NCBI RefSeq assembly: GCF_003073045.1
Contig: NC_037596.1
Coordinates: 11,591,950-11,655,949, forward strand
Origin: Pomacea canaliculata
Lineage: Eukaryota > Mollusca > Gastropoda > Architaenioglossa > Ampullariidae
Reading direction: 5' to 3'
Length of the DNA stretch: 64,000 nt
Shown piece after piece: positions 1 through 64,000 of this stretch. The notes beneath the pieces were generated by a model, which saw only the letters and a program-made list of their open reading frames with translations, searched no databases and was not told the origin of the DNA. Within the stretch, counting starts at the first letter, position 1, and each line of letters opens with the position of its first letter. The translations under genes were made by a program, and so were the position numbers.

Positions 1-445
1 AACTGTTATTTACTTACAAATGTGAATGTAAACAAGAGACACACTATGTGGCCGATGAATAGTAAACTAAAACTCGAGCATGGAAACCTGATATATATTC
101 TTACTTAGTTTACAACATGCTATATTGCTATAAATATGTAAGGAGTCAGTCCAAATACAGTAAAAAGTACAAATTATCCTTAGAGATAAATATGTGCCTT
201 CTAATGGAACGACAGAAGTAGAGACTATAACAAGTATAGAGAGCATACAGAACAGAATATAAAAAATGGCTTACTTTGTTTTTTATAGCTTTTACATATA
301 ATTAACTGTTCTAAAAGGTTGGACATTTGCATTAGCTCTGCTACGCTCCAATGAAAGACTTACTACAAAATGTGTTATTTTCCTAAAAAAGGGATCTTTA
401 TTACATGAAATTGTTTTCCTTGAAAAGATCTTCATCTATTTACAG

Positions 446-2817
446 AAGATGACACAGAAAAAGACCCGTTGCTTACAGACAAGAATGACAAGATAGGTCC
501 ATTAATTTTTACCTTCTCTGTTCTGCTGATTGTTATTATCATCGCTTTAGTCATTGTTGCTGTTCTTGTGGTAAGAAAAAAGAGAAAGGAAACTCATGGT
601 AAGATCTTAAAATCAAAGTATAAACATTTTAATAAATTTTAATTTGTAGTACCTTCGTTGTGTTATGTGAAAAGGTAAACTCCTGCAAACTTGATTTTCT
701 TTGGTTCTACAGGCCTTAGTGGCATTGTAGAAGGTACATTTTTACTATTAAAAGTACTAAGTTGATTATACATTATATAGATTTCTATCTATGAAGTAAT
801 ACATGTATGAAGAAGAATAGAAACTTTTAAAAATAAGAAACACTTTCACTTTTTACATTTATATATTTGTGTAAAGTAAATGTTGTCATTTCTATCTTTG
901 TCAGGCAATTCAGCAAGGTATGTGTAGTCTTATGTAAAATTAGTTCTTTCAGTTCTTTGATTTCTTGCGTATTTTTGTCTATAAAATCAAATCAACATTT
1001 TATAAACTCTTTCTCTCCTATCTTAACACAATAATATAGTAAATTTTTTTCAAGCACATAATGATTCTAACAGTTTTATATTTAACTTTGATCCATTTAG
1101 ATAAAGTTGAGAATAGTTGTTTGCTGTATCACCAAGTAAAGGACATAAACATAAGTAATTTAGTTAAAATGAAATACACTTGTCAACTTTAAAGATGTTG
1201 CATTAAATCGAGTTTGTAGTATGCTCCAAACTAAATGACTTTAAAATGACTAAATGAGTTTTAGGATTTTAACTTTCTCACAACGTAAATTTTATTTTTG
1301 TATTTTAATGTGAAAAGAAAGAAGCTCTTTAACAAAAATAAAATTGTTTCGTGTCAAAAGCTGATTGAAAAAACGGACAGAGTATTCTACTTATTTCGTT
1401 ACGAGAAAATAATGTTTTATTTTGTGTGAAATTCTAGCCTTGAAGAAAAAAGTGCTGATTTAAGAGGAAGCTTTACAGAAGACATTTCAAGTAAGTGAGT
1501 TCAAATTCAAGAATTTGTTTGGTCCTTCTTTGTCCCTTGGTTAAGTTTTGTTTGTTTGTTTGATATTTATTGTATTTTTTGCATAGATTTCCTTGAGGTT
1601 TTTAAAATTGCTGTAGCAGGAAATTAGTTTAAAAATCCATTTTAACCAAGTTCTGAAAACCGTCAGTATTCTTTGGACGTTGAAGACTCGTGAGGTCGAG
1701 CCCCTGCTTAAGACTTTGCATCATGATATAACACGATCGCTGGTATTACTACCAATACTATCTAATACTTGCTTCTTTTCAGTGAACTCTAGTGGTGCTT
1801 TAATATCTGAACAAGGTGTCAGTACAAACCATGTGACCGATTTCCTGCGTCAGATCTTACTCGTATTTCAAGCACGTAAATTGACGGAATAAAATTCTTG
1901 TTAAAATTGTTTCCTCCCGTGGTTATTACTTTTTTAAATAGCTGACAGTCATCTACATAATCACACCTACGTGTCAGCCTCAGCTGTTCGTAACCTAAAG
2001 AAAGGGCGAAGTAAAGGTAAGTTGTCGTTAAATAGTTTCATATAATAAATAGTGGTTGGAGAATATAAATACCATGATCAAGGAAAAATAAAAAACAAAA
2101 CAAATAAAAATAAAAATAAGGATAGTGCTAACTCTACTAGTTATTAAGTCAACAAATCTAGCAATTAAGCAGTCTAAAAATCCATTTATTTGTTCTTTAG
2201 ATATTACACATCAGATCGCATTCCCTTTAATAACAGCGAACTAAGAAAAGGAATCATAAAAAAATAAAGAGAAAATCAGTCTAAAAAAAGATAAACAGGA
2301 GAAAGAAATAACACACAAACAAGCACCAGCGAGTTTTATCAATTTCTTTTACACGTGACAAATAAGACCAATAACAGATTCTGTGCTCCAGGTGAATCTT
2401 CTTCAGGACCAGCTGAAGAAACTTATACATCTGCGACCGAAGTTCGAGCGAAAAAACGTCAAGAAAAGCTAGGTAAAAGAAAAACCTTTGATAAAGTTAT
2501 CATCTAGCATAATTTTACATTCTATTTTCAGTTATGATTATTTCTGTCCAATTTTTATCAGAGCATATTTAATTATTTTAGTTATTTATTTATTCGTTGT
2601 ATTTTCCCTTATATATACATTCTTTCTATCTCCTTCTCCCACTCTCACACAGTCTCTCTCTCTCTCTCTTGAATTAGACACAAATTCAAGTGGATTTAAA
2701 GAAATAACTACATCGGTTGATACAGTCATCAAAGAGTGTGATTCATCTGACCATAAAAGTCACACTGATTTCGATCATAGCAAAGATAATAACGGCACAG
2801 GGAGATTATTATATTAG
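446..2817 (+). CDS. Gene A: Ig-family receptor, membrane and tail exons only (5' part outside window)
   Basis: Six exons join in frame: 446-598, 905-917, 1438-1490, 1942-2016, 2392-2472 and 2678-2817 (stop TAG at 2815-2817). All introns are GT-AG. The first exon (phase 1) gives an acidic stalk, a membrane segment of about 24 residues (PLIFTFSVLLIVIIIALVIV...) and a basic stop-transfer RKKRK. The 13-nt exon 905-917 is required to keep frame (phase 1 to 2). Two neighbouring tail exons carry related tyrosine motifs, TYVSASAVRNLKK and TYTSATEVRAKK. The last exon is Ser/Asp/His-rich and ends GRLLY. The Ig exons would lie left of base 1, as in the inverted partner gene B. No ITIM exon follows, because the sequence homologous to it is missing after about 3035. 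The frame is intact, so a functional short-tail receptor is possible. Confidence 0.8.
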
Positions 2818-3879
2818 TCCTATTCACACCACTGCTTATTGCTAATTATATAAACAAAAATATTAAATTTTTATTTCCGTTTTATTCATTTTAGACAATA
2901 TTATTTTTGAAATACACAGGAAATATGTTTAGAGGACAAAATTTACATAAAGATGTCTTAAGTTTTCAGTAATAACCCCATTTATGACTTTTACATGTTA
3001 AACCTAATTTGTATGTTTGCATTCGTTTATGAGGGGGGAGGTGTAAAATTAAAGCCACATTTGGATGACAGTAAGGTATTAGTGAGCATGAACGAATTAG
3101 CCCTGATGAGAACGATTTATAATCATGCTCTCTGTAGATAAATCGAAAGCTCTCCTTCCTCTTCTTCCATCGTATCTGGCGGCTGCAACACTGAAATAAA
3201 GTACTTCCCTAACCCGAAGCACAAAATCCCATCTCTACTTCCCCCTCTTCACTTATCACGTACTTGGTACCAAGTTGCAAGAAAGCCTGAAAGCGCGCAC
3301 AAAGTATGACTGCTAATGTGCATATTAATTTAATTCCGTATCCGTTCCAAGAACACCAGGGCAACCCAAACAGCAGGAAGAAAGTCGTTTATAATCCTAG
3401 TGCCAGTCCCATTAGTCATATTCAAACTTTGTTGAGAGAGCTAAGATTTTTGTCCTCTATGAGAACTTAGAAAGTCGGTGGTTAGCTGTTTCTGTGACGG
3501 CATGCTTACCCAAAAATATAGAAAACATTGTTTTTACGATGTAGATTTATTCGTGGCTTCATTTGTAAAAACATTTCTTCGTAAACGAACTCTCGGATTA
3601 TTTTTATTTACAGGCTTTCATTGTCTGGTTGCAAGTCCCTTACTGTGTCTCTAAATGGTAGTCTGGTGCAAGGATAAGAACTGGCGGGTGCATAGCTAAC
3701 ATGAACTTGTGTATCATGAAGTGGAGACAAATGACTTAGAGATGACTGAAGGATGACCTAGTAACACCCTATCTGCAAGAATATAATCAGAGTGAGCTCT
3801 GTTCTGCATATCTGTGGCGATGAGATGTGCATGTACCAATTACTACGAACCCTTACTAATACAGGGAAGCAAACTGCTG

Positions 3880-4125
3880 TTCTTTCACAAGTCTGTTTTG
3901 GTCTCCCAACTCTCCTCTTCCCTGTGGGTTCTAGTCAAGAGCCTGCCTGGCAATGGTGTCAGCTGGTTTGTACAGGGTGTGTCCTATCCACCCCCATTTG
4001 CGAGTTTTGATGTCTTGACTAGTGGCATTCTGCTTGGTTCTTTTCCACAGGCTGCTGTAGGAGATCTTTTCAGGCCATCTTCTTCCCAGAATATGGCGTA
4101 GGGATCGGTTGGTAAAGCCAACAAA
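3880..4125 (-). mobile_element. Non-LTR retrotransposon (LINE) fragment, left copy
   Basis: The minus strand reads RSLRHILGRRWPEKIS, then RKWGWIGHTLYKPAD and TIARQALD followed by NPQG. This is the characteristic C-terminal region of reverse transcriptases of RTE/Jockey-like LINEs common in invertebrates. An in-frame stop after QALD and the short length show it is dead. The same fragment lies at about 47715-47960 on the plus strand in the right arm, so it was inserted before the two arms separated. Confidence 0.7.
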
Positions 4126-4349
4126 TGCTAAATAATTTAATGTGCTTCCAGGTAATGAGAAAAGTTTTAAAAATGCAAACTTTAATAAGCATCGTCATCT
4201 TTCTCAAAGCGCAATACTACATTTTTGTTTAATAATTTACTTTAAATATTGATTATTGTTCTGATCACTCTTCTCTAGCTCCTGAAAACTATTTATTCGC
4301 ACTTTGAACTATTATAAGTGCCAGCGAACCGAAGCTTTCGTATTAACAG

Positions 4350-4482
4350 AGATGCAAAGAGTCAACGTTTATCTGGGGCTCAGCCGCCTGCAATGAGGAA
4401 ATCCACATCCGGTGTACAAGCCAGGGTTGCCACAAAGATGTGACAGTGTCGGAGAACAATGTGGGCTGTTGGTCTGCAATGT
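4350..4482 (+). CDS. Cysteine-rich exon of an unrecognised gene (open in the left arm)
   Basis: After a good acceptor (ttcgtattaacag) an open stretch encodes about 43 residues with five cysteines spaced C-x12-C-x8-C-x4-C-x13-C. It begins RCKESTFIWGS, continues with IRCTSQGCHKD and ends GCWSAM. It either ends at TAA (4480-4482) or splices at AAT|GTAAGA after 4480. No signal peptide or neighbouring exon was recognised, so this may be an orphan exon left by duplication. The homologous exon in the right arm (47355-47485) has a stop and a Cys-to-Ser change. I do not recognise the family. Confidence 0.35.
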
Positions 4483-6467
4483 AAGAATTCAGACCTAAGT
4501 TGTGAGCGAGAAGGTCGACGACGTCAACTTTTAAACAGTAAATGTTTAAACAATAAATACATGTTGTATTTACAGTGCAAGAACTGGTGCCTGTTTAAAG
4601 CACAAAGCGAAGGAATCATGCAAATTATGTATAATAAATTATAAGGCATGTACTTATTATTCACTTCAAAACACCAGTGTTATTTACTAATAATTATACT
4701 TCCAGCCCAATTCGCAATATGCCAGGTCACAATAGCTAACAAAATATTCCGAACTAAAGCTTTAAATAGCATCCAAAACAAACTTTGCAAAAACACAAAA
4801 TATTGTAGTATTTACTTTATTATTACCTCCAATAGAAGATTACAGATGACAAACAAAAATAAAGGAAATTAAAATCAGTAGAAAATAAGTATAACTATTT
4901 CTTATTCTGAATATGTATAAAAACCTCTATCTCTAGAAATCTCTCAATATTGCTGGTTGTTAATGTGGGTGTTTGCATCCATGCGAGGTAAAGTTGTTGT
5001 AGTGACCTTTTGGGTATCTAAATGCATGAAACCACCTCATCTAATACAACTTCATGTAGAGGTGTAGTGCCCATAGAATGGGAAGTAACCTTTCTCTATT
5101 CGTAAACGGCGAAAGTAAGGTTAAAGGAGTTGTCGATGCTGAAGAGAGTAACAGATATGTTTTGCGATATTTTTTGCGATAATTTGTATTACTGCCACTT
5201 TATTTGTGCTTTCTCTTCTTTGCTGGTTAAATGTTACTCATATGACTGTATGTGCCCACCTTCATCTTTAGGTGATCGATGTACCTTAGAAATAATGATG
5301 GTAATGGATGATGATTTCTTTTATTAAGTTCAGAAAAGCGGTACCCTTTGCCTGTATGCAGAAGTAACAGCACGTGAAATCATTTAATTGTTACCTCGAT
5401 AAGCAGTCCATATGCTCAACCAATGATGCATTGTCAGTTGTGTGTATGAACAGATGATGCAGGTCTGATTTAAGAATGCTGTGAGTTAAGAACTGCATGC
5501 TTTTTCTAAGTTTTTCATGATGCACAACTTATCCATATCTTGTCCTCCTCTTTATTTAACTAGTACTTGTTTTGTTTATTTTTGTATTTGAGCACACTTC
5601 CCAAGTATAATTGCCCACTAGGATTAATAAAAATTGGTCATTGTATTTCTCTATCCCGCATGACTGTTTATAAAGGGTACAGTATATCTTTAAACTCCCA
5701 TCCCTTAATCCTTTTCCTGTTTGTAGCCTACATCCCCATCCCCTCATAGTACAAAGCTGTCTCACATTGTAAGCACTCTCAACAACAGCAACTAAATTCC
5801 CACAAATACTGAAGCTCCCTTTTTTAAAACTATACAATCATAACCACCACAATTAATATATATATAAAGAATGTAACCACTTATGCCAGTACGTAAGCAA
5901 AACCATGGACGCACAAAGACTAACTTAGCACCAAGTCTGTTCCTCTCCAGTTCTATATTATTCAACAAAATGCTTTAGTTTCCAATTCATGAGATAATGA
6001 AGTAAAGTGAAAACAACACTAGTATATACAAATATAAAGGCGAAAGCGTACCCTTTCAGGAGCAAAGTATGAGTCTGGAAGAACTCTACAGGTTGGAAAT
6101 TCTTTAAATCTGATTAATGTTGAATATATTTCTGGTATAGTTGCTGAAACAATTGCTGCATATCACAACTCATTTATATTGGACTGTTGACTGGCCGGAG
6201 GGTTTTCTTATTGTATCTTCTCTAATGTCGTGTAAAATTGCCACATCGAGTACAATATGGTGCGTATAAGTGGGATATTAGTTCGTAAAATAAGTGAAGT
6301 ATAGGAAAGATGGGTAGGCAAGCGTTACACTTGAAATCAGAGTTATCCTGCCTTTATTGCCACGTTGCAATTTGTGAAAAGGAGTTTGACAATGATTTTC
6401 TTCATTTTATTAAACAGACCATTCATACTTGATTTTGGTGTGTCTTTATGGCAGATTTTTTTTCAAT

Positions 6468-6616
6468 GTTTGGACTTGTCGTTGGTTATTTCAGAGGAGA
6501 TTACCCTGGGATTACTTTGATGAAAAAGAGTGTAAAAACATCGCACGAATAGGAGAAAGAGACTGAATGGCCATGATAATTTGTGGGAAATCTGGAATTG
6601 CGAAAATTGCCTGCAG
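6468..6616 (+). pseudogene. Decayed copy of a carbonic-anhydrase-like exon (left arm)
   Basis: This is the inverted counterpart of the open exon at 41157-41299. Here the acceptor AG is lost (ttttcaatg in place of a cag), one A is inserted in the gtgtaaaaac stretch, and the codon TGG of the Glu-Trp-Arg region reads TAG. The remaining DYFDEKEC-like codons and the donor ctgcag|gtga are still visible. It cannot be translated through. Confidence 0.5.
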
Positions 6617-7063
6617 GTGACAGACAAAAAAAAAAAGGTTATTTTCAATTTTTCTTGCGAACACCTATTTACTGCTTTTATGTCGAATAAAATACCTAAG
6701 ACATTTACTGTAATATTAAGGCAAGGTCATAGACAATACTGTAATACCTTTTATGTACAACATTATTTAAATGGTTCATGAACTCATGTAATTTTGCTTG
6801 AAGTTCAGAATGCATTCCCACTACTTTTTTTAAATGGCTGGGTCTGGAAATATATATATATAATGTAGAGTAGCCTACACATTTCAGAACAACTGGTGTT
6901 TACAGCATTAATTAAGTAACTCACATATTCTGGATACAGCATGAGTGCATGGTTTAGAAATCAAGGTGAAATTTAGCATACATAGCATACAAACATATCT
7001 CATTAGTATTATCTTTGATAAGGAAGCAAATAAATTTATGGAAAGTTCTTTCTTAAACACGCT

Positions 7064-7163
7064 NNNNNNNNNNNNNNNNNNNNNNNNNNNNNNNNNNNNN
7101 NNNNNNNNNNNNNNNNNNNNNNNNNNNNNNNNNNNNNNNNNNNNNNNNNNNNNNNNNNNNNNN
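7064..7163. other. Assembly gap of 100 N
   Basis: Exactly one hundred N bases, the conventional size for a scaffold join of unknown length. The inverted homology to the right arm runs right up to its left edge and does not resume on its right side. Confidence 0.99.
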
Positions 7164-7656
7164 CTGCTCCTTTTTGAGTGAACGGAGGATTAGTGTATAA
7201 TTTTAGATAGAAAGTTTAGGAACTAAGAGGCAATAGGAAGTATTGCACGTGAGTGTCTGAGACGGAAGAGGAAAGGTGTAGTCGACTCTGTAGTATAAAT
7301 GAACCAATCGGGCACTCTCTCGGGAGAAAGGACAAATGTTTGCTCAGTGGAAAAATATTTATAGTATTTTTCAATTTAGAGTTACCAGGATCCTTGACAG
7401 ATTTAATAAATATTCCTAATTGTTTGCTAGTTGGTTTTAAAATATCATGTAAGTCAACTTTTAAGAGAGATGCGCAGGCAACATCGCAAGAGCTCGCACC
7501 TCTCAACTTTTTACACAAAGATATGTTGTGTCGCAGATTGAAGATATATCAAGTGTGGACAAGTTTGCGGCAGCGAGCGATTACACACATAGAAAGAAAT
7601 CTAGAAGTAAACTGTGCACACACTCCCGATTAGGGTATAACTGTTTATCGGATCAA

Positions 7657-7818
7657 ATGCCAAAATGTTTTTCAGCTTCAACTGCTGCTATGTTGCTTTG
7701 TCTTAGACTCGTTTTACACTCACATCAGAAGATGTTTTACTATAACTTATACTCGCACTTGAGCGCTTACAAGGCCGAGAAAAGAATGAGACAAGAGTGC
7801 ATGTTCAGAAACAAATGA
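7657..7818 (+). pseudogene. Orphan signal-peptide exon of the Ig receptor family
   Basis: From ATG at 7657 the sequence reads MPKCFSASTAAMLLC and then LRLVLHSHQ. It closely matches the signal peptide exon of gene D (MHKMFSASTAAYVAY, then VLLVHQTLS) at nucleotide level over about 60 bases. The splice donor that follows this exon in gene D is not present, and the frame continues to a stop at 7816-7818. No Ig exon was found downstream before gene C. It is probably a relic of another family copy broken near the assembly gap, or a first exon with a changed donor. Confidence 0.5.
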
Positions 7819-9993
7819 CTGTTGCTGTTTCAGGTATTTCCCGAAATTACAGCTCACGGTGTGATGAGTCTACTTTAAGAAATGCCGAAATATACTTATA
7901 TCACTAATTAAACGTGTGAGAGTCGATTATGTTTCACTTGTTGTGCTTCCATGCTTGACTTTTACCAGTATTTGACATCTCTTTATAAATGAATGATGAC
8001 TATATATTTAGTGTATGTTTTGTCAGGAGTTAATAAGTCAAGAGATCATATAGTTTAATCGTATAGGAGCAGGGATATTCGGCGCGAGAGGTATCCGGAG
8101 GCGTGAGAAATAAAATCACTAGTGTGGCGTACGTTATGTCTCAGATATGGGCGTAGTGATTTTGATTATTAAGTAATTTAATAACATGACTGTTGGTGAA
8201 CATATCATGCCATTGGTAGTTTTTGTGAATATTTATTAGCTTTAGATCTACCAGTGGTCTGACAAGAATGGATCTTACGAGAGGATGGGTAATCCATATT
8301 GTCAAGTATGATATTTTACTTGGGTAATAATCTAGACTTGCGGTTTTCCATAAATTTTCAAATGAGTTCTTGTGAAACTTTATATAAGTATCTTATTGTT
8401 AATATATGTATTATTTATTGGAGCAAGTGTCTAGATTATACTCATTGGAGTAGTGTGGTCGAATAGGCGCGTGGAAGGTTTTTCAGGTTACGGTATATGG
8501 AGTTTTATCGTTTGGAAAAATTTGAGCTTGTTTTCTTGATTATTAAGGCGAGTTCGCGGTCTGAGTTTCATATATGATAAATTCGTATATGGAACGTGTT
8601 TATTGTGAAAGTTATACTGTTAGACGTATCCTAGAGTCTTTTACCTTCCATAGGAGTGTGTTTGTTATATGAATAGTTTTGGTGCATCACATTTAGTTAT
8701 TTCTTTCTAGTCAGCATTTTTACACTGGCCTTGAATGCTTTTGTAGTTATATAGGTTATTAAACTTATTTGGTTATGTATGTATAATATCGTATTTTGTT
8801 AGCATCTTGAAGTCTACGGCAAGACGATTTGGCTCACATTATGGTTGAAATGGGAAGTATATAAGATGATAAAGGGTCTAGGGTTTTAATATTTAAGTGG
8901 AATCTATGTAATAACAATACTAAAGTAATACAGTAATTTTTTATTATTTTATGAGCTTGATTTTATGCTGGCATGTTATTCTTGTACATTAGTGATGGGG
9001 TTATCTCTCTGATTTAATATTTACAAGATTTTCGTAAGATACTTCTGTTCTTCTCTGAGTTATACTTCTGTATCCTATGAAGCGCATGTGATATCCATAA
9101 TAATGATCGATAGGGTAGAGATCAGCATTAGATAGACTGGGTGTCGGTCATATAGCACTTAAATTCATTTTAAATCCATTAGTTAATACATCAGTGGTGA
9201 ATGGAAGGAACTTCAGTGAATAACGTCTGCTATTGCTTGTTGCTAGAAGAGTGATTGAGTACTGTGTCAATAAAAACGCGACCTTGGGGAAATAGAAAGA
9301 GAGGGGATGGGCTGTGTGGATGTGTGGGTTTTTGGATAAGAGGTTGCAGGTGATGTGTTAGATGAATTAGAATAGGCTATATGTCTGTTGTTAGTAACTG
9401 AACGTGGAACCGTCTGTGGAAACGTGGAGGAAAGACTGCAGCAAGGTTCGATGGCTGGGATTTGTTTTCTTGCGATAACAGATATGTATTTAGTATATAG
9501 GAGGAGCATTGAAGTCGCAACACCCTTGATATACCATTAGTAGAAACAGTTATATCTCGAAGTATAATAATAATGATGAATGTAAAGCTAATGTCATTAT
9601 TTAGTAATGATCAAAACAGAGGGAGGTAAATGCTGCGTGTGTCCGATAGAATATTTTGAGTGTTGAGATTTGGGATTATCTTTCATGATTTATGAGGGCA
9701 AGGGAACAGTTCGTGAGAAAAGTCATGATCGTGGATAAGATAATCGTGTCTATAGGAAAAGAACTGTAAGAAACTCGATGGGAGGGAATGTCGTCTTGAT
9801 TTTCTATTGGTTGCTGAAGATTAATCAGATCAAAGTTATATAGCTAATGACTGGCGACCTGAAAGGCCAGTAGGGGCGTGTGATGTGGGGAACACTGCCC
9901 AGTGAAAAGGAGCCTCAGTGGCTTCGATCTCATCGTTCCCCGAATGGATCGGACAACTAACAAGGCCGATAATGTCTCAGCTTCAACCACCAC
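7819..9993. other. Gene-poor stretch upstream of gene C
   Basis: AT-rich sequence with no open frame that looks coding and no repeat I can classify. About 9843-9993 is more GC-rich and resembles the sequence just upstream of gene D's signal exon, so it may hold the promoter or 5' UTR of gene C. Confidence 0.4.
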
Positions 9994-12318
9994 ATGTGCG
10001 CTCATGTCTTGTTGTTGATGCACCAAACACTTCCACTGCAAGCCTGTAAGTTATTTGTTTGTTAATCTTCAAAACTAAAGATGTAAATATACCTGACACA
10101 TCTACATATCAGCTGATGCTAACAGTTTATTTTTGTCAGCTATTAAGATTTCTTTCTTCAGCTTTTGTACTTTTTTACATGTTATATTAATTATACTAAA
10201 CTGATGATTATACTTTCATCTTTTTAAACTGACCTTGTCTATTGATGTAGATCTTTATAGCAAAAAAGGTCTGTAATGGTCAAGAGGTATTTGACTTTTA
10301 ATGGTCTTTTTTAACACCAATACTTGTATTGTGTGGTAAGCAGTCTAAAAATAGTATTCATACCATAATCGGAAACTGTGCAGATTAGAATCTTGAACGT
10401 ACTTACGTTAAAACTACGTCAGAAATTTTAGCTAATGAACTAAACATTTATTTTAGAATTTCGCTTACTTTGGAAAAGAAGCTTGCTGATCTCTAAATTA
10501 TGTTTCTGATAAAAGTTTTAATAAACAGTTTGTTTACAATGTATATTCTAGGTCCTGAACTGACTTTTCTCCATTTTAAAGAAGACTTGTCGGTTGTTGA
10601 AAATCACTTTGTCCACGTGACGTTCTGGGTGAACGTATCGACCTGTAACGAGAAGAATACTTCACACAGAATACTTGTTCACACCAGGACGAAGACCGGA
10701 AGTCTAGAGTATGACGGGACGATTATCTACTGGAGAGACTCGTGTACTGAGAGACCAGAGAAGTCAGTTCAGTGCATCAGCCCAACAGGTCCAGCAGAGC
10801 TGAATAGAACAGTGAACCGCTCTCACATGCAGATTGAGTGGGAGTTGATTTCTACACACTCTGATTCTCCTACCTTCATACGAACGAATCTGACTGTGTT
10901 GTGTATGATTCTCTTTCTGTCTGTCTTACATTTAATTCTTTTCTTTAACTACTTCTCCTTTTTCATCGCTGTCTCCTTATTTGTGCATCCATCACACACA
11001 CATGGGGACAGGGATATTTCCTTGACTCTATAATTTCTTTTTTTTCTTTGTTTAACACCTGAAATTAAATAAGTTTTAATTGTATTTCTGTTTTCGTAAG
11101 TATGTGTTTTCGTATGATTAGGGTCATTAACAAACTGGGTGTAATTTTTTTTTTTACTTACCGTACTTTTTTTTTACCGAAATTATGAAATAAAATGGTA
11201 GGTGTCACGTGTTCCATTTATAACAATATTGTTGATTTATTCTGTGTGATATCTGTTATTTTTCCAGATCCACCCAAAGTCTCAAGCTTCACTATAGATA
11301 AAAATGAGGCCAATGGCAACTATCTTATTAATGAAGGAAAAGCAGTTGACATTTCCTGCTCGTTTGACAAGGGAAACCCTCAAACTGTCTTCTTCCTGTT
11401 GGATAAAACTGGGAAAGAAATAAATACTTCTAGATCAGAAGAACAACTCACACATTCCCTGACCGTCAGATGTCAGGATGACTGGCCAATTGTTGGATGT
11501 GAAGGAGCCGGTTCAGAAAAGAACACATCAGTGACACTTCTTGCCAAGTGTAAGTAGTATAGAACTAGCCAAAACAAGATGAAATAAATGTTCAAAAGCT
11601 CAACTGTGATCAGCATTCCGTTAATGTTGATACCCATGTCGATGTTGGGATTGATAAAAAAGGCGTATGGCATCCAAATTGATGAACAATAAGTTGGGAC
11701 TACTGAGTAAGCCTTCAGTCAAATTCATTTAATTTACTGGTGTAACATTCATCTGCAATAAAAAAAATAACAGACCTACATCAATCCTCTGGAAAGAAAT
11801 CTGTACACCTTCATCAATAATTAATTCGATTCTCGGTATTAAAATTATAATTATACTTCATTTGCCTAACAGCTACATGTATGTGGCTTTTGTGCATTCT
11901 TTAACTTGTTTCCCAACTTCAGTGAATCATAATCTTTTGATGCAATGCAGCTAAAACTAAATATGACCAATATTTTAAAATGTGTTTAAGATGTTAAAGA
12001 CTTTTTTTTTTAATATTCCTGCAGGTCGTCCTCAGTTTCTTGACAGGTATCCGAGGGTTGTAGTCAGCGGAATATACGAAAACTGGGTGTTCAACATAAA
12101 GTCCCACACTACAGTCGTAGAGAAATGTCTTTTGTGGTCGTTGCCATCTGGAAACAATTTAAGCAGTAAAGTGAACTGTAACCTTTTGGGGGATCCGCCT
12201 ATCCTGCTGCTGACTGTCGCCATTTTAGGAAACGCCAGTACTAAAGAGAAAATCTGGTCCTTAGGTCTCTATGTTGAAGGAGGTTTTTCAGAGACATTAG
12301 TCTTCACCAAGCATTTAG
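9994..12318 (+). CDS. Gene C: three-Ig receptor-family gene without a visible membrane exon
   Basis: Exons 9994-10045 (signal peptide MCAHVLLLMHQTLPLQA), 10552-10902 (Ig-like 1, 351 nt), 11268-11549 (Ig-like 2, 282 nt) and 12025-12318 (Ig-like 3, 294 nt) join in phase 1 throughout, each junction after the first rebuilding a codon as T|GT or T|AT. Ig1 contains HVTFWVNVSTCNEKN, Ig2 VDISCSFDKGNPQ and RCQDDWPIVGCEG, Ig3 CNLLGDPP. Several N-glycosylation sites occur. The donor after Ig3 is GC (TTTAG|GCGAGT) where the paralogs have GT. Read-through would add about 50 residues and a (CA)n-encoded Thr/His run before a stop, giving a possible secreted form. I could not find the membrane exon, micro-exon or tail. 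It lies tail-to-tail with gene D, its closest relative. Confidence 0.75.
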
Positions 12319-12405
12319 GCGAGTATCTTCAGCACGTTAAGTATCTCTGGGTTAATAATATTTACCCACTGCTAGACAAAACAATATTCTTTAACCTCAT
12401 TGTCA

Positions 12406-12430
12406 CTCACACACACACACACACACACAG
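12406..12430. repeat. (CA)n microsatellite
   Basis: A run of alternating CA just downstream of the last Ig exon of gene C. Confidence 0.9.
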
Positions 12431-14120
12431 ATACAAACTGTATTTTTCAGAGAAACTTGTCAAGATTTTCGTACTCAGTTTGCAATAGGAGTGCTTATCT
12501 TGACTCGTATTTGCATATTAGGCGACTTGTTCGGACAAATTTTACAATACACCCCGAAAAGATGAGGGTTTTGTCTCCGTACATAACGTTTCGGTGTGGG
12601 TGTGGGTGTACCTGAGGACGTGTGTGAACGCACATTCGTCTTTGTCTTCTGTTCTTGCCGATTCGAAAAGAAGTTGCTTACTTAGCATTAAAGAAACCAG
12701 TTTTATACGCCAACAAAAAGATGATCAGAAAAATAAGAACGGTAATAAGCTTCATAAGCTCAACATGATGCCTTTTAATTCTGCTACACTTTGCAGAGAA
12801 AAAACATTTGTGAGTCAGAGTCAGTCAAGAGGATCCATTTATTCCGTATATGAAATTTTTGCTGTCAATGGGTATTTCCCATGTCATCCACAAATAGTGG
12901 ACACGAGTAAACTCGGCTATTGAAAACGAAAGTAAAGAAATATCCAAACGATCAGGAAATACTGTTCAAGAGTTCATGATGACCGTCAGAAATTTCTCTG
13001 AAAATTAACTATAGGAATAGACACTGTTGAACACAAACAGGTAAAATTTTCATTTATTAATTTTTTTATTTAAATACTGATATTTATGTACTGAAGGTGT
13101 TCTTTATAAACCTAGTCTACAATAAATGAGCAACAGAACTCACACTTGCTAGCAAACGCAGGTGAATGATAAAGAACGTTTTTCACCTGCTGCAGCTTCA
13201 ATTTTCACTAAGTACAAAGAATAACTTCACTGATTAATATGATTTGTATCGAGAAAGAAAGTGAACAGTAAGGCAAGAGGAGAGAGACAACATGAATGGT
13301 AAAATGTAGTTAAAGAATAATTAGCATATTTATCAATTTTTCTTTTTATTTACAGCTGTTGTTGCAGGTAAGACTCCGATTTATTTCACACTACAAAACC
13401 AGCAAAAGGTAGCCTGCTACTATTATACTTTTAACTGGGATATTTTGTATTTATGTCTCTTTTCTACCCCAATAGATCTTCTACATTATATTATGTGGCA
13501 GCCATTGATAGCTGATTTCCAACCAAACTGCAAAGAATCATTACTGACCTATTCTAATGTTTGCTTTCTTCCTCTGACTGCTAAAACAAACGCTATTTCT
13601 AATCCCTACATTAGACGATCAGTAAAAGGAAAACTTAACTAAATCTTTGGAAGTCAGAGAGTTTCGCAGGATTTCGCCAGTACTTGGAAATGATGTGGTG
13701 TGTAGACCAAAAAAGTATCGTCTATAGTAGTAAGGGACTCAGACCCGTCAGATTCAAATACGTTTGTGAATACATTACCCCTACATTACTTCTCTCTCTC
13801 TTTCTACCATTTAAAAAGGGGGTAGGTGGTGAATAAAAAGCTAAATCTCCTGTCACCATGAGAGTCGGGGGTCTTGGTAAACACTGAAAAACTTTTGGAC
13901 AGACTCCTATTTGCATGGGTATGCGTCATGGGCTCCTGCGGTAATCCTGTTCCCTCCAACCTGTGTGTGAGTTCGTGTCTGTAAGCGTCATAGGTATGAG
14001 TTATACAAAATAAATTACATGAATTTAAAATCCTTATGTCCGCCTTCGCTGGAACTCTGTAAATAAACATGACGACGACGACGAAGACGACGACGACGAC
14101 GACGATGATGATGATGATGA

Positions 14121-14211
<91 letters not shown>

Positions 14212-17200
14212 GGTTTGCAGATTTATATAGAACATAAACGAGCAATCGACATTTGAGCCTGTGCTACCACTGCCAAGAATGTGTGAAGACAAACGCAATT
14301 GAATGATGGACATTTGTATCAGCTGTTACACAGAGTCGGCATTAGAAGGCTAAAGGTGTGGCTAGTTTCGGACGATCTCAATGGTAGGCCTGTGCGAGTT
14401 AAATTTCGAAAGAAAAGACGCCAGGAAAGCTAAATTTCCCAGAAAATGTTGTTCATTGATTCCTAATCAACCAAAGCTATAAGAAATTAAACTATTTTGA
14501 TTTGAATTTCCAGGTCATGGGCAGTGGACTAGGGCAAAGGTCTTTTTGCCTCTCAGAGGTTTGGCTGTTGTACTTATCTTGTACCACGTATTTATTTGTT
14601 CCTGCTATTTTTCATGTCTGATTAAAATAGTCGAAACAAGCACAAATGAAAACTGAAAGCGAAAAAAAGCAAAGAAAAGTGAAAGAAAAAACAATGAAAG
14701 GAAGAAACAAAGGAAAGCAATGAGACCATTGTTTCTTTTTGAAACTTTAAAACCTAATGATAACATCTTCCTTCCAGAAGAACGCTGGTTGTGTTTTATG
14801 CTTTTTACTTGTTAACAAAATATGTTTTATATGTCTGCCATACACTTGAAGAATTTAAATGTGTTTTTGGAGACAAGGTCTTCTCATACTTTACGAAAAT
14901 GAACATACCTTTCATTGACTCTCAGGCTTACAGATCTTGGCTTGTATGATTCTCACGTGATACGATGTCTGTGTGACCAACTTTTTAGAAAAGTTGGAAT
15001 GTTTTTCTTACATTAAAATGACTTTTCAATGTATTTATATTACATTATTTATATCTTTAGTGTGTGCGTGTGTGTGTTTACATGAGAAGAAAGGGGGAAT
15101 AGCCTCGCGCATATGATTTTTTAATACATTTGGTTTATTTTGAAAAGTTTTCATCAACTCACACCAGTATGTAATCCTTGATAGCAAACAGAAAAACAAG
15201 AGAGAAAGAACATAGTTCATTTAACGTACATTTCGTAGGTTTGTTGTTTAAACAAAAGGCGCATTGTCAATCCTTTAAGGTGATTAATCAAACTGAAACT
15301 TATGGCTGAACTGAAGTGAACAAACGGTGCAGTCTTCTCTAAGGAAATGTTCAAGGAAATTGAATTTAGGGATGTACAGTATACTTTGAGCTGCCCTTTC
15401 GATGAAACAACCCTCTTCTAAAGCTAAAAGCGGCTTGAAAGAAAATCAAGAGAATTAGGAACAAACACTCACAGTTCTTATCTTCTTCCATGTTTCTACA
15501 ATAGTATATCCAATAAATAATTCTCTGTGTTTGTGAGTGCGTGTGTGTGTGGTTTAGTTGTCCAGCATTTTCGTGTTGTTCTAATAGTGTGTACTGCGGG
15601 GAAGAAGAGTAAGATGACAAACATAGAAAATGTTTTAAATTAAGTGCTTTCCAATTTCTCTACATTCTTTTTGTTCTTTGTCTATCTGATATTTTGCTAC
15701 TAAGAAAAACTGACGATTTATTGGAAAAAAGAACCACATGAAAAGAGAACCATACTCTCCCTGTCTGCTTTATTATCAGAAATTGTAAAATTAAAAGTCT
15801 TCATATTGCGCTATTAGTCCACCTCTTTGTTTTTGCGTGTTTTTATCCAATTCTAAGGTAGACAGAAATATGTTTTGGTTCGGTATTTGATTAGAGGGAC
15901 AATAGACATGGCATTCTGAGCTAGCACTATGGCATGGCCATAACAGAACGAAACACATGCCTTTGTCTCATGAAGTTTATTGCAGAAAGAAAATTAATTA
16001 CAGGTATATCTTGAAAACAATGCAAAGACAGGTCAAAGAAGACAAATAACATATTTTATAAGTTTATGAAACCATCATATTGACGAAATAACATTTGTGA
16101 ATAATATTCGTTTAGTTTTCTCTCGTTTATCGAAGTGAGGAAAACTCCTTCCATCAGAAGTAGGATTGAGCATTAAGATTAGGATGGATTACTGACTAGT
16201 CCGGGTGTGAACCACACACCCCAGCTACGTATGTCATCCGTTCTTAGAACTGAAATAGGAACAGATATCTGTAGAGCTAAGTCTTAAGTCTAGTAGATGT
16301 CTTGATATAATCCCATACTGAAATTAGACATTCCTAAACTTAAATATTTAAAGTAAAAAGTCTTGACCATGTTTATGCAGATGGTGTAGCTATCACACCA
16401 GAAAGTTAAATTGATACCCACTTTCTTATATTTTAAAAACTGTGCTAATAGTGGAATCCCAACATCATTGGAAATTCAAAACCTGATTTAAAAAAAAATA
16501 ATTGTAGGTATTTGCTATACAGGACAAGGGCGGTATAAACTCGAGTTTATAGAATTTTAACAGTACAGATATTTTTCAACTCATACTTCCTTATCTGTTT
16601 GGTCTAAATAATTATACATCCACCCGCACATACATGCGTGTGTGTATGTAGTAGACTATCAAGTCAAAATCTCTCTTTGATTATAAATATATACACAAAC
16701 AGCTGTGCGAGACAATAATAATGAAGTATTCATTAAATTTTCTACCATATACTCAAAGCCCTCTGTACGGCAAATCTCGATCATTTTGTCAGTTTTTCCC
16801 ACATCGGGAAGATTTAACAACTCCTTTAAGCAGCTTGCAATAAGCTATTTGCTATGAAAGTAGCTGATAAGTCCACACTTTATCTAGCTCTAGCCTTATG
16901 TGTAAAATAGGACACGTCCTTAACTGTTGATGTTCATTGCCCATAGAGGAACTGATATGTATATATAGAAAACATTTTAGAAATAATTTATTAATAATTC
17001 TTATTTAACTATTCATTTCAAAATGCAATATCCAGTGGACACATTTAAAGATGGAAAGTTATTCTATACACTGACTTAACTTCCAAATAAAAGTTTGAAT
17101 AATTGTCGAATCAAAACTACACCAAAAGTGATTTGTTTTACCAGTCATGATTTGTCCCATTAAATCATTCGTACTAGATATGTTAACTATATGGCCACCC

Positions 17201-17358
17201 CGTGTGTTTTTAATTGAACAAACAGGAAAAGTAAATTTGTATTCAAAGTGACTTCTGCTAAAAGTAAAACACTTCTTTCATCTAAATAACAAAAATGTTA
17301 AATATTCTTTATATCAATTTTAAACCTTCTTCAAAAATAATTTTTCTTCTATTTCTTT
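12431..17358. other. Convergent spacer between genes C and D
   Basis: No convincing exon was found. A candidate acceptor followed by 12 nt and a donor occurs at about 13354-13365 (CTGTTGTTGCAG|gtaag). A hydrophobic frame follows the acceptor ctctcag at about 14558 (WLLYLSCTTYLFVPAIF, then a stop), which could be a membrane exon for gene C but has no match to the paralogs. The rest is AT-rich. Confidence 0.35.
14071..14210. repeat. (GAC)n(GAT)n trinucleotide repeat
   Basis: About 140 bases of GAC then GAT units with a few interruptions. It creates long artificial poly-Ser, poly-Ile and poly-Asp frames that are not genes. Confidence 0.97.
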
Positions 17359-17364
17359 TTTATT
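17359..17364 (-). terminator. Polyadenylation signal of gene D
   Basis: AATAAA on the minus strand, 12 bases after the stop codon of the ITIM/ITSM exon. The short 3' UTR is plausible. Confidence 0.55.
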
Positions 17365-17375
17365 GGTCCTTTGTT

Positions 17376-17537
17376 TTAGTCACGTGGTGGAGGAACAATG
17401 GCACTGAAGTTGAGTGCAGCGTACTCAGTCTCCAACATGGTGCCATTGACTGTATCACTAACACTGGTGGTTGTAAAGTCCAGGTCTCCGTAAATCAACC
17501 CATCTGAACGTTTATGGCGGCATATAGACGAAGCCTC
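17376..17537 (-). CDS. Gene D terminal exon with ITIM and ITSM
   Basis: The exon follows the acceptor cttataacag and is read in phase 0 to a TAA stop at 17376-17378. It encodes 53 residues. SDGLIYGDLDF contains LxYxxL, the ITIM consensus. 23 residues after the first tyrosine comes TEYAALNF, an ITSM-type TxYxxL. The protein ends SAIVPPPRD. The corresponding exon of gene B (53797-54006) keeps both motifs and the VPPPR end while the linker between them differs, which points to selection on the motifs. Known ITIM/ITSM receptors recruit SH2-domain phosphatases. That role here is inference. Confidence 0.85.
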   Translation of the reverse strand, partial: EASSICRHKRSDGLIYGDLDFTTTSVSDTVNGTMLETEYAALNFSAIVPPPRD

Positions 17538-18634
17538 CTGTTATAAGTGTGATAAAATCAGATAATAACTATCAGTGTTTCTCAACGCTTGTAAATAAAC
17601 AAGTTGAAAATTTGCTTACATTCTGCTTTACTTGTCTTGGTATTGTTTGTGATCATCAAATATAAAAATCAGTCAACTTTCTTGTTAAGGCATAGTTAGT
17701 CCACATGTTTCAAATATTAGACAGTCACAAACTCATATTACAAATATTTTAAATTAGATGGTTTTAGTTAGAAGTATAAGAATCCATTGGCTTTGATTTT
17801 TCAGTGTGTTCTATGTGCTATCAATCCATTTCGACAGAGATTATTCAGATGACATTGTTTTGATATTCGCTCATACGAGTATGCAATGGAAACGAAACTA
17901 TCTAATGAAGTTTAGTCAAACATTATCACTTTGGTGCTCATTAGAAAGATAATTAAACACGTCTGTTCAATTTAGTCACCACACAATGTGCTGGTCATTA
18001 GTGTAGAGCGAACCATTAAAATATTACTTGTTAAATGCGAACGGAAATGAAGTCAGTCTTATCAAGAAAAGCACGCAGAACAAAGAAAATACAGATCATA
18101 CGATTAATGTGAGTCTGTTCTAGCCTCAAACGTGTACTATGCATAAAAATAATAAACAAGAATATAAATTGTCAAAGAGTTAATGTGCTGCCAAGGAAAC
18201 AAACTGCTAGTTTCAACCACTCGTAAAATATTGTCTTTCTTTGTTTCACTTTTAGTTAAATATTGCAACCATAAATAAGTTAACGATATTTTAATGGTTG
18301 ACAGAGTTACTTAAGTAGTCATATCTACGTTTCGGTTTTATTTTCAGACAGGGTGATGTCAAAATATCCTTGTACTACAATTTCAGGGTGACCTATCCGA
18401 TGCACAGTAGACTGGATTAAATATTAAGCAAAACGCTATTAGTGACTGTGTAACACCTTCTGAAACAAGCTTAAGGTTTACCATTATCTCTGCTGATGCA
18501 CCAACATTTGCGACTTCAGCAACATCAGTCTTCAGACCTGTAAAAAATTCGAAAATAATGCATCGTCTATCATCATTCATTATCCTACTAAGTACAGAAT
18601 CTAACTAGTGGAGGTTATTGCTGCTTCGGGTGCT

Positions 18635-18666
<32 letters not shown>

Positions 18667-21600
18667 AGTTGCTATCTGATATTTCTTACATAACAGTCCA
18701 TCGCGTTTTTCCCGACTGACACTTTTCAGTTTTTCATACTTTAAGTAAAGTTAGCATTATGATATATGTTTTTTCTTTCAACGAATTTAAGAACATGCAT
18801 TCTTCTTTTTTGTAAACATGTGGACCTATCGAGAGAAAATTTCAATTTCAGTTAACTATTACAATAGTCATTAAAGAAGATAAAAGTGATGTTAAAGAAG
18901 TTTTTCATTTACAGCAGTTACAGTCAGCGTATGTTTCTAGGATGCAAGTTAAATATTTCGTATAATATTTTCTTCTTTTTGAATTTGTGTTAGAGAGACG
19001 TGCGAGTTACTTTGTCCACAGTCTCTCTGGATAAAGAAAAAGAATGAGAATAACTTTTATTGTGGAAGACACGATGTGCTTTTGTGCTAAAAATGGAATT
19101 TATTTTAAGTGGGATTACCTTTCTGCACCTTTCTGTCTCACTGGGAAGGTTATAATCACTATGTCTCACCTTGTTGTTGGCGCATTTTTTCTTGGACAAC
19201 CATGGAGGTATAATCATTTTCGGTTGCTTCTGTTGAAGAGTTTCCTGAGAAATTAAGTACTAATGTATGAATGTTAAAGGTTCTTCAAGATGTGTGCACT
19301 AATTTGTCTTTAAAACCTCTTTATGATCTTCAAACGCTAGCACATTTGTTTTAAAAATATTATGACAAAAATACTATGCTCTTTTTTTTGTAGACATTTT
19401 GTTCTCCATTTATTTATTAACGCAATTCAGTTAAACATTGTATTATATTAGCTAAGGGTATTCACTTTTTACTAAAGTGCCTTTCTTTAAAATACGTTTT
19501 ATGTACTATTCACTTATTTGAGTTCTTTTACTTCCAATTATCCAAAGGTGCAATTTATTGTAAAAAAAAACAGTAATAACACACGTGCAATACACTACGG
19601 GTTAGTTGTTACAAAAGACCATGCACACTTGGAGTTCAATGCTCAAAACGAAGTTTCATTTTTTTCTCTGATTTTGGAAGGAAAAATTAGCTGCACATGT
19701 CAACACTTGAATACTACGTACCATAACTGTCAGGGCAACAGTCACCACCAAACCGGCATAAATCTTTCCGAAACATACCTGCTCCTACCGCAAAATTTTC
19801 GCACCCGAACTAAATACAGAGGTGGTCGCCCAACCCTGATTCACGACAATTCTGCAACGATGTACAAACCCCTCTAGGTCCCAGCAGGCAGAAAAATAAG
19901 TATACGTCAATTTGGTCAGTTAAAAAAAGATGTTATTGGGGAACCATATTATTTCCACCTGATGTGACAGACAGGGTGATTGGCAACTAGCCATCAACTT
20001 TTTCGTGCCGCCGGGATTGTCCGCTGGACATCTCTGCGTTTCCGGAGAAGACAATTAGTCTACCGCGAATGACAGATTCCCCAACTTTGCACGCAAGGCC
20101 TGTAAAAGTTTCTTTTTAGAAGAACCAGAAACCTTACTACACTCTTCCCACACGCGACACCCTGTACTCGACAACGATAAAAAAAAAGGGGGGGGGAAGA
20201 AAAGGTCATAATATAAAAGAAAGACGGAAGAAGTATGTGAAAGAATTACAGGAAGGAACAACCACATCAATAAATACCTATGCTATTACAGTTTAAGAAG
20301 TATGGGAGCCACTTACGTGTAAAAATTTCCCGCACATTTTCTGTTGAAACTCTGCTCTCATCTCTATCCCTGTAAAGACGTGATTTGTTTACAATGAGGA
20401 AGTTTCTGTGTTCATGATCTTCAAACCATAAAATAGATTCTTATTTTGACTGAAGAAACCTAGAAATCCTTTTCTTTTTCATAAGAAATGACACTTTTAT
20501 CTATTACCCTTTTAACACTTATCACATTAGAGTAGATAGCAAACAACACTAATGTAAAGCTTGATTCGAGCGTATTTACGGTCTATTGTTGTCTTTTTTA
20601 TCTTTAAGTGACAGTATTGTGTACCCTCTTTTTTGCTTAGGGTTTCTTTTGCTGAACAAGGTCTGTGTTGGTATAATGGCAACTTGTATAGATGCACGTT
20701 TTAGTACAAATGCAATTGCAGTCTCTATAAATTGATTATATTTACTGATTAATACTGATAAAATGCAATTCTACATCAAAACTTTTGTCGATGCATACAT
20801 GAGATAGCTATCATCAGGGACTACGTGTCTTTTAATACGTTAATATAACAACATATAAAAATAATTTAAAAGAAATACTGTAAAAAGCCTATAAAAGGAT
20901 ACTCACCTGATCCCTCTGCCTAGTACAAAAGAAACAGAGAACTTTATGTAAAAATAAACGACAAAGATTTTATTTAAAAAGACATTATACAAAGTTCCTT
21001 TCATATTTTCACAAGTTCACAAGTACTGTGGACAAAACGATTTGATTTTTCCTGCAACAAATAAAGAACAAATAATGGAGCTTTGCAATTTAATGTCAAT
21101 AATTTTGTTGAAATAACCACGGCAAAATATAATTACTAAGAAATTTAACTATTTATTTAAATAACTTACTGTCAGCCTGTTTCCTCATCCTCTTTATGGC
21201 AACAAGAACAACAACAATTGTTGCAGTGAAGACAATGACACCCAACAAAATAATAACCACAAATTCAGGACCAAGGGTTTCTTCTGAACTGGACAACGAA
21301 TTTTCTGTAACTGTAACTGTTGAAATCAGTTTGTTTAATCTTCCAAATTCTTATCTTTTATCTGACCGTTATTTTATCTGACCTTTTTTAAATCCCAGTT
21401 AAACATTACACCACAATTATTTTCCTACATATAAAGTACGAGAATGTCAAATATGCTAAAATCTAGTTACATAGTTTTTTTCCAGATATTTAGCAAACAT
21501 GAAAATTCAATGCGCAGTATGTCACCAGTCGCTAACTACATGTCAAATGCTCTTAAAAATCTTTTAAAATATTAGCAATTTAAATGACTTGTTCATCTGT

Positions 21601-24106
21601 TAATAACGGACTAGTAATATTTATTAAAAGGCATAAAATATAACATTTTTATTAATATGTCATGCTTTAACCTTTACTATTTTCATTTATATGAAATATT
21701 AGTATGCAATTAGCTTACCCAGAAACATGTAACACATCTATACTCACCTGAGGGTAACGAGAAAATAATGTTTCTGAAAGTCCTCCTTCAATACTGATAT
21801 TTAACGACCAATTTCCACCTGTGATGCTGTCGTTTAAAATTACAACCGTCAAATTCAGGTTAGGTGGATCTCCAGTCAGGGTACAGTTCACTTCTTTTCT
21901 CCAGTTTTCTCCAGATGACAAAGACACTAGTATACATTTATCTACAACAGTGGTGTAGGCTTTTATGTTAAACTCCCATCGTTGGTATATTCCAGGGTGG
22001 AGATTGGGAGACTTTTTGATAAACTGAGGCTTACCTACAAAAAAGTTAAACAAAACATAGATGGAGTTTTCATAGTGTCAGATTCGTTTTGAATTTGTTT
22101 TAATTTGAACGGCTTTTGCCTGGTAACGAATAGTTTTTTTTCAAAACATATTTTCATATCTAAAGTGATTGTTGAAATTTTTGAAAGTGTTCTTTTTATC
22201 TGTTTACATATGTAGACTCAGTTAACTTTTGCGACTGAAATATGCAGCCATTACATCTGGGAGGCAATGAATAATCTAAGACAATAGAAAGGATCTTATG
22301 TTATTACTGTGTGGATGTCACTATAAGTTTGAAATAGTAGAATTACCTTTAAATAGCTTCCCATGTAGAATTGATTAGTTGTGTTTTGAGGAGACTATTT
22401 TATCGGTATGTTTACATGTTAACAACATTGGTGATGGGATCAACAGTTAAACTAGAGAGTATCCTGATTCACTAGTATTTGGAAGATGTAGGTTAGGTAA
22501 AAATGTGTAGAATAACCAAGAGCTTGGAATACAAACTTTTTTAAAGTGATTGACAATGCTTAATGCTCGGAGTACAAACTTCATTAACCCAGAATAAAAT
22601 TAACAGAGACAGCGGTGGTAGGGGGAGTAAGGGACGTGAATGATTCAGAACCCTCCATGGTCAAAGTAAACACTAATCACTTCCAATTTGGTTACTTACA
22701 TCTGACAAGAAAGGTGACAGATTTGTTCATTGTCGAGCCCAATCCTTCACACTGGATGATGGGCCAGTCGTCTTGACACTGAGCATTAAGTGAATGGTTA
22801 AGATGTTGTTCTCCTCTTGAGGCGTTTATTTCTTTTCCAGCTTTATCTACAAGGATGAATTTGGTGGGAGGGTTTCCTTCATCGAATAAGCAGGAGATGT
22901 CGACCTCTTCACCTTCATTAATGACATGAGTATGATGGACCTCTCTTCTATTCACAGTCAGACTTGTAACCTTTGGTGGATCTGTAATATAAAAATACTT
23001 GGATAGAATACAGGACCAACAATGTGTGCTCGTCTGTTACGTTAGCACATGTAGAGAGTAGCGGAGGCAAATATAAATTACAAGAGATGAAGTTTTGTAA
23101 TATGACGTGCGTGTGTTGTATGGGAGTGACTGGGCAGAGCAGTGGAGAACGAGCTGGAGAGAACGTAAGAGTGCGAGAGAGAGATAGGGGGTGGTTGTGG
23201 GAAGGGGGTACTTGATATACTTACACAACACAGTAAGGTTCATTAGTACAAACGAAGAGTGACCAGACTGTGCAAAAGTCAACTCCCACTCAATCTGCAC
23301 GTGAGAGCGGTTCACTGTTCTGTTCAGCTCTGCTGGACCTGTTGGGCTGATGCACTGAACTGACTTCCCTTGTCTCTCAGTACACGTGTCTTTCCAGTAG
23401 GTAATCGTCCCGTCATACTCTAGACTTCCGGTTTTTGTCCTGGTGCGAACAATTATTTTGTGGGATGTATTCTTCTCGTTACATGTCGACACGTTCACCC
23501 AGAAAGTCACATTAACGAATTGATTTTCAACAACTGATAGGTCCTCTTCCTTAAAGTCATGAAATGTTAGTTCAGTACCTACAACATAAATTGCAAATTA
23601 AACTTTGTTAATAAATCGAATAAAAAGCAGATCTCTAAAACAGTTTCAATTTACGAGTTTTCAATCACAAAAGACACATGCTATTAATTAGCTGTATATT
23701 TTTTTTTAAATGTAAAGATGTTGTTAGAGTGTTTCCACGTTCTGGATGTTTGATGTTTAACTATCCATGCATCTAACACCCAACAACTTAGAAAAGACTA
23801 CATTCGCTATGAGGAATATCTGGGTATATTATAAGAAAATCAAAGAAAAAATCTGAAATTAACACTTCAGCGTAATTTCTACAAGCTAAAGTAATAGAGC
23901 TGACAAACGTAGAAAAATGTTATAACTAAAAACAAGAAAGATTTTTAGCATTAGCTGGTATACAAACATGTCGGATTATTCATATCGTCTATTAAAGACC
24001 AAAAATAAAGTGAAGTCAGCTTACAGGCTTCCTGTGAAAGTGTTTGGTGTACGAGCAAGACATAAGCAACATATGCAGCAGTTGAAGCTGAAAACATTTT
24101 GTGCAT
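17376..24106 (-). CDS. Gene D: three-Ig transmembrane receptor with ITIM/ITSM tail
   Basis: Exons in transcription order: signal peptide 24106-24025 (MHKMFSASTAAYVAY, then VLLVHQTLSQEA), Ig-like 1 23578-23225, Ig-like 2 22981-22700, Ig-like 3 22034-21748, membrane 21304-21170, micro-exon 20919-20907 (13 nt), 20369-20317 (53 nt), 18537-18482 (56 nt) and ITIM/ITSM exon 17537-17376. The membrane segment is FVVIILLGVIVFTATIVVVL followed by IKRMRK. Phases agree at every junction except Ig3 to membrane: the Ig3 exon is 287 nt, not a phase-preserving length, and ends in phase 0 (CCTCAG|GTGAGT) while the next exon needs phase 1. A one-base deletion, sequence error or unseen exon could explain this. 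An alternative last exon may exist at 20161-20055. Protein ligands are unknown. Confidence 0.75.
18482..18537 (-). CDS. Gene D 56-nt linker exon before the ITIM exon
   Basis: Acceptor ttttttacag, donor ATAATG|gtaaac. It reads GLKTDVAEVANVGASAEIM with phase 1 to 0. The gene B exon 54309-54373 ends with the same EEIM/AEIM codons and donor context, which confirms both. Confidence 0.75.
18636..18665. repeat. Poly(T) tract
   Basis: About 30 T in a row inside a gene D intron. It could be the tail of a small retroelement on the minus strand, but no body is recognisable. Confidence 0.9.
20055..20161 (-). CDS. Possible alternative terminal exon of gene D
   Basis: The acceptor tcgagtacag is followed by 107 nt that are open in phase 1, matching the phase left by the 53-nt exon 20317-20369. 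It would add RCRVWEECSKVSGSSKKK and end LSFAVD. It sits where gene B has its alternative short tail exon but shares no sequence with it. Support is only splice signal and phase. Confidence 0.35.
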
Positions 24107-24687
24107 TTCTCCTGTTAACTCGGGAGTTGCAAGTTACTTCTAGATTTCTACTACTGACTATCTGCTATCGACACAAGCTTTGGGGTAGAAATAACACGGA
24201 AGTGTAAGATAAAAATGAGCTTATAGACACGGAACTTCTTCCTTTCAGTTTTCAAATGTATCAAACACAGCATCTGCCACGATGCAGACTGGACAATAAA
24301 TCTGATTATATATAGATTATAAACATATATCTACTTATTTATCTTCATATCAAAAGTAATGGCTCTCTCTCTCTCTCACACACACAAACGCACACACACC
24401 CCGTACACATGTACACATACACGAACGGGAGGATGTTAGGCGAGTACAATTTTGAGAAACGCAAACACGAAATTATATAATGCTAAATATTCATGTAAGA
24501 AATAAAGCATTGCTTTATGGAAGAAAATTATGTGCTTATACTTCCCAAAACTTCCCAAGATATCCAGGGAGAAAATTTAGCAGGTTAAAGCATCAAAAAC
24601 AATGTTTATTTTCCGAGATAAAAACAGATTCGTGTATGTTATCAGACATGTAAAACATTGATTCCTCTCTAACAAAATGCGTTGATT
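24107..24687. other. Presumed 5' flank of gene D
   Basis: Contains a CT/CA-rich simple tract at about 24364-24400. No TATA box can be assigned with confidence. Confidence 0.3.
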
Positions 24688-24695
24688 GCTTAAGC

Positions 24696-24904
24696 CAGCG
24701 GTTCTCAACCTTTTACTTGTGACGCCCCCCTGACGAACAAAGGTACATCCACGCGCCCCCTTAGCCGGCAATGTAAGCTAATTTCACTAAAACTGGTATA
24801 AGAAACTTTAAAAAAATGACCACCTTCGCGCCTCCCCCCCCTTTGTAACCACGTCGCCCCCCCTCCCCCGCAGGGGAGCGCGCCCCACAGGTTGAGAACC
24901 GCTG
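24696..24904. mobile_element. hAT-type MITE with perfect 8-bp target duplication
   Basis: The 209-bp element starts CAGCGGTTCTCAACC and ends GGTTGAGAACCGCTG, a 15-bp terminal inverted repeat typical of hAT elements. It is flanked by gcttaagc at 24688-24695 and again at 24905-24912. The interior has C-rich runs and no coding capacity. Confidence 0.95.
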
Positions 24905-25689
24905 GCTTAAGCAGATAATATTACTACTTTCCTTCGTTTCCAATTTTTCTTTCTTTCGTCCTTCCATTGTCTTTTTTGATTCCTTTCACTATAGATGGTT
25001 CTTTTTCTATTCAAAATTATTTAAAAAGAGAAAAATCGAGAACATTAAAAGCAGAAAGACAAATACAAGAAGAGTACAAACAAGATTTTTAGATATTCAT
25101 GAAAAGAAGCTAGGAGAGGCTAGTCTGTGTACTTTCAAGGGAGAGAACCGGTCCATCACTAAGATATTTTAACGCGCCAGTTACCTTCCTTGTAAAATAA
25201 TAATCAAATACTTTCATTGTCTACCTACAGTCTTTCTATTTATAATATGAAAATCAAGATAAAATGGTAGTGTATAAAACTCTCGCATTATAATTTTTGC
25301 ATCTTTTTTATAAATTCAGAACCTTTTCAATCGACTCACCGTATGATATTAAACTAGACTTTATGAAAGTGTTATTGTGATCGTTATTAGAGAACTACAA
25401 CAGATGCAATGGATTCTATAATTATATCAAAATCATGTTTACATTTTTCTGTCGTTCAATCTCAAGCGTTTGGCTGCACCGCCTGAATTTACAGGCTATT
25501 ACATGTTTCTCTTACACATCGCGGATCTCTTTAGTCATTTGGTTACTGACAGGATTTACACAGGTCCTACTACTCCCATGATGATTGTATGAACTGGGTA
25601 TTGCTGGGATCTGCATTTCATATAGAGCAGCCTCCCTGTATCGGCACAGAGCTCATAAAATTGTGTCCGGGTTTTCAACAGATGAGATA

Positions 25690-25850
25690 TTGATTTTTAC
25701 GGTGAGCCGGCGACAAAGTCATTATCGCCGCGAGGCAGCCAGCCAGGTAAACAGATGTTGCAGAGAAAGAACAGCGTACCCTGAACTGGTCGGGACAGCC
25801 AGCCCTCGCTGTGTAACCGCTGCACAAAACGACAGAGCTAGCTGACGTTG
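25690..25850 (-). mobile_element. tRNA-derived SINE, older copy
   Basis: In reverse complement it shares the layout of the SINE at 35554-35742: GCAGCGGTTA, AGGGCTGGCTG, GGTACGCTGTTCTTT, CATCTGTTTAC and GGCTGGCTGCC in the same order. The ends are unclear and no target duplication was found. Confidence 0.65.
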
Positions 25851-26869
25851 TTGACATTTGTGCGCTAGTTGGAAGACATTCTCTACTCGCTATAAGAAAA
25901 TGGATTACTAATTTGCCGTTGTTTTGATGAATTGGAACATCGAAACACTTTGCTACGATAAAGGCACAAGGCAAGGTGTATAATTATATATATATGATAG
26001 TAAAGATACATTCAATATCATTTGTGTACATCGTGAGAAACCAGTTATATCCACAATTACAGAGGTCCGGAGTTTTTTTTTTTTTAATCTCATGGAGTAA
26101 GAGTCTGAGTTCAACAAGCACACAAGTAAACTTCTTGATCAAACATCGTACTGTGTCTTTTCGCCAATCATCTAGAAACCATTTCTTTGAAGCGGAACTC
26201 ATCGAAAGGCAGTAAGATACTTCAAATCTTTGCTGTGAAGCCTGGTGCTTTGTGGATTCTGATAAGGAGTACAAAAATTTCCATTCAAGGGAGAACAGAA
26301 AGATTTTCAGTTGTACAACATCATGCAGACTTTTGTCATGGTCAACCTTCTGGTAATGTTTCTTTCAAAGGAGTCTTCTTAAGAAAAAAGGGCAAAAGCT
26401 CAAGCGTTTTCAATTAAAGTTCTGAAGACTAGAAGAACTTTCCATAAAAGAACAAAAAGAAAAACTTTGCATCGAGCAGACTGTTTTGGCGGACTTCCAC
26501 CATCTGTCTTTATTTGTATGAATATGTAGTCAGAAACTTTTAAGACTTGAAAGTCTGTGCACTTTCTTTTTAGACTGTTGAAAAAAACTGTCTCATACAC
26601 TGTGGTTTTTATGCATATCCAGCATGAACAAGAGTTGAAGACTACAAGCCATCAAACGTAAGTCTAAGGTTGATTTCACATGGAGATATTTTTTTCTGAG
26701 GGCGATTGTATACCAGTGAGTGTGCTTGCCAGCGCTTATGCATACTTGAATGCGTGCGTTTGGGTGTGTGCCTTTTTCTTCCGGGTATTTTGAAAATTTT
26801 GGGAAGGAAGATGTAAGCGAAAATGAAAGTAGGGGCTTCACGTGCAAATCGCAATCTCCGAGCATGAAC

Positions 26870-27115
26870 GAGAAGGGGTAGCTCGATGCATGGTGGTCAA
26901 AACACTCGCTTATCACAGCAGCTGGCTCTGGGTGTGTTCCACTTCCACGAAACCACCGGTGGTGATGAGGCCCTGTGCGGTGGAGCTTGCACTTTGCCGC
27001 CCTGGGGGAGTGTACGAACGAAGTACGTGTCAATGCTTGTCATGGTAGACTGCAATGCAGGGCTGACATCAGCCTCCGTTCCAGGAACGGGGAGATCGAT
27101 GACTAGTCAGCAACT
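26870..27115 (+). mobile_element. Probable SINE of a second type
   Basis: It opens with tRNA-like sequence (GTAGCTCGATGCATGG as A box region, ACACTCGCTTATC, then a GTGTTCCACTTCC B-box-like segment), followed by a GC-rich body. The composition differs sharply from the flanks. It abuts an hAT MITE on its right. Confidence 0.45.
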
Positions 27116-27227
27116 CAGGTAGCACACCTTTCCAATCCATCCTGCACTGAGGACGCACGGTCGTTTTCATTTTAGGCCACGACCGGTCCAGCACGGAATT
27201 TGCTTCGCTGCAACTCTCCATGTACTG

Positions 27228-27421
27228 CAGGGGTGGGCAATTAATTTTCCCAAGGGGCTGCATGAGAAATTGGGATGGTTTTAGAGGGCCGGACTAATAT
27301 AGTTAACTCAGTTTTACCCAATACTGTATGTATAGTATATATACTGGCGGGCGGGTCAGCGGGCGGGTCAGCGGGCGGGCCGGTCAGAGACAGGAGGCGG
27401 GCCGACCGTTGCCCAGGTCTG
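27228..27421. mobile_element. hAT-type MITE with perfect 8-bp target duplication
   Basis: It begins CAGGGGTGGGCAATT, a very common hAT end, and closes with a degenerate TTGCCCAGGTCTG. The 8-bp duplication atgtactg is present at 27220-27227 and 27422-27429. It includes GGGGCTGCATGAGAAA and GAGGGCCGGA, plus three tandem gcgggcgggtca units. Confidence 0.9.
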
Positions 27422-27679
27422 ATGTACTGTCTTTATGCCTAATGCACTAGGTGCTGCCCATCTTTTCTCCAATCCCCATCTCCAATACCTGTATACGCCA
27501 CAGAACGCCTTGATCACAAACTCGTAGGCACTGGTCTACTTTTAGTCCTCCTGCCATGGCAGGTAACGCAAATCGAGTCTTTTCCCTAGCTGATGCCTTT
27601 GTTGAACAAAGTATATCCTCGGGTGTCGAATTAAAACCCTAATTTTCTGTCGATACTATTTCCCGGCAAAGTAGCAAGC

Positions 27680-27925
27680 CACCCAGCAAACACACCAAGA
27701 TTCAGCCAAGCTTGGTGCACCCTTGGTCAGCCTTGGTACCAGTATTGGCTCTTCCGTGGTCTTTTCATTGGATCTTCCTTGGAAGTGATAGTTGGGCCAC
27801 GCTTGGCCCAAGTTTGGGCAAGTCTTGGTCGAATCTTGGTACTAAGGTATCACCCATCTTATCCCAATCTTGGGCCATTCGTGCATTGCCCAAAGAAACC
27901 CCACATTCAACAAATAATGTCTGAA
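27680..27925. repeat. Degenerate CTTGG-rich repeat, unclassified
   Basis: It starts near ACCCAGCAAACACACCAAG and contains many irregular copies of CTTGG/CCAAG. The style resembles the end of the 4-kb element at 42027-42270. It is probably the terminus of a DNA transposon. Confidence 0.4.
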
Positions 27926-29025
27926 TTATGTTTTTGGTGGTATATATTAACTCTATTTTGCTGCAGTGTTGTAGCTGAAGACAGCTTGGTTCAATACATT
28001 TAAACATTTTCATTTCTTCTGGTCTGTAAAACGTCCTTCAGTTGACAAGTCATTAGAACAAGACTAACAGTAGCTATTTACTTGCAAGTTGTTCTATATT
28101 ATCAAAAACCATATTAAGATACATTATTTATTCTCTATCATAATCAGTAGCACACATTTTTTTTTATCACGATTTGACCAGGAGACCACAGTAAATATGA
28201 AAAATAGTCATTTTATTTCTACTATGTAGATAATAAAAAATGCACAAACATGAAATATACACAACTCATACAATACACATAACATATACAAGCACCCCTG
28301 CCAAAATTACATCAAGATGTAGTGTTCAACACATTCTGTTGCTTTTTTTCCTCCCTTCAATTGTGGCCTCCATCACAGTCACCTGATATGGCCAGCCATT
28401 CCCCTGTATACTTGTCCAAAGTGGCCATTGTGACATCGTTGTATCGTTTCACTATGGACAAAAAAAAGAAAGCAATTTCATGTGAGTTCAAAAGAAATAG
28501 GTGTTAGCTTTCCAAAAAAAGTGTAAAATATACACTAAGAAATTATCTTTCCAATTACATTAGTCTTAAACTACGTTATTTCTTTTTTTCAACGCGATTT
28601 CTTCAAAATATCGCAAAAATACCCCACTTTTTTATAAACATTTGACCTCTTGAAAAAAGTCGTTAAGGAAGCAGAATCTACTGATATGAGGTGGTAAAGA
28701 GACAACAATAAACAGAGTCGGGTGATTTTTCACCCAGAACTATATGCCTGTCCACCATGACTCTACTGTGTCACGTAAGACCACATCGCTCATTTTTATC
28801 GTCTGCTATAACGAACTATAAAATATCAAATAAAAAAATATAAAGTATCAAGGAAGCAAAACCTTTTAAAATAATACCAGGAAGGTGAAACAAATCCAAA
28901 CTTTGACATTAGATTTCTTCCTTGCAATCTATCATTTCCTTTTATTTTGATTAAAAAAACTATTCGCATTTGCATATAATTCTAAATGTTGATTGTGTTT
29001 GACGATACCTATTTTTATTTTTTCA
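27926..29025. other. Gene-poor stretch upstream of gene E
   Basis: AT-rich with no supported gene. A TTTTTATTTTTTCAG acceptor at about 29011-29025 just before the first coding exon of gene E suggests that a noncoding 5' exon may lie in this interval. Confidence 0.35.
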
Positions 29026-29068
29026 GAAAGTTTTCAATACTCTGTATTGGTGACGTCCAGAACTAAAA

Positions 29069-32000
29069 ATGTTGGCAATAACAAGTGCGATATGTTGCTT
29101 CTTCTCAGCTGTACTTCACACAGTGTTTGTCCATGGTATTAATTTTATATATAATTTGATTCATTGGTATCTAAGCTAAATGTGTATGATTGTTTTTTTG
29201 TCTATTTATCGTCTGATCAATCTATGGTTGTCTCTCTCTAATGCAGCTATTAATTATGCACTTGAAGAAGACATTTGGCAATGTTGTAATAGATGTTAAA
29301 TATTCTTTGAATCGCTTTAACAGCTAGAAAAATGTAAAATAAACTTGAAATTTTCAGAGAAGTTGAGTTTATAAACAAGAAGGACCGCCGATTAAAATCT
29401 TAGTGGCTCGGAAAATGAGGGTTTTGGCCAGTCAAAAGACTAAACTGCACTTCACTTGATATTTATTGTGAATACGTTTATTAATGTGTTAATTGTTTTC
29501 TCTGTCTAATACTATTTCGGAATCAATGCCTGACACAGCCATTTTCATTAGTTGCCTCCAAGACCGGCTAAATATCTATATTTTTTGTGGTTCGTTCTTT
29601 TCTCTCCCTCTCTCTCTCGATACATATGTATATAGCCCAATCAAAGAACTTTATGGTATTTATCGATAATTTATGAAGTTACATCTGTTCTTCACATGTT
29701 AAAAAAACGTAACTGAATTAATTGTCCTTTCAAGGAAATTGATGCCATTCGAAACGTTTTCACTTTGTTTTTCTTACACTTCTAGGGGATGAAAGCAAAT
29801 GTACAGTCAAGTCAAATGAAAACTGTTCTGTTAAAATAACATGTACGATCAGCACAACCGCATTTATAGAAGGACAATCTTTCAATCTTTACCATCACAT
29901 GGACGAGAAAAAAGGTAATATTTTCTTTCTTTTGGTTTATCCTAAAGTATACACTTAACAAGATGAATTCATGTCCTTAAAATCGCTGCACCACATGAAT
30001 TAGTAACTCAGTTATTTGTTTCTGTACTTGTTGCAGAACGTATTGCAGAACTGAACTATGTGGGGGCTTTTTACCTTTGTCATCCACTTAAAGGTTACTC
30101 GTGCCGCAAGTGTAAAGATGTGTTTAATATCACCTCGTCCTCTTGTGAACCTAGAGGAGAATTTATGTTTTTCGCCGATGGAGAACAGCCAGAGCGATGT
30201 AGAAATGGTAAGTTTTCACTTGTTTAATTTCGACTGAAGAATACTCGACCACAAAGATGCACTCTGCCTCTATCTTTACTTGAGCTTAAGAGGTAATACA
30301 TTTTTTTCAGTGTATAAATTACTCCTTCCCCAGCCCCATAGTGACAAGTGACAACACAATGCCAAATTATAGAGTGAAAAAGGAAGTAGAAACTACTTCT
30401 TCACATTGATTGTTGCGCGGCGTATGTAGAGGATAACAACCTTGACTTCCTCTCTCGGTGTGTGTCAAAGGCCAAGAGACCATTTGTCTGGAGTACACTT
30501 AATACTATATTCTACACAAATGACAAAGTATGTTTTCATGGTATCTCCAAACAGCAAAGACACCATTTTTAAGAACCAAAAATTTATTAAACTGTTCTGT
30601 AAAATGAACTGCTACATTACAAAAAAATGAATAAAACAACTAAAACAACTGAATTAAGTTTAGGCGTCACGTATTATTTTTTGTTTAGCAAAGTTTCACA
30701 TATTCTTTTCATAAAAACTGTTATTTAATCACGAATGCTCATCATTTTAAGCAGAAGAGTGTTGATCGAAATATCTGCTACTAACAGAAGAAAATAAGTT
30801 AATGCATCTAACCTTATTATCATTTAAAGAAACGCTCAAACTTCATTTAAAAATACTAAACTATATGCTCTCTTTTTGACCTATCACCAGTTTCCACTTT
30901 TCTTGCTTGCTATTGAAAAAAATACCCAACACAACTAACTGTATAAAAATAATAAAAACAATGCCACTAAATAGCTACTCTGCATACAGATGATGAGCTA
31001 GCATTTATTATTAGTTTCTAATAAATTATTTTTCTGTGCAAAACAACAACACCTGGGAATGATATCAAAGAACTTCGCAGAAGAAGAGAGAGTGGTGACG
31101 ATAGATGTGACGAAGGCGAGTATTCTAGCGTGCAACTAAATCATGCATCCTCTCTATACTGATCACAGTTCCAAGTGTTGACATGTGAGTTTTCACTCTT
31201 GCGACATGGCTGTAGGTATGCGATGCCTGTGTGCAGAACCAATCGTCACCGCAACTCATTCATTCCACGTGCCATTTACTTGATCAACTTTATTGGTCGT
31301 GAACTTGTACTAGCCTGAGATGACCTAAGGTCACCCACTGTATCACTGTTGTTAGGTGTGTGGGGGAGGGGGAGGGAGAGTGTGTGTAAAACACACTATT
31401 TCAAAACGTACATTTATATTATCTTTTTTATATTATGTATATCTATATCCAATTGCTTGTACGAGCAATATTTTGAATTGCCCAGGGTATCAATAAAGTT
31501 CGATTGTATTGTAACTAGAAGTGTGTTCTAGTATAGATCGCATACTTTAAGGGACAGAGAGATGTGTTAATGTAACTGCAAGCTAATTATATGTTCATTG
31601 AACTAAATTATTTGGACGCATGAACATGCACACATTCCCGCTAAAGAGGAATAAAGAGATGCACAGACTTTCCCTCTCTCTCTCTCCTTCACACACTCAC
31701 ATAGCGCGCGCACACACAACACACACAAAATAATGCAGTTAGACTTAGTGTGTGAAAAACGAGAAATTTTTGATACCAAAAGCAAACCATTCGTATGTGT
31801 TAGTGCGGTTTTTTGTTTTTGTTGTGTTCGTTTCCTTTTATCACACCATGACATCTATTATTTAGCATATTATGTGTGTCGAAACGTTTTTTTTTTTTAG
31901 AAAAACTTATTGCTAAGTCTTAAAAGGTAATTTTTATCCGTTTTACTAGATAGTTTATCAGAGAATGCTGGTATACAGACTTTGGGATTCAATACAAATA

Positions 32001-33576
32001 AAAACAAAGAGGATGAAGTGGACAAAGAAGACGGTAAGTATAGAGAATAGATCCTTTTATTTTCTTTTTTGGTTTATTGCGTTAAAAAAGAAACTGATGT
32101 TATTAAATTGTTAAAATATAATTATTTTAAGCCTTTAGTCCTCTTCGGTCTTCAGAAACCACTGTGCTTGACAAGCATTTTTTTACAGACCTCATATGAA
32201 CTCAGTAGGTGGATGACGTACTTTTTTTGCAAGAGGAGCATGTACACATTTTTAAAAATCCAAATACCTGCATTGCTATATTTGTACCTTTGCATGTGCA
32301 AAGTCCCTACCATTTTATGTTACAATTAGTATATTCACTCTTTTTGATTTATTCTAGATGCGCAAACAGGAGGTGTGAATAGTTTAGCTATCGGCCTTTC
32401 TGTTGGTGGCTTACTTACCGCGATGGTCATTGTCTCACTAATCTTGATTCTTCTAAGACGGTAAGTTTCAGATATTGCTTACCTTTCTATGAAATCTTTC
32501 TTGACAAAATCAATATTAATTAAACTACAGTCCATTTAATATCTGGAAACACATAGGTATGAGATCAAATCTGTTGATTTCTTGAAAACCAAGAGCAAAA
32601 GAATAAGCACTCCATATCAAAAAAATACCTTACATCAAGAGTAAAATCTACAGATGAGAAGTAGAATTGCAACAGATACAAGTTTTGTATTTTTTTAATT
32701 TATAAAAGTGTTGACTATTTTTTGGTTTCACAAAACAAAAAGGACAAAATTATGACGATAGCATTGATGATGGTCTTGGTGGTTACTTCGACGATGACAG
32801 TAATTGTGATGATTGTAATAACCCCGAAGACAGTATTGATGATAATGGCGTCTTCATCCTTTCCACCTCTCCTTTTATCACATTGGTATTTTATTTTCTT
32901 TGTAGAAATCGCTTGAAGCAGAATAATCGAAATGGAAAGGATGTAGAGCTGCAAAAGTCAACTGAAAATACAAACGATCCTTTACTTTCGAGAGGAGTAA
33001 GTATTTTTAAATAGAATCACATAAATCACAAACTTTAAAAAAAATACAGCGAGCTAAGCATTGCTTTTACCATACACACACTACATTACAATGAGGTATG
33101 GCATCTTTTACTAGCAGCAAAAATTATTATAATTTAATACGGATGTTTTATTATGTCTTAGCAGTGTTTTAGAATGGTTTTGTTCGTAATAAGAAGATTT
33201 TTTCAATTAAGTTAAAACATTTTTAATCTGGCCATTGTGTCGCAAGCGCAATAATGGATGAAATTCATATTTTTAACACACACAGAGAGAGAGAGAGGGA
33301 GAGAGAGAGGGAGAGGGAGGGAGAGAGAGGGAGGGAGAGGAAGGGAGAGAGAGGGAGAGGGAGGGGGAGAGAGAGGGGGAGAGAGAGGGGGAGAGAGAGA
33401 GGGAGAGAGAGGGAGAGAGAGAGATGTATAATTGTATAATACTTCTTTAATGGTTAGATATACTTCGCTTGCGTACATGTTCTTTTTCTTCACAGTGTAA
33501 CGGGCAGCCTACAAGACCAGAAGATAAAGAAAGGAATTCTTTTCTTTCAAACAAAGAAACGTCTGACCACATCTGA
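29069..33576 (+). CDS. Gene E: small cysteine-rich single-pass membrane protein, novel
   Basis: Seven exons join in perfect phase: 29069-29135, 29786-29914, 30037-30207, 31950-32033, 32358-32460, 32906-32996 and 33496-33576 (TGA). All introns are GT-AG. The product is 241 residues: signal peptide 1-22 (MLAITSAICCFFSAVL), an ectodomain of about 100 residues with eight cysteines (three in exon 2, five in exon 3, including CRKCKD), an acidic stalk (NKEDEVDKED), a membrane segment at about 159-182 (SLAIGLSVGGLLTAMVIVSL), then a 58-residue tail rich in Asn, Lys and Glu. No tyrosine occurs in the tail. The phase-1 ectodomain exons resemble those of the Ig receptors, but the sequence does not. I do not recognise the family. 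A short receptor, coreceptor or cell-surface ligand are all possible. Confidence 0.85.
33286..33424. repeat. (GA)n/(GGA)n purine tract in the last intron of gene E
   Basis: About 140 bases of uninterrupted purine, made of GAGAGA and GGGAGA units. The plus-strand RNA would be all purine just upstream of the last acceptor. Confidence 0.95.
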
Positions 33577-33929
33577 TCAACACGAACCTAACCTTGTACA
33601 TGACTTCATAATGCACTCAGCTCTTGTGAAATGCTATATGGCCACCAATTATGTTCTAAAGACGATTTAATGCCTGCCAGCGACATTGTGGACCACGTGA
33701 CCTACCTGTGACCGCCACACAGCTTTGACAAGAGCCGCCGAGATAATTCTAGCAAGTGCATCAGTGAGTGTGACACGCAAGCTATGGTACCTGGAATCTT
33801 CGGTGTAAAGAGGAAATGCTGTACAGTGTATAGTGAGAGTGAAAATTAATTAATTAAGAGTGGGGTAGTCGCAGTCACAGTAGTAAACAGTATAGAGTTG
33901 AGAAAACTATTGTGAGAGTGTGTGTCGCC

Positions 33930-34115
33930 GATAGCATAGTTTGTTGTATCAGGCATGTGTCACCACATAGTTTGTTGTATCAGGCGTGTGTCGTCGCCAC
34001 CACATAGTTTGTTGTATCAGGCATGTGTCACCACATAGTTTGTTGTATCAGGCGTGTGTCGTCGCCACCACATAGTTTGTTGTATCAGGCATGTGTCACC
34101 ACATTGTTGTGCCTG
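33930..34115. repeat. Minisatellite in the gene E 3' UTR
   Basis: Alternating units sharing CATAGTTTGTTGTATCAGGC followed by either ATGTGTCACCA or GTGTGTCGTCGCCACCA. The two variants alternate as a higher-order dimer of about 68 bases, with at least two full dimers and a partial one. Confidence 0.9.
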
Positions 34116-34297
34116 GCGTGTGTCGCATTTAGTCAGCGAGTATCGCTGCTATTGATCAGACTTGTGACGCGCGTGTCGCTGTTGAAGTAGCAGGAGTCGT
34201 TGCTAGGATACTCTCCGTGTGTGTCCCTGATTGTGTATCCGCAGTGTCGTTGATTTGCCAGCGTGTATGACTCGTGGACATCGTTGTACAAACTGTA

Positions 34298-34303
34298 AAT
34301 AAA
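34298..34303 (+). terminator. Polyadenylation signal of gene E
   Basis: AATAAA followed within 25 bases by a T-rich, GT-containing stretch (tttctcgtttg). Confidence 0.6.
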
Positions 34304-34320
34304 GTTTTCTCGTTTGAAAT

Positions 34321-35540
34321 ATTTTCGATTGTGAAGACTCAGTTTCCGGGAGAGGCTTGTATAGTAGATTTAGGACCCGAAACGAGCCACTGACGACGAC
34401 ATAAGCTCATTCGATCCATTTAAATGCGGGACAACAAGCATCTCACTTTCCCCGTAACAAGGATACATGTAAAGCCAAAGAAAGAGTGTGATTCGTGTTT
34501 TTATAACTATTTTTACTCTCCAAATTAATAATAAAGTAAGTATAAACACAAGAATACAACTCATGACTAGTCGTTTCATGCATTGTGAAGGTGTTTGGCC
34601 TCTATTTCCTCACATTATTTTATTTTTTTTCGTTTTGCTTAGTCGCTTTGGCTGTTGCGATTATGTGACGATGAACATGCAGCAATGAGTATGGTAGGTC
34701 AGTAGGCTGTATTGATCAAAGTGCAAATGTTTTTTACCTTACACAACGATTGAAGTTGGGAAAAGCTCACAACGCCCTGAAATAATACGTGGGCTGCTAT
34801 TGTAAAGATTCAGACCCCTAGTCTTAGCTTTAGGAGTTTCGCAATATGTTGTTCGTGTGCAATATAAGATGTGAATAAATATATAAACATAAAGCTTTCG
34901 TCTAAAGCTATTCTTTGTCTTTGTCATTTTCTTTCTATGCATGCATGAGTGTGTGAGTGTGTAGTAATGCATATGATAATCTCTATAACACCTTTACGGT
35001 TTGAGTTTGGTCCATCGTAGTGAAACTTGCTACTGTACAACTACCACGCTTGCTACAACTACTATTACTGCTATGAAAATTACAACAACAAAATATGCTA
35101 TTCTATTTGACACTAATGAAAGCAGCGAGACAAAAATGAATGTGAGGTGGAGCCCTGCTGCTATTTCAGCCTACATTGTGTGTAACAAGCTGAGTCGTTC
35201 AGATGTGAATGAAAAGTCATGGAGCTGAATACTATGTTTTGAAAGAAGAGGAAACTGCTCGAGTGTCTTTGTCTGGCTCAAGCTCTTTGTGAACACCTGC
35301 CCCTGGCTTTTGGCGCCGAACTGTCACGTGTAAAGTAACACCTAAAAGGATTTAGTACGGCAGCCGGTTTGCTGACTAGCCACATGCCTTATGAATTTCT
35401 TCTTTTTTTCGTTTACCTCTTCATGCAATGTATTTTTAACCACAGAGTTTTCGCAAATAAGTTTAATAATGCAACAAAAGTATCCGATATTTTGCAATTG
35501 CTATTTGACATACACTTCTCTCAGCCTACAGCAACTATGA
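34321..35540. other. Intergenic stretch
   Basis: No supported gene or repeat. Confidence 0.4.
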
Positions 35541-35553
35541 CTCTTTATGACCA

Positions 35554-35742
35554 GGCGGTCCGGTGGCGCAACGGTTAGCGCCTGTCACCAATACAGTGAA
35601 GGCTGACTGCCCAGAGTTCATTTCTCGTCTCGGGCACGCTGTACTTTTCTGCACGTGGCATCTGTTTACAGGGCTGGCTGCCTTGCCATAATTTAGCCTC
35701 AATTGCTGGCACGGCGTAAAACACAAATTCCCCCCCCCCCTT
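35554..35742 (+). mobile_element. tRNA-derived SINE with 13-bp target duplication
   Basis: The head has a clear RNA polymerase III A box (TGGCGCAACGG) and a B-box-like GAGTTCATTTC, as in tRNA genes. The tail ends ACACAAATTC plus a run of C. The direct repeat ctctttatgacca flanks it at 35541-35553 and 35743-35755, which defines both ends. Confidence 0.92.
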
Positions 35743-35755
35743 CTCTTTATGACCA

Positions 35756-37790
35756 AGACCACCTTATTAGTACTGACATTAATCATTCCCGAGATTTATA
35801 ACTTCCGTCATTAATAAGTTTCCTATCTTGTCAAATTATTTTCATCGCTGGCTCGTATATTAACTGGTATAGCTAAGGAACACTTGGTACTGACGGTGGT
35901 GTAAGTGACGTTGACTTGGCAGTGATAGTAACAGTGACGTGGCATTGATAGTAGGTGACATGGCCCTGATGGTTATTTATTTTACCATTCTTCCATCCGG
36001 CTATCTCACTGAGCCACCACATTCTACTTTTACTCTGCATCTCAGGAATATCAATATTTTTCATGTTGTGACATGCCTAGGAACCTGAACAGTAAACATA
36101 CACACCAACGGTTCTGCAAGCCAGGGCTTATGTCTTATGTTTTCGTTTTACTTGTTGACTTTATTCTTATAGGCAAAATTAAAAGAAATAACCTAAAGTT
36201 TACTAGTCATAGATGGGCAGTTATCTATCTCTACTAAATTGGTTTTATTTTTTAAAATTAAATTAATGTTACTTTTTGTGGACTGATGAAATTGAATTGA
36301 TATAGCATTGTCTCCTAAAATGAGTAAATGATAAAAAGTTCAAACCACTAAAACGATGGAAAGTGAGTGAAAAATCATGTACAAAATTTCACTGAACACA
36401 TACCTACGTACAAACGTAAATGCAAAGTGAGTTAATAAAAGTGTGTCATTATTTGACTTCAGGCTAGCTCTACACGCAGAGAAAGAGTGTGTCGTGATGC
36501 CCATTCCTCACTATATTAGTGACTCCTTTTTGACTAAGTGCAGGTTCGTCAGTGACATGAGAACAACAGAAGTCTCGGGAGTTCGTAAAGTCTTCTCCTT
36601 AGCTAGTATCTTTCCAAGATAAAAGGGATAAAAATTCATCCTCTTGACTATACTACGGCAGGGAAGTGAGATACTGACGCCCCTACTTAAGCCAGCTTGT
36701 GTAAGGGCGGTTATCATCTTTTTATCTAGGATACTTAAAGTTCTTCAAATGCTAGACAACTGCGAAAAGTATTTGCGTTATCAAGAAAACCTGTCACTTC
36801 AAACGCCATATATTGCATTAACCATTAGGGCATTCGCTCCCGTTTCCCAGGAAAATGATCGCTAGCCTGGAGTGAAGCATGTCTATTTGATAATGTGCAT
36901 TCGTAAATTGATAATGGAGAAGCAAACTCTCTCAGTGCAGTGGTCCTGAAAGGAAGATGAGCAGACCTCCACCTCCACCTTGTAGAGAGAAGTGTATAAT
37001 AATGAATTTTACATGTGCGCCCCCGGACAATCGAAACAGAGTAACTGCAAGCAAAGCACAAGTCCTAATACTGTTGCTGCTGTTTTCTATTTATTCATTA
37101 GTAATACCTAACGGTGGTGACGTTTATAAGAAGAGATGCTCGCTTACAGATATCTAGTCATCCATAAGCATCTCCATTGGAAACAGTCTCAGTCTTAAGG
37201 TCACACTCGCTTGCCATTTGCGTCTTTGACGTGGTGTAAAGGCCATCTAAACCTAATATTAACAAGGATTACCTTGTCGTTAGTACTAAACCAGGAAAGT
37301 AGAAGGCTTGATGTGCAAATTGAGACTAAATGCAGTATTTTTTTCCTTGTAGTCTTTTATCCAATGTGCAAGCCTTGATCTTGGGCTGATGACATAGTTT
37401 TGAGAATGTTATCTTCAAACAGGGTCTTACAGTACTTGGAATAGAATTCTGCTAATGGGTATTCCCAATTTCTTAATATCACCTTTTGCTATTAAACACA
37501 CTTATCATAAATATTGTTTCATAATTTGTTTCATTAAATTTGCAAATTTATTAAAATTTATTCTGTTTCTAAATCCCTCATACAAGACCAAAAAAATCTT
37601 ATCCGGCAGCCCGCACAAGCACAAACAAGTCATCGGAGGCAGATAAGTCAAGTTACAGGAGAACCACACGTTCGATACTCACACGTCAATCACGTAGTTA
37701 ACTACGTCGCTCACGAGCCAGCTGTTCCCCGAACACAAGACTCAACTACATTGAATAATAATTAAAGCTTTATTTAACGTGAAAAAAACA
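35756..37790. other. Intergenic stretch
   Basis: AT-rich sequence without a supported gene. Short open frames here have no splice context or family resemblance. Confidence 0.4.
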
Positions 37791-37792
37791 TA

Positions 37793-38265
37793 CAGTCAAA
37801 TGACTCGTCTAGGGGGAGTCCCAGTGCTATCCGTTCTAAGTGTACTTCCACTATCATAGTGCTGTTACCTCTCGTTATTATTACCATTTACTTTCACATG
37901 CATACGCGCATCAACTTAGCTCTCAGATGCTATAGCTGTTCTCTCAGATGCTATAGCTGTTCTCTCAGATGCTATAGCTGTTCTCATACTCTCCTGTGGG
38001 CTCTCAGATGCTGCAGCTATTCTCATACTCTCTAGTGGGCTCTCAGTTGTTACAGCTGTTCTGGTATTCTCTTATGGGTCCACCTTTTTTGTTAAGTGGG
38101 AACCTGTACTCCAGTTGACACATAAAGCTGATGATTTAAGCCTCGAATATTTGTCGGACTGCCCGTCGTCCTTCCTCCTTGATATGCCAACCAAGAAAGA
38201 GAAAAACTGCTCTCCCAGTGAGCACTGATAGCACCGGGACTTCCCCTAGACGAGTCATTTTACTG
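37793..38265. mobile_element. Tc1/mariner-type MITE, TA target duplication
   Basis: The 473-bp element has roughly 35-bp terminal inverted repeats starting CAGTCAAATGACTCGTCTAG and ending in its imperfect complement. It is flanked on both sides by TA. Inside are three tandem copies of a 22-bp unit CTCTCAGATGCTATAGCTGTT, plus degenerate copies further on. There is no transposase. Confidence 0.88.
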
Positions 38266-38267
38266 TA

Positions 38268-41156
38268 TGTATGTTTTTTAATCATTTAGGAACATTATGG
38301 TAAAGAAGTGATTTTCAAAGATGAAATATACAGATATTCATGAACATTTCTGTTAGCGATAACCTATATTCTTCAAACTGTTACTCTTTTCTTATACTAT
38401 GTTACTTTTAGGCTAGTAAAATCAGCAGCTGCAATATAAAGTCAACACATTTGAATAAAAGACTACCATGCCACATTTTGAATATCAATGAAGAAAAAAT
38501 AATCACTACAGGCCACCAGGAAATAAGGAAATGTTTTCCTTCTCTGTTATTGTAACCCCTGTGGCAGTGTCATTGACCCACCAACTGAGAGGCCCATTTA
38601 AGTCACATGTCAGTGTAACTTCTTTTTTCTTTTTGTTACTCTAATAGAACATCATTCTCCACCTGTCATATCAAATGCTACTCAAGCATGTTCAATGTGT
38701 ACTATTGCTATAAGGCCTGAGCCAACATTTTCCTTAAAGTCTTTTTAACAGAAATCTGAAGAATAGTTAATAGAATAAACATTATTTGTGTCAAACGGTA
38801 TGGTGTGCTTGTGTAGCACAGCAAAACTAGCTTCCATCTGCTTGAAGAATGTAAACAGTATAAGTTTAGCTATACATACTTGTATTTATACTTTTTTATG
38901 TAGTAAATATACTGCAAACTATTATTGTAAAGAAAACATACATTACCATAAATGTAAATTATATGGTGTACTTGTTTTTAATGATCATGAACCAGAAATC
39001 CTCTTTCTAATTTAGTCATGTATTGAGAAATGAGTTAATAAAGTTTGTAAGCTATGTATAGATATAGCATTATTCTAATATTTCATCAGACACTTTGCAT
39101 ATATTTGTATTGTTTAACTGCTTATGACTTTTTTAAACACTAGTATAAAGTCAAGATTTCATTAAAAGGAATCAATTCTAAAGTGACAATTTTGGGTGAA
39201 GACTAAGTTATTTACTTTCTGAAAAAGCTTAATAGTCCATATTTTTAATTAGATATTGATTTCTAATTATTTATAAATAATGCAACATTCTGAAAAATAT
39301 GTTAATCATAAAATCAAATAGGAGACATGGATAGAATATGAAGGATAAGCTATTAAACAGACAAGTAATAAAAGACAAAAACAAAGAAGACAAAAATAAT
39401 CAGCAAACAGACGGATAGTGTCATATAGAGGAATATAAGCAAGCAGATTAGTCAATTGACTATAATCACAACTATTAATAACTATGTTGACTGATGTAAG
39501 AGTATTGCTTGTGAAATTGCTTGTGTAATATTAGACATTTAAACAAAAAGATACATATTTTATTTTTGTTGTTTTCAAACCCTCCTTTGTTATGTTACAT
39601 GCTTATATATATTTTACGTGTACACACACATCTGTATATTCCTCTCTCGTCACAAATATGTAATATTTATACAATGAGGAGTCCTAAAAAGAATACATGG
39701 ACTAATTATATATAACAACCACTGTAAGCTTATTACAGATAATTTAATTGTACAGTGCAAACTATCACAGCTACACAATAATATGTAAATACAGAGAGAT
39801 ATCTTCTAAATTTGGTACATAGTGAGCTTTGACCTAAACAAATAAATCATAGGCATACAATTTGCTTTTATACAGTGATTATAAGTGTATACAATAATGT
39901 GTGTCTCGATGTTTCTAATCCCACAAAAACATCTATAAATAATGTAAAGCAGCAAAAATAACAGAAAATTTGCAATAAAAAACAGAAAACTGAAAAGAGT
40001 ATAGGTTGGGTGTCCAATTAGATAAAAGAATGCATTAAATTTAAATATCAGTTCACTATAACATTTCATGTTCTTTAATTTAATACTTTTGGGCTACTAA
40101 AAGATGCTGTTACCAGTCAGTTTTGTTTCAATTATTTCAGTGCAGATTCTTGTGAAATATTTTCTTTTACTTATACAAAATTTAGAAAATTTTATGAATA
40201 CTTGATCATTTAATATTCACATATATATTTTTCACATTTTAAAAAACAAAAATACATTTTTTAAAATTTATGTACTGTATATGACAAAATGTTTAGTTTG
40301 TTTTTATTGCATAATGGTCAAAGGGAGATAATACTACTAATGGGTCACCAAGGCAGATGTAAAATGAAAAATGAATATGAAAATGGATAATCTTCATAGG
40401 ATAAAAAAAATTTAGGTTTATAAGAATAAAATAAAATTTGACACATAAAATATATTGCATAATAATGTGTTCTAAATGAATGATGTTTAAATGGTACTTT
40501 TTACAAGAGATCTCACTGTTTTTCACTCCCACACATTTAAACAAATTTTAAAAAATAGCTGGAATTAACGAGTTTCAATTAGAAAACTAAGCAATACCAC
40601 ATTATTCCTGGGTCTGTTTTCATTTTCCAAGAATTGCATTGCTTACTTTATCAAAGTTAGCAGATAAAACCATTTTCAAAAAATGCATCACGCATGTTAC
40701 AAATCAAGCGTGTTTAAGAAAAACTGTCCCATAAATTTATTGTGCTTCCTTATAATAGAAATACTAATGAGATATTTTTGTCTGCTATTTATGCTATATT
40801 TCCCCTGATTTTAACCATGCACTCATGCTGGTCATCCAGAATATGTGGTTACTTAACTAATGCTTGTAAACACAGTGTTCTTGAAATGGTAGGCTATCTA
40901 CATTTATATATATATATGATTTTCAGACCCCCATTTAAAATTAGTGGGATGCATTCTGAACTTCAGCAATAATTACAGGAGTTTCATGAACCATTTAAAA
41001 TAATGTGTACATCAAAAGAGTATTTAAGTTATTGTCTATGACCTTGCCTTAATTTACAGGTAAATGTTTAGGTATTTTATTCTACATAAAAGCAGTAAAT
41101 AGGTGTTCTGCAAGAAAAATGAAATACCTTTTTTTTTTTTTTTTTTGTTCGTTCAC
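38268..41156. other. Very AT-rich stretch; from about 40690 the right arm begins
   Basis: No gene or classifiable repeat from 38268 to 40690. From about 40690 onward the sequence pairs in reverse with 7063 and below. Confidence 0.5.
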
Positions 41157-41299
41157 CTGCAGGTGCAATTTTCCAATTCCGATTTCCACATATAGATGGC
41201 CATTCAGTCCTCTTTCTCCATTCGTGCGATGTTTTACACTCTTTTTCATCAAAGTAATCCCAGGGTAATTCCTCTGAATGAACCACACAAATTCCAAAC
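41157..41299 (-). CDS. Single open exon resembling the N-terminus of a carbonic anhydrase
   Basis: Acceptor (T)nCAG, donor CTGCAG|GTGAAC, 143 nt, phase 2 to 1. It reads LPWDYFDEKECKTSHEW then TEWPSICGNRNWKIAPAG. The order W-x-Y, C-x4-H-x-W, then W-x3-CG and P matches the start of the alpha-carbonic anhydrase fold in mollusc nacrein-like proteins. The usual QSPI is replaced by KIAP, so any activity is doubtful. No other carbonic anhydrase exon was seen nearby, so it is probably a gene fragment. The left-arm copy at 6468-6616 is broken. Confidence 0.35.
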
Positions 41300-42026
41300 C
41301 TGAAAAAAAAAATCTGCATAAAGAACACAAAATCCAAGTATGAATGGTCTGTTTAATAAAATGAAGAAAATCATTGTCAAACTCCTTTTCACAAATTGCA
41401 ACGTGGCAATAAAGCAGGATAACTCTGATTTCAAGTGTAACGCTTGCCTCCCATCTTTCCTATACTTCACTTATTTTACGAACTAATATCCCATATACGC
41501 CCATGATTATATCGATGTGGCAATTTTACACGACATAGAGAAGATACAATAAGAAAACCCTCGGCAGTCAACAGTCCAATAAATGAGCTGTGATATGCCA
41601 GCAATTGTTTCAGCAACTATACCATGGAAATATATTTCAACATAATCAGATTAAAAGATTTCTAACCTGTAGAGTTCTTCCAGACTCCATACTTTGGCTG
41701 CCTAAAAGGGCTACGGCTTTCGCCTTTATATTTGTATTACTAGTGTTGTTTTCACTTTGCTTCAATTATCGCATGAATTGTAAACTAAAGCAATTTTTGA
41801 AGAATATAGAACTGGAGAGGAACAGACTGGTGCTAAGTTAGTCTTTGTGCGTCCATGGTTTTGCTTACAGTACTGGCATAAATGGTTACATCTTTATATA
41901 TATATTAATTGGTGGTCATGATTGTATAGTTTTAAAAAAGGGAGCTTCAGTATTTGTGGGAATTTAGTTGCTGTTGTTGAGAGTGCTTACAATGTGAGAC
42001 AGCTTTGTACTATGAGGGGATGGGAT

Positions 42027-45000
42027 CCCAGCCTGCAAGAACTCTTGGGTCCCTCATGGGACCTCTTCGGGAAGAAAGTTGGGTCCCTCTCGGGTTTTGG
42101 AAGCGGGACCCTAAGGGGACCTCGTAGGGAATTCCCACGGGTTGCCATGTTTTCCCACGAAAGACCCACCCACCTTCCCACGAAAAAACCATTGCATACC
42201 CACCGATCGCCCATGAGAAGTCGTGTTTTCCCATCAACTTCCCCACTCCCACTCCCCTCATGCTGCATTCCTCACCCTATCTCACTTTTACTTACACTGG
42301 TACACAGGCTTGCACACCATGAAGAAAACATTCAACAGCTTTTCAAAATCTTGTTTCCTCACAACACATAAATAGTAGGCAAGAGATATCATTAAACAAT
42401 TTTATTAATTACAACAAAAAACATTTTTAACAGTTTACATTATTTAAAGCATTAAAGTTGTTTTTGAACATAAGCATTCATCCAATTATTTACATAAAAA
42501 TTACAGTCAATAATTTTGTACCCCATGAAAGTTATTTTTGAAATAATTATTTATAACATAAAGTCAAACAATTTACATAAAAGATAGAAAAATATGACAC
42601 CAAAAATCGATCCATGAGTGGTGGAATCCCTGTAGAAGAAAAGAAAAAAGTTACAATGTATTTACATATTTTGATTTTTGCTATGTAAGTAGAACTAACC
42701 TCTGACATAGATGAAAGCTGAACTCTTTATGCACTCAACACGGGTGGCCGATATTTCCCCGCTCACTTGTTACGCAGTATTCACATTGGGCTGATGCATT
42801 GTTGTAATTTTTTGTTAGGCCATTACAGCTCGTGGTTTAAAAGAAAAACTTAATAAATAAGATAGTTTGGGCCTTTATGAACACAATTATCTCCCTTACA
42901 TGACGAAGGACGCACGTTTGAACGGAAGTCTCGCTGATATTCTACACTACCTGTCCTTTTCGATGGTACACATTGTGAACATCATGCATCTGAAACGTCG
43001 AATAACAAAAGAAAGAACATCCCAGAGGCTATTCCTGCTTCGGATGAAGGAGAATTTGACCACGAATGGTGTAAAAATGGTTTTCATCTTCTCCCGAATT
43101 TTTTGTTTGAAATGTGTAAAAAAAAAAAATTTTCCAAACTTCACATAATATACCTAATTTTGGTTGGATTATCATAAAAGAGAGTTCACAAGCAAGATTA
43201 AGGTAAAATTGTTCCACTTCTACACATTTTGATCTGTCATAATCAATTTAAATTGCTGTTCTATCTTGTTTAGTTATTTTTTAATAATTTTTTGAAAAAG
43301 GGTAAATTTATGCGTACAGGGGGGTTTGACCGCCTTTAGCCTTGTGTAAAGAAAGAGTTAAAGCTTTCATAAATCTACTAATTACTAGTGACATTACAAG
43401 AACTTGAACAAGAGTCGAATAAAAAGATTTTTAAACGGTAATGTCTTGATGGCCATTTGTGTGTATCAGAAGTTTTGGATAATATCTGAAAGTAACCAAT
43501 TAATCTTTAGTACAAAAAGTAAAGTAAATAGGCCTACTGAATAAATCCACAAAGAATAAAACAATGCTCACATTAATAATTTTAACTTGACAAACTCATT
43601 TTGTAATTCCACTCACCATTAGATGGCATCACCCTTCGAATCATTCCTCAATCCATGTCTCTTGGACTGCGACTGTGCACAAATAGAAATTGTAAGCTAG
43701 ACTTAAATGCTATTGTACACAATAATAAATTTGTAAATGTAGAGAAAATAATACTTAGATTCACTATTTTTTAAAATTGTTCGGAAACTTTGTCCTTTTA
43801 AGTTCATATTGATGTACACCTCAAAGAAATCAAAACCAAACAAAAACTACGCACCAATTAATATACTTCTCAGCTGAAGTGACTGGAAACTTTTTCCCCT
43901 TTGGTTCCACTGAGCCAACTCCGAAGAAAGCAGCCGTTTTAAAATTCTCCGTGCACGAGAGGTGCTGAACCTGTTAAAAAAAATCTTTAGTTGTTTCCAC
44001 CATGTAAAATACTACAATACAAATGCAAAATAAATTAATTCACTGGATTGGGTAAGTTTAAGATATAATGCTGAACCCTACTCCACTGATGAGGGATCAA
44101 TGGTTGCATGATGAATATAGCTACAAACCAGACCCAGTCTCTTAAATAAACCCTAGTGGGACTTCAGAGAAAATAATGGCATTATGTGACTCAAATCACC
44201 AAGTTAATAAAGAGTTTAATCAAAGCTGTTCTTTATGAAAGTAGAACAATTTTAGTGGTCATAGTTAATAGACACACACAGACTGCTCATTTTGACACCA
44301 TGAAAAGCAAGTGACAGAATTATTTTATAAATAAAATCTATGCATATAAAATACTACATTATTTTGTACTTCATAAAATGTGTATTATTTGTTAATACAA
44401 ATATTACACTGACCACACATTCTTGTCAGGAGAGTTAACCTGTAAGCCGATGCTATGCCTGCCTGTTTGTTAAATGGTTTATCAAGACTGTAAAGCATAA
44501 CATACATATTAACTGATATATTAGCTAAAGCTAAAGGTAACATTTAAAAAAGGTGTCTAGTACTAACACATTATACTTAAATGACATACCACTTTTGTTC
44601 TAATTCCTTTCTTCATCAGCTCCTCTTTCCCCATATTTTGTAGAAGCAGGGTGACCTGATTCAGTTTGTGAACTACATTCTGTAGTGCTTTGCTCTGCTC
44701 ATCAACTTTGCCGAGAACTCTGTTCAATAATGTATCTGAAATCAAAATATTTTTAGTCTTTAAAGTAATGACAAAACTAAACTATAGATGTAAGTCTATT
44801 GACAATTTTTTTAATTAACAAAAATGTTTAGATGGATATAATAAGGATGTGCATGTAGACCATTAAAAACACAAAACCTGTGCTTGTATAGTGATCCTCA
44901 TGAAATCATAGAGGGAGACAAAATAAACTTACTGGTAAAATTCACTGAGCCAGACCTACAGTCAGTGTGATCTGCAATTAAAGATTGTTATAATTAGTTC

Positions 45001-46105
45001 TTTTTGTAAATCATGTAAAATAAAATGAAAAAATGGCATGCAGCATTTTAAGAGAATAGAAAATATGTGATCAGATAAGTGATTGTTAGAAAAATGACAG
45101 ACTTTGACAAAGTTCATTGCATAGCTTTGGATTTCATACATTTTGTTTTAATTTTAAAGTACAAAAATAAAATTCTTTCTTTTGCTTTGCATTAATTTTC
45201 CAAAATTTTAGTTGTTCAGAAAGCAATGTGATTGTCTTGTTGCTTTCCCCTAGAATGCATCAAGACGGAGACAAACGTTTGGTAATCGACGCACCGCTGT
45301 TATTGAGAAAGCAGACGACGAATTTCAAGCATGACTCAATGAGTTCATGTCATAGATTTCAACTTCGAAGTTAATCATCAATAATACGAGAGATTGTGTG
45401 TGGAGTGTGCTTTACCTCTTGACTAGTTGATTTGAACCCATCATGCACTGTCCTCTTGCTTCCGCCAATCGTATTCGCGCTCAACATTTCATTTCTGTAA
45501 TTATTAAATACGTGCAATTAGTAGGCAAGAGATACGATTAAACAATTTGATTATTAAAACAAGAAGGATATGGTTAAACCATTTAAATTATTTACAGCAC
45601 ATATAGAAGACAGCGTCATGTAAAAGCGAGTTGCCAGTGGATGTATGTGTGAGACCTGCCGGGTACAACACGTGAAGCATTTCACAAAAAGCACTACAAT
45701 ACTTATATATGATCATAAATTATTCATGACTATCCACTGTTATAAAGTATAGTTGTTTTAATGGCATCTTTCACTTAACTTTATTAAGACTTACTTCAGA
45801 AATCGGCGGTGTTTCACTTGAAGATGGACGTACAGTTCAAAATGTCCGCGCGCAAAGAACCGGCCGGTGTGACCGGGTACGTTGTACCTTTGACCCCGTA
45901 GCTACACGCGGCGAAGGGGAAGAGAGGGGGTTAGGGTTAGCGGCTGGAGGGATGCGACACGATCACGTGGCTACCAAATCGAGAGCGGCTGAAGAAAAAA
46001 AGCGCGATGGACGCGTCAATTTAGGATCGAATTACACGCTTCCCATCCCAAAGTCTCACTTCCCTATCGGGGCCGTTCAAATGCCCAAAGCCTTTGCAGG
46101 CTGGG
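42027..46105. mobile_element. 4.1-kb DNA-transposon-like insertion with 12-bp inverted termini
   Basis: The ends are CCCAGCCTGCAA and TTGCAGGCTGGG. The left arm has the empty site at about 5731-5740 (cctacatccccatcccctc), and the filled site has a probable GGGAT/ATCCC duplication apart from one base in a C run. The first 250 bases are a patchwork of GGGTCCC/CCCACG motifs. The element holds a spliced minus-strand gene. A direct repeat (TAGTAGGCAAGAGATA, then ATTAAACAATTT) occurs at about 42373 and 45520. A CpG-rich block at 45830-46080 may be its promoter. The superfamily is not recognised. Confidence 0.7.
43847..45487 (-). CDS. Spliced gene inside the 4.1-kb insertion, DUF4806-like C-terminus
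   Basis: Recognisable exons in order: 45487-45416 (MLSANTIGGSKRTVHDG...), 44971-44933 (39 nt), 44735-44590 and 43970-43847 (stop TAG). The third exon is a likely coiled coil (LLNRVLGKVDEQSKALQNVV). The last reads RRILKRLLSSELAQ, then RGKSFQSLQLRSILIGA, which fits the C-terminal half of DUF4806 domains seen in many-copy invertebrate proteins. Phases match from the second to the third exon only. At least one exon is missing between 44590 and 43970, and the join from the first exon is also unresolved. Frames are otherwise open. It may be the element's own accessory protein. Confidence 0.5.
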
Positions 46106-47354
46106 ATGTAGGCTACAAACAGGAAAAGGATTAAGGGATGGGAGTTTAAAGATATACTGTACCCTTTATAAACAGTCATGCGGGATAGAGAAATACAATG
46201 ACCAATTTTTATTAATCCTAGTGGGCAATTATACTTGGGAAGTGTGCTCAAATACAAAAATAAACAAAACAAGTACTAGTTACAAAAGAAAGAGGAGGAC
46301 AAGATATGGATAAGGTTGTGAATCATGGAAAACTTAGAAAAAGCATGCAGTCTTGCATCCACAGCATTCTTAAGTCAGACCTGCATCATCTGTCATACAC
46401 ACAACTGACAATGCATCATTGGTTGAGCATATGGACTGCTTATCGAGGTAACAATTAAATGATTTCACGTTCCTGTTACTTCTGCATACAGGCAAAGGGT
46501 ACCGCTTTTCTGAACTTAATAAAAGAAATCATCATCCATTACCATCATTATTTCTAAGGTACATCACCTAATGATGAAGGTGGGCACATACAGTCATATG
46601 AGTAACATTTAACCAGCAAAGAAGAGAAAGCACAAATAAAGTGGCAGTAATACAAATTATCGCAAAAAATATCGCAAAACATATCTGTTACTCTCTTCAG
46701 CATCGACAACTCCTTTAACCTTATTTTCGCCGGTTACAAATAGAGAAAGGTTACTTCCCATTCTATGGGCACTACACCTCTACATGAAGTTGTATTAGAT
46801 GAGATGGTTTCATGCATCTAGATACCCAAAAGGTCACTACAACAACTTTACCTCGCATGGACGCAAACACCCACATTAACAACCAGCAATATTGAGAGAT
46901 TTCTAGAGAGAGGTTTGTATACATATTCAGAATGAGAAATAGTTATACTTATTTCTACTGATTTTAATTTCCTTTATTTTTTTTGTCATCTGTAATCTTC
47001 TATTGGAGGTAATAATAAAGTAAATACTACAGTATTTTGTGTTCTTGCAAAGTTTGTTTTGGATGCTAATTAAAGCTTTAGTTCGGAATATTTTGTTAGC
47101 TATTGTGACCTGGCATATTACGTATTGGGCTGGAAATATAATTATTAGTAAATAACACTGGTGTTTTGGAGTGAATAATAAGTACATGCCTTTTAATTTA
47201 TTATATATAATTTGCATGATTCCTTCGCTTTGTGCTTTAAACAGGCACCAGTTCTTGCACTGTAAATACAACATGTATTTATTGTTTAAACATTTACTGT
47301 TTAAAAGTTGACGTCGTCGACCTTCTCGCTCACAACTTAGGTCTGAATTCTTAC

Positions 47355-47485
47355 ATTGCAGACCAACAGCCCACATTGTTCTCCGACACTGTCACATCTT
47401 TGTGGCAACCCTGGCTTGTACACCGGATGTGGATTTAATCATTGCAGGCGGCTGAGCCCCAGATAAACGTTGACTCTTTGCTCCT
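47355..47485 (-). pseudogene. Broken copy of the cysteine-rich exon (right arm)
   Basis: Same 131-nt interval and splice signals as 4350-4480, but GAGGAA has become GATTAA, giving a stop after AACND, and the first cysteine codon TGC is AGC. Confidence 0.5.
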
Positions 47486-47714
47486 CTGTTAATACGAAAG
47501 CTCCGGTTCGCTGGCACTTATAATAGTTCAAAGTGCAAATAAATAGTTTACAGGAGCTAGAGAAGAGTGACCAGAACAATAATCAATATTTAAAGTAAAT
47601 TATTAAACAAAAATGTAGTATTGCGCTTTGAGAAAGATGACGATGCTTATTAAAGTTTGCATTTTTAAAACTTTTCTCATTACCAGGAAGTACATGAAAT
47701 TATTTAGCCTTTGT

Positions 47715-47960
47715 TGGCTTTGCTAACCGATCCCTACGCCATATTCTGGGAAGAAGATGGCCTGAAAAGATCTCCTACAGCAGCCTGTGGAAAAGAACCA
47801 AGCAGAATGTCACTAGCCAAGACATCAAAACTCGCAAATGGGGGTGGATAGGACACACCCTGTACAAACCAGCTGACACCATTGCCAGGCAGGCACTTGA
47901 CTAGAACCCACAGGGAGGAGGAGAGTTGGGAGACCAAAGCATACTTGGAAAAGAAAAGTA
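47715..47960 (+). mobile_element. LINE fragment, right copy
   Basis: Inverted counterpart of 3880-4125 with the same reverse-transcriptase C-terminal sequence (RRWPEKIS, KWGWIGHTLYKP). Confidence 0.7.
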
Positions 47961-48800
47961 GTTTGCTTCCCTGTATTAGTAAGGGTTCATAGTAATTGGT
48001 ACACGCACATCTCATCGCCACAGATATGCAGAACAGAGCTCACTCTGATTATATTCTTGCAGATAGGGTGTTACTAGGTATCCTTCAGTCATCTCTCAGT
48101 CATTTGTCTCACCTTCAAGATACACAAGTTCATGTTAGTTATGCACCCGCCAGTTCTTATCCTTGCACCAGACTACCATTTAGAGACACAGTAAGGGACT
48201 TACAACCAGACAATGAATGCCTCTAAATAAAAATAACCCGAGAGATCGTTTTCTAAGAAATGTTTTTACAAAGGAACCCAAGAATAAATCTACATCGTAG
48301 AAACAATATTTTCTATATTTTGGGGTAAACATGCCGTCACAGAAACAGCTAACCACCGACTTTCTAAGTTCTCATAGAGGACAAAAATCTTAGCTCTCTC
48401 AACAAAGTTTGAATATGACTAATGGGACTGGCACTAGGATTATAAACGACTTTCTTCCTGCTGTTTGGGTTGCTTGGTGTTCTTGGAACAGATACGGAAT
48501 TAAATTAATATGCATATTAGCCATCATACTTTGCGCGCGCTTTCAGGCTTTCTTGCAACTTTGTGCATCAGACACCAAGCACGTGATAAGTGAAGAGGGG
48601 GAAGTAGAGATGGGATTTTGTGCTTCGGGTTAGGGAAGTACGCTATCTCAGTGTTGCAGCCGCCAGATACGATGGAAGAAGAGGAAGGAGAGCTTTCGAT
48701 TTATCTACAGAGAGCATAACGATTATAAATCGTTCTCATCAGGGCTAATTCATGTATGCTCACTAATACCTTACTGTCATACAAATGTGGCTTTAATTTT

Positions 48801-50735
48801 ACAAATCTTGATTTAGTTACAAGAAGGATTTATTAAAATATTGCAGGGCATTAATACTTCAAAATGTCAACTTGAGCAGAAATAATTCGAACAAAAACAC
48901 ACATCCCTTTTAGTACATATTTTTTTTAATAGTTTGGTCACCCTTCCCACCGCACAACATCAGTTCCTCTATTTTCATCATGTACTTTCCAAAGGTACCT
49001 CACCTTTCACAATCTTGTTTAACCATGAATCCGTGTGTGACACTGAGATTTTAATTAAAAAATAGAAGTTTTAGCAATTCCACGTTTATTGTCATAAATA
49101 ATAAAATGCAAAGGCGGGTACGAGGGTAAAGAACGCTGTGATAAGAAAGTAAACTGAATTTTTTTCGTATGCGATTTCACTCAGCAAGCTTATGAATTTT
49201 AGAGGTTGATGAGCAGAGGTGAATTTTTTTCCGCAAAAGGGAACATTTAGGTTAAGGGGATCAGTGGCTTAAACAATGATATCTCATATGTTAGGACAGG
49301 GGAAGTGATACTGAACACATACGAGTACATGACGGAACAGATAAGCATGTTGCTCGTCGGCCTAAGTTAAAATATTCTGGAGATTTATTTTGACCCTCAC
49401 CCCAAGCTAGGGTGGACTGCCTCTTATTATCATTATTAATGTATCTTTTGTTTTTTTGGATTTTACACCTTTCAAAAGTGTTACCACGGTGTAAAAAAAT
49501 TACAGCTTGACCAATCAGAGCAGGCTCAGTTTTAGTTTGATAATTTTGTACGGCCCTCGCAATATGTTATTAATATCAAAATGTCTACATGTTTCCCTAA
49601 TGCGTGACATAAGTGTTTAACTTTGACCGTTGATCTGTGAACTTCTGCAAACTGAAGTGTAAACGGATACATAAGAACATAAGAACGCCGGAAAAAGACT
49701 TTATTGAATACGTAGTACAACATTACTTTGTATTAAAAACAGAACCATATTTGTTAATGATTTTGTTGAGGAAAATTTAGAAATGAATAAGCAGACAGAC
49801 TCATTAGTGTCTGGCAAAGTCCACACCACTTACAAGTAACTTTAAAACTCCATTTTGTAACAAACACTTGCTTTATTCAGACCCAACACTCTTTAAACCC
49901 ATTTTACAGAAATTGCAACAGGTTTCACGCAAAAGTAGAAATAACATGCCTTGTTCAAATTAAATGAGCATGTTATTTCCTTTGGTACGACTGTCCTCGA
50001 TATAAAGTGCTTCACAGAATTATGAACCTACGTGAGTAATGTTGTCCTTCCTCCTTTACTTTCATATCACAGTAAGTAAAAGGCGTAAACCTATAAGCCA
50101 GGATGAAGTTAAAGTGTGGATGTGTGGTGCTAACAAAAGCGGCTAAGATCTTGACATTTATATAACGTTCTATTAACTTTCTGTTATGTACATTTAAGAG
50201 TTTCGTCTGAAATTATGCTCTTTCCCCATATTAAACACAAGCAAAGTTAACATATTTACAGTAATTTCAACAGTGATCAGGCATATACAATTAATCCACC
50301 ATAAAATCAGGGATAGCAATAATTTACATAAGTAAAGATAAGCCGCAGACGATTACTAACAGTTTGATAGTACAGTATGTACAAAGACAGCAGTGGTAAT
50401 ACTGGTCTTATTGATATCCTCTAGTCCTATCTCCGATCCTTCCTTTAAGCCCAAACAAGCTGAAGAATTAATTAAGATAATGGACTTTACCTCACTGAAC
50501 CGTTGTACTGACAAATAGTTTGGAAGGTTTCTTTATTTAGCAGCAGGGAAAGGAAAGCCAAATTTTCTAATTCATCCTTGTGGGGAGAGGTTAAAGATGA
50601 GTCAATACCGTTTCCTTTCTTTTCAATAATGTCTGCTGTTCCAAATTTTGCAGCACACTCATCCTCTAATGGTTTTCACACCACTCAAGTTGAAGGGAAG
50701 AGGAATTTATCATCGTACTTAATTTTTGACATAAG
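48801..50735. other. Right-arm-specific spacer, no gene seen
   Basis: AT-rich sequence between the inverted-repeat block and the LTR. I see no exon or repeat I can support. Confidence 0.4.
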
Positions 50736-51447
50736 TGTGGTGTCGCGTTCCACCCCCCAGCCTCGCCAGAAGCACGCGCACAGCCGCTCACACAGCCGGC
50801 CAGACACGCACAGACACTCGGCCGGAGACAGTCTACGACTACCTCTCGAAACCCGTGCACGGCACAAACCACGACAAAGACGGGAAAAACGATACAAGCA
50901 CGCTGTTTACTGACAAGTATAAACACGCATACACATACACCCACACACACACACAGAAAAAACAGATCAAAAAATACCCCACGAGCACCCGTCAAATAAT
51001 ACAAAAACAACAGGGACTAACCTCCCCGCCAAGAGGTTACAAATAAACACAAATACAGCAGAAAAAATACAAAGAGCACTGCGACACAGCACAGTCAAAG
51101 TCTGCTCAAGTGTTCAAAGAATCAGCGGAAACACCAGTCTTCTTCTACTCAGCTGGCCCCCTCCCTCCTCGCGTCAGGTACGAGAGGTGGGTAGGCCGTG
51201 GTCCGTGAACCCCTGCTCACCGGTCCTAACCCTGGCTGCTCCACCTAAAGCTGGCACACACCCGCGCAGCGAGGTCACGTGTTCACACGCCGATGAGATG
51301 ACGTGGGTACAGGGTGGCTGGTTGACACAATGGCGGATGAGACGTCAACGACGAAGAACACATAGAGTATGTCGAATACGAGGAAGATGCGAAATACGAA
51401 GACGTTGCAAAATATGACGAACATGTAGAACAGATAAAAGCCTGTAG

Positions 51448-51491
<44 letters not shown>

Positions 51492-52424
51492 AGTTCCTCC
51501 AATAAACAGGCAGCTCTTCCACAACTGCACAGTTTCTAAACACATATTCTAGCACACGTATAAGCATGTGACCGTTACAGCGCCGGTCCTAAAGCATACA
51601 AATCCATTTAATAAAACACGGGTGCGCGCCACATGCGCTGCGACCCGGCCAATACAAAAGCCATTCTAACCAGACACAAGTCTTACACTCCAAAAAAAAA
51701 ATAAAAAACAATCGTGAACATAGTCATTAACATATAAAGATATAACATATAAAGATCAACCCATTCACACTCCAATCCCCAACTAAGGGCCCCATAGACT
51801 GGAAACGTGTAGAACTCAAAGAAAATAGACTCTACTAACCCAAATCGGCTTGTGATGGTACCCGACGGTCAGCCCTCCACAACGGGAATGGTAGAAACTC
51901 TCCCGTGGAAATCCGCGGACACTTTCCAAGGGAAACTCAAACGACCTGGGTAACACGGCGCAGCCCACACTGCCCAAATGGCCTGGCCTCCCGCCGTCCT
52001 TTCAGGCACAACACGCTCCTCTCTCCATCGAGCCCAGGTCAGAACTGCCACGAGGGACGCTGCTCTCTGGGGTTCACTTCCTGTCGCCCAGGGGCTGTGA
52101 CCAATCGTCAGCGCCCACGACACCCAGCCCATGCCAAGGCGCGTGAACGCTTTTCACGCCAAAACCTTGGACAGGGAAGGGAGGGGCCCGACCAGTGCAC
52201 CCCCAGAGCTCCCACCGGCAGCACACAGCACTCAAGCCGACGTCACGTGACGTAGCCAGAGCGTGACGTAAGACACGGCTACGGTCAGAGGGTGAAGGCC
52301 TTGACCTTTCCCCTGCACACCGTACAAAAAACAGCCGTCAACCCTCGTCTGCTGTGAGCTGCCTTACTGAACAGGAGCGTCCCCAGGCGCTGACAGAAAG
52401 GCCCAAATCGTGACACGCGACACA
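50736..52424 (-). mobile_element. Long terminal repeat of a Ty3-type retrotransposon
   Basis: On the minus strand the sequence begins TGTGTCGCG immediately after a polypurine tract (CTTTAGGGGGGGGA) and ends near CGCGACACCACA, giving matching TG...CA termini over about 1.69 kb. It is much more GC-rich than its surroundings. A 35-base poly(A) run interrupts it at about 51449-51490. Confidence 0.7.
51449..51490. repeat. Poly(A) tract within the LTR
   Basis: About 42 A directly after CCTGTAG. It may be the tail of a nested retroposed sequence. Confidence 0.85.
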
Positions 52425-52674
52425 TCCCCCCCCTAAAGACAAAGCAACGCGGAGTTTAAAACCCATCGCGTGTCAAGATTACAGAAGAGCAACAGTCAAA
52501 ACAGTCAAAAATTACAGTCAAAACACCATACTAAACCCCAAAACACGGGAACGACTGCGTAGGCTAAGGCACAACCCTAAAGAAACTCGACAAGAGAAAT
52601 ATAAACATCGCTAACCTACATAACTGACATCTTCATCCTTCTACTGTTGAAGGCAACCGGCCGCCTAAAAGGTA

Positions 52675-52795
52675 TCAGGCGGGGAGAGAGACCTGCTTAA
52701 GAAGTCAGCCTCTACATTATCCTCTCCCGCGATGGCTTTTATCCTCATGGGATACGCCAGGAGCTGCATCGCCCATCTAGCTAGCCCAGCACTAC
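52675..52795 (-). mobile_element. RNase H end of a Ty3-type pol gene
   Basis: The minus strand encodes LARWAMQLLAYPMRIKAIAG then EDNVEADFLSRSLPA and a stop. The RW...Y...G-x-(D/E)-N-x-x-AD-x-LSR pattern is the hallmark of Ty3/gypsy RNase H. Upstream the frame is broken by a stop, so only this end survives. The stop is only about 250 bases before the polypurine tract, with no integrase between. Confidence 0.75.
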
Positions 52796-52799
52796 GTCA

Positions 52800-53796
52800 A
52801 AACTCAGAATTCCCCCTTGAAAAGAAGAAAAAGTCGAAGCCGAGTGCATAACGAGAACCAATCTGAATGCACGACGGCGAGGCCTCTACAGTCTCACAAT
52901 ACACCAATCACCTACGCGACATCTAAAGAGAAACTGTCCGCAGAACCTAGCGAAACGGTGACAGAGAATTGAAAAAAAACTGTTAAACATTACGCCTACT
53001 TTCTAAGAAATCACGATTGTTTTTCCTTGGAATCCCTTCAATTATCTTATTTAACACTATTTGTATATTGCAATCGATGCATAATTGACTAATCTGAAAA
53101 AGTAATATTAGGATTCCATAACGCCAAATAGGTCTTTAAGAATTGTTTGTGTAGTTTGAGGTTTACTCCGTAGTCACTAATATCTACAATATTATACAAT
53201 CTCTTTAATATGAAGACTGATTTTATACAGCTAGCTTTCCTTGAGAAACACAAGTGATCTAAGTATAACCATAGAGGCAGTAGAATGTTTTCTGAGAGAA
53301 AATTCACGAAAAAATAAAGCCAGAAATTAATCTGCTTATAAAGAAGCTAAAATTAAACAATTTTCTTCATAATCATAAGAATAAATGTCCACATATGTAT
53401 AAAAAGCACACATTTTACAATATACTACAACAATTCATGGCGCACACATGTGAGAACTTCTGAACAAAGGCACAAGGATACTTCAACCCCAAAATAGACA
53501 AGCTCCATACCTAGGGCTATTTAGTCCTAAAAGGAAGGACAATTTTATGTGACAGAGACTAAACGAGAAGGATCTGTTAAAGAGAGTTGTTTATAAGTTA
53601 AAGACAAATGATTTAGTTAACAAGGGATCGTATATTTTTCTACATAGTTACTCAAACTCTTTAAGCACTGTGAAAGTACTTTTTTGTACATTAAATCCAT
53701 TTTTTAAGTTTGCGTTAACACTTAACACTGCCGTATAGAAGCTTTAACATTTTCTAAACCTGTTGGATCAATGTAGTTAACTTACTGTTTCCAAAT
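52800..53796. other. Stretch between pol fragment and gene B 3' end
   Basis: AT-rich, nothing recognised. A donor-like ACA|GTAAGT lies shortly after the ITIM exon stop, so the 3' UTR of gene B may continue in a further exon here. Confidence 0.35.
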
Positions 53797-54006
53797 TCAG
53801 TTTCGATAATCTCTTTTGCCCTTTTTATCTATCTTCTGTCTGTAATTACGTGGTGGGGGGACCATGGCGGTGAAGTTGATGGCGGCGTACTCTGTTTCTG
53901 ACACAGACTCATTGGCGACGTTATTAAACGTTGTTTTGTTCGAGAAGTCGAGGTCTCCATATACTAATCCATCTGAATTCTTCACCCCAGAAGTGGGCTC
54001 TGCCAC
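53797..54006 (-). CDS. Gene B terminal exon with ITIM and ITSM
   Basis: Acceptor ttgttacag, phase 0, 69 residues and TGA. SDGLVYGDLDF gives LxYxxL (ITIM). SETEYAAINFTAM gives TxYxxI (ITSM) with the tyrosines 24 residues apart (about Tyr501 and Tyr525 of the long isoform). MVPPPR follows, as in gene D, and then a longer basic end (RQKIDKKGKRDYRN). The motif pair resembles the tail of vertebrate PD-1 (VDYGEL and TEYATI). Confidence 0.88.
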   Translation of the reverse strand: MAEPTSGVKNSDGLVYGDLDFSNKTTFNNVANESVSETEYAAINFTAMVPPPRNYRQKIDKKGKRDYRN

Positions 54007-57000
54007 CTGTAACAATAAAATAAATCAACTTTGTATTTGCTTAGTTTGCTGTTTGGCAGAACATGACTATAGAACCAGGCTGAAAGAAAGAAAGGTGTAG
54101 AAGGTGACGAATTAAAGTGAAGCATTTACGACACAAAAAAAATAGATAATTATCTGTTACATATATATATAAGCCGTCGTTATTAAGGCGGAATAACATA
54201 CTAATGTACGTCTAAAAGTAAGTCTTTGCAGAAATTCAAGCTGGGATGAACTAAGTTCTGCTAAAGACCTCTCTAGTTCATTGGACGTGAATTAGGCGCA
54301 AGGATTACCATTATTTCTTCTGAGGAGGAGACATCAGCATCGTCAGCATCGTCAGCATCACAAGCGACATCATCTACGAAAGAATCCAAATCAGCTTTTA
54401 GAGCACACCTCCCCCTCGTAACCGAATGCAAAAGTAGAAATTAGGTTTAACATGCAAAAGCTTGTTCAGTCATAAATGGGGTTAACTGAGAACTTAAGAC
54501 ATCTTTATTTAGATGTTGTCCTCTAAACATATTTCCTGTTTATTTCAAAAATAATATTGACTAAAAATGAATAAAACGGAAATACAAATTTAATATTTTT
54601 GTTTATATAATTAGCAATAAGCAGTGGTGTGACTAGGACTAATATAATAATCTCCCTGTGCCATTATTATATTTGCTATGATCGAAATCAGTGTGACTTT
54701 TATGGTCAGATGAATCACACTCTTTGATGACTGTATCAAGTGATGTAGTTATTTCCTTAAATCCACTTGAATTTGTGTCTAATTCAAGAGAGAGAGAGAG
54801 ACTGTGTGAGAGTGGGAGAAGGAGATAGAAAGAATGTATACATAAGGGAAAATACAACGAATAAATAAATAACTAAAATAATTAAATATGCTCTGATAAA
54901 AATTGGACAGAAATAATCATAACTGAAAATAGAATGTAAAATTATGCTAGATGATAACTTTATCAAAGTTTTTTTATACCTAGCTTTTCTTGACGTTTTT
55001 TCGCTCGAACTTCGGTCGCAGAAGTATAAGTTTCTTCAACTGGTCCTGAAGAAGATTCACCTGGAGCACAAAATCTGTTATTGGTCTTATTTTTCACGTG
55101 TAAAAGAAATTGATAAAACTCGTTGGTGCTTGTTTGTGTGTTATTTCTTTCTCCTGTTTATCTTTTGTTTCGATTTTTTAGACTGATTTTCTGTTTATTT
55201 TTTATGATTCCTTTTCTTAGTTCGCTGTTATTAAAGGGAATGCGATCTGATGTGTAATATCTAAAGAACAAATAAATGGATTTTTAGACTGCTTAATTGC
55301 TAGATTTGTTTACTTAATAACTAGTAGAGTTAGCATTATCCTTATTTTTATTTTTTTTTTAATTATTTTTCCTTGATCATGGTATTTATATTCTCCAACC
55401 ACTATTTATTATATGAAACTATTTAACGACAACTTACCTTTACTTCGCCCTTTCTTTTGGTTACGAACAGATGAGGCTGACACGTACGTGTGATTATGTA
55501 GATGACTGTCAGCTATTTAAAAAATAATAACCACGGCAGGACACAATTTTAACAAGAATTTTATTCCGTTAATTTACGTGCTAGAAATGCGAGTAAGATC
55601 TGACGCAGGAAATCGGTCACATGGTTTGTACTGACACCTTGTTCAGAGTAGAAAGTACTTCTAAAGTTCACTAAAAAGAAGCAAGTATTAGCTAGTATTG
55701 GTAGTAATACCGGCGATCATGTTATATCATGATGCAAAATCTTAAGCAGGGGCTCGAGCTCACGAGTCTTCAACGCCCAAAGAATACTGACGGTTTTCAG
55801 AACTTGGTTAAAATGGATTTTTAAACTAATTTCCTGCAACAGCAATTTTTAAAAAAACCCAAAGAAATCGATGCAAAAAATACAATAAATATCAAACAAA
55901 CGAACAAAACTTAACAAAGTGACCAAACACGTTCTTGATTTTGAAATCACTTACTTGAAATGTCTTCTGTAAAGCTGCCTCTTAAATCAGAACTTTTTTC
56001 TTCAAGGCTAGAATTTCACACAAAATAAAACATTATTTTCTCGTAACCCAAGGAAACAAAAAGAAATAAGTAGAATACTCTTTCGGTTTCTTCAATCAGC
56101 TTCTGACACGAAACAATTTTATTTTTGTTAAGAAGCTTCTTTCTTTTCATATTAAAATACAAAAATTAAATTTATGTTGTGAGAAAGTTAAAATCCTAAA
56201 ACTCAATGTCATTTATTAAGGAGCATACTACAAACTCGATTGAATGCAACATCCTTAAAGCTGACGAGTGTATTTCATTTTAACTAAGTTACTTATGTTT
56301 ATGTCATTTACTTGGTGATACAGCAAACAACTCTTACCAACTTTATCTAAATGAATCAAAGTTGAATATAAAACTATATAATCATTATGTGCTTGAAAAA
56401 TGTAATATATTATGTTAAGATAGGAGAGAAAGAGTTTATAAAATGTTGATTTGGTTTTATAGACAAAAATACGCAAAAAATATAAAAAAACTGATAGAAC
56501 TAATGTCACATAAAACTACACATACCTTGTTGTATTGCCTGAAAAAAGACAGAAATGACAAAATTTACTTCCTATGTGTACACTTTCACTATACACAAAT
56601 ATATAAATGAGTGAAAGTGTTTCTTATTTTTCAAAGTTTCTATTTCTCTTCATGCATGTATTACATCATAGATAGAAATATTTATAATGTGTAATCCATT
56701 TAGTACTTTTACAAGTAAACATTACCTTTTACAATGCCACTAAGGCCTGTAGAACCAAAGAAAATCCAGTTTGCAAGAGTTTACTTTTTCACATAACACA
56801 ACAAAGGTACAAAATCAAATTTATTAAAATGTTTATACTTTAATTTTAAGATCTTACCATTATTTTCCTTTCTCTTTTTCCTTACCACAAGAGCAGCAAC
56901 AATGACTAAAGCGATGATAATAACAATCAGCAGAACGGAGAAGGTAAAAATTAATGGACCCATCTTGCCATTCTTGTCTGTAAACAACGGGTCTTTTTCT

Positions 57001-60000
57001 GTGCCATCTTCTGTAAACAGATGAAGATCTTTTCGAGGAAAACAATTTCATGTAATAAAGACCCCCTTTTTAAAGGAAAATAACACATTCTGTAGTAAGT
57101 CTTTCATTGGAGCGTAGCAGAGCTAATGCAAATGTCCAACCTTTTAGGGCAGTTAATTATATGTAAAAGCTAAAAAAAACGCAGTACGCCATTTTTTATA
57201 TTCTGTTCTGTATGCTTTCTATACTTGTTATAGTCTCTACTTATGTCGCTCCTTTAGTAGGCAAATATTTATCTCTAAGGATATTGTATTTTTTACAGTA
57301 TTTGGACTGCCTCCTTACATATTTAGAGCAATATAGCAGGCTGTAAACTAAGTAAGAATATATATCAGGTTTCCATGCTCGAGTTTTAGTTTCTATTCAT
57401 CGGCCACAGAGTCTGTCTCTTGTTTACATTCACATTTGTAAATAAATAACAGTTGTTTAATATACTCACCTATATTTTTATTAAGGATTATTGTTATGTT
57501 GGCAGAGCCTCCTTCATTTTGATAGGTTAGTATCCACTCTTTGATGCTGCGGTTCTCGTTGGCAAAGGGAAAGCTTAGGTCAAGATCAGGTGGCTCACCT
57601 CTTATGTTGCAAGTCACCTGTCTTTGAGTGTTGTGGAGTAAAGACAATGGTGTCAAGACACATTTACCTGTGGCTGATGAGTAAGACTTTACGTTTAGTG
57701 TTATAGTTTGTTCATCCGAAGAACTGTCAATTTTCACAGTGCTGTTAACAAACTGAGGAGGACCTGTTACAATCAAAAAGTACAAGAATAACCTGTTGAT
57801 GTAAATTGTTCCCCTTACATTTTATGCTTACACTTTAAACTATCCGTTTTTGAATGAAAAAATAAAACCAAACACTAGCAGCACGTGCTGACTAAAGAAT
57901 CAAAAACTACATGAGTGTATATTTCTTAATGTGAATTTTACAGGAATGTTGTGGGATAAAAAGAGTTTAACGTGATTTCTAGACGACCCTCTAGATTAAA
58001 TATTATCATATTTGTATCCAAGGAGAAAAAAAAGCGTGGATGATGAGCTTGTCAGTTATTAGATACTTTTAAGTATTTTACGTATTAGAAAATGTACACG
58101 ATTGTCTGAAAACCGAACGCACAAACATTAAAATATATCTTGAGTCACACACGATTGAAAAAAACCACATAAATAATATTGAAATTAGTAATACTCACAC
58201 TTGACAAGAAAAGACACAGATCGATTTTGTTTTGACCTCTTTCCTTCACAACTGATTATTGGCCAGTCATCCTCACAATGTACAGTAAGTGACTGGTCGA
58301 TGTATTCTTCTGTATAAGAAGTTGCCATTTTAACCCTCTTTTGGTCCAGCAAGTGAAAACGTGATGTAGGATTCCCTTTTTCGAACGAGCAGAAAACGTT
58401 GACCTTCTGTCCATCATTCAACAGGTAAGTACCACTTGCCTCATGTCCATCTACAGTCAGACTTTCGACGCTGGGTGGATCTGATTGCACGCACATAAAC
58501 ACACGCGAACGTAATCTTTTATCTTCTTTAAAAACTTACTACACATGCTATAAGTCGGCGAAAGAAGATACTTTTAAATAACTACTGGATGTTACAAATT
58601 CAAATGGACGTCTGGCAAAGAAGGTACTATGCTTGAATAAACTAGTAGGTGTTATTTTCAATATTAGAGGGAGAAAGATGCATCGGTAAGTTGGGCAGCT
58701 TATTTAACTAGTACTGTTGTGGTAATAAAGAAATTTTGTTTTAAAAATGATTTATGTCTAGAGAATTAAGAATTTTTCACTATTACACTTCAACGTTTTC
58801 TTATGGAAGAAAAATGTACTCAATGAAAATATAGCAGGAAAAAATAATCCGAACACATGAAAGTGTACTTCGGTAACATTATATGACTTAAACGTCTTAG
58901 CATCTATGCTCAGCTCTTTCTTTTTCTCTCCTCTCTCGTGGTCTTTAGTGCTTTTGGATTATTATCTTAGTTTATAGCATCACAGCTGCTAATTAGGTAA
59001 ACAAACATAATACAATTTTATGTACGTTTTTTCAGTAGTTTTGCTTGGTCAGATGCTTTTAGACCTATGTTTTCCCTTTAATGGAAATATATGCTTGTAA
59101 TGTCATTATTTTTTAAAGTACACTTCTTAAGAAAAAGGATTAATACTGTCTGTTTTGTTTACAAATATAGTTTGTACAATAATAAACTTACAGGAAACGT
59201 TAAGTTTTAGTATTTTTTTCAATGTATAGAATTTCCTTGAATCTTTATTTTGCCACGTCCATGTCCATTCAATTTCCACATGTGATCGGTTTACTTTCTT
59301 GTAGAAGACTGCAGGACCCGCCTGGCTGAGGCAGCCAACAGATCTCGGTAAGACGGCAGCACACTGGCCATTTCGCTGAGCAATTTGTCCTTCATGTTCT
59401 TGTGTATTCTTGTCTGTCTTGGTGTTTACCTCAATTCGATATTTTACATCAGACTGCTTACAGACTGATGTGTTAAGCCAAAACGTCAGATTAACATTAC
59501 TGTTTTCGGAAACTTCAAAAGTGTCTCCGTTAAAGTTGTAAAATTCTAGAAATGTACCTGCAAAAAGGTTAGAAAAATTGTAAGCACAAAAAGTTTAAAA
59601 ACACTTCCAATCTACATTATAATATGTTTAAAAAATCTACTTTAAGCTAAAATGTTTAGTGGATGTTGTCAAATATTTTCCACTGTTCGTGTTTATGCCG
59701 TTTCACTCTTTGTATAATAATTCACCAATACATACAACACAGACGTTAAGCTTTTTATACAGAAAGAAATTTATCCAGAAAGACATGCATTACGAAACCT
59801 ATGTATATAGATTGTGGTAATGTTTGAGATGTTTGTTTTGTTTTGGCCTATTCTTTACAAATTTGTGTAAGATTAACATACTTTTTTCTGATGGTGTTAA
59901 TTTTAAAGTGATTTTTGACCAGACTGAGCACAGTTGTCTTTAAAATTCCAAACTTTACACGAGTTTTATAAGAAGTAATGTGAGGTATTTTCAAAACAAG

Positions 60001-60167
60001 AACATGCCAGCACAAAACTGAAAATCTAAGAATTGCTTTTGTCTTTATTTCATTTTTGTATTCGAGTTTTAAAATGTAGGTTTACACTACTTACAATTCT
60101 GTGATAATGCAGTCTCGTGTAACATGAGCAATACATAGATGTATTTCACTAGCAAACTATCTTCCAT
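53797..60167 (-). CDS. Gene B: complete three-Ig transmembrane receptor with two possible tails
   Basis: Exons: 60167-60095 (signal peptide MEDSLLVKYIYVLLMLHETA), 59557-59192 (Ig-like 1), 58480-58199 (Ig-like 2), 57763-57470 (Ig-like 3), 57010-56858 (stalk and membrane, residues about 358-381), 56538-56526 (13-nt micro-exon), 56007-55955, 55512-55438 and 55060-54980. Then comes either 54778-54639 (short tail, 509 residues in all) or 54373-54309 plus 54006-53797 (ITIM/ITSM tail, 554 residues). All GT-AG introns and all phases agree for both ends. Ig2 has NVFCSFEKGNPTSRF and CEDDWPIISCEG; Ig3 has CNIRGEPPDLDLSF. Many N-glycosylation sites suggest a heavily glycosylated surface protein. The function is probably an inhibitory immune or recognition receptor. 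That role is inference, since no ligand domain is recognised. Confidence 0.85.
54309..54373 (-). CDS. Gene B acidic linker exon
   Basis: 65 nt, phase 1 to 0, acceptor ttctttcgtag, donor ATAATG|gtaatc. It reads DDVACDADDADDADVSSSEE then IM. The repeated GATGCTGAC codons show a small in-frame expansion. It bridges the 81-nt exon and the ITIM exon in frame. Confidence 0.75.
54639..54778 (-). CDS. Gene B alternative short-tail terminal exon
   Basis: The same exon as 2678-2817 of gene A: DTNSSGFKEITTSLDTVIKE, then a Ser/Asp/His-rich end GRLLY and a stop. Phase 1 entry from the 81-nt exon. Use of this exon skips the ITIM/ITSM exons. Confidence 0.75.
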
Positions 60168-61096
60168 CTTGGTGGCTGCACACTCCAGTGGTTTTTCCTC
60201 GACTGGCTCAACGCTAGATGGACTTGAACAAGATTACAATTCAACGCTAGTTGATGAATACCAGTGTGACTTCTTCTTCTTCCTTGTTCACTTTCACCCA
60301 TGTGGCTTTTCTACACAGGCACATGATTGACACTCATATACGGGAAGTGGAAGTGCATCAAGAAAATCGCTTTTAATTGCTTAATTGAGTAATGAAGCAG
60401 TCACGTCCCATACAGAGACAGCACTTGTGTCAGTAAAAATGATCAGGTTCTGACATCCTAGCTCACAATTTTTCTCATTTCCTTTATATCTGAAATGCAG
60501 ACTTACCCCGAGCTTGTACAGCAAGACAGATTAAGTGTAGAGAAGCAAAATAATAAACCTTATAAACAGATCTTAAAAAGTCTCTAAAACTTACCCTTTT
60601 CTCCTGAAATAGAGCATATATTATGTGTGTGGAGGTGGAAAAGGGGGAATGCTTAGGCATGTGTTAATGAGTTGTAGTTTTTTTTTACCTAAGCCCAATG
60701 AATTATTATAGCAAAGACAAATGGTTTATACATACTTACCTATACTGGCATGTAACATTATACATACAATAGCTCATTGCTTTGGTCATTATTGCTTCTT
60801 CGCCCAATTTTCCTCCTTCACAGACAGTGTTGTGCAGCTGTCAACCTCTCAGTCGTCTGTTGCAGCGGAAGTCAGTTATTAACCGCGTAAAATAAGTATT
60901 GAAGTCACGGTGAAATTAAGTAAGACTATCTTGACGTCAGGGGAAATGACTCCTAACAGTCTGAAGAGAAAGAACGTTCGCATTTTCCGCCCTTGCGCGT
61001 CCGCCGTCCGCAATAAGGCTCCTTCGTCCCCCCCCCCCCCTAACACCCCAGCTAACGTCCACCCAGCGTGAAAGTGGGGTCGAACGCTACCTCGAC
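60168..61096. other. Intergenic 5' flank of gene B and breakpoint with gene F
   Basis: Less than 1 kb separates the start of gene B from the truncated membrane exon of gene F. It must hold the gene B promoter. No TATA box was assigned. A run of C lies at about 61031-61041. Confidence 0.4.
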
Positions 61097-61175
61097 CAAT
61101 CGGCAGAACGGAGAAGGTAAAAATGAATGTATCTGTCTTGTCGTCCTTGTCTGTGATCAAAGGGACCTTACCTAT
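61097..61175 (-). pseudogene. Truncated membrane exon of gene F
   Basis: It reads ITDKDDKTDTFIFTFSVLPI, matching the stalk and start of the membrane segment of genes A and B. Homology then stops at ATTG (61097), in the middle of the membrane helix, where unrelated GC-rich sequence begins. The 5' side has also lost about 12 nt, including the acceptor region. Confidence 0.75.
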
Positions 61176-61389
61176 GCAGATTTTTCAAGAATGTTATTTT
61201 TTTAATTAAATATAGCTTTTTCTGTTAGGAAAAGCACACATTATATAGCAAGTCTTATAGCGTAGCAGAGCTAGTGCAAATGTTTTAAATACATGAAAGA
61301 ATAAAAGAAACGCACTACGCCATCGTTAATATCTTTTTTCTGTATTTAGTTTTTCTACTCTTACTTATGTGAATTCATTAAATCTATCA

Positions 61390-62890
61390 TGGCTGTGAAA
61401 AATAAATAAAACCAGCTACAGCTGGAACAAAAATCTTAAATCCACACATAAAAATAATAGATCATTGACAATAGATAAATAATTGATAATAGTCAAATCG
61501 GCCCTACAGCTTGGCACTTTATCAATGTAAACAGTTTCTGGACAGACAGGATATTTGGAGAGAGCATAGTGTGTGAAAAAACAGGACCAAATTTTGTCAA
61601 GACCTATCTCTTGTACTGACAGAAGTATGATTGGGAATAAACCAATACTATATAGGAGCTGGGTGGAGAAAGATATGTACTTAATTAAACATTTAATGGA
61701 TTAAAAAGGAATTTTTTAACATCTATCATCTCTCACAGATAAATAACAGATAAAAATCAATATTTTACAATAAAAAACATATCCACATAAATTAACAGTT
61801 ATTTTAAGATGACATCCATATGCTAAAGAAGCCAGCAGTGCAAAAACTTTACACAACCAATAGAAAGTATGTGTTTTTTTCTCATCTCAAGCAATCATAG
61901 CAGGCAACTTGGATCCCATTTATCATAGGCTAACAGTACAACAATATTAATGTATATAATATGAAGACATGTAGTTTTAGGTAATAATAAATTCATTTAT
62001 AGATATATATAGTATGTATTTAGTCTAGCTAACAAGTTGTTTATATGGTAGCCATTGCTTAGCAAACTTTTCTTCTTTTATTTCTAAACATGCATTACAT
62101 TTTTGCAATTGTTTTTCTGTGTTTCAATATTTGGATAAAGGTTTCTAACTGGTGCATGGCTTTTTTTAATCTACAAGAATAAATGTATGCTTTTGCGAAC
62201 AGTAAAATTAAATCAAGTACAACATCTGTGCCAAAGTTATTACTGCATCCAAACAGAACAAAATGTTCACTAATAGTTATCTTTGGAGCATTTGTACATT
62301 TGTCTAATATAAAATTTTGTAAAGTTCTCCAGAAATCATTAACATATATGAAATTCCAAAATGTATGCTGGATAATTTCTTTTTCATCTCTGTAAAGGCC
62401 GCAGATATCATCGTCTTCTAGTCCCAGAGTTCTATGTAGCACTCTGATTTCAAGCCATTTAATATAACATCTTTTATATTAGCCATTGCTTTAAATATAA
62501 CATGCCAATCAACATTTCTGTTTATTCTTTTGTCCCATGTAAACTACAAATTACCAAGCATGTGTTGATATCATTTTATCATGTTATGGTCTTACTCCTT
62601 TCTGTATTGATCAAATTTGTTGTGTAAGATCTTATTTTGTTGGCCTGCTTGGCAGATGAATGTATTCTTAAATGACTGTTACTTTATGTGCATATATATA
62701 TTTTTTGTTCTATTGTAAAACATCATATTTTATATGTTATGTATATGTGAGACAAAATAAATGTTAGCAAGTTTCTCTACGTTTTATAGGCTCTTCCTGT
62801 CCCAATTACTAGTGCATGTATTTCTTTATAAAAATAATTTGTACCTTTTACTGTATTTGTACTAATTTGTTACATATTTATAGAAGCAGT
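61390..62890 (-). mobile_element. L1-type LINE fragment in a gene F intron
   Basis: At 62480-62095 the minus strand reads IKWLEIRVLHRTLGL, then DICGLYRDEKEIIQHTFWN and FWRTLQNFI, the reverse-transcriptase C-terminal zinc-knuckle region (C-x-x-C/Y...H...FW) of L1/Tx1-like elements. The Cys/His set is incomplete. The intron homology with gene B stops near 61380 and resumes near 62890, which bounds the insertion. It has the same orientation as gene F. Confidence 0.65.
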
Positions 62891-63021
62891 CTACATTAAA
62901 AAAGTAAGAATATATTTCAGGTTTCCATGCTCGAGTTTTAGTTTGATTCTTATCTGCCACAAAATTTATTTCCTATTTACATTCAAATTTATAAGTAAAT
63001 AACAAATGTTTATTTACTCAC

Positions 63022-64000
63022 CTAAATATGTATTAAGGATTATTGTTATGTTGGCAGAGCCCCCTTCATTTTGATAGGTTAGTATCCACTCTTTGATGCT
63101 GCGGTTCTCGTTGCCAAGGGGAAAGCTTAGGACAAGATCAGGCGGCTCACCTCTTATGTTGCAGTTTACCTGTCTTTCAGTGTTGCTGAGTGAAGACAAT
63201 GATGTCAAGACACATTTACCTGTGGCTGAAGAGTAAGACTTTACGTGTAGTTCGATAGTTTGTTTTTCCGAAGATCTGTCAATTTTCATAGTGCGGTTAA
63301 CAAACTTAGGAGGACCTGTAACAATTGAAAAAAGCACAAGAATAACCTATTGATGTAAATTGTTCACTTTACTTTTTAAGCTTATACTTTAAACTATTGC
63401 GTTTTTAAATGATAATATTAAAACCAAACACTAGCAGCACGTGCTGACTAAAGAATCAACAACATGAGAGTATATTTCTGAATGTGAATTTTACAGGAAT
63501 GTTGTGGAATAACAAGAGTTTAACGGGGTTTCTTGACGACCTTCTAGATTAAATATTATCATATTTGTATCCAAGGAGGAAAATAAAGCGTGGATGATAA
63601 ACTTGTCGGTTATTAAATACTTTTGATTGTCGTATGAGAAAATGCACATGATTGCCATAAAACAGAACGCACAAACATTAAAATGTATCTTGAGTCACAC
63701 ACGATTGAAAAAAAACCACATAAATAATATCGAAATTAGTAATACTCACACTTGACAAGAAAAGACACAGATCGATTTTGTTTCGACCTCTTCCCTTCAC
63801 AACTGATTATTGGCCAGTCATCCTCACAATGTACTGTAAGTGACTGGTTTATGTATTTTTCTCTATAAGAAGTTGCCATTTTAACTCCCTTTTGGTCCAG
63901 CAAGTGAAAACGTGATGCAGGATTTCCTTTTTCGAACAAGCAGAAAACGTTGACCTTCTGTCCATCATTCAACAGGTAAGTCCCATTTGCCTCATGGCCA
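63022..64000 (-). CDS. Gene F: Ig exons 2 (partial) and 3, 5' part outside window
   Basis: Ig-like 3 is 63315-63022 (294 nt, phase 1 to 1). Ig-like 2 occupies 63750 to beyond 64000 (by comparison it should end at 64031). Both are open and about 90% or more identical to the gene B exons, including NVFCLFEKGNPASRF and CEDDWPIISCEG. Downstream, the only membrane exon is the truncated one at 61175-61097 and no tail exons follow. The gene is therefore either a pseudogene or a source of soluble Ig protein. Confidence 0.75.

Follow-up and report, generated by a model that had tools for sequence, protein, structure and literature searches.

Do Ig receptors of the apple snail Pomacea canaliculata carry an inhibitory tail of the kind known from PD-1? 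The question is raised by two exons in a 64,000-nt stretch of its genome (C7:11591950-11655949; hereafter the window, to which positions refer unless a contig or Mb coordinate is given). The window lies on C7, a contig of 30.9 Mb in a 440-Mb assembly of 24 contigs. An earlier note had proposed that both exons are terminal and encode two motifs, an ITIM and after it one of ITSM type, whose tyrosines are 24 and 23 residues apart, respectively, and both were present as claimed:

53797-54006, minus strand: terminal cytoplasmic exon T1, with ITIM LVYGDL, ITSM TEYAAI, VPPPR and a stop
17376-17537, minus strand: paralogous terminal exon T2, with ITIM LIYGDL and second motif TEYAAL

T1 (minus strand, frame 0, 54006-53797) reads VAEPTSGVKNSDGLVYGDLDFSNKTTFNNVANESVSETEYAAINFTAMVPPPRNYRQKIDKKGKRDYRN and T2 (minus strand, frame 0, 17537-17376) reads EASSICRHKRSDGLIYGDLDFTTTSVSDTVNGTMLETEYAALNFSAIVPPPRD, each up to a stop codon, and both begin after a phase-0 3' splice site (AG). 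T1 has the claimed fit to both consensus motifs; TEYAAL of T2 matches the wide form T-x-Y-x-x-[V/I/L] but not the strict ITSM form, TxYxx[V/I] (PMC8631942; papers are cited by PMC number and, throughout, from excerpts). The strict form occurred in 25 and the wide form in 27 of the 33 family tails that were read with their flanks. An ITIM with an ITSM 20-30 residues further on arose 52, 17 and 60 times per 100,000 composition-preserving shuffles of three family tails, respectively. Because the pair is this rare in shuffles and recurs in 28 of 37 tail-like places in the genome, a chance origin was ruled out. The tails have the arrangement of an inhibitory Ig-superfamily receptor, namely a cytoplasmic [SILV]xYxx[ILV] and a TxYxx[VI(L)] motif about 20-30 residues apart. 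The observation was correct: both are terminal cytoplasmic exons of receptor genes encoding at least one Ig domain.

T1 closes the gene LOC112568076, which runs from 60167 to 53797 and encodes a signal peptide, three ectodomain modules, a transmembrane (TM) segment and a series of cytoplasmic exons. Its features are as follows:

60095-60167, minus strand: signal-peptide exon MEDSLLVKYIYVLLMLHETALSQN, judged by reading of the sequence
59192-59557, minus strand: ectodomain module 1, from the splice model
58199-58480, minus strand: ectodomain module 2, from the splice model, Ig-like by family profile
57470-57763, minus strand: ectodomain module 3, from the splice model
56858-57028, minus strand: TM exon; the 3' splice site lies a few codons further in in the annotated model
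55953-56012, minus strand: cytoplasmic exon C0a, ends approximate, absent from our 8-exon model
55427-55510, minus strand: cytoplasmic exon C0b, with tyrosine module TYVSASSV, ends approximate, absent from our 8-exon model
54980-55045, minus strand: cytoplasmic exon C1, with tyrosine module TYTSATEV; the annotated start lies a few codons further upstream
54309-54373, minus strand: cytoplasmic exon C3, acidic, ending in SSSEEIM, phase 1 to 0, present in P0002
41085-41300, minus strand: alternative last exon of LOC112568076 isoform X2, without ITIM or ITSM, placed by mapping P0001 onto the window

Our splice model comprised eight exons with canonical sites, consistent phases and a single open frame of 508 residues, and the public P. 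canaliculata protein models agreed with it while adding C0a and C0b. Hydropathy and reading of the sequence indicated a single-pass type I membrane protein with a signal peptide. T1 is both kept and omitted among models of this gene: P0001 (isoform X2) skips it and ends at 41300-41085 without the motifs, whereas P0002 (C0Q70_12348) contains it with different last residues and leaves out module 2. T1 is also present in the paralog model P0003. All 16 family proteins that we found are named from P. canaliculata and lie on one contig; by reading, the full tail is present in four of them (P0002, P0003, P0008 and P0015).

A separate tyrosine module, approximately [TN]Y[VTI]S[AV]xxV, occurs one per exon at 55489-55451, 55031-54980 and 19244-19170 (all minus strand). 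The main gene and P0015 have two copies each, and the module lay near only four of the 34 tail loci scanned (L061, L062, L013 and L049). Upstream of the main gene, 63999-61097 (minus strand) contains a partial receptor copy whose likeness to the TM exon stops mid-helix at 61098.

T2 is the last exon of a paralog at 23.6-17.4 kb, whose exons follow the order of the main gene:

23225-23578, minus strand: ectodomain module 1
22700-22981, minus strand: ectodomain module 2, Ig-like
21748-22034, minus strand: ectodomain module 3, ending in phase 0, out of step with the TM exon, which expects phase 1
21170-21316, minus strand: TM exon, start uncertain between neighbouring AG sites
19170-19244, minus strand: cytoplasmic exon with NDYTSMV
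18482-18537, minus strand: exon C3, ending in SAEIM, phase 1 to 0

Unlike this paralog, the related P0008 gene has a module 3 that ends in phase 1. The 17.4-kb paralog may be a pseudogene, contain an assembly error or be spliced differently, and none of the 16 family proteins is a model of it. A near copy of T2 lies at 11.855 Mb (L043).

Part of the locus is duplicated in a neighbouring gene without the tail:

427-4393, plus strand: 3' part of LOC112568521, with TM exon 427-600, cytoplasmic exons at approximately 1433-2471 and last exon 4349-4393
48804-54404, no strand assigned: 5.6-kb segment with C3 and T1, absent from LOC112568521 (junction at approximately 3042-3044)

Positions 1-3044 are an inverted match of 57454-54405 (90.8% identity), and 3042-5736 match 48803-46103 (95.7%). 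Neither a T1-like nor an ITIM-ITSM exon was found in the LOC112568521 stretch by tail searches of the window and the genome, and a run of N at approximately 6.9-7.2 kb lies past that stretch. In P0004 (LOC112568521 isoform X2) the TM helix is skipped as well. Since the close paralog LOC112568520 has T1 (L062; P0003), loss of the tail in LOC112568521 would be the simpler reading. The comparison of 1-7063 with 57454-40707 also revealed that the inverted duplication is large, falling into three blocks of 89-96% identity broken by two interruptions and containing the 3' half of a receptor gene and sequence beyond it.

The family extends far outside the window. A genome search with P0008, in which 86 of 396 candidates were scored so that its counts are lower bounds, gave at least 93 matches, all on C7, 76 of which were module-2 exons by a rule on coordinates. 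A DNA pattern for C[EKQ]DDWP hit 60 sites, 59 on C7 and one on C3 (reversed control, 0). Twelve of the 59 were new, giving at least 88 module-2 (Ig module) exons on C7, a count of exons that includes matches with stops and not of working genes. With E up to 10, two tail queries returned 35 and 34 matches, corresponding to at least 37 tail-like places, all on C7, and every one of the 37 was read. Both motifs were intact in 28 of the 37, or 27 without L090. Among the tails read with flanks, all 33 had the ITIM and 31 had a second tyrosine 22-24 residues away (23 in 28 tails, 24 in two and 22 in one).

An intact pair was missing from nine places. L058 has an ITIM-type second motif and hence two ITIMs; in L048, L049 and L054 the second tyrosine is kept but the consensus around it is not matched; L082 and L084 have no second tyrosine; and L087-L089, read as short pieces, are broken tails. 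L090, also a short piece (E 1.78), has LFYTEL and TNYAAI, 24 apart by counting, and may be an unrelated Ig gene. Loss of the tyrosines in homologs, named in the earlier note as what would speak against its proposal, was thus confined to a minority: among paralogs within P. canaliculata, where conservation was measured, both tyrosines were kept in 31 of the 33 flanked tails, and three of the four weak extra places were broken. L058 (C7:22.305 Mb; LIYADL and VNYETI, 23 apart, 1.5-kb flanks read) and L090 (C7:26.281 Mb; both tyrosines present) lie far from the cluster on the same contig and are possibly ancestral or unrelated Ig genes.

The 33 tails were distributed over 11.2-12.61 Mb (17), 14.8-15.7 Mb (13) and elsewhere (3), and the module-2 exons over 11.2-12.61 Mb (39), 12.61-13.3 Mb (32) and 17.1-18.5 Mb (17). 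The two tail queries (E up to 10) found no tail in the 12.61-13.3-Mb and 17.1-18.5-Mb blocks, and the P0008 search and C[EKQ]DDWP pattern placed no module-2 exon in the 14.8-15.7-Mb tail block. The L086 gene, which lies before L047 and is the only gene read in that block, has all three modules and, by reading, a TM exon; its modules are just 23-46% identical to those of the 16 proteins, and this divergence is why its module-2 exon was not tallied. Protein searches limited to word-sharing candidates (best 7994 in the profile search) returned no relative outside P. canaliculata. Of 28 candidates in a tail-only protein search, just the query and P0002 came back; P0008 and P0015 went undetected despite having the same tail, and the lack of hits from other species therefore says little.

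Because motif-bearing queries were used to find the tails, and the alignment was fixed on an ITIM pattern matched by all 33, the conservation figures lean upward. In the 31 tails with both tyrosines, Leu was invariant at -2 and at +3 of the ITIM (31/31 each) and Gly stood at pY+1 in 28; the second motif had Thr at -2 in 28 and Ile or Leu at +3 in 30. Mean entropy at the -2 and +3 positions of the ITIM and ITSM was 0.29 bits, compared with 1.74 bits elsewhere (P 0.00018 against random columns). The earlier note had suggested comparing dN/dS between motifs and linker, and the motifs proved to be under stronger constraint (0.15 versus 0.41; upstream 0.30, downstream 1.28) over 25 of 465 pairs with pS below 0.4, which are not independent. 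In the same 25 pairs, pS was equal in motifs (0.190) and linker (0.195). For 15 disjoint pairs, two of them distant, the nonsynonymous proportions were 0.056 in the motif and 0.108 in the linker (Fisher P 0.005, rounded counts).

The ectodomain is looser than the motifs. Pooled dN/dS was 0.46, 0.25 and 0.55 for modules 1, 2 and 3, from seven pairs each with pS below 0.45 (out of 21, 36 and 21), mostly close relatives of P0008. A value above 1 was seen in two of the 21 module pairs used (L004/L006, module 1, 1.23; main gene and upstream copy, module 3, 1.08), and no pervasive positive selection was found overall in these seven pairs per module. The term fast-evolving, which had been applied to the ectodomain, is apt in the sense of divergence, its modules being 23-46% identical to those of one far paralog, whereas pervasive positive selection is not shown.

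The description of the ectodomain as Ig is supported for the middle module only. A module-2 profile of eight paralogs matched SYG-2 best among solved structures (E 7.9e-4), with weak matches to MAG (E 0.2), DSCAM and pIgR, placing at least one Ig domain outside the membrane. Pfam Ig models matched up to five of 14 family members (best, Ig_C17orf99 at 4.9e-7), but none matched the main gene's own protein. Profiles of modules 1 and 3 gave no convincing Ig match among solved structures, module 3 reaching CD4 at E 0.2 amid armadillo noise; no Ig model matched module 1 in a comparison, by sequence models, with the Siglec-type N-terminal V-set. The tail profile returned histone noise only.

A phosphatase that could read such a tail is encoded in the same species. 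We found one SHP2-like gene, located at C2:35.208-35.219 Mb, whose exons run in the order SH2-SH2-PTP, the SH2 exons (35208145-35213304) being 71-77% and the PTP exons (35214630-35218696) 59-79% identical to a human SHP2 query. Both SH2 domains retain the phosphate-binding arginine (FLARPS and YLVRES). The remaining seven of 11 SH2 matches were 34-55% identical, and the top-scoring PTP match was another locus, on C5, with 36% identity. Three of these seven SH2 matches, 39-43% identical to the N-SH2 of SHP2, lie within 5 kb at C13:17768196-17772986.

The ITSM of PD-1 is TEYATI, and TEYA[ADT]I is common in the snail tails, which share the order ITIM then ITSM with PD-1 and BTLA. The spacing that the earlier note had called close to that of PD-1 is indeed so, at 24 in T1, 23 in T2 and 22-24 across the tails, compared with 25 in PD-1 (Y223 and Y248; PMC7078208). 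Most snail tails have YG[DE]L where PD-1 has the ITIM core YGEL (PMC8631942). In the comparison excerpted from that paper, the PD-1 ITIM (VDYGEL) is apparently the sole one with Gly at pY+1, a residue reported there to disfavour SHP1. Human PD-1 and most snail tails share this Gly, which would likely reflect convergence on SHP2. The snail linker is unrelated to that of PD-1 by eye, and the snail family is large and clustered. PD-1 orthology was not supported: the snail receptors have three modules in place of a single V-set, and PD-1 was absent from the solved-structure matches of the whole-protein, module and tail profiles, all of which compare sequence only. The likeness to PD-1 originally proposed thus holds for residues and appears to extend to similar docking logic; kinship is not supported, with three modules and no PD-1 or V-set sequence match.

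SIRP-alpha, the CD33-related Siglecs and PECAM-1 have paired motifs about 23-24 residues apart and multi-Ig ectodomains, with tail-less paralogs in some of these families, and SIRP-alpha and Siglec tails resemble the snail tail about equally in spacing. Solved-structure searches gave no homology to these proteins beyond the weak match of the Ig module to MAG. Among invertebrates, the fester co-receptors (FcoR) of the tunicate Botryllus are membrane Ig receptors with ITIMs, 53 loci of which occupy one locus; they combine an Ig, a sushi and two C2 Ig domains and carry hemITAMs, and splicing swaps signalling motifs in some loci (PMC12065747). By description, they resemble the snail family as an invertebrate multigene family of ITIM Ig receptors; no sushi domain was found among 25 of the 30 Pfam families listed for 14 snail members. 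The Alr allorecognition genes of the cnidarian Hydractinia have ITIM/ITAM motifs (cited in PMC12065747) and are alike by description. ITIM-bearing Ig receptor clusters have already been reported in Botryllus and Hydractinia, and the snail family adds a molluscan variant.

Oyster CgSiglec-1 has two I-set domains and is titled inhibitory in its cited paper (PMC5877582), and CgIgIT2 combines five Ig domains with a TM segment and an ITAM (PMC11999971); both are molluscan Ig immune proteins but single bivalve genes, and the excerpts report no ITIM in either. The PTC2/GRC loci of the gastropod Biomphalaria likewise cluster divergent genes for single-pass membrane proteins and show multi-kilobase indels and a link to parasite resistance, but are described without known domains besides the TM segment (PMC7494358); the words tyrosine and cytoplasmic are absent from the excerpted text. 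Among open-licence papers on ITIM/ITSM receptors of Pomacea or molluscs we found none on the snail family, and the apple-snail immunity review PMC9178244 mentions neither ITIM nor IgSF.

The tail most likely recruits SHP2 and inhibits, and we consider it probable that these are inhibitory receptors following the logic of PD-1, BTLA, SIRP-alpha and the Siglecs. It is the tail of a type I membrane receptor, one member of a large gene family in the apple snail. Engagement of the receptor would lead a Src-type kinase to phosphorylate both motif tyrosines, ITIM and ITSM. Lying mostly 23 residues apart, the two phosphotyrosines would then bind the tandem SH2 domains of the snail SHP2; docking would open the phosphatase, and nearby activating receptors would be dephosphorylated. 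Tail-less paralogs and isoforms, with their related ectodomains, would serve as partners that are soluble or do not inhibit. The sequence itself establishes the exons and gene models, how large and how linked the family is, the constraint on the motif residues and the presence of the SHP2-like gene, whereas we infer that the tail is phosphorylated, binds SHP2 and inhibits, what the tail-less forms do and that immune cells use the receptors. Two observations run against so simple a picture, namely the omission of T1 from isoform X2 and the upstream frame mismatch of the 17.4-kb paralog.

The same exons could be read in other ways. Inhibition through SHP2 might operate in adhesion, neural or gamete recognition and not in haemocyte immunity, as the best match of the Ig module, the neural adhesion protein SYG-2, would allow; we regard this as unlikely, though deserving of attention, since the large cluster, the gain and loss of tails and the tail-less isoforms resemble, by analogy, recognition families. 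YGDL and YAAI both fit the YxxPhi consensus, and YxxL/I can serve as a sorting signal, so that the motifs might set receptor turnover by endocytosis and sorting instead of docking SH2 domains. YxxPhi, however, demands neither a residue at -2 nor a fixed distance, and the Leu and Thr at -2 and the narrow spacing (22-24 in 31 of 33 tails) exceed what it needs, making this explanation improbable. We give equally little credence to the tail as a switch that binds other SH2 proteins (SAP-like adaptors, PI3K or Grb2) and activates always or in some cells: the upstream tyrosine modules TY[VT]SAxEV of some members would suit it, and the ITSM of some vertebrate receptors binds SH2D1A/B (PMC8631942), but the ITIM is conserved at least as well as the second motif and the spacing of the pair suits a tandem-SH2 phosphatase.

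Recent copying or homogenisation by gene conversion might by itself account for the likeness of the motifs, and five disjoint tail pairs are indeed separated by no more than 1-3 substitutions over the codons compared. The equal pS of motif and linker argues against conversion as the cause, given that their nonsynonymous divergence is unequal, and the far member L086 keeps the tail despite its divergent ectodomain modules. As the sole cause, recent copying or conversion is very unlikely.

Returning to inhibitory receptors of the PD-1 type, clustered receptors with such tails and a matching phosphatase gene make brake-like signalling testable in a snail. If the reading is true, molluscs arrived separately at the docking tail for tandem-SH2 phosphatases that vertebrate immune checkpoints have, and put it to use across a large cluster of receptors; the family would then offer a protostome test case for the evolution of inhibitory and tail-less receptor pairs. 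The finding of one SHP2-like gene, and not SHP1 plus SHP2, would permit a clean test of the Gly after the ITIM tyrosine in PD-1-like tails. Pomacea is invasive and a parasite host, which may give its recognition receptors practical relevance. More tentatively, and with considerable doubt, a protostome may have independently built a chromosome-scale receptor complex (at least 88 Ig-module exons and at least 37 tail-like places) sharing a convergent PD-1-grade SHP2-docking tail that includes the Gly at pY+1. Its inhibitory, tail-less and probably soluble members would diversify by tail loss and alternative last exons, as a molluscan counterpart of the leukocyte/NK receptor complex directed against parasites or used for self-recognition.

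Some further sequences in the window deserve mention. A third receptor at 10551-12320 (plus strand) has modules 1-3 that are 78%, 60% and 54% identical to those of the 23.6-17.4-kb gene; GC stands directly after its module 3 where GT is expected, and no TM or tail exon was recognised downstream as far as 16.5 kb. An open stretch with a good phase-1 3' splice site, ending in GTGRLLY and a stop, is common to both duplicates (54778-54639, minus strand; 2678-2817, plus strand) and is possibly another motif-free alternative last exon. A 127-aa open frame at 62478-62095 (minus strand) looks, by eye, like a fragment of a non-LTR retroelement.
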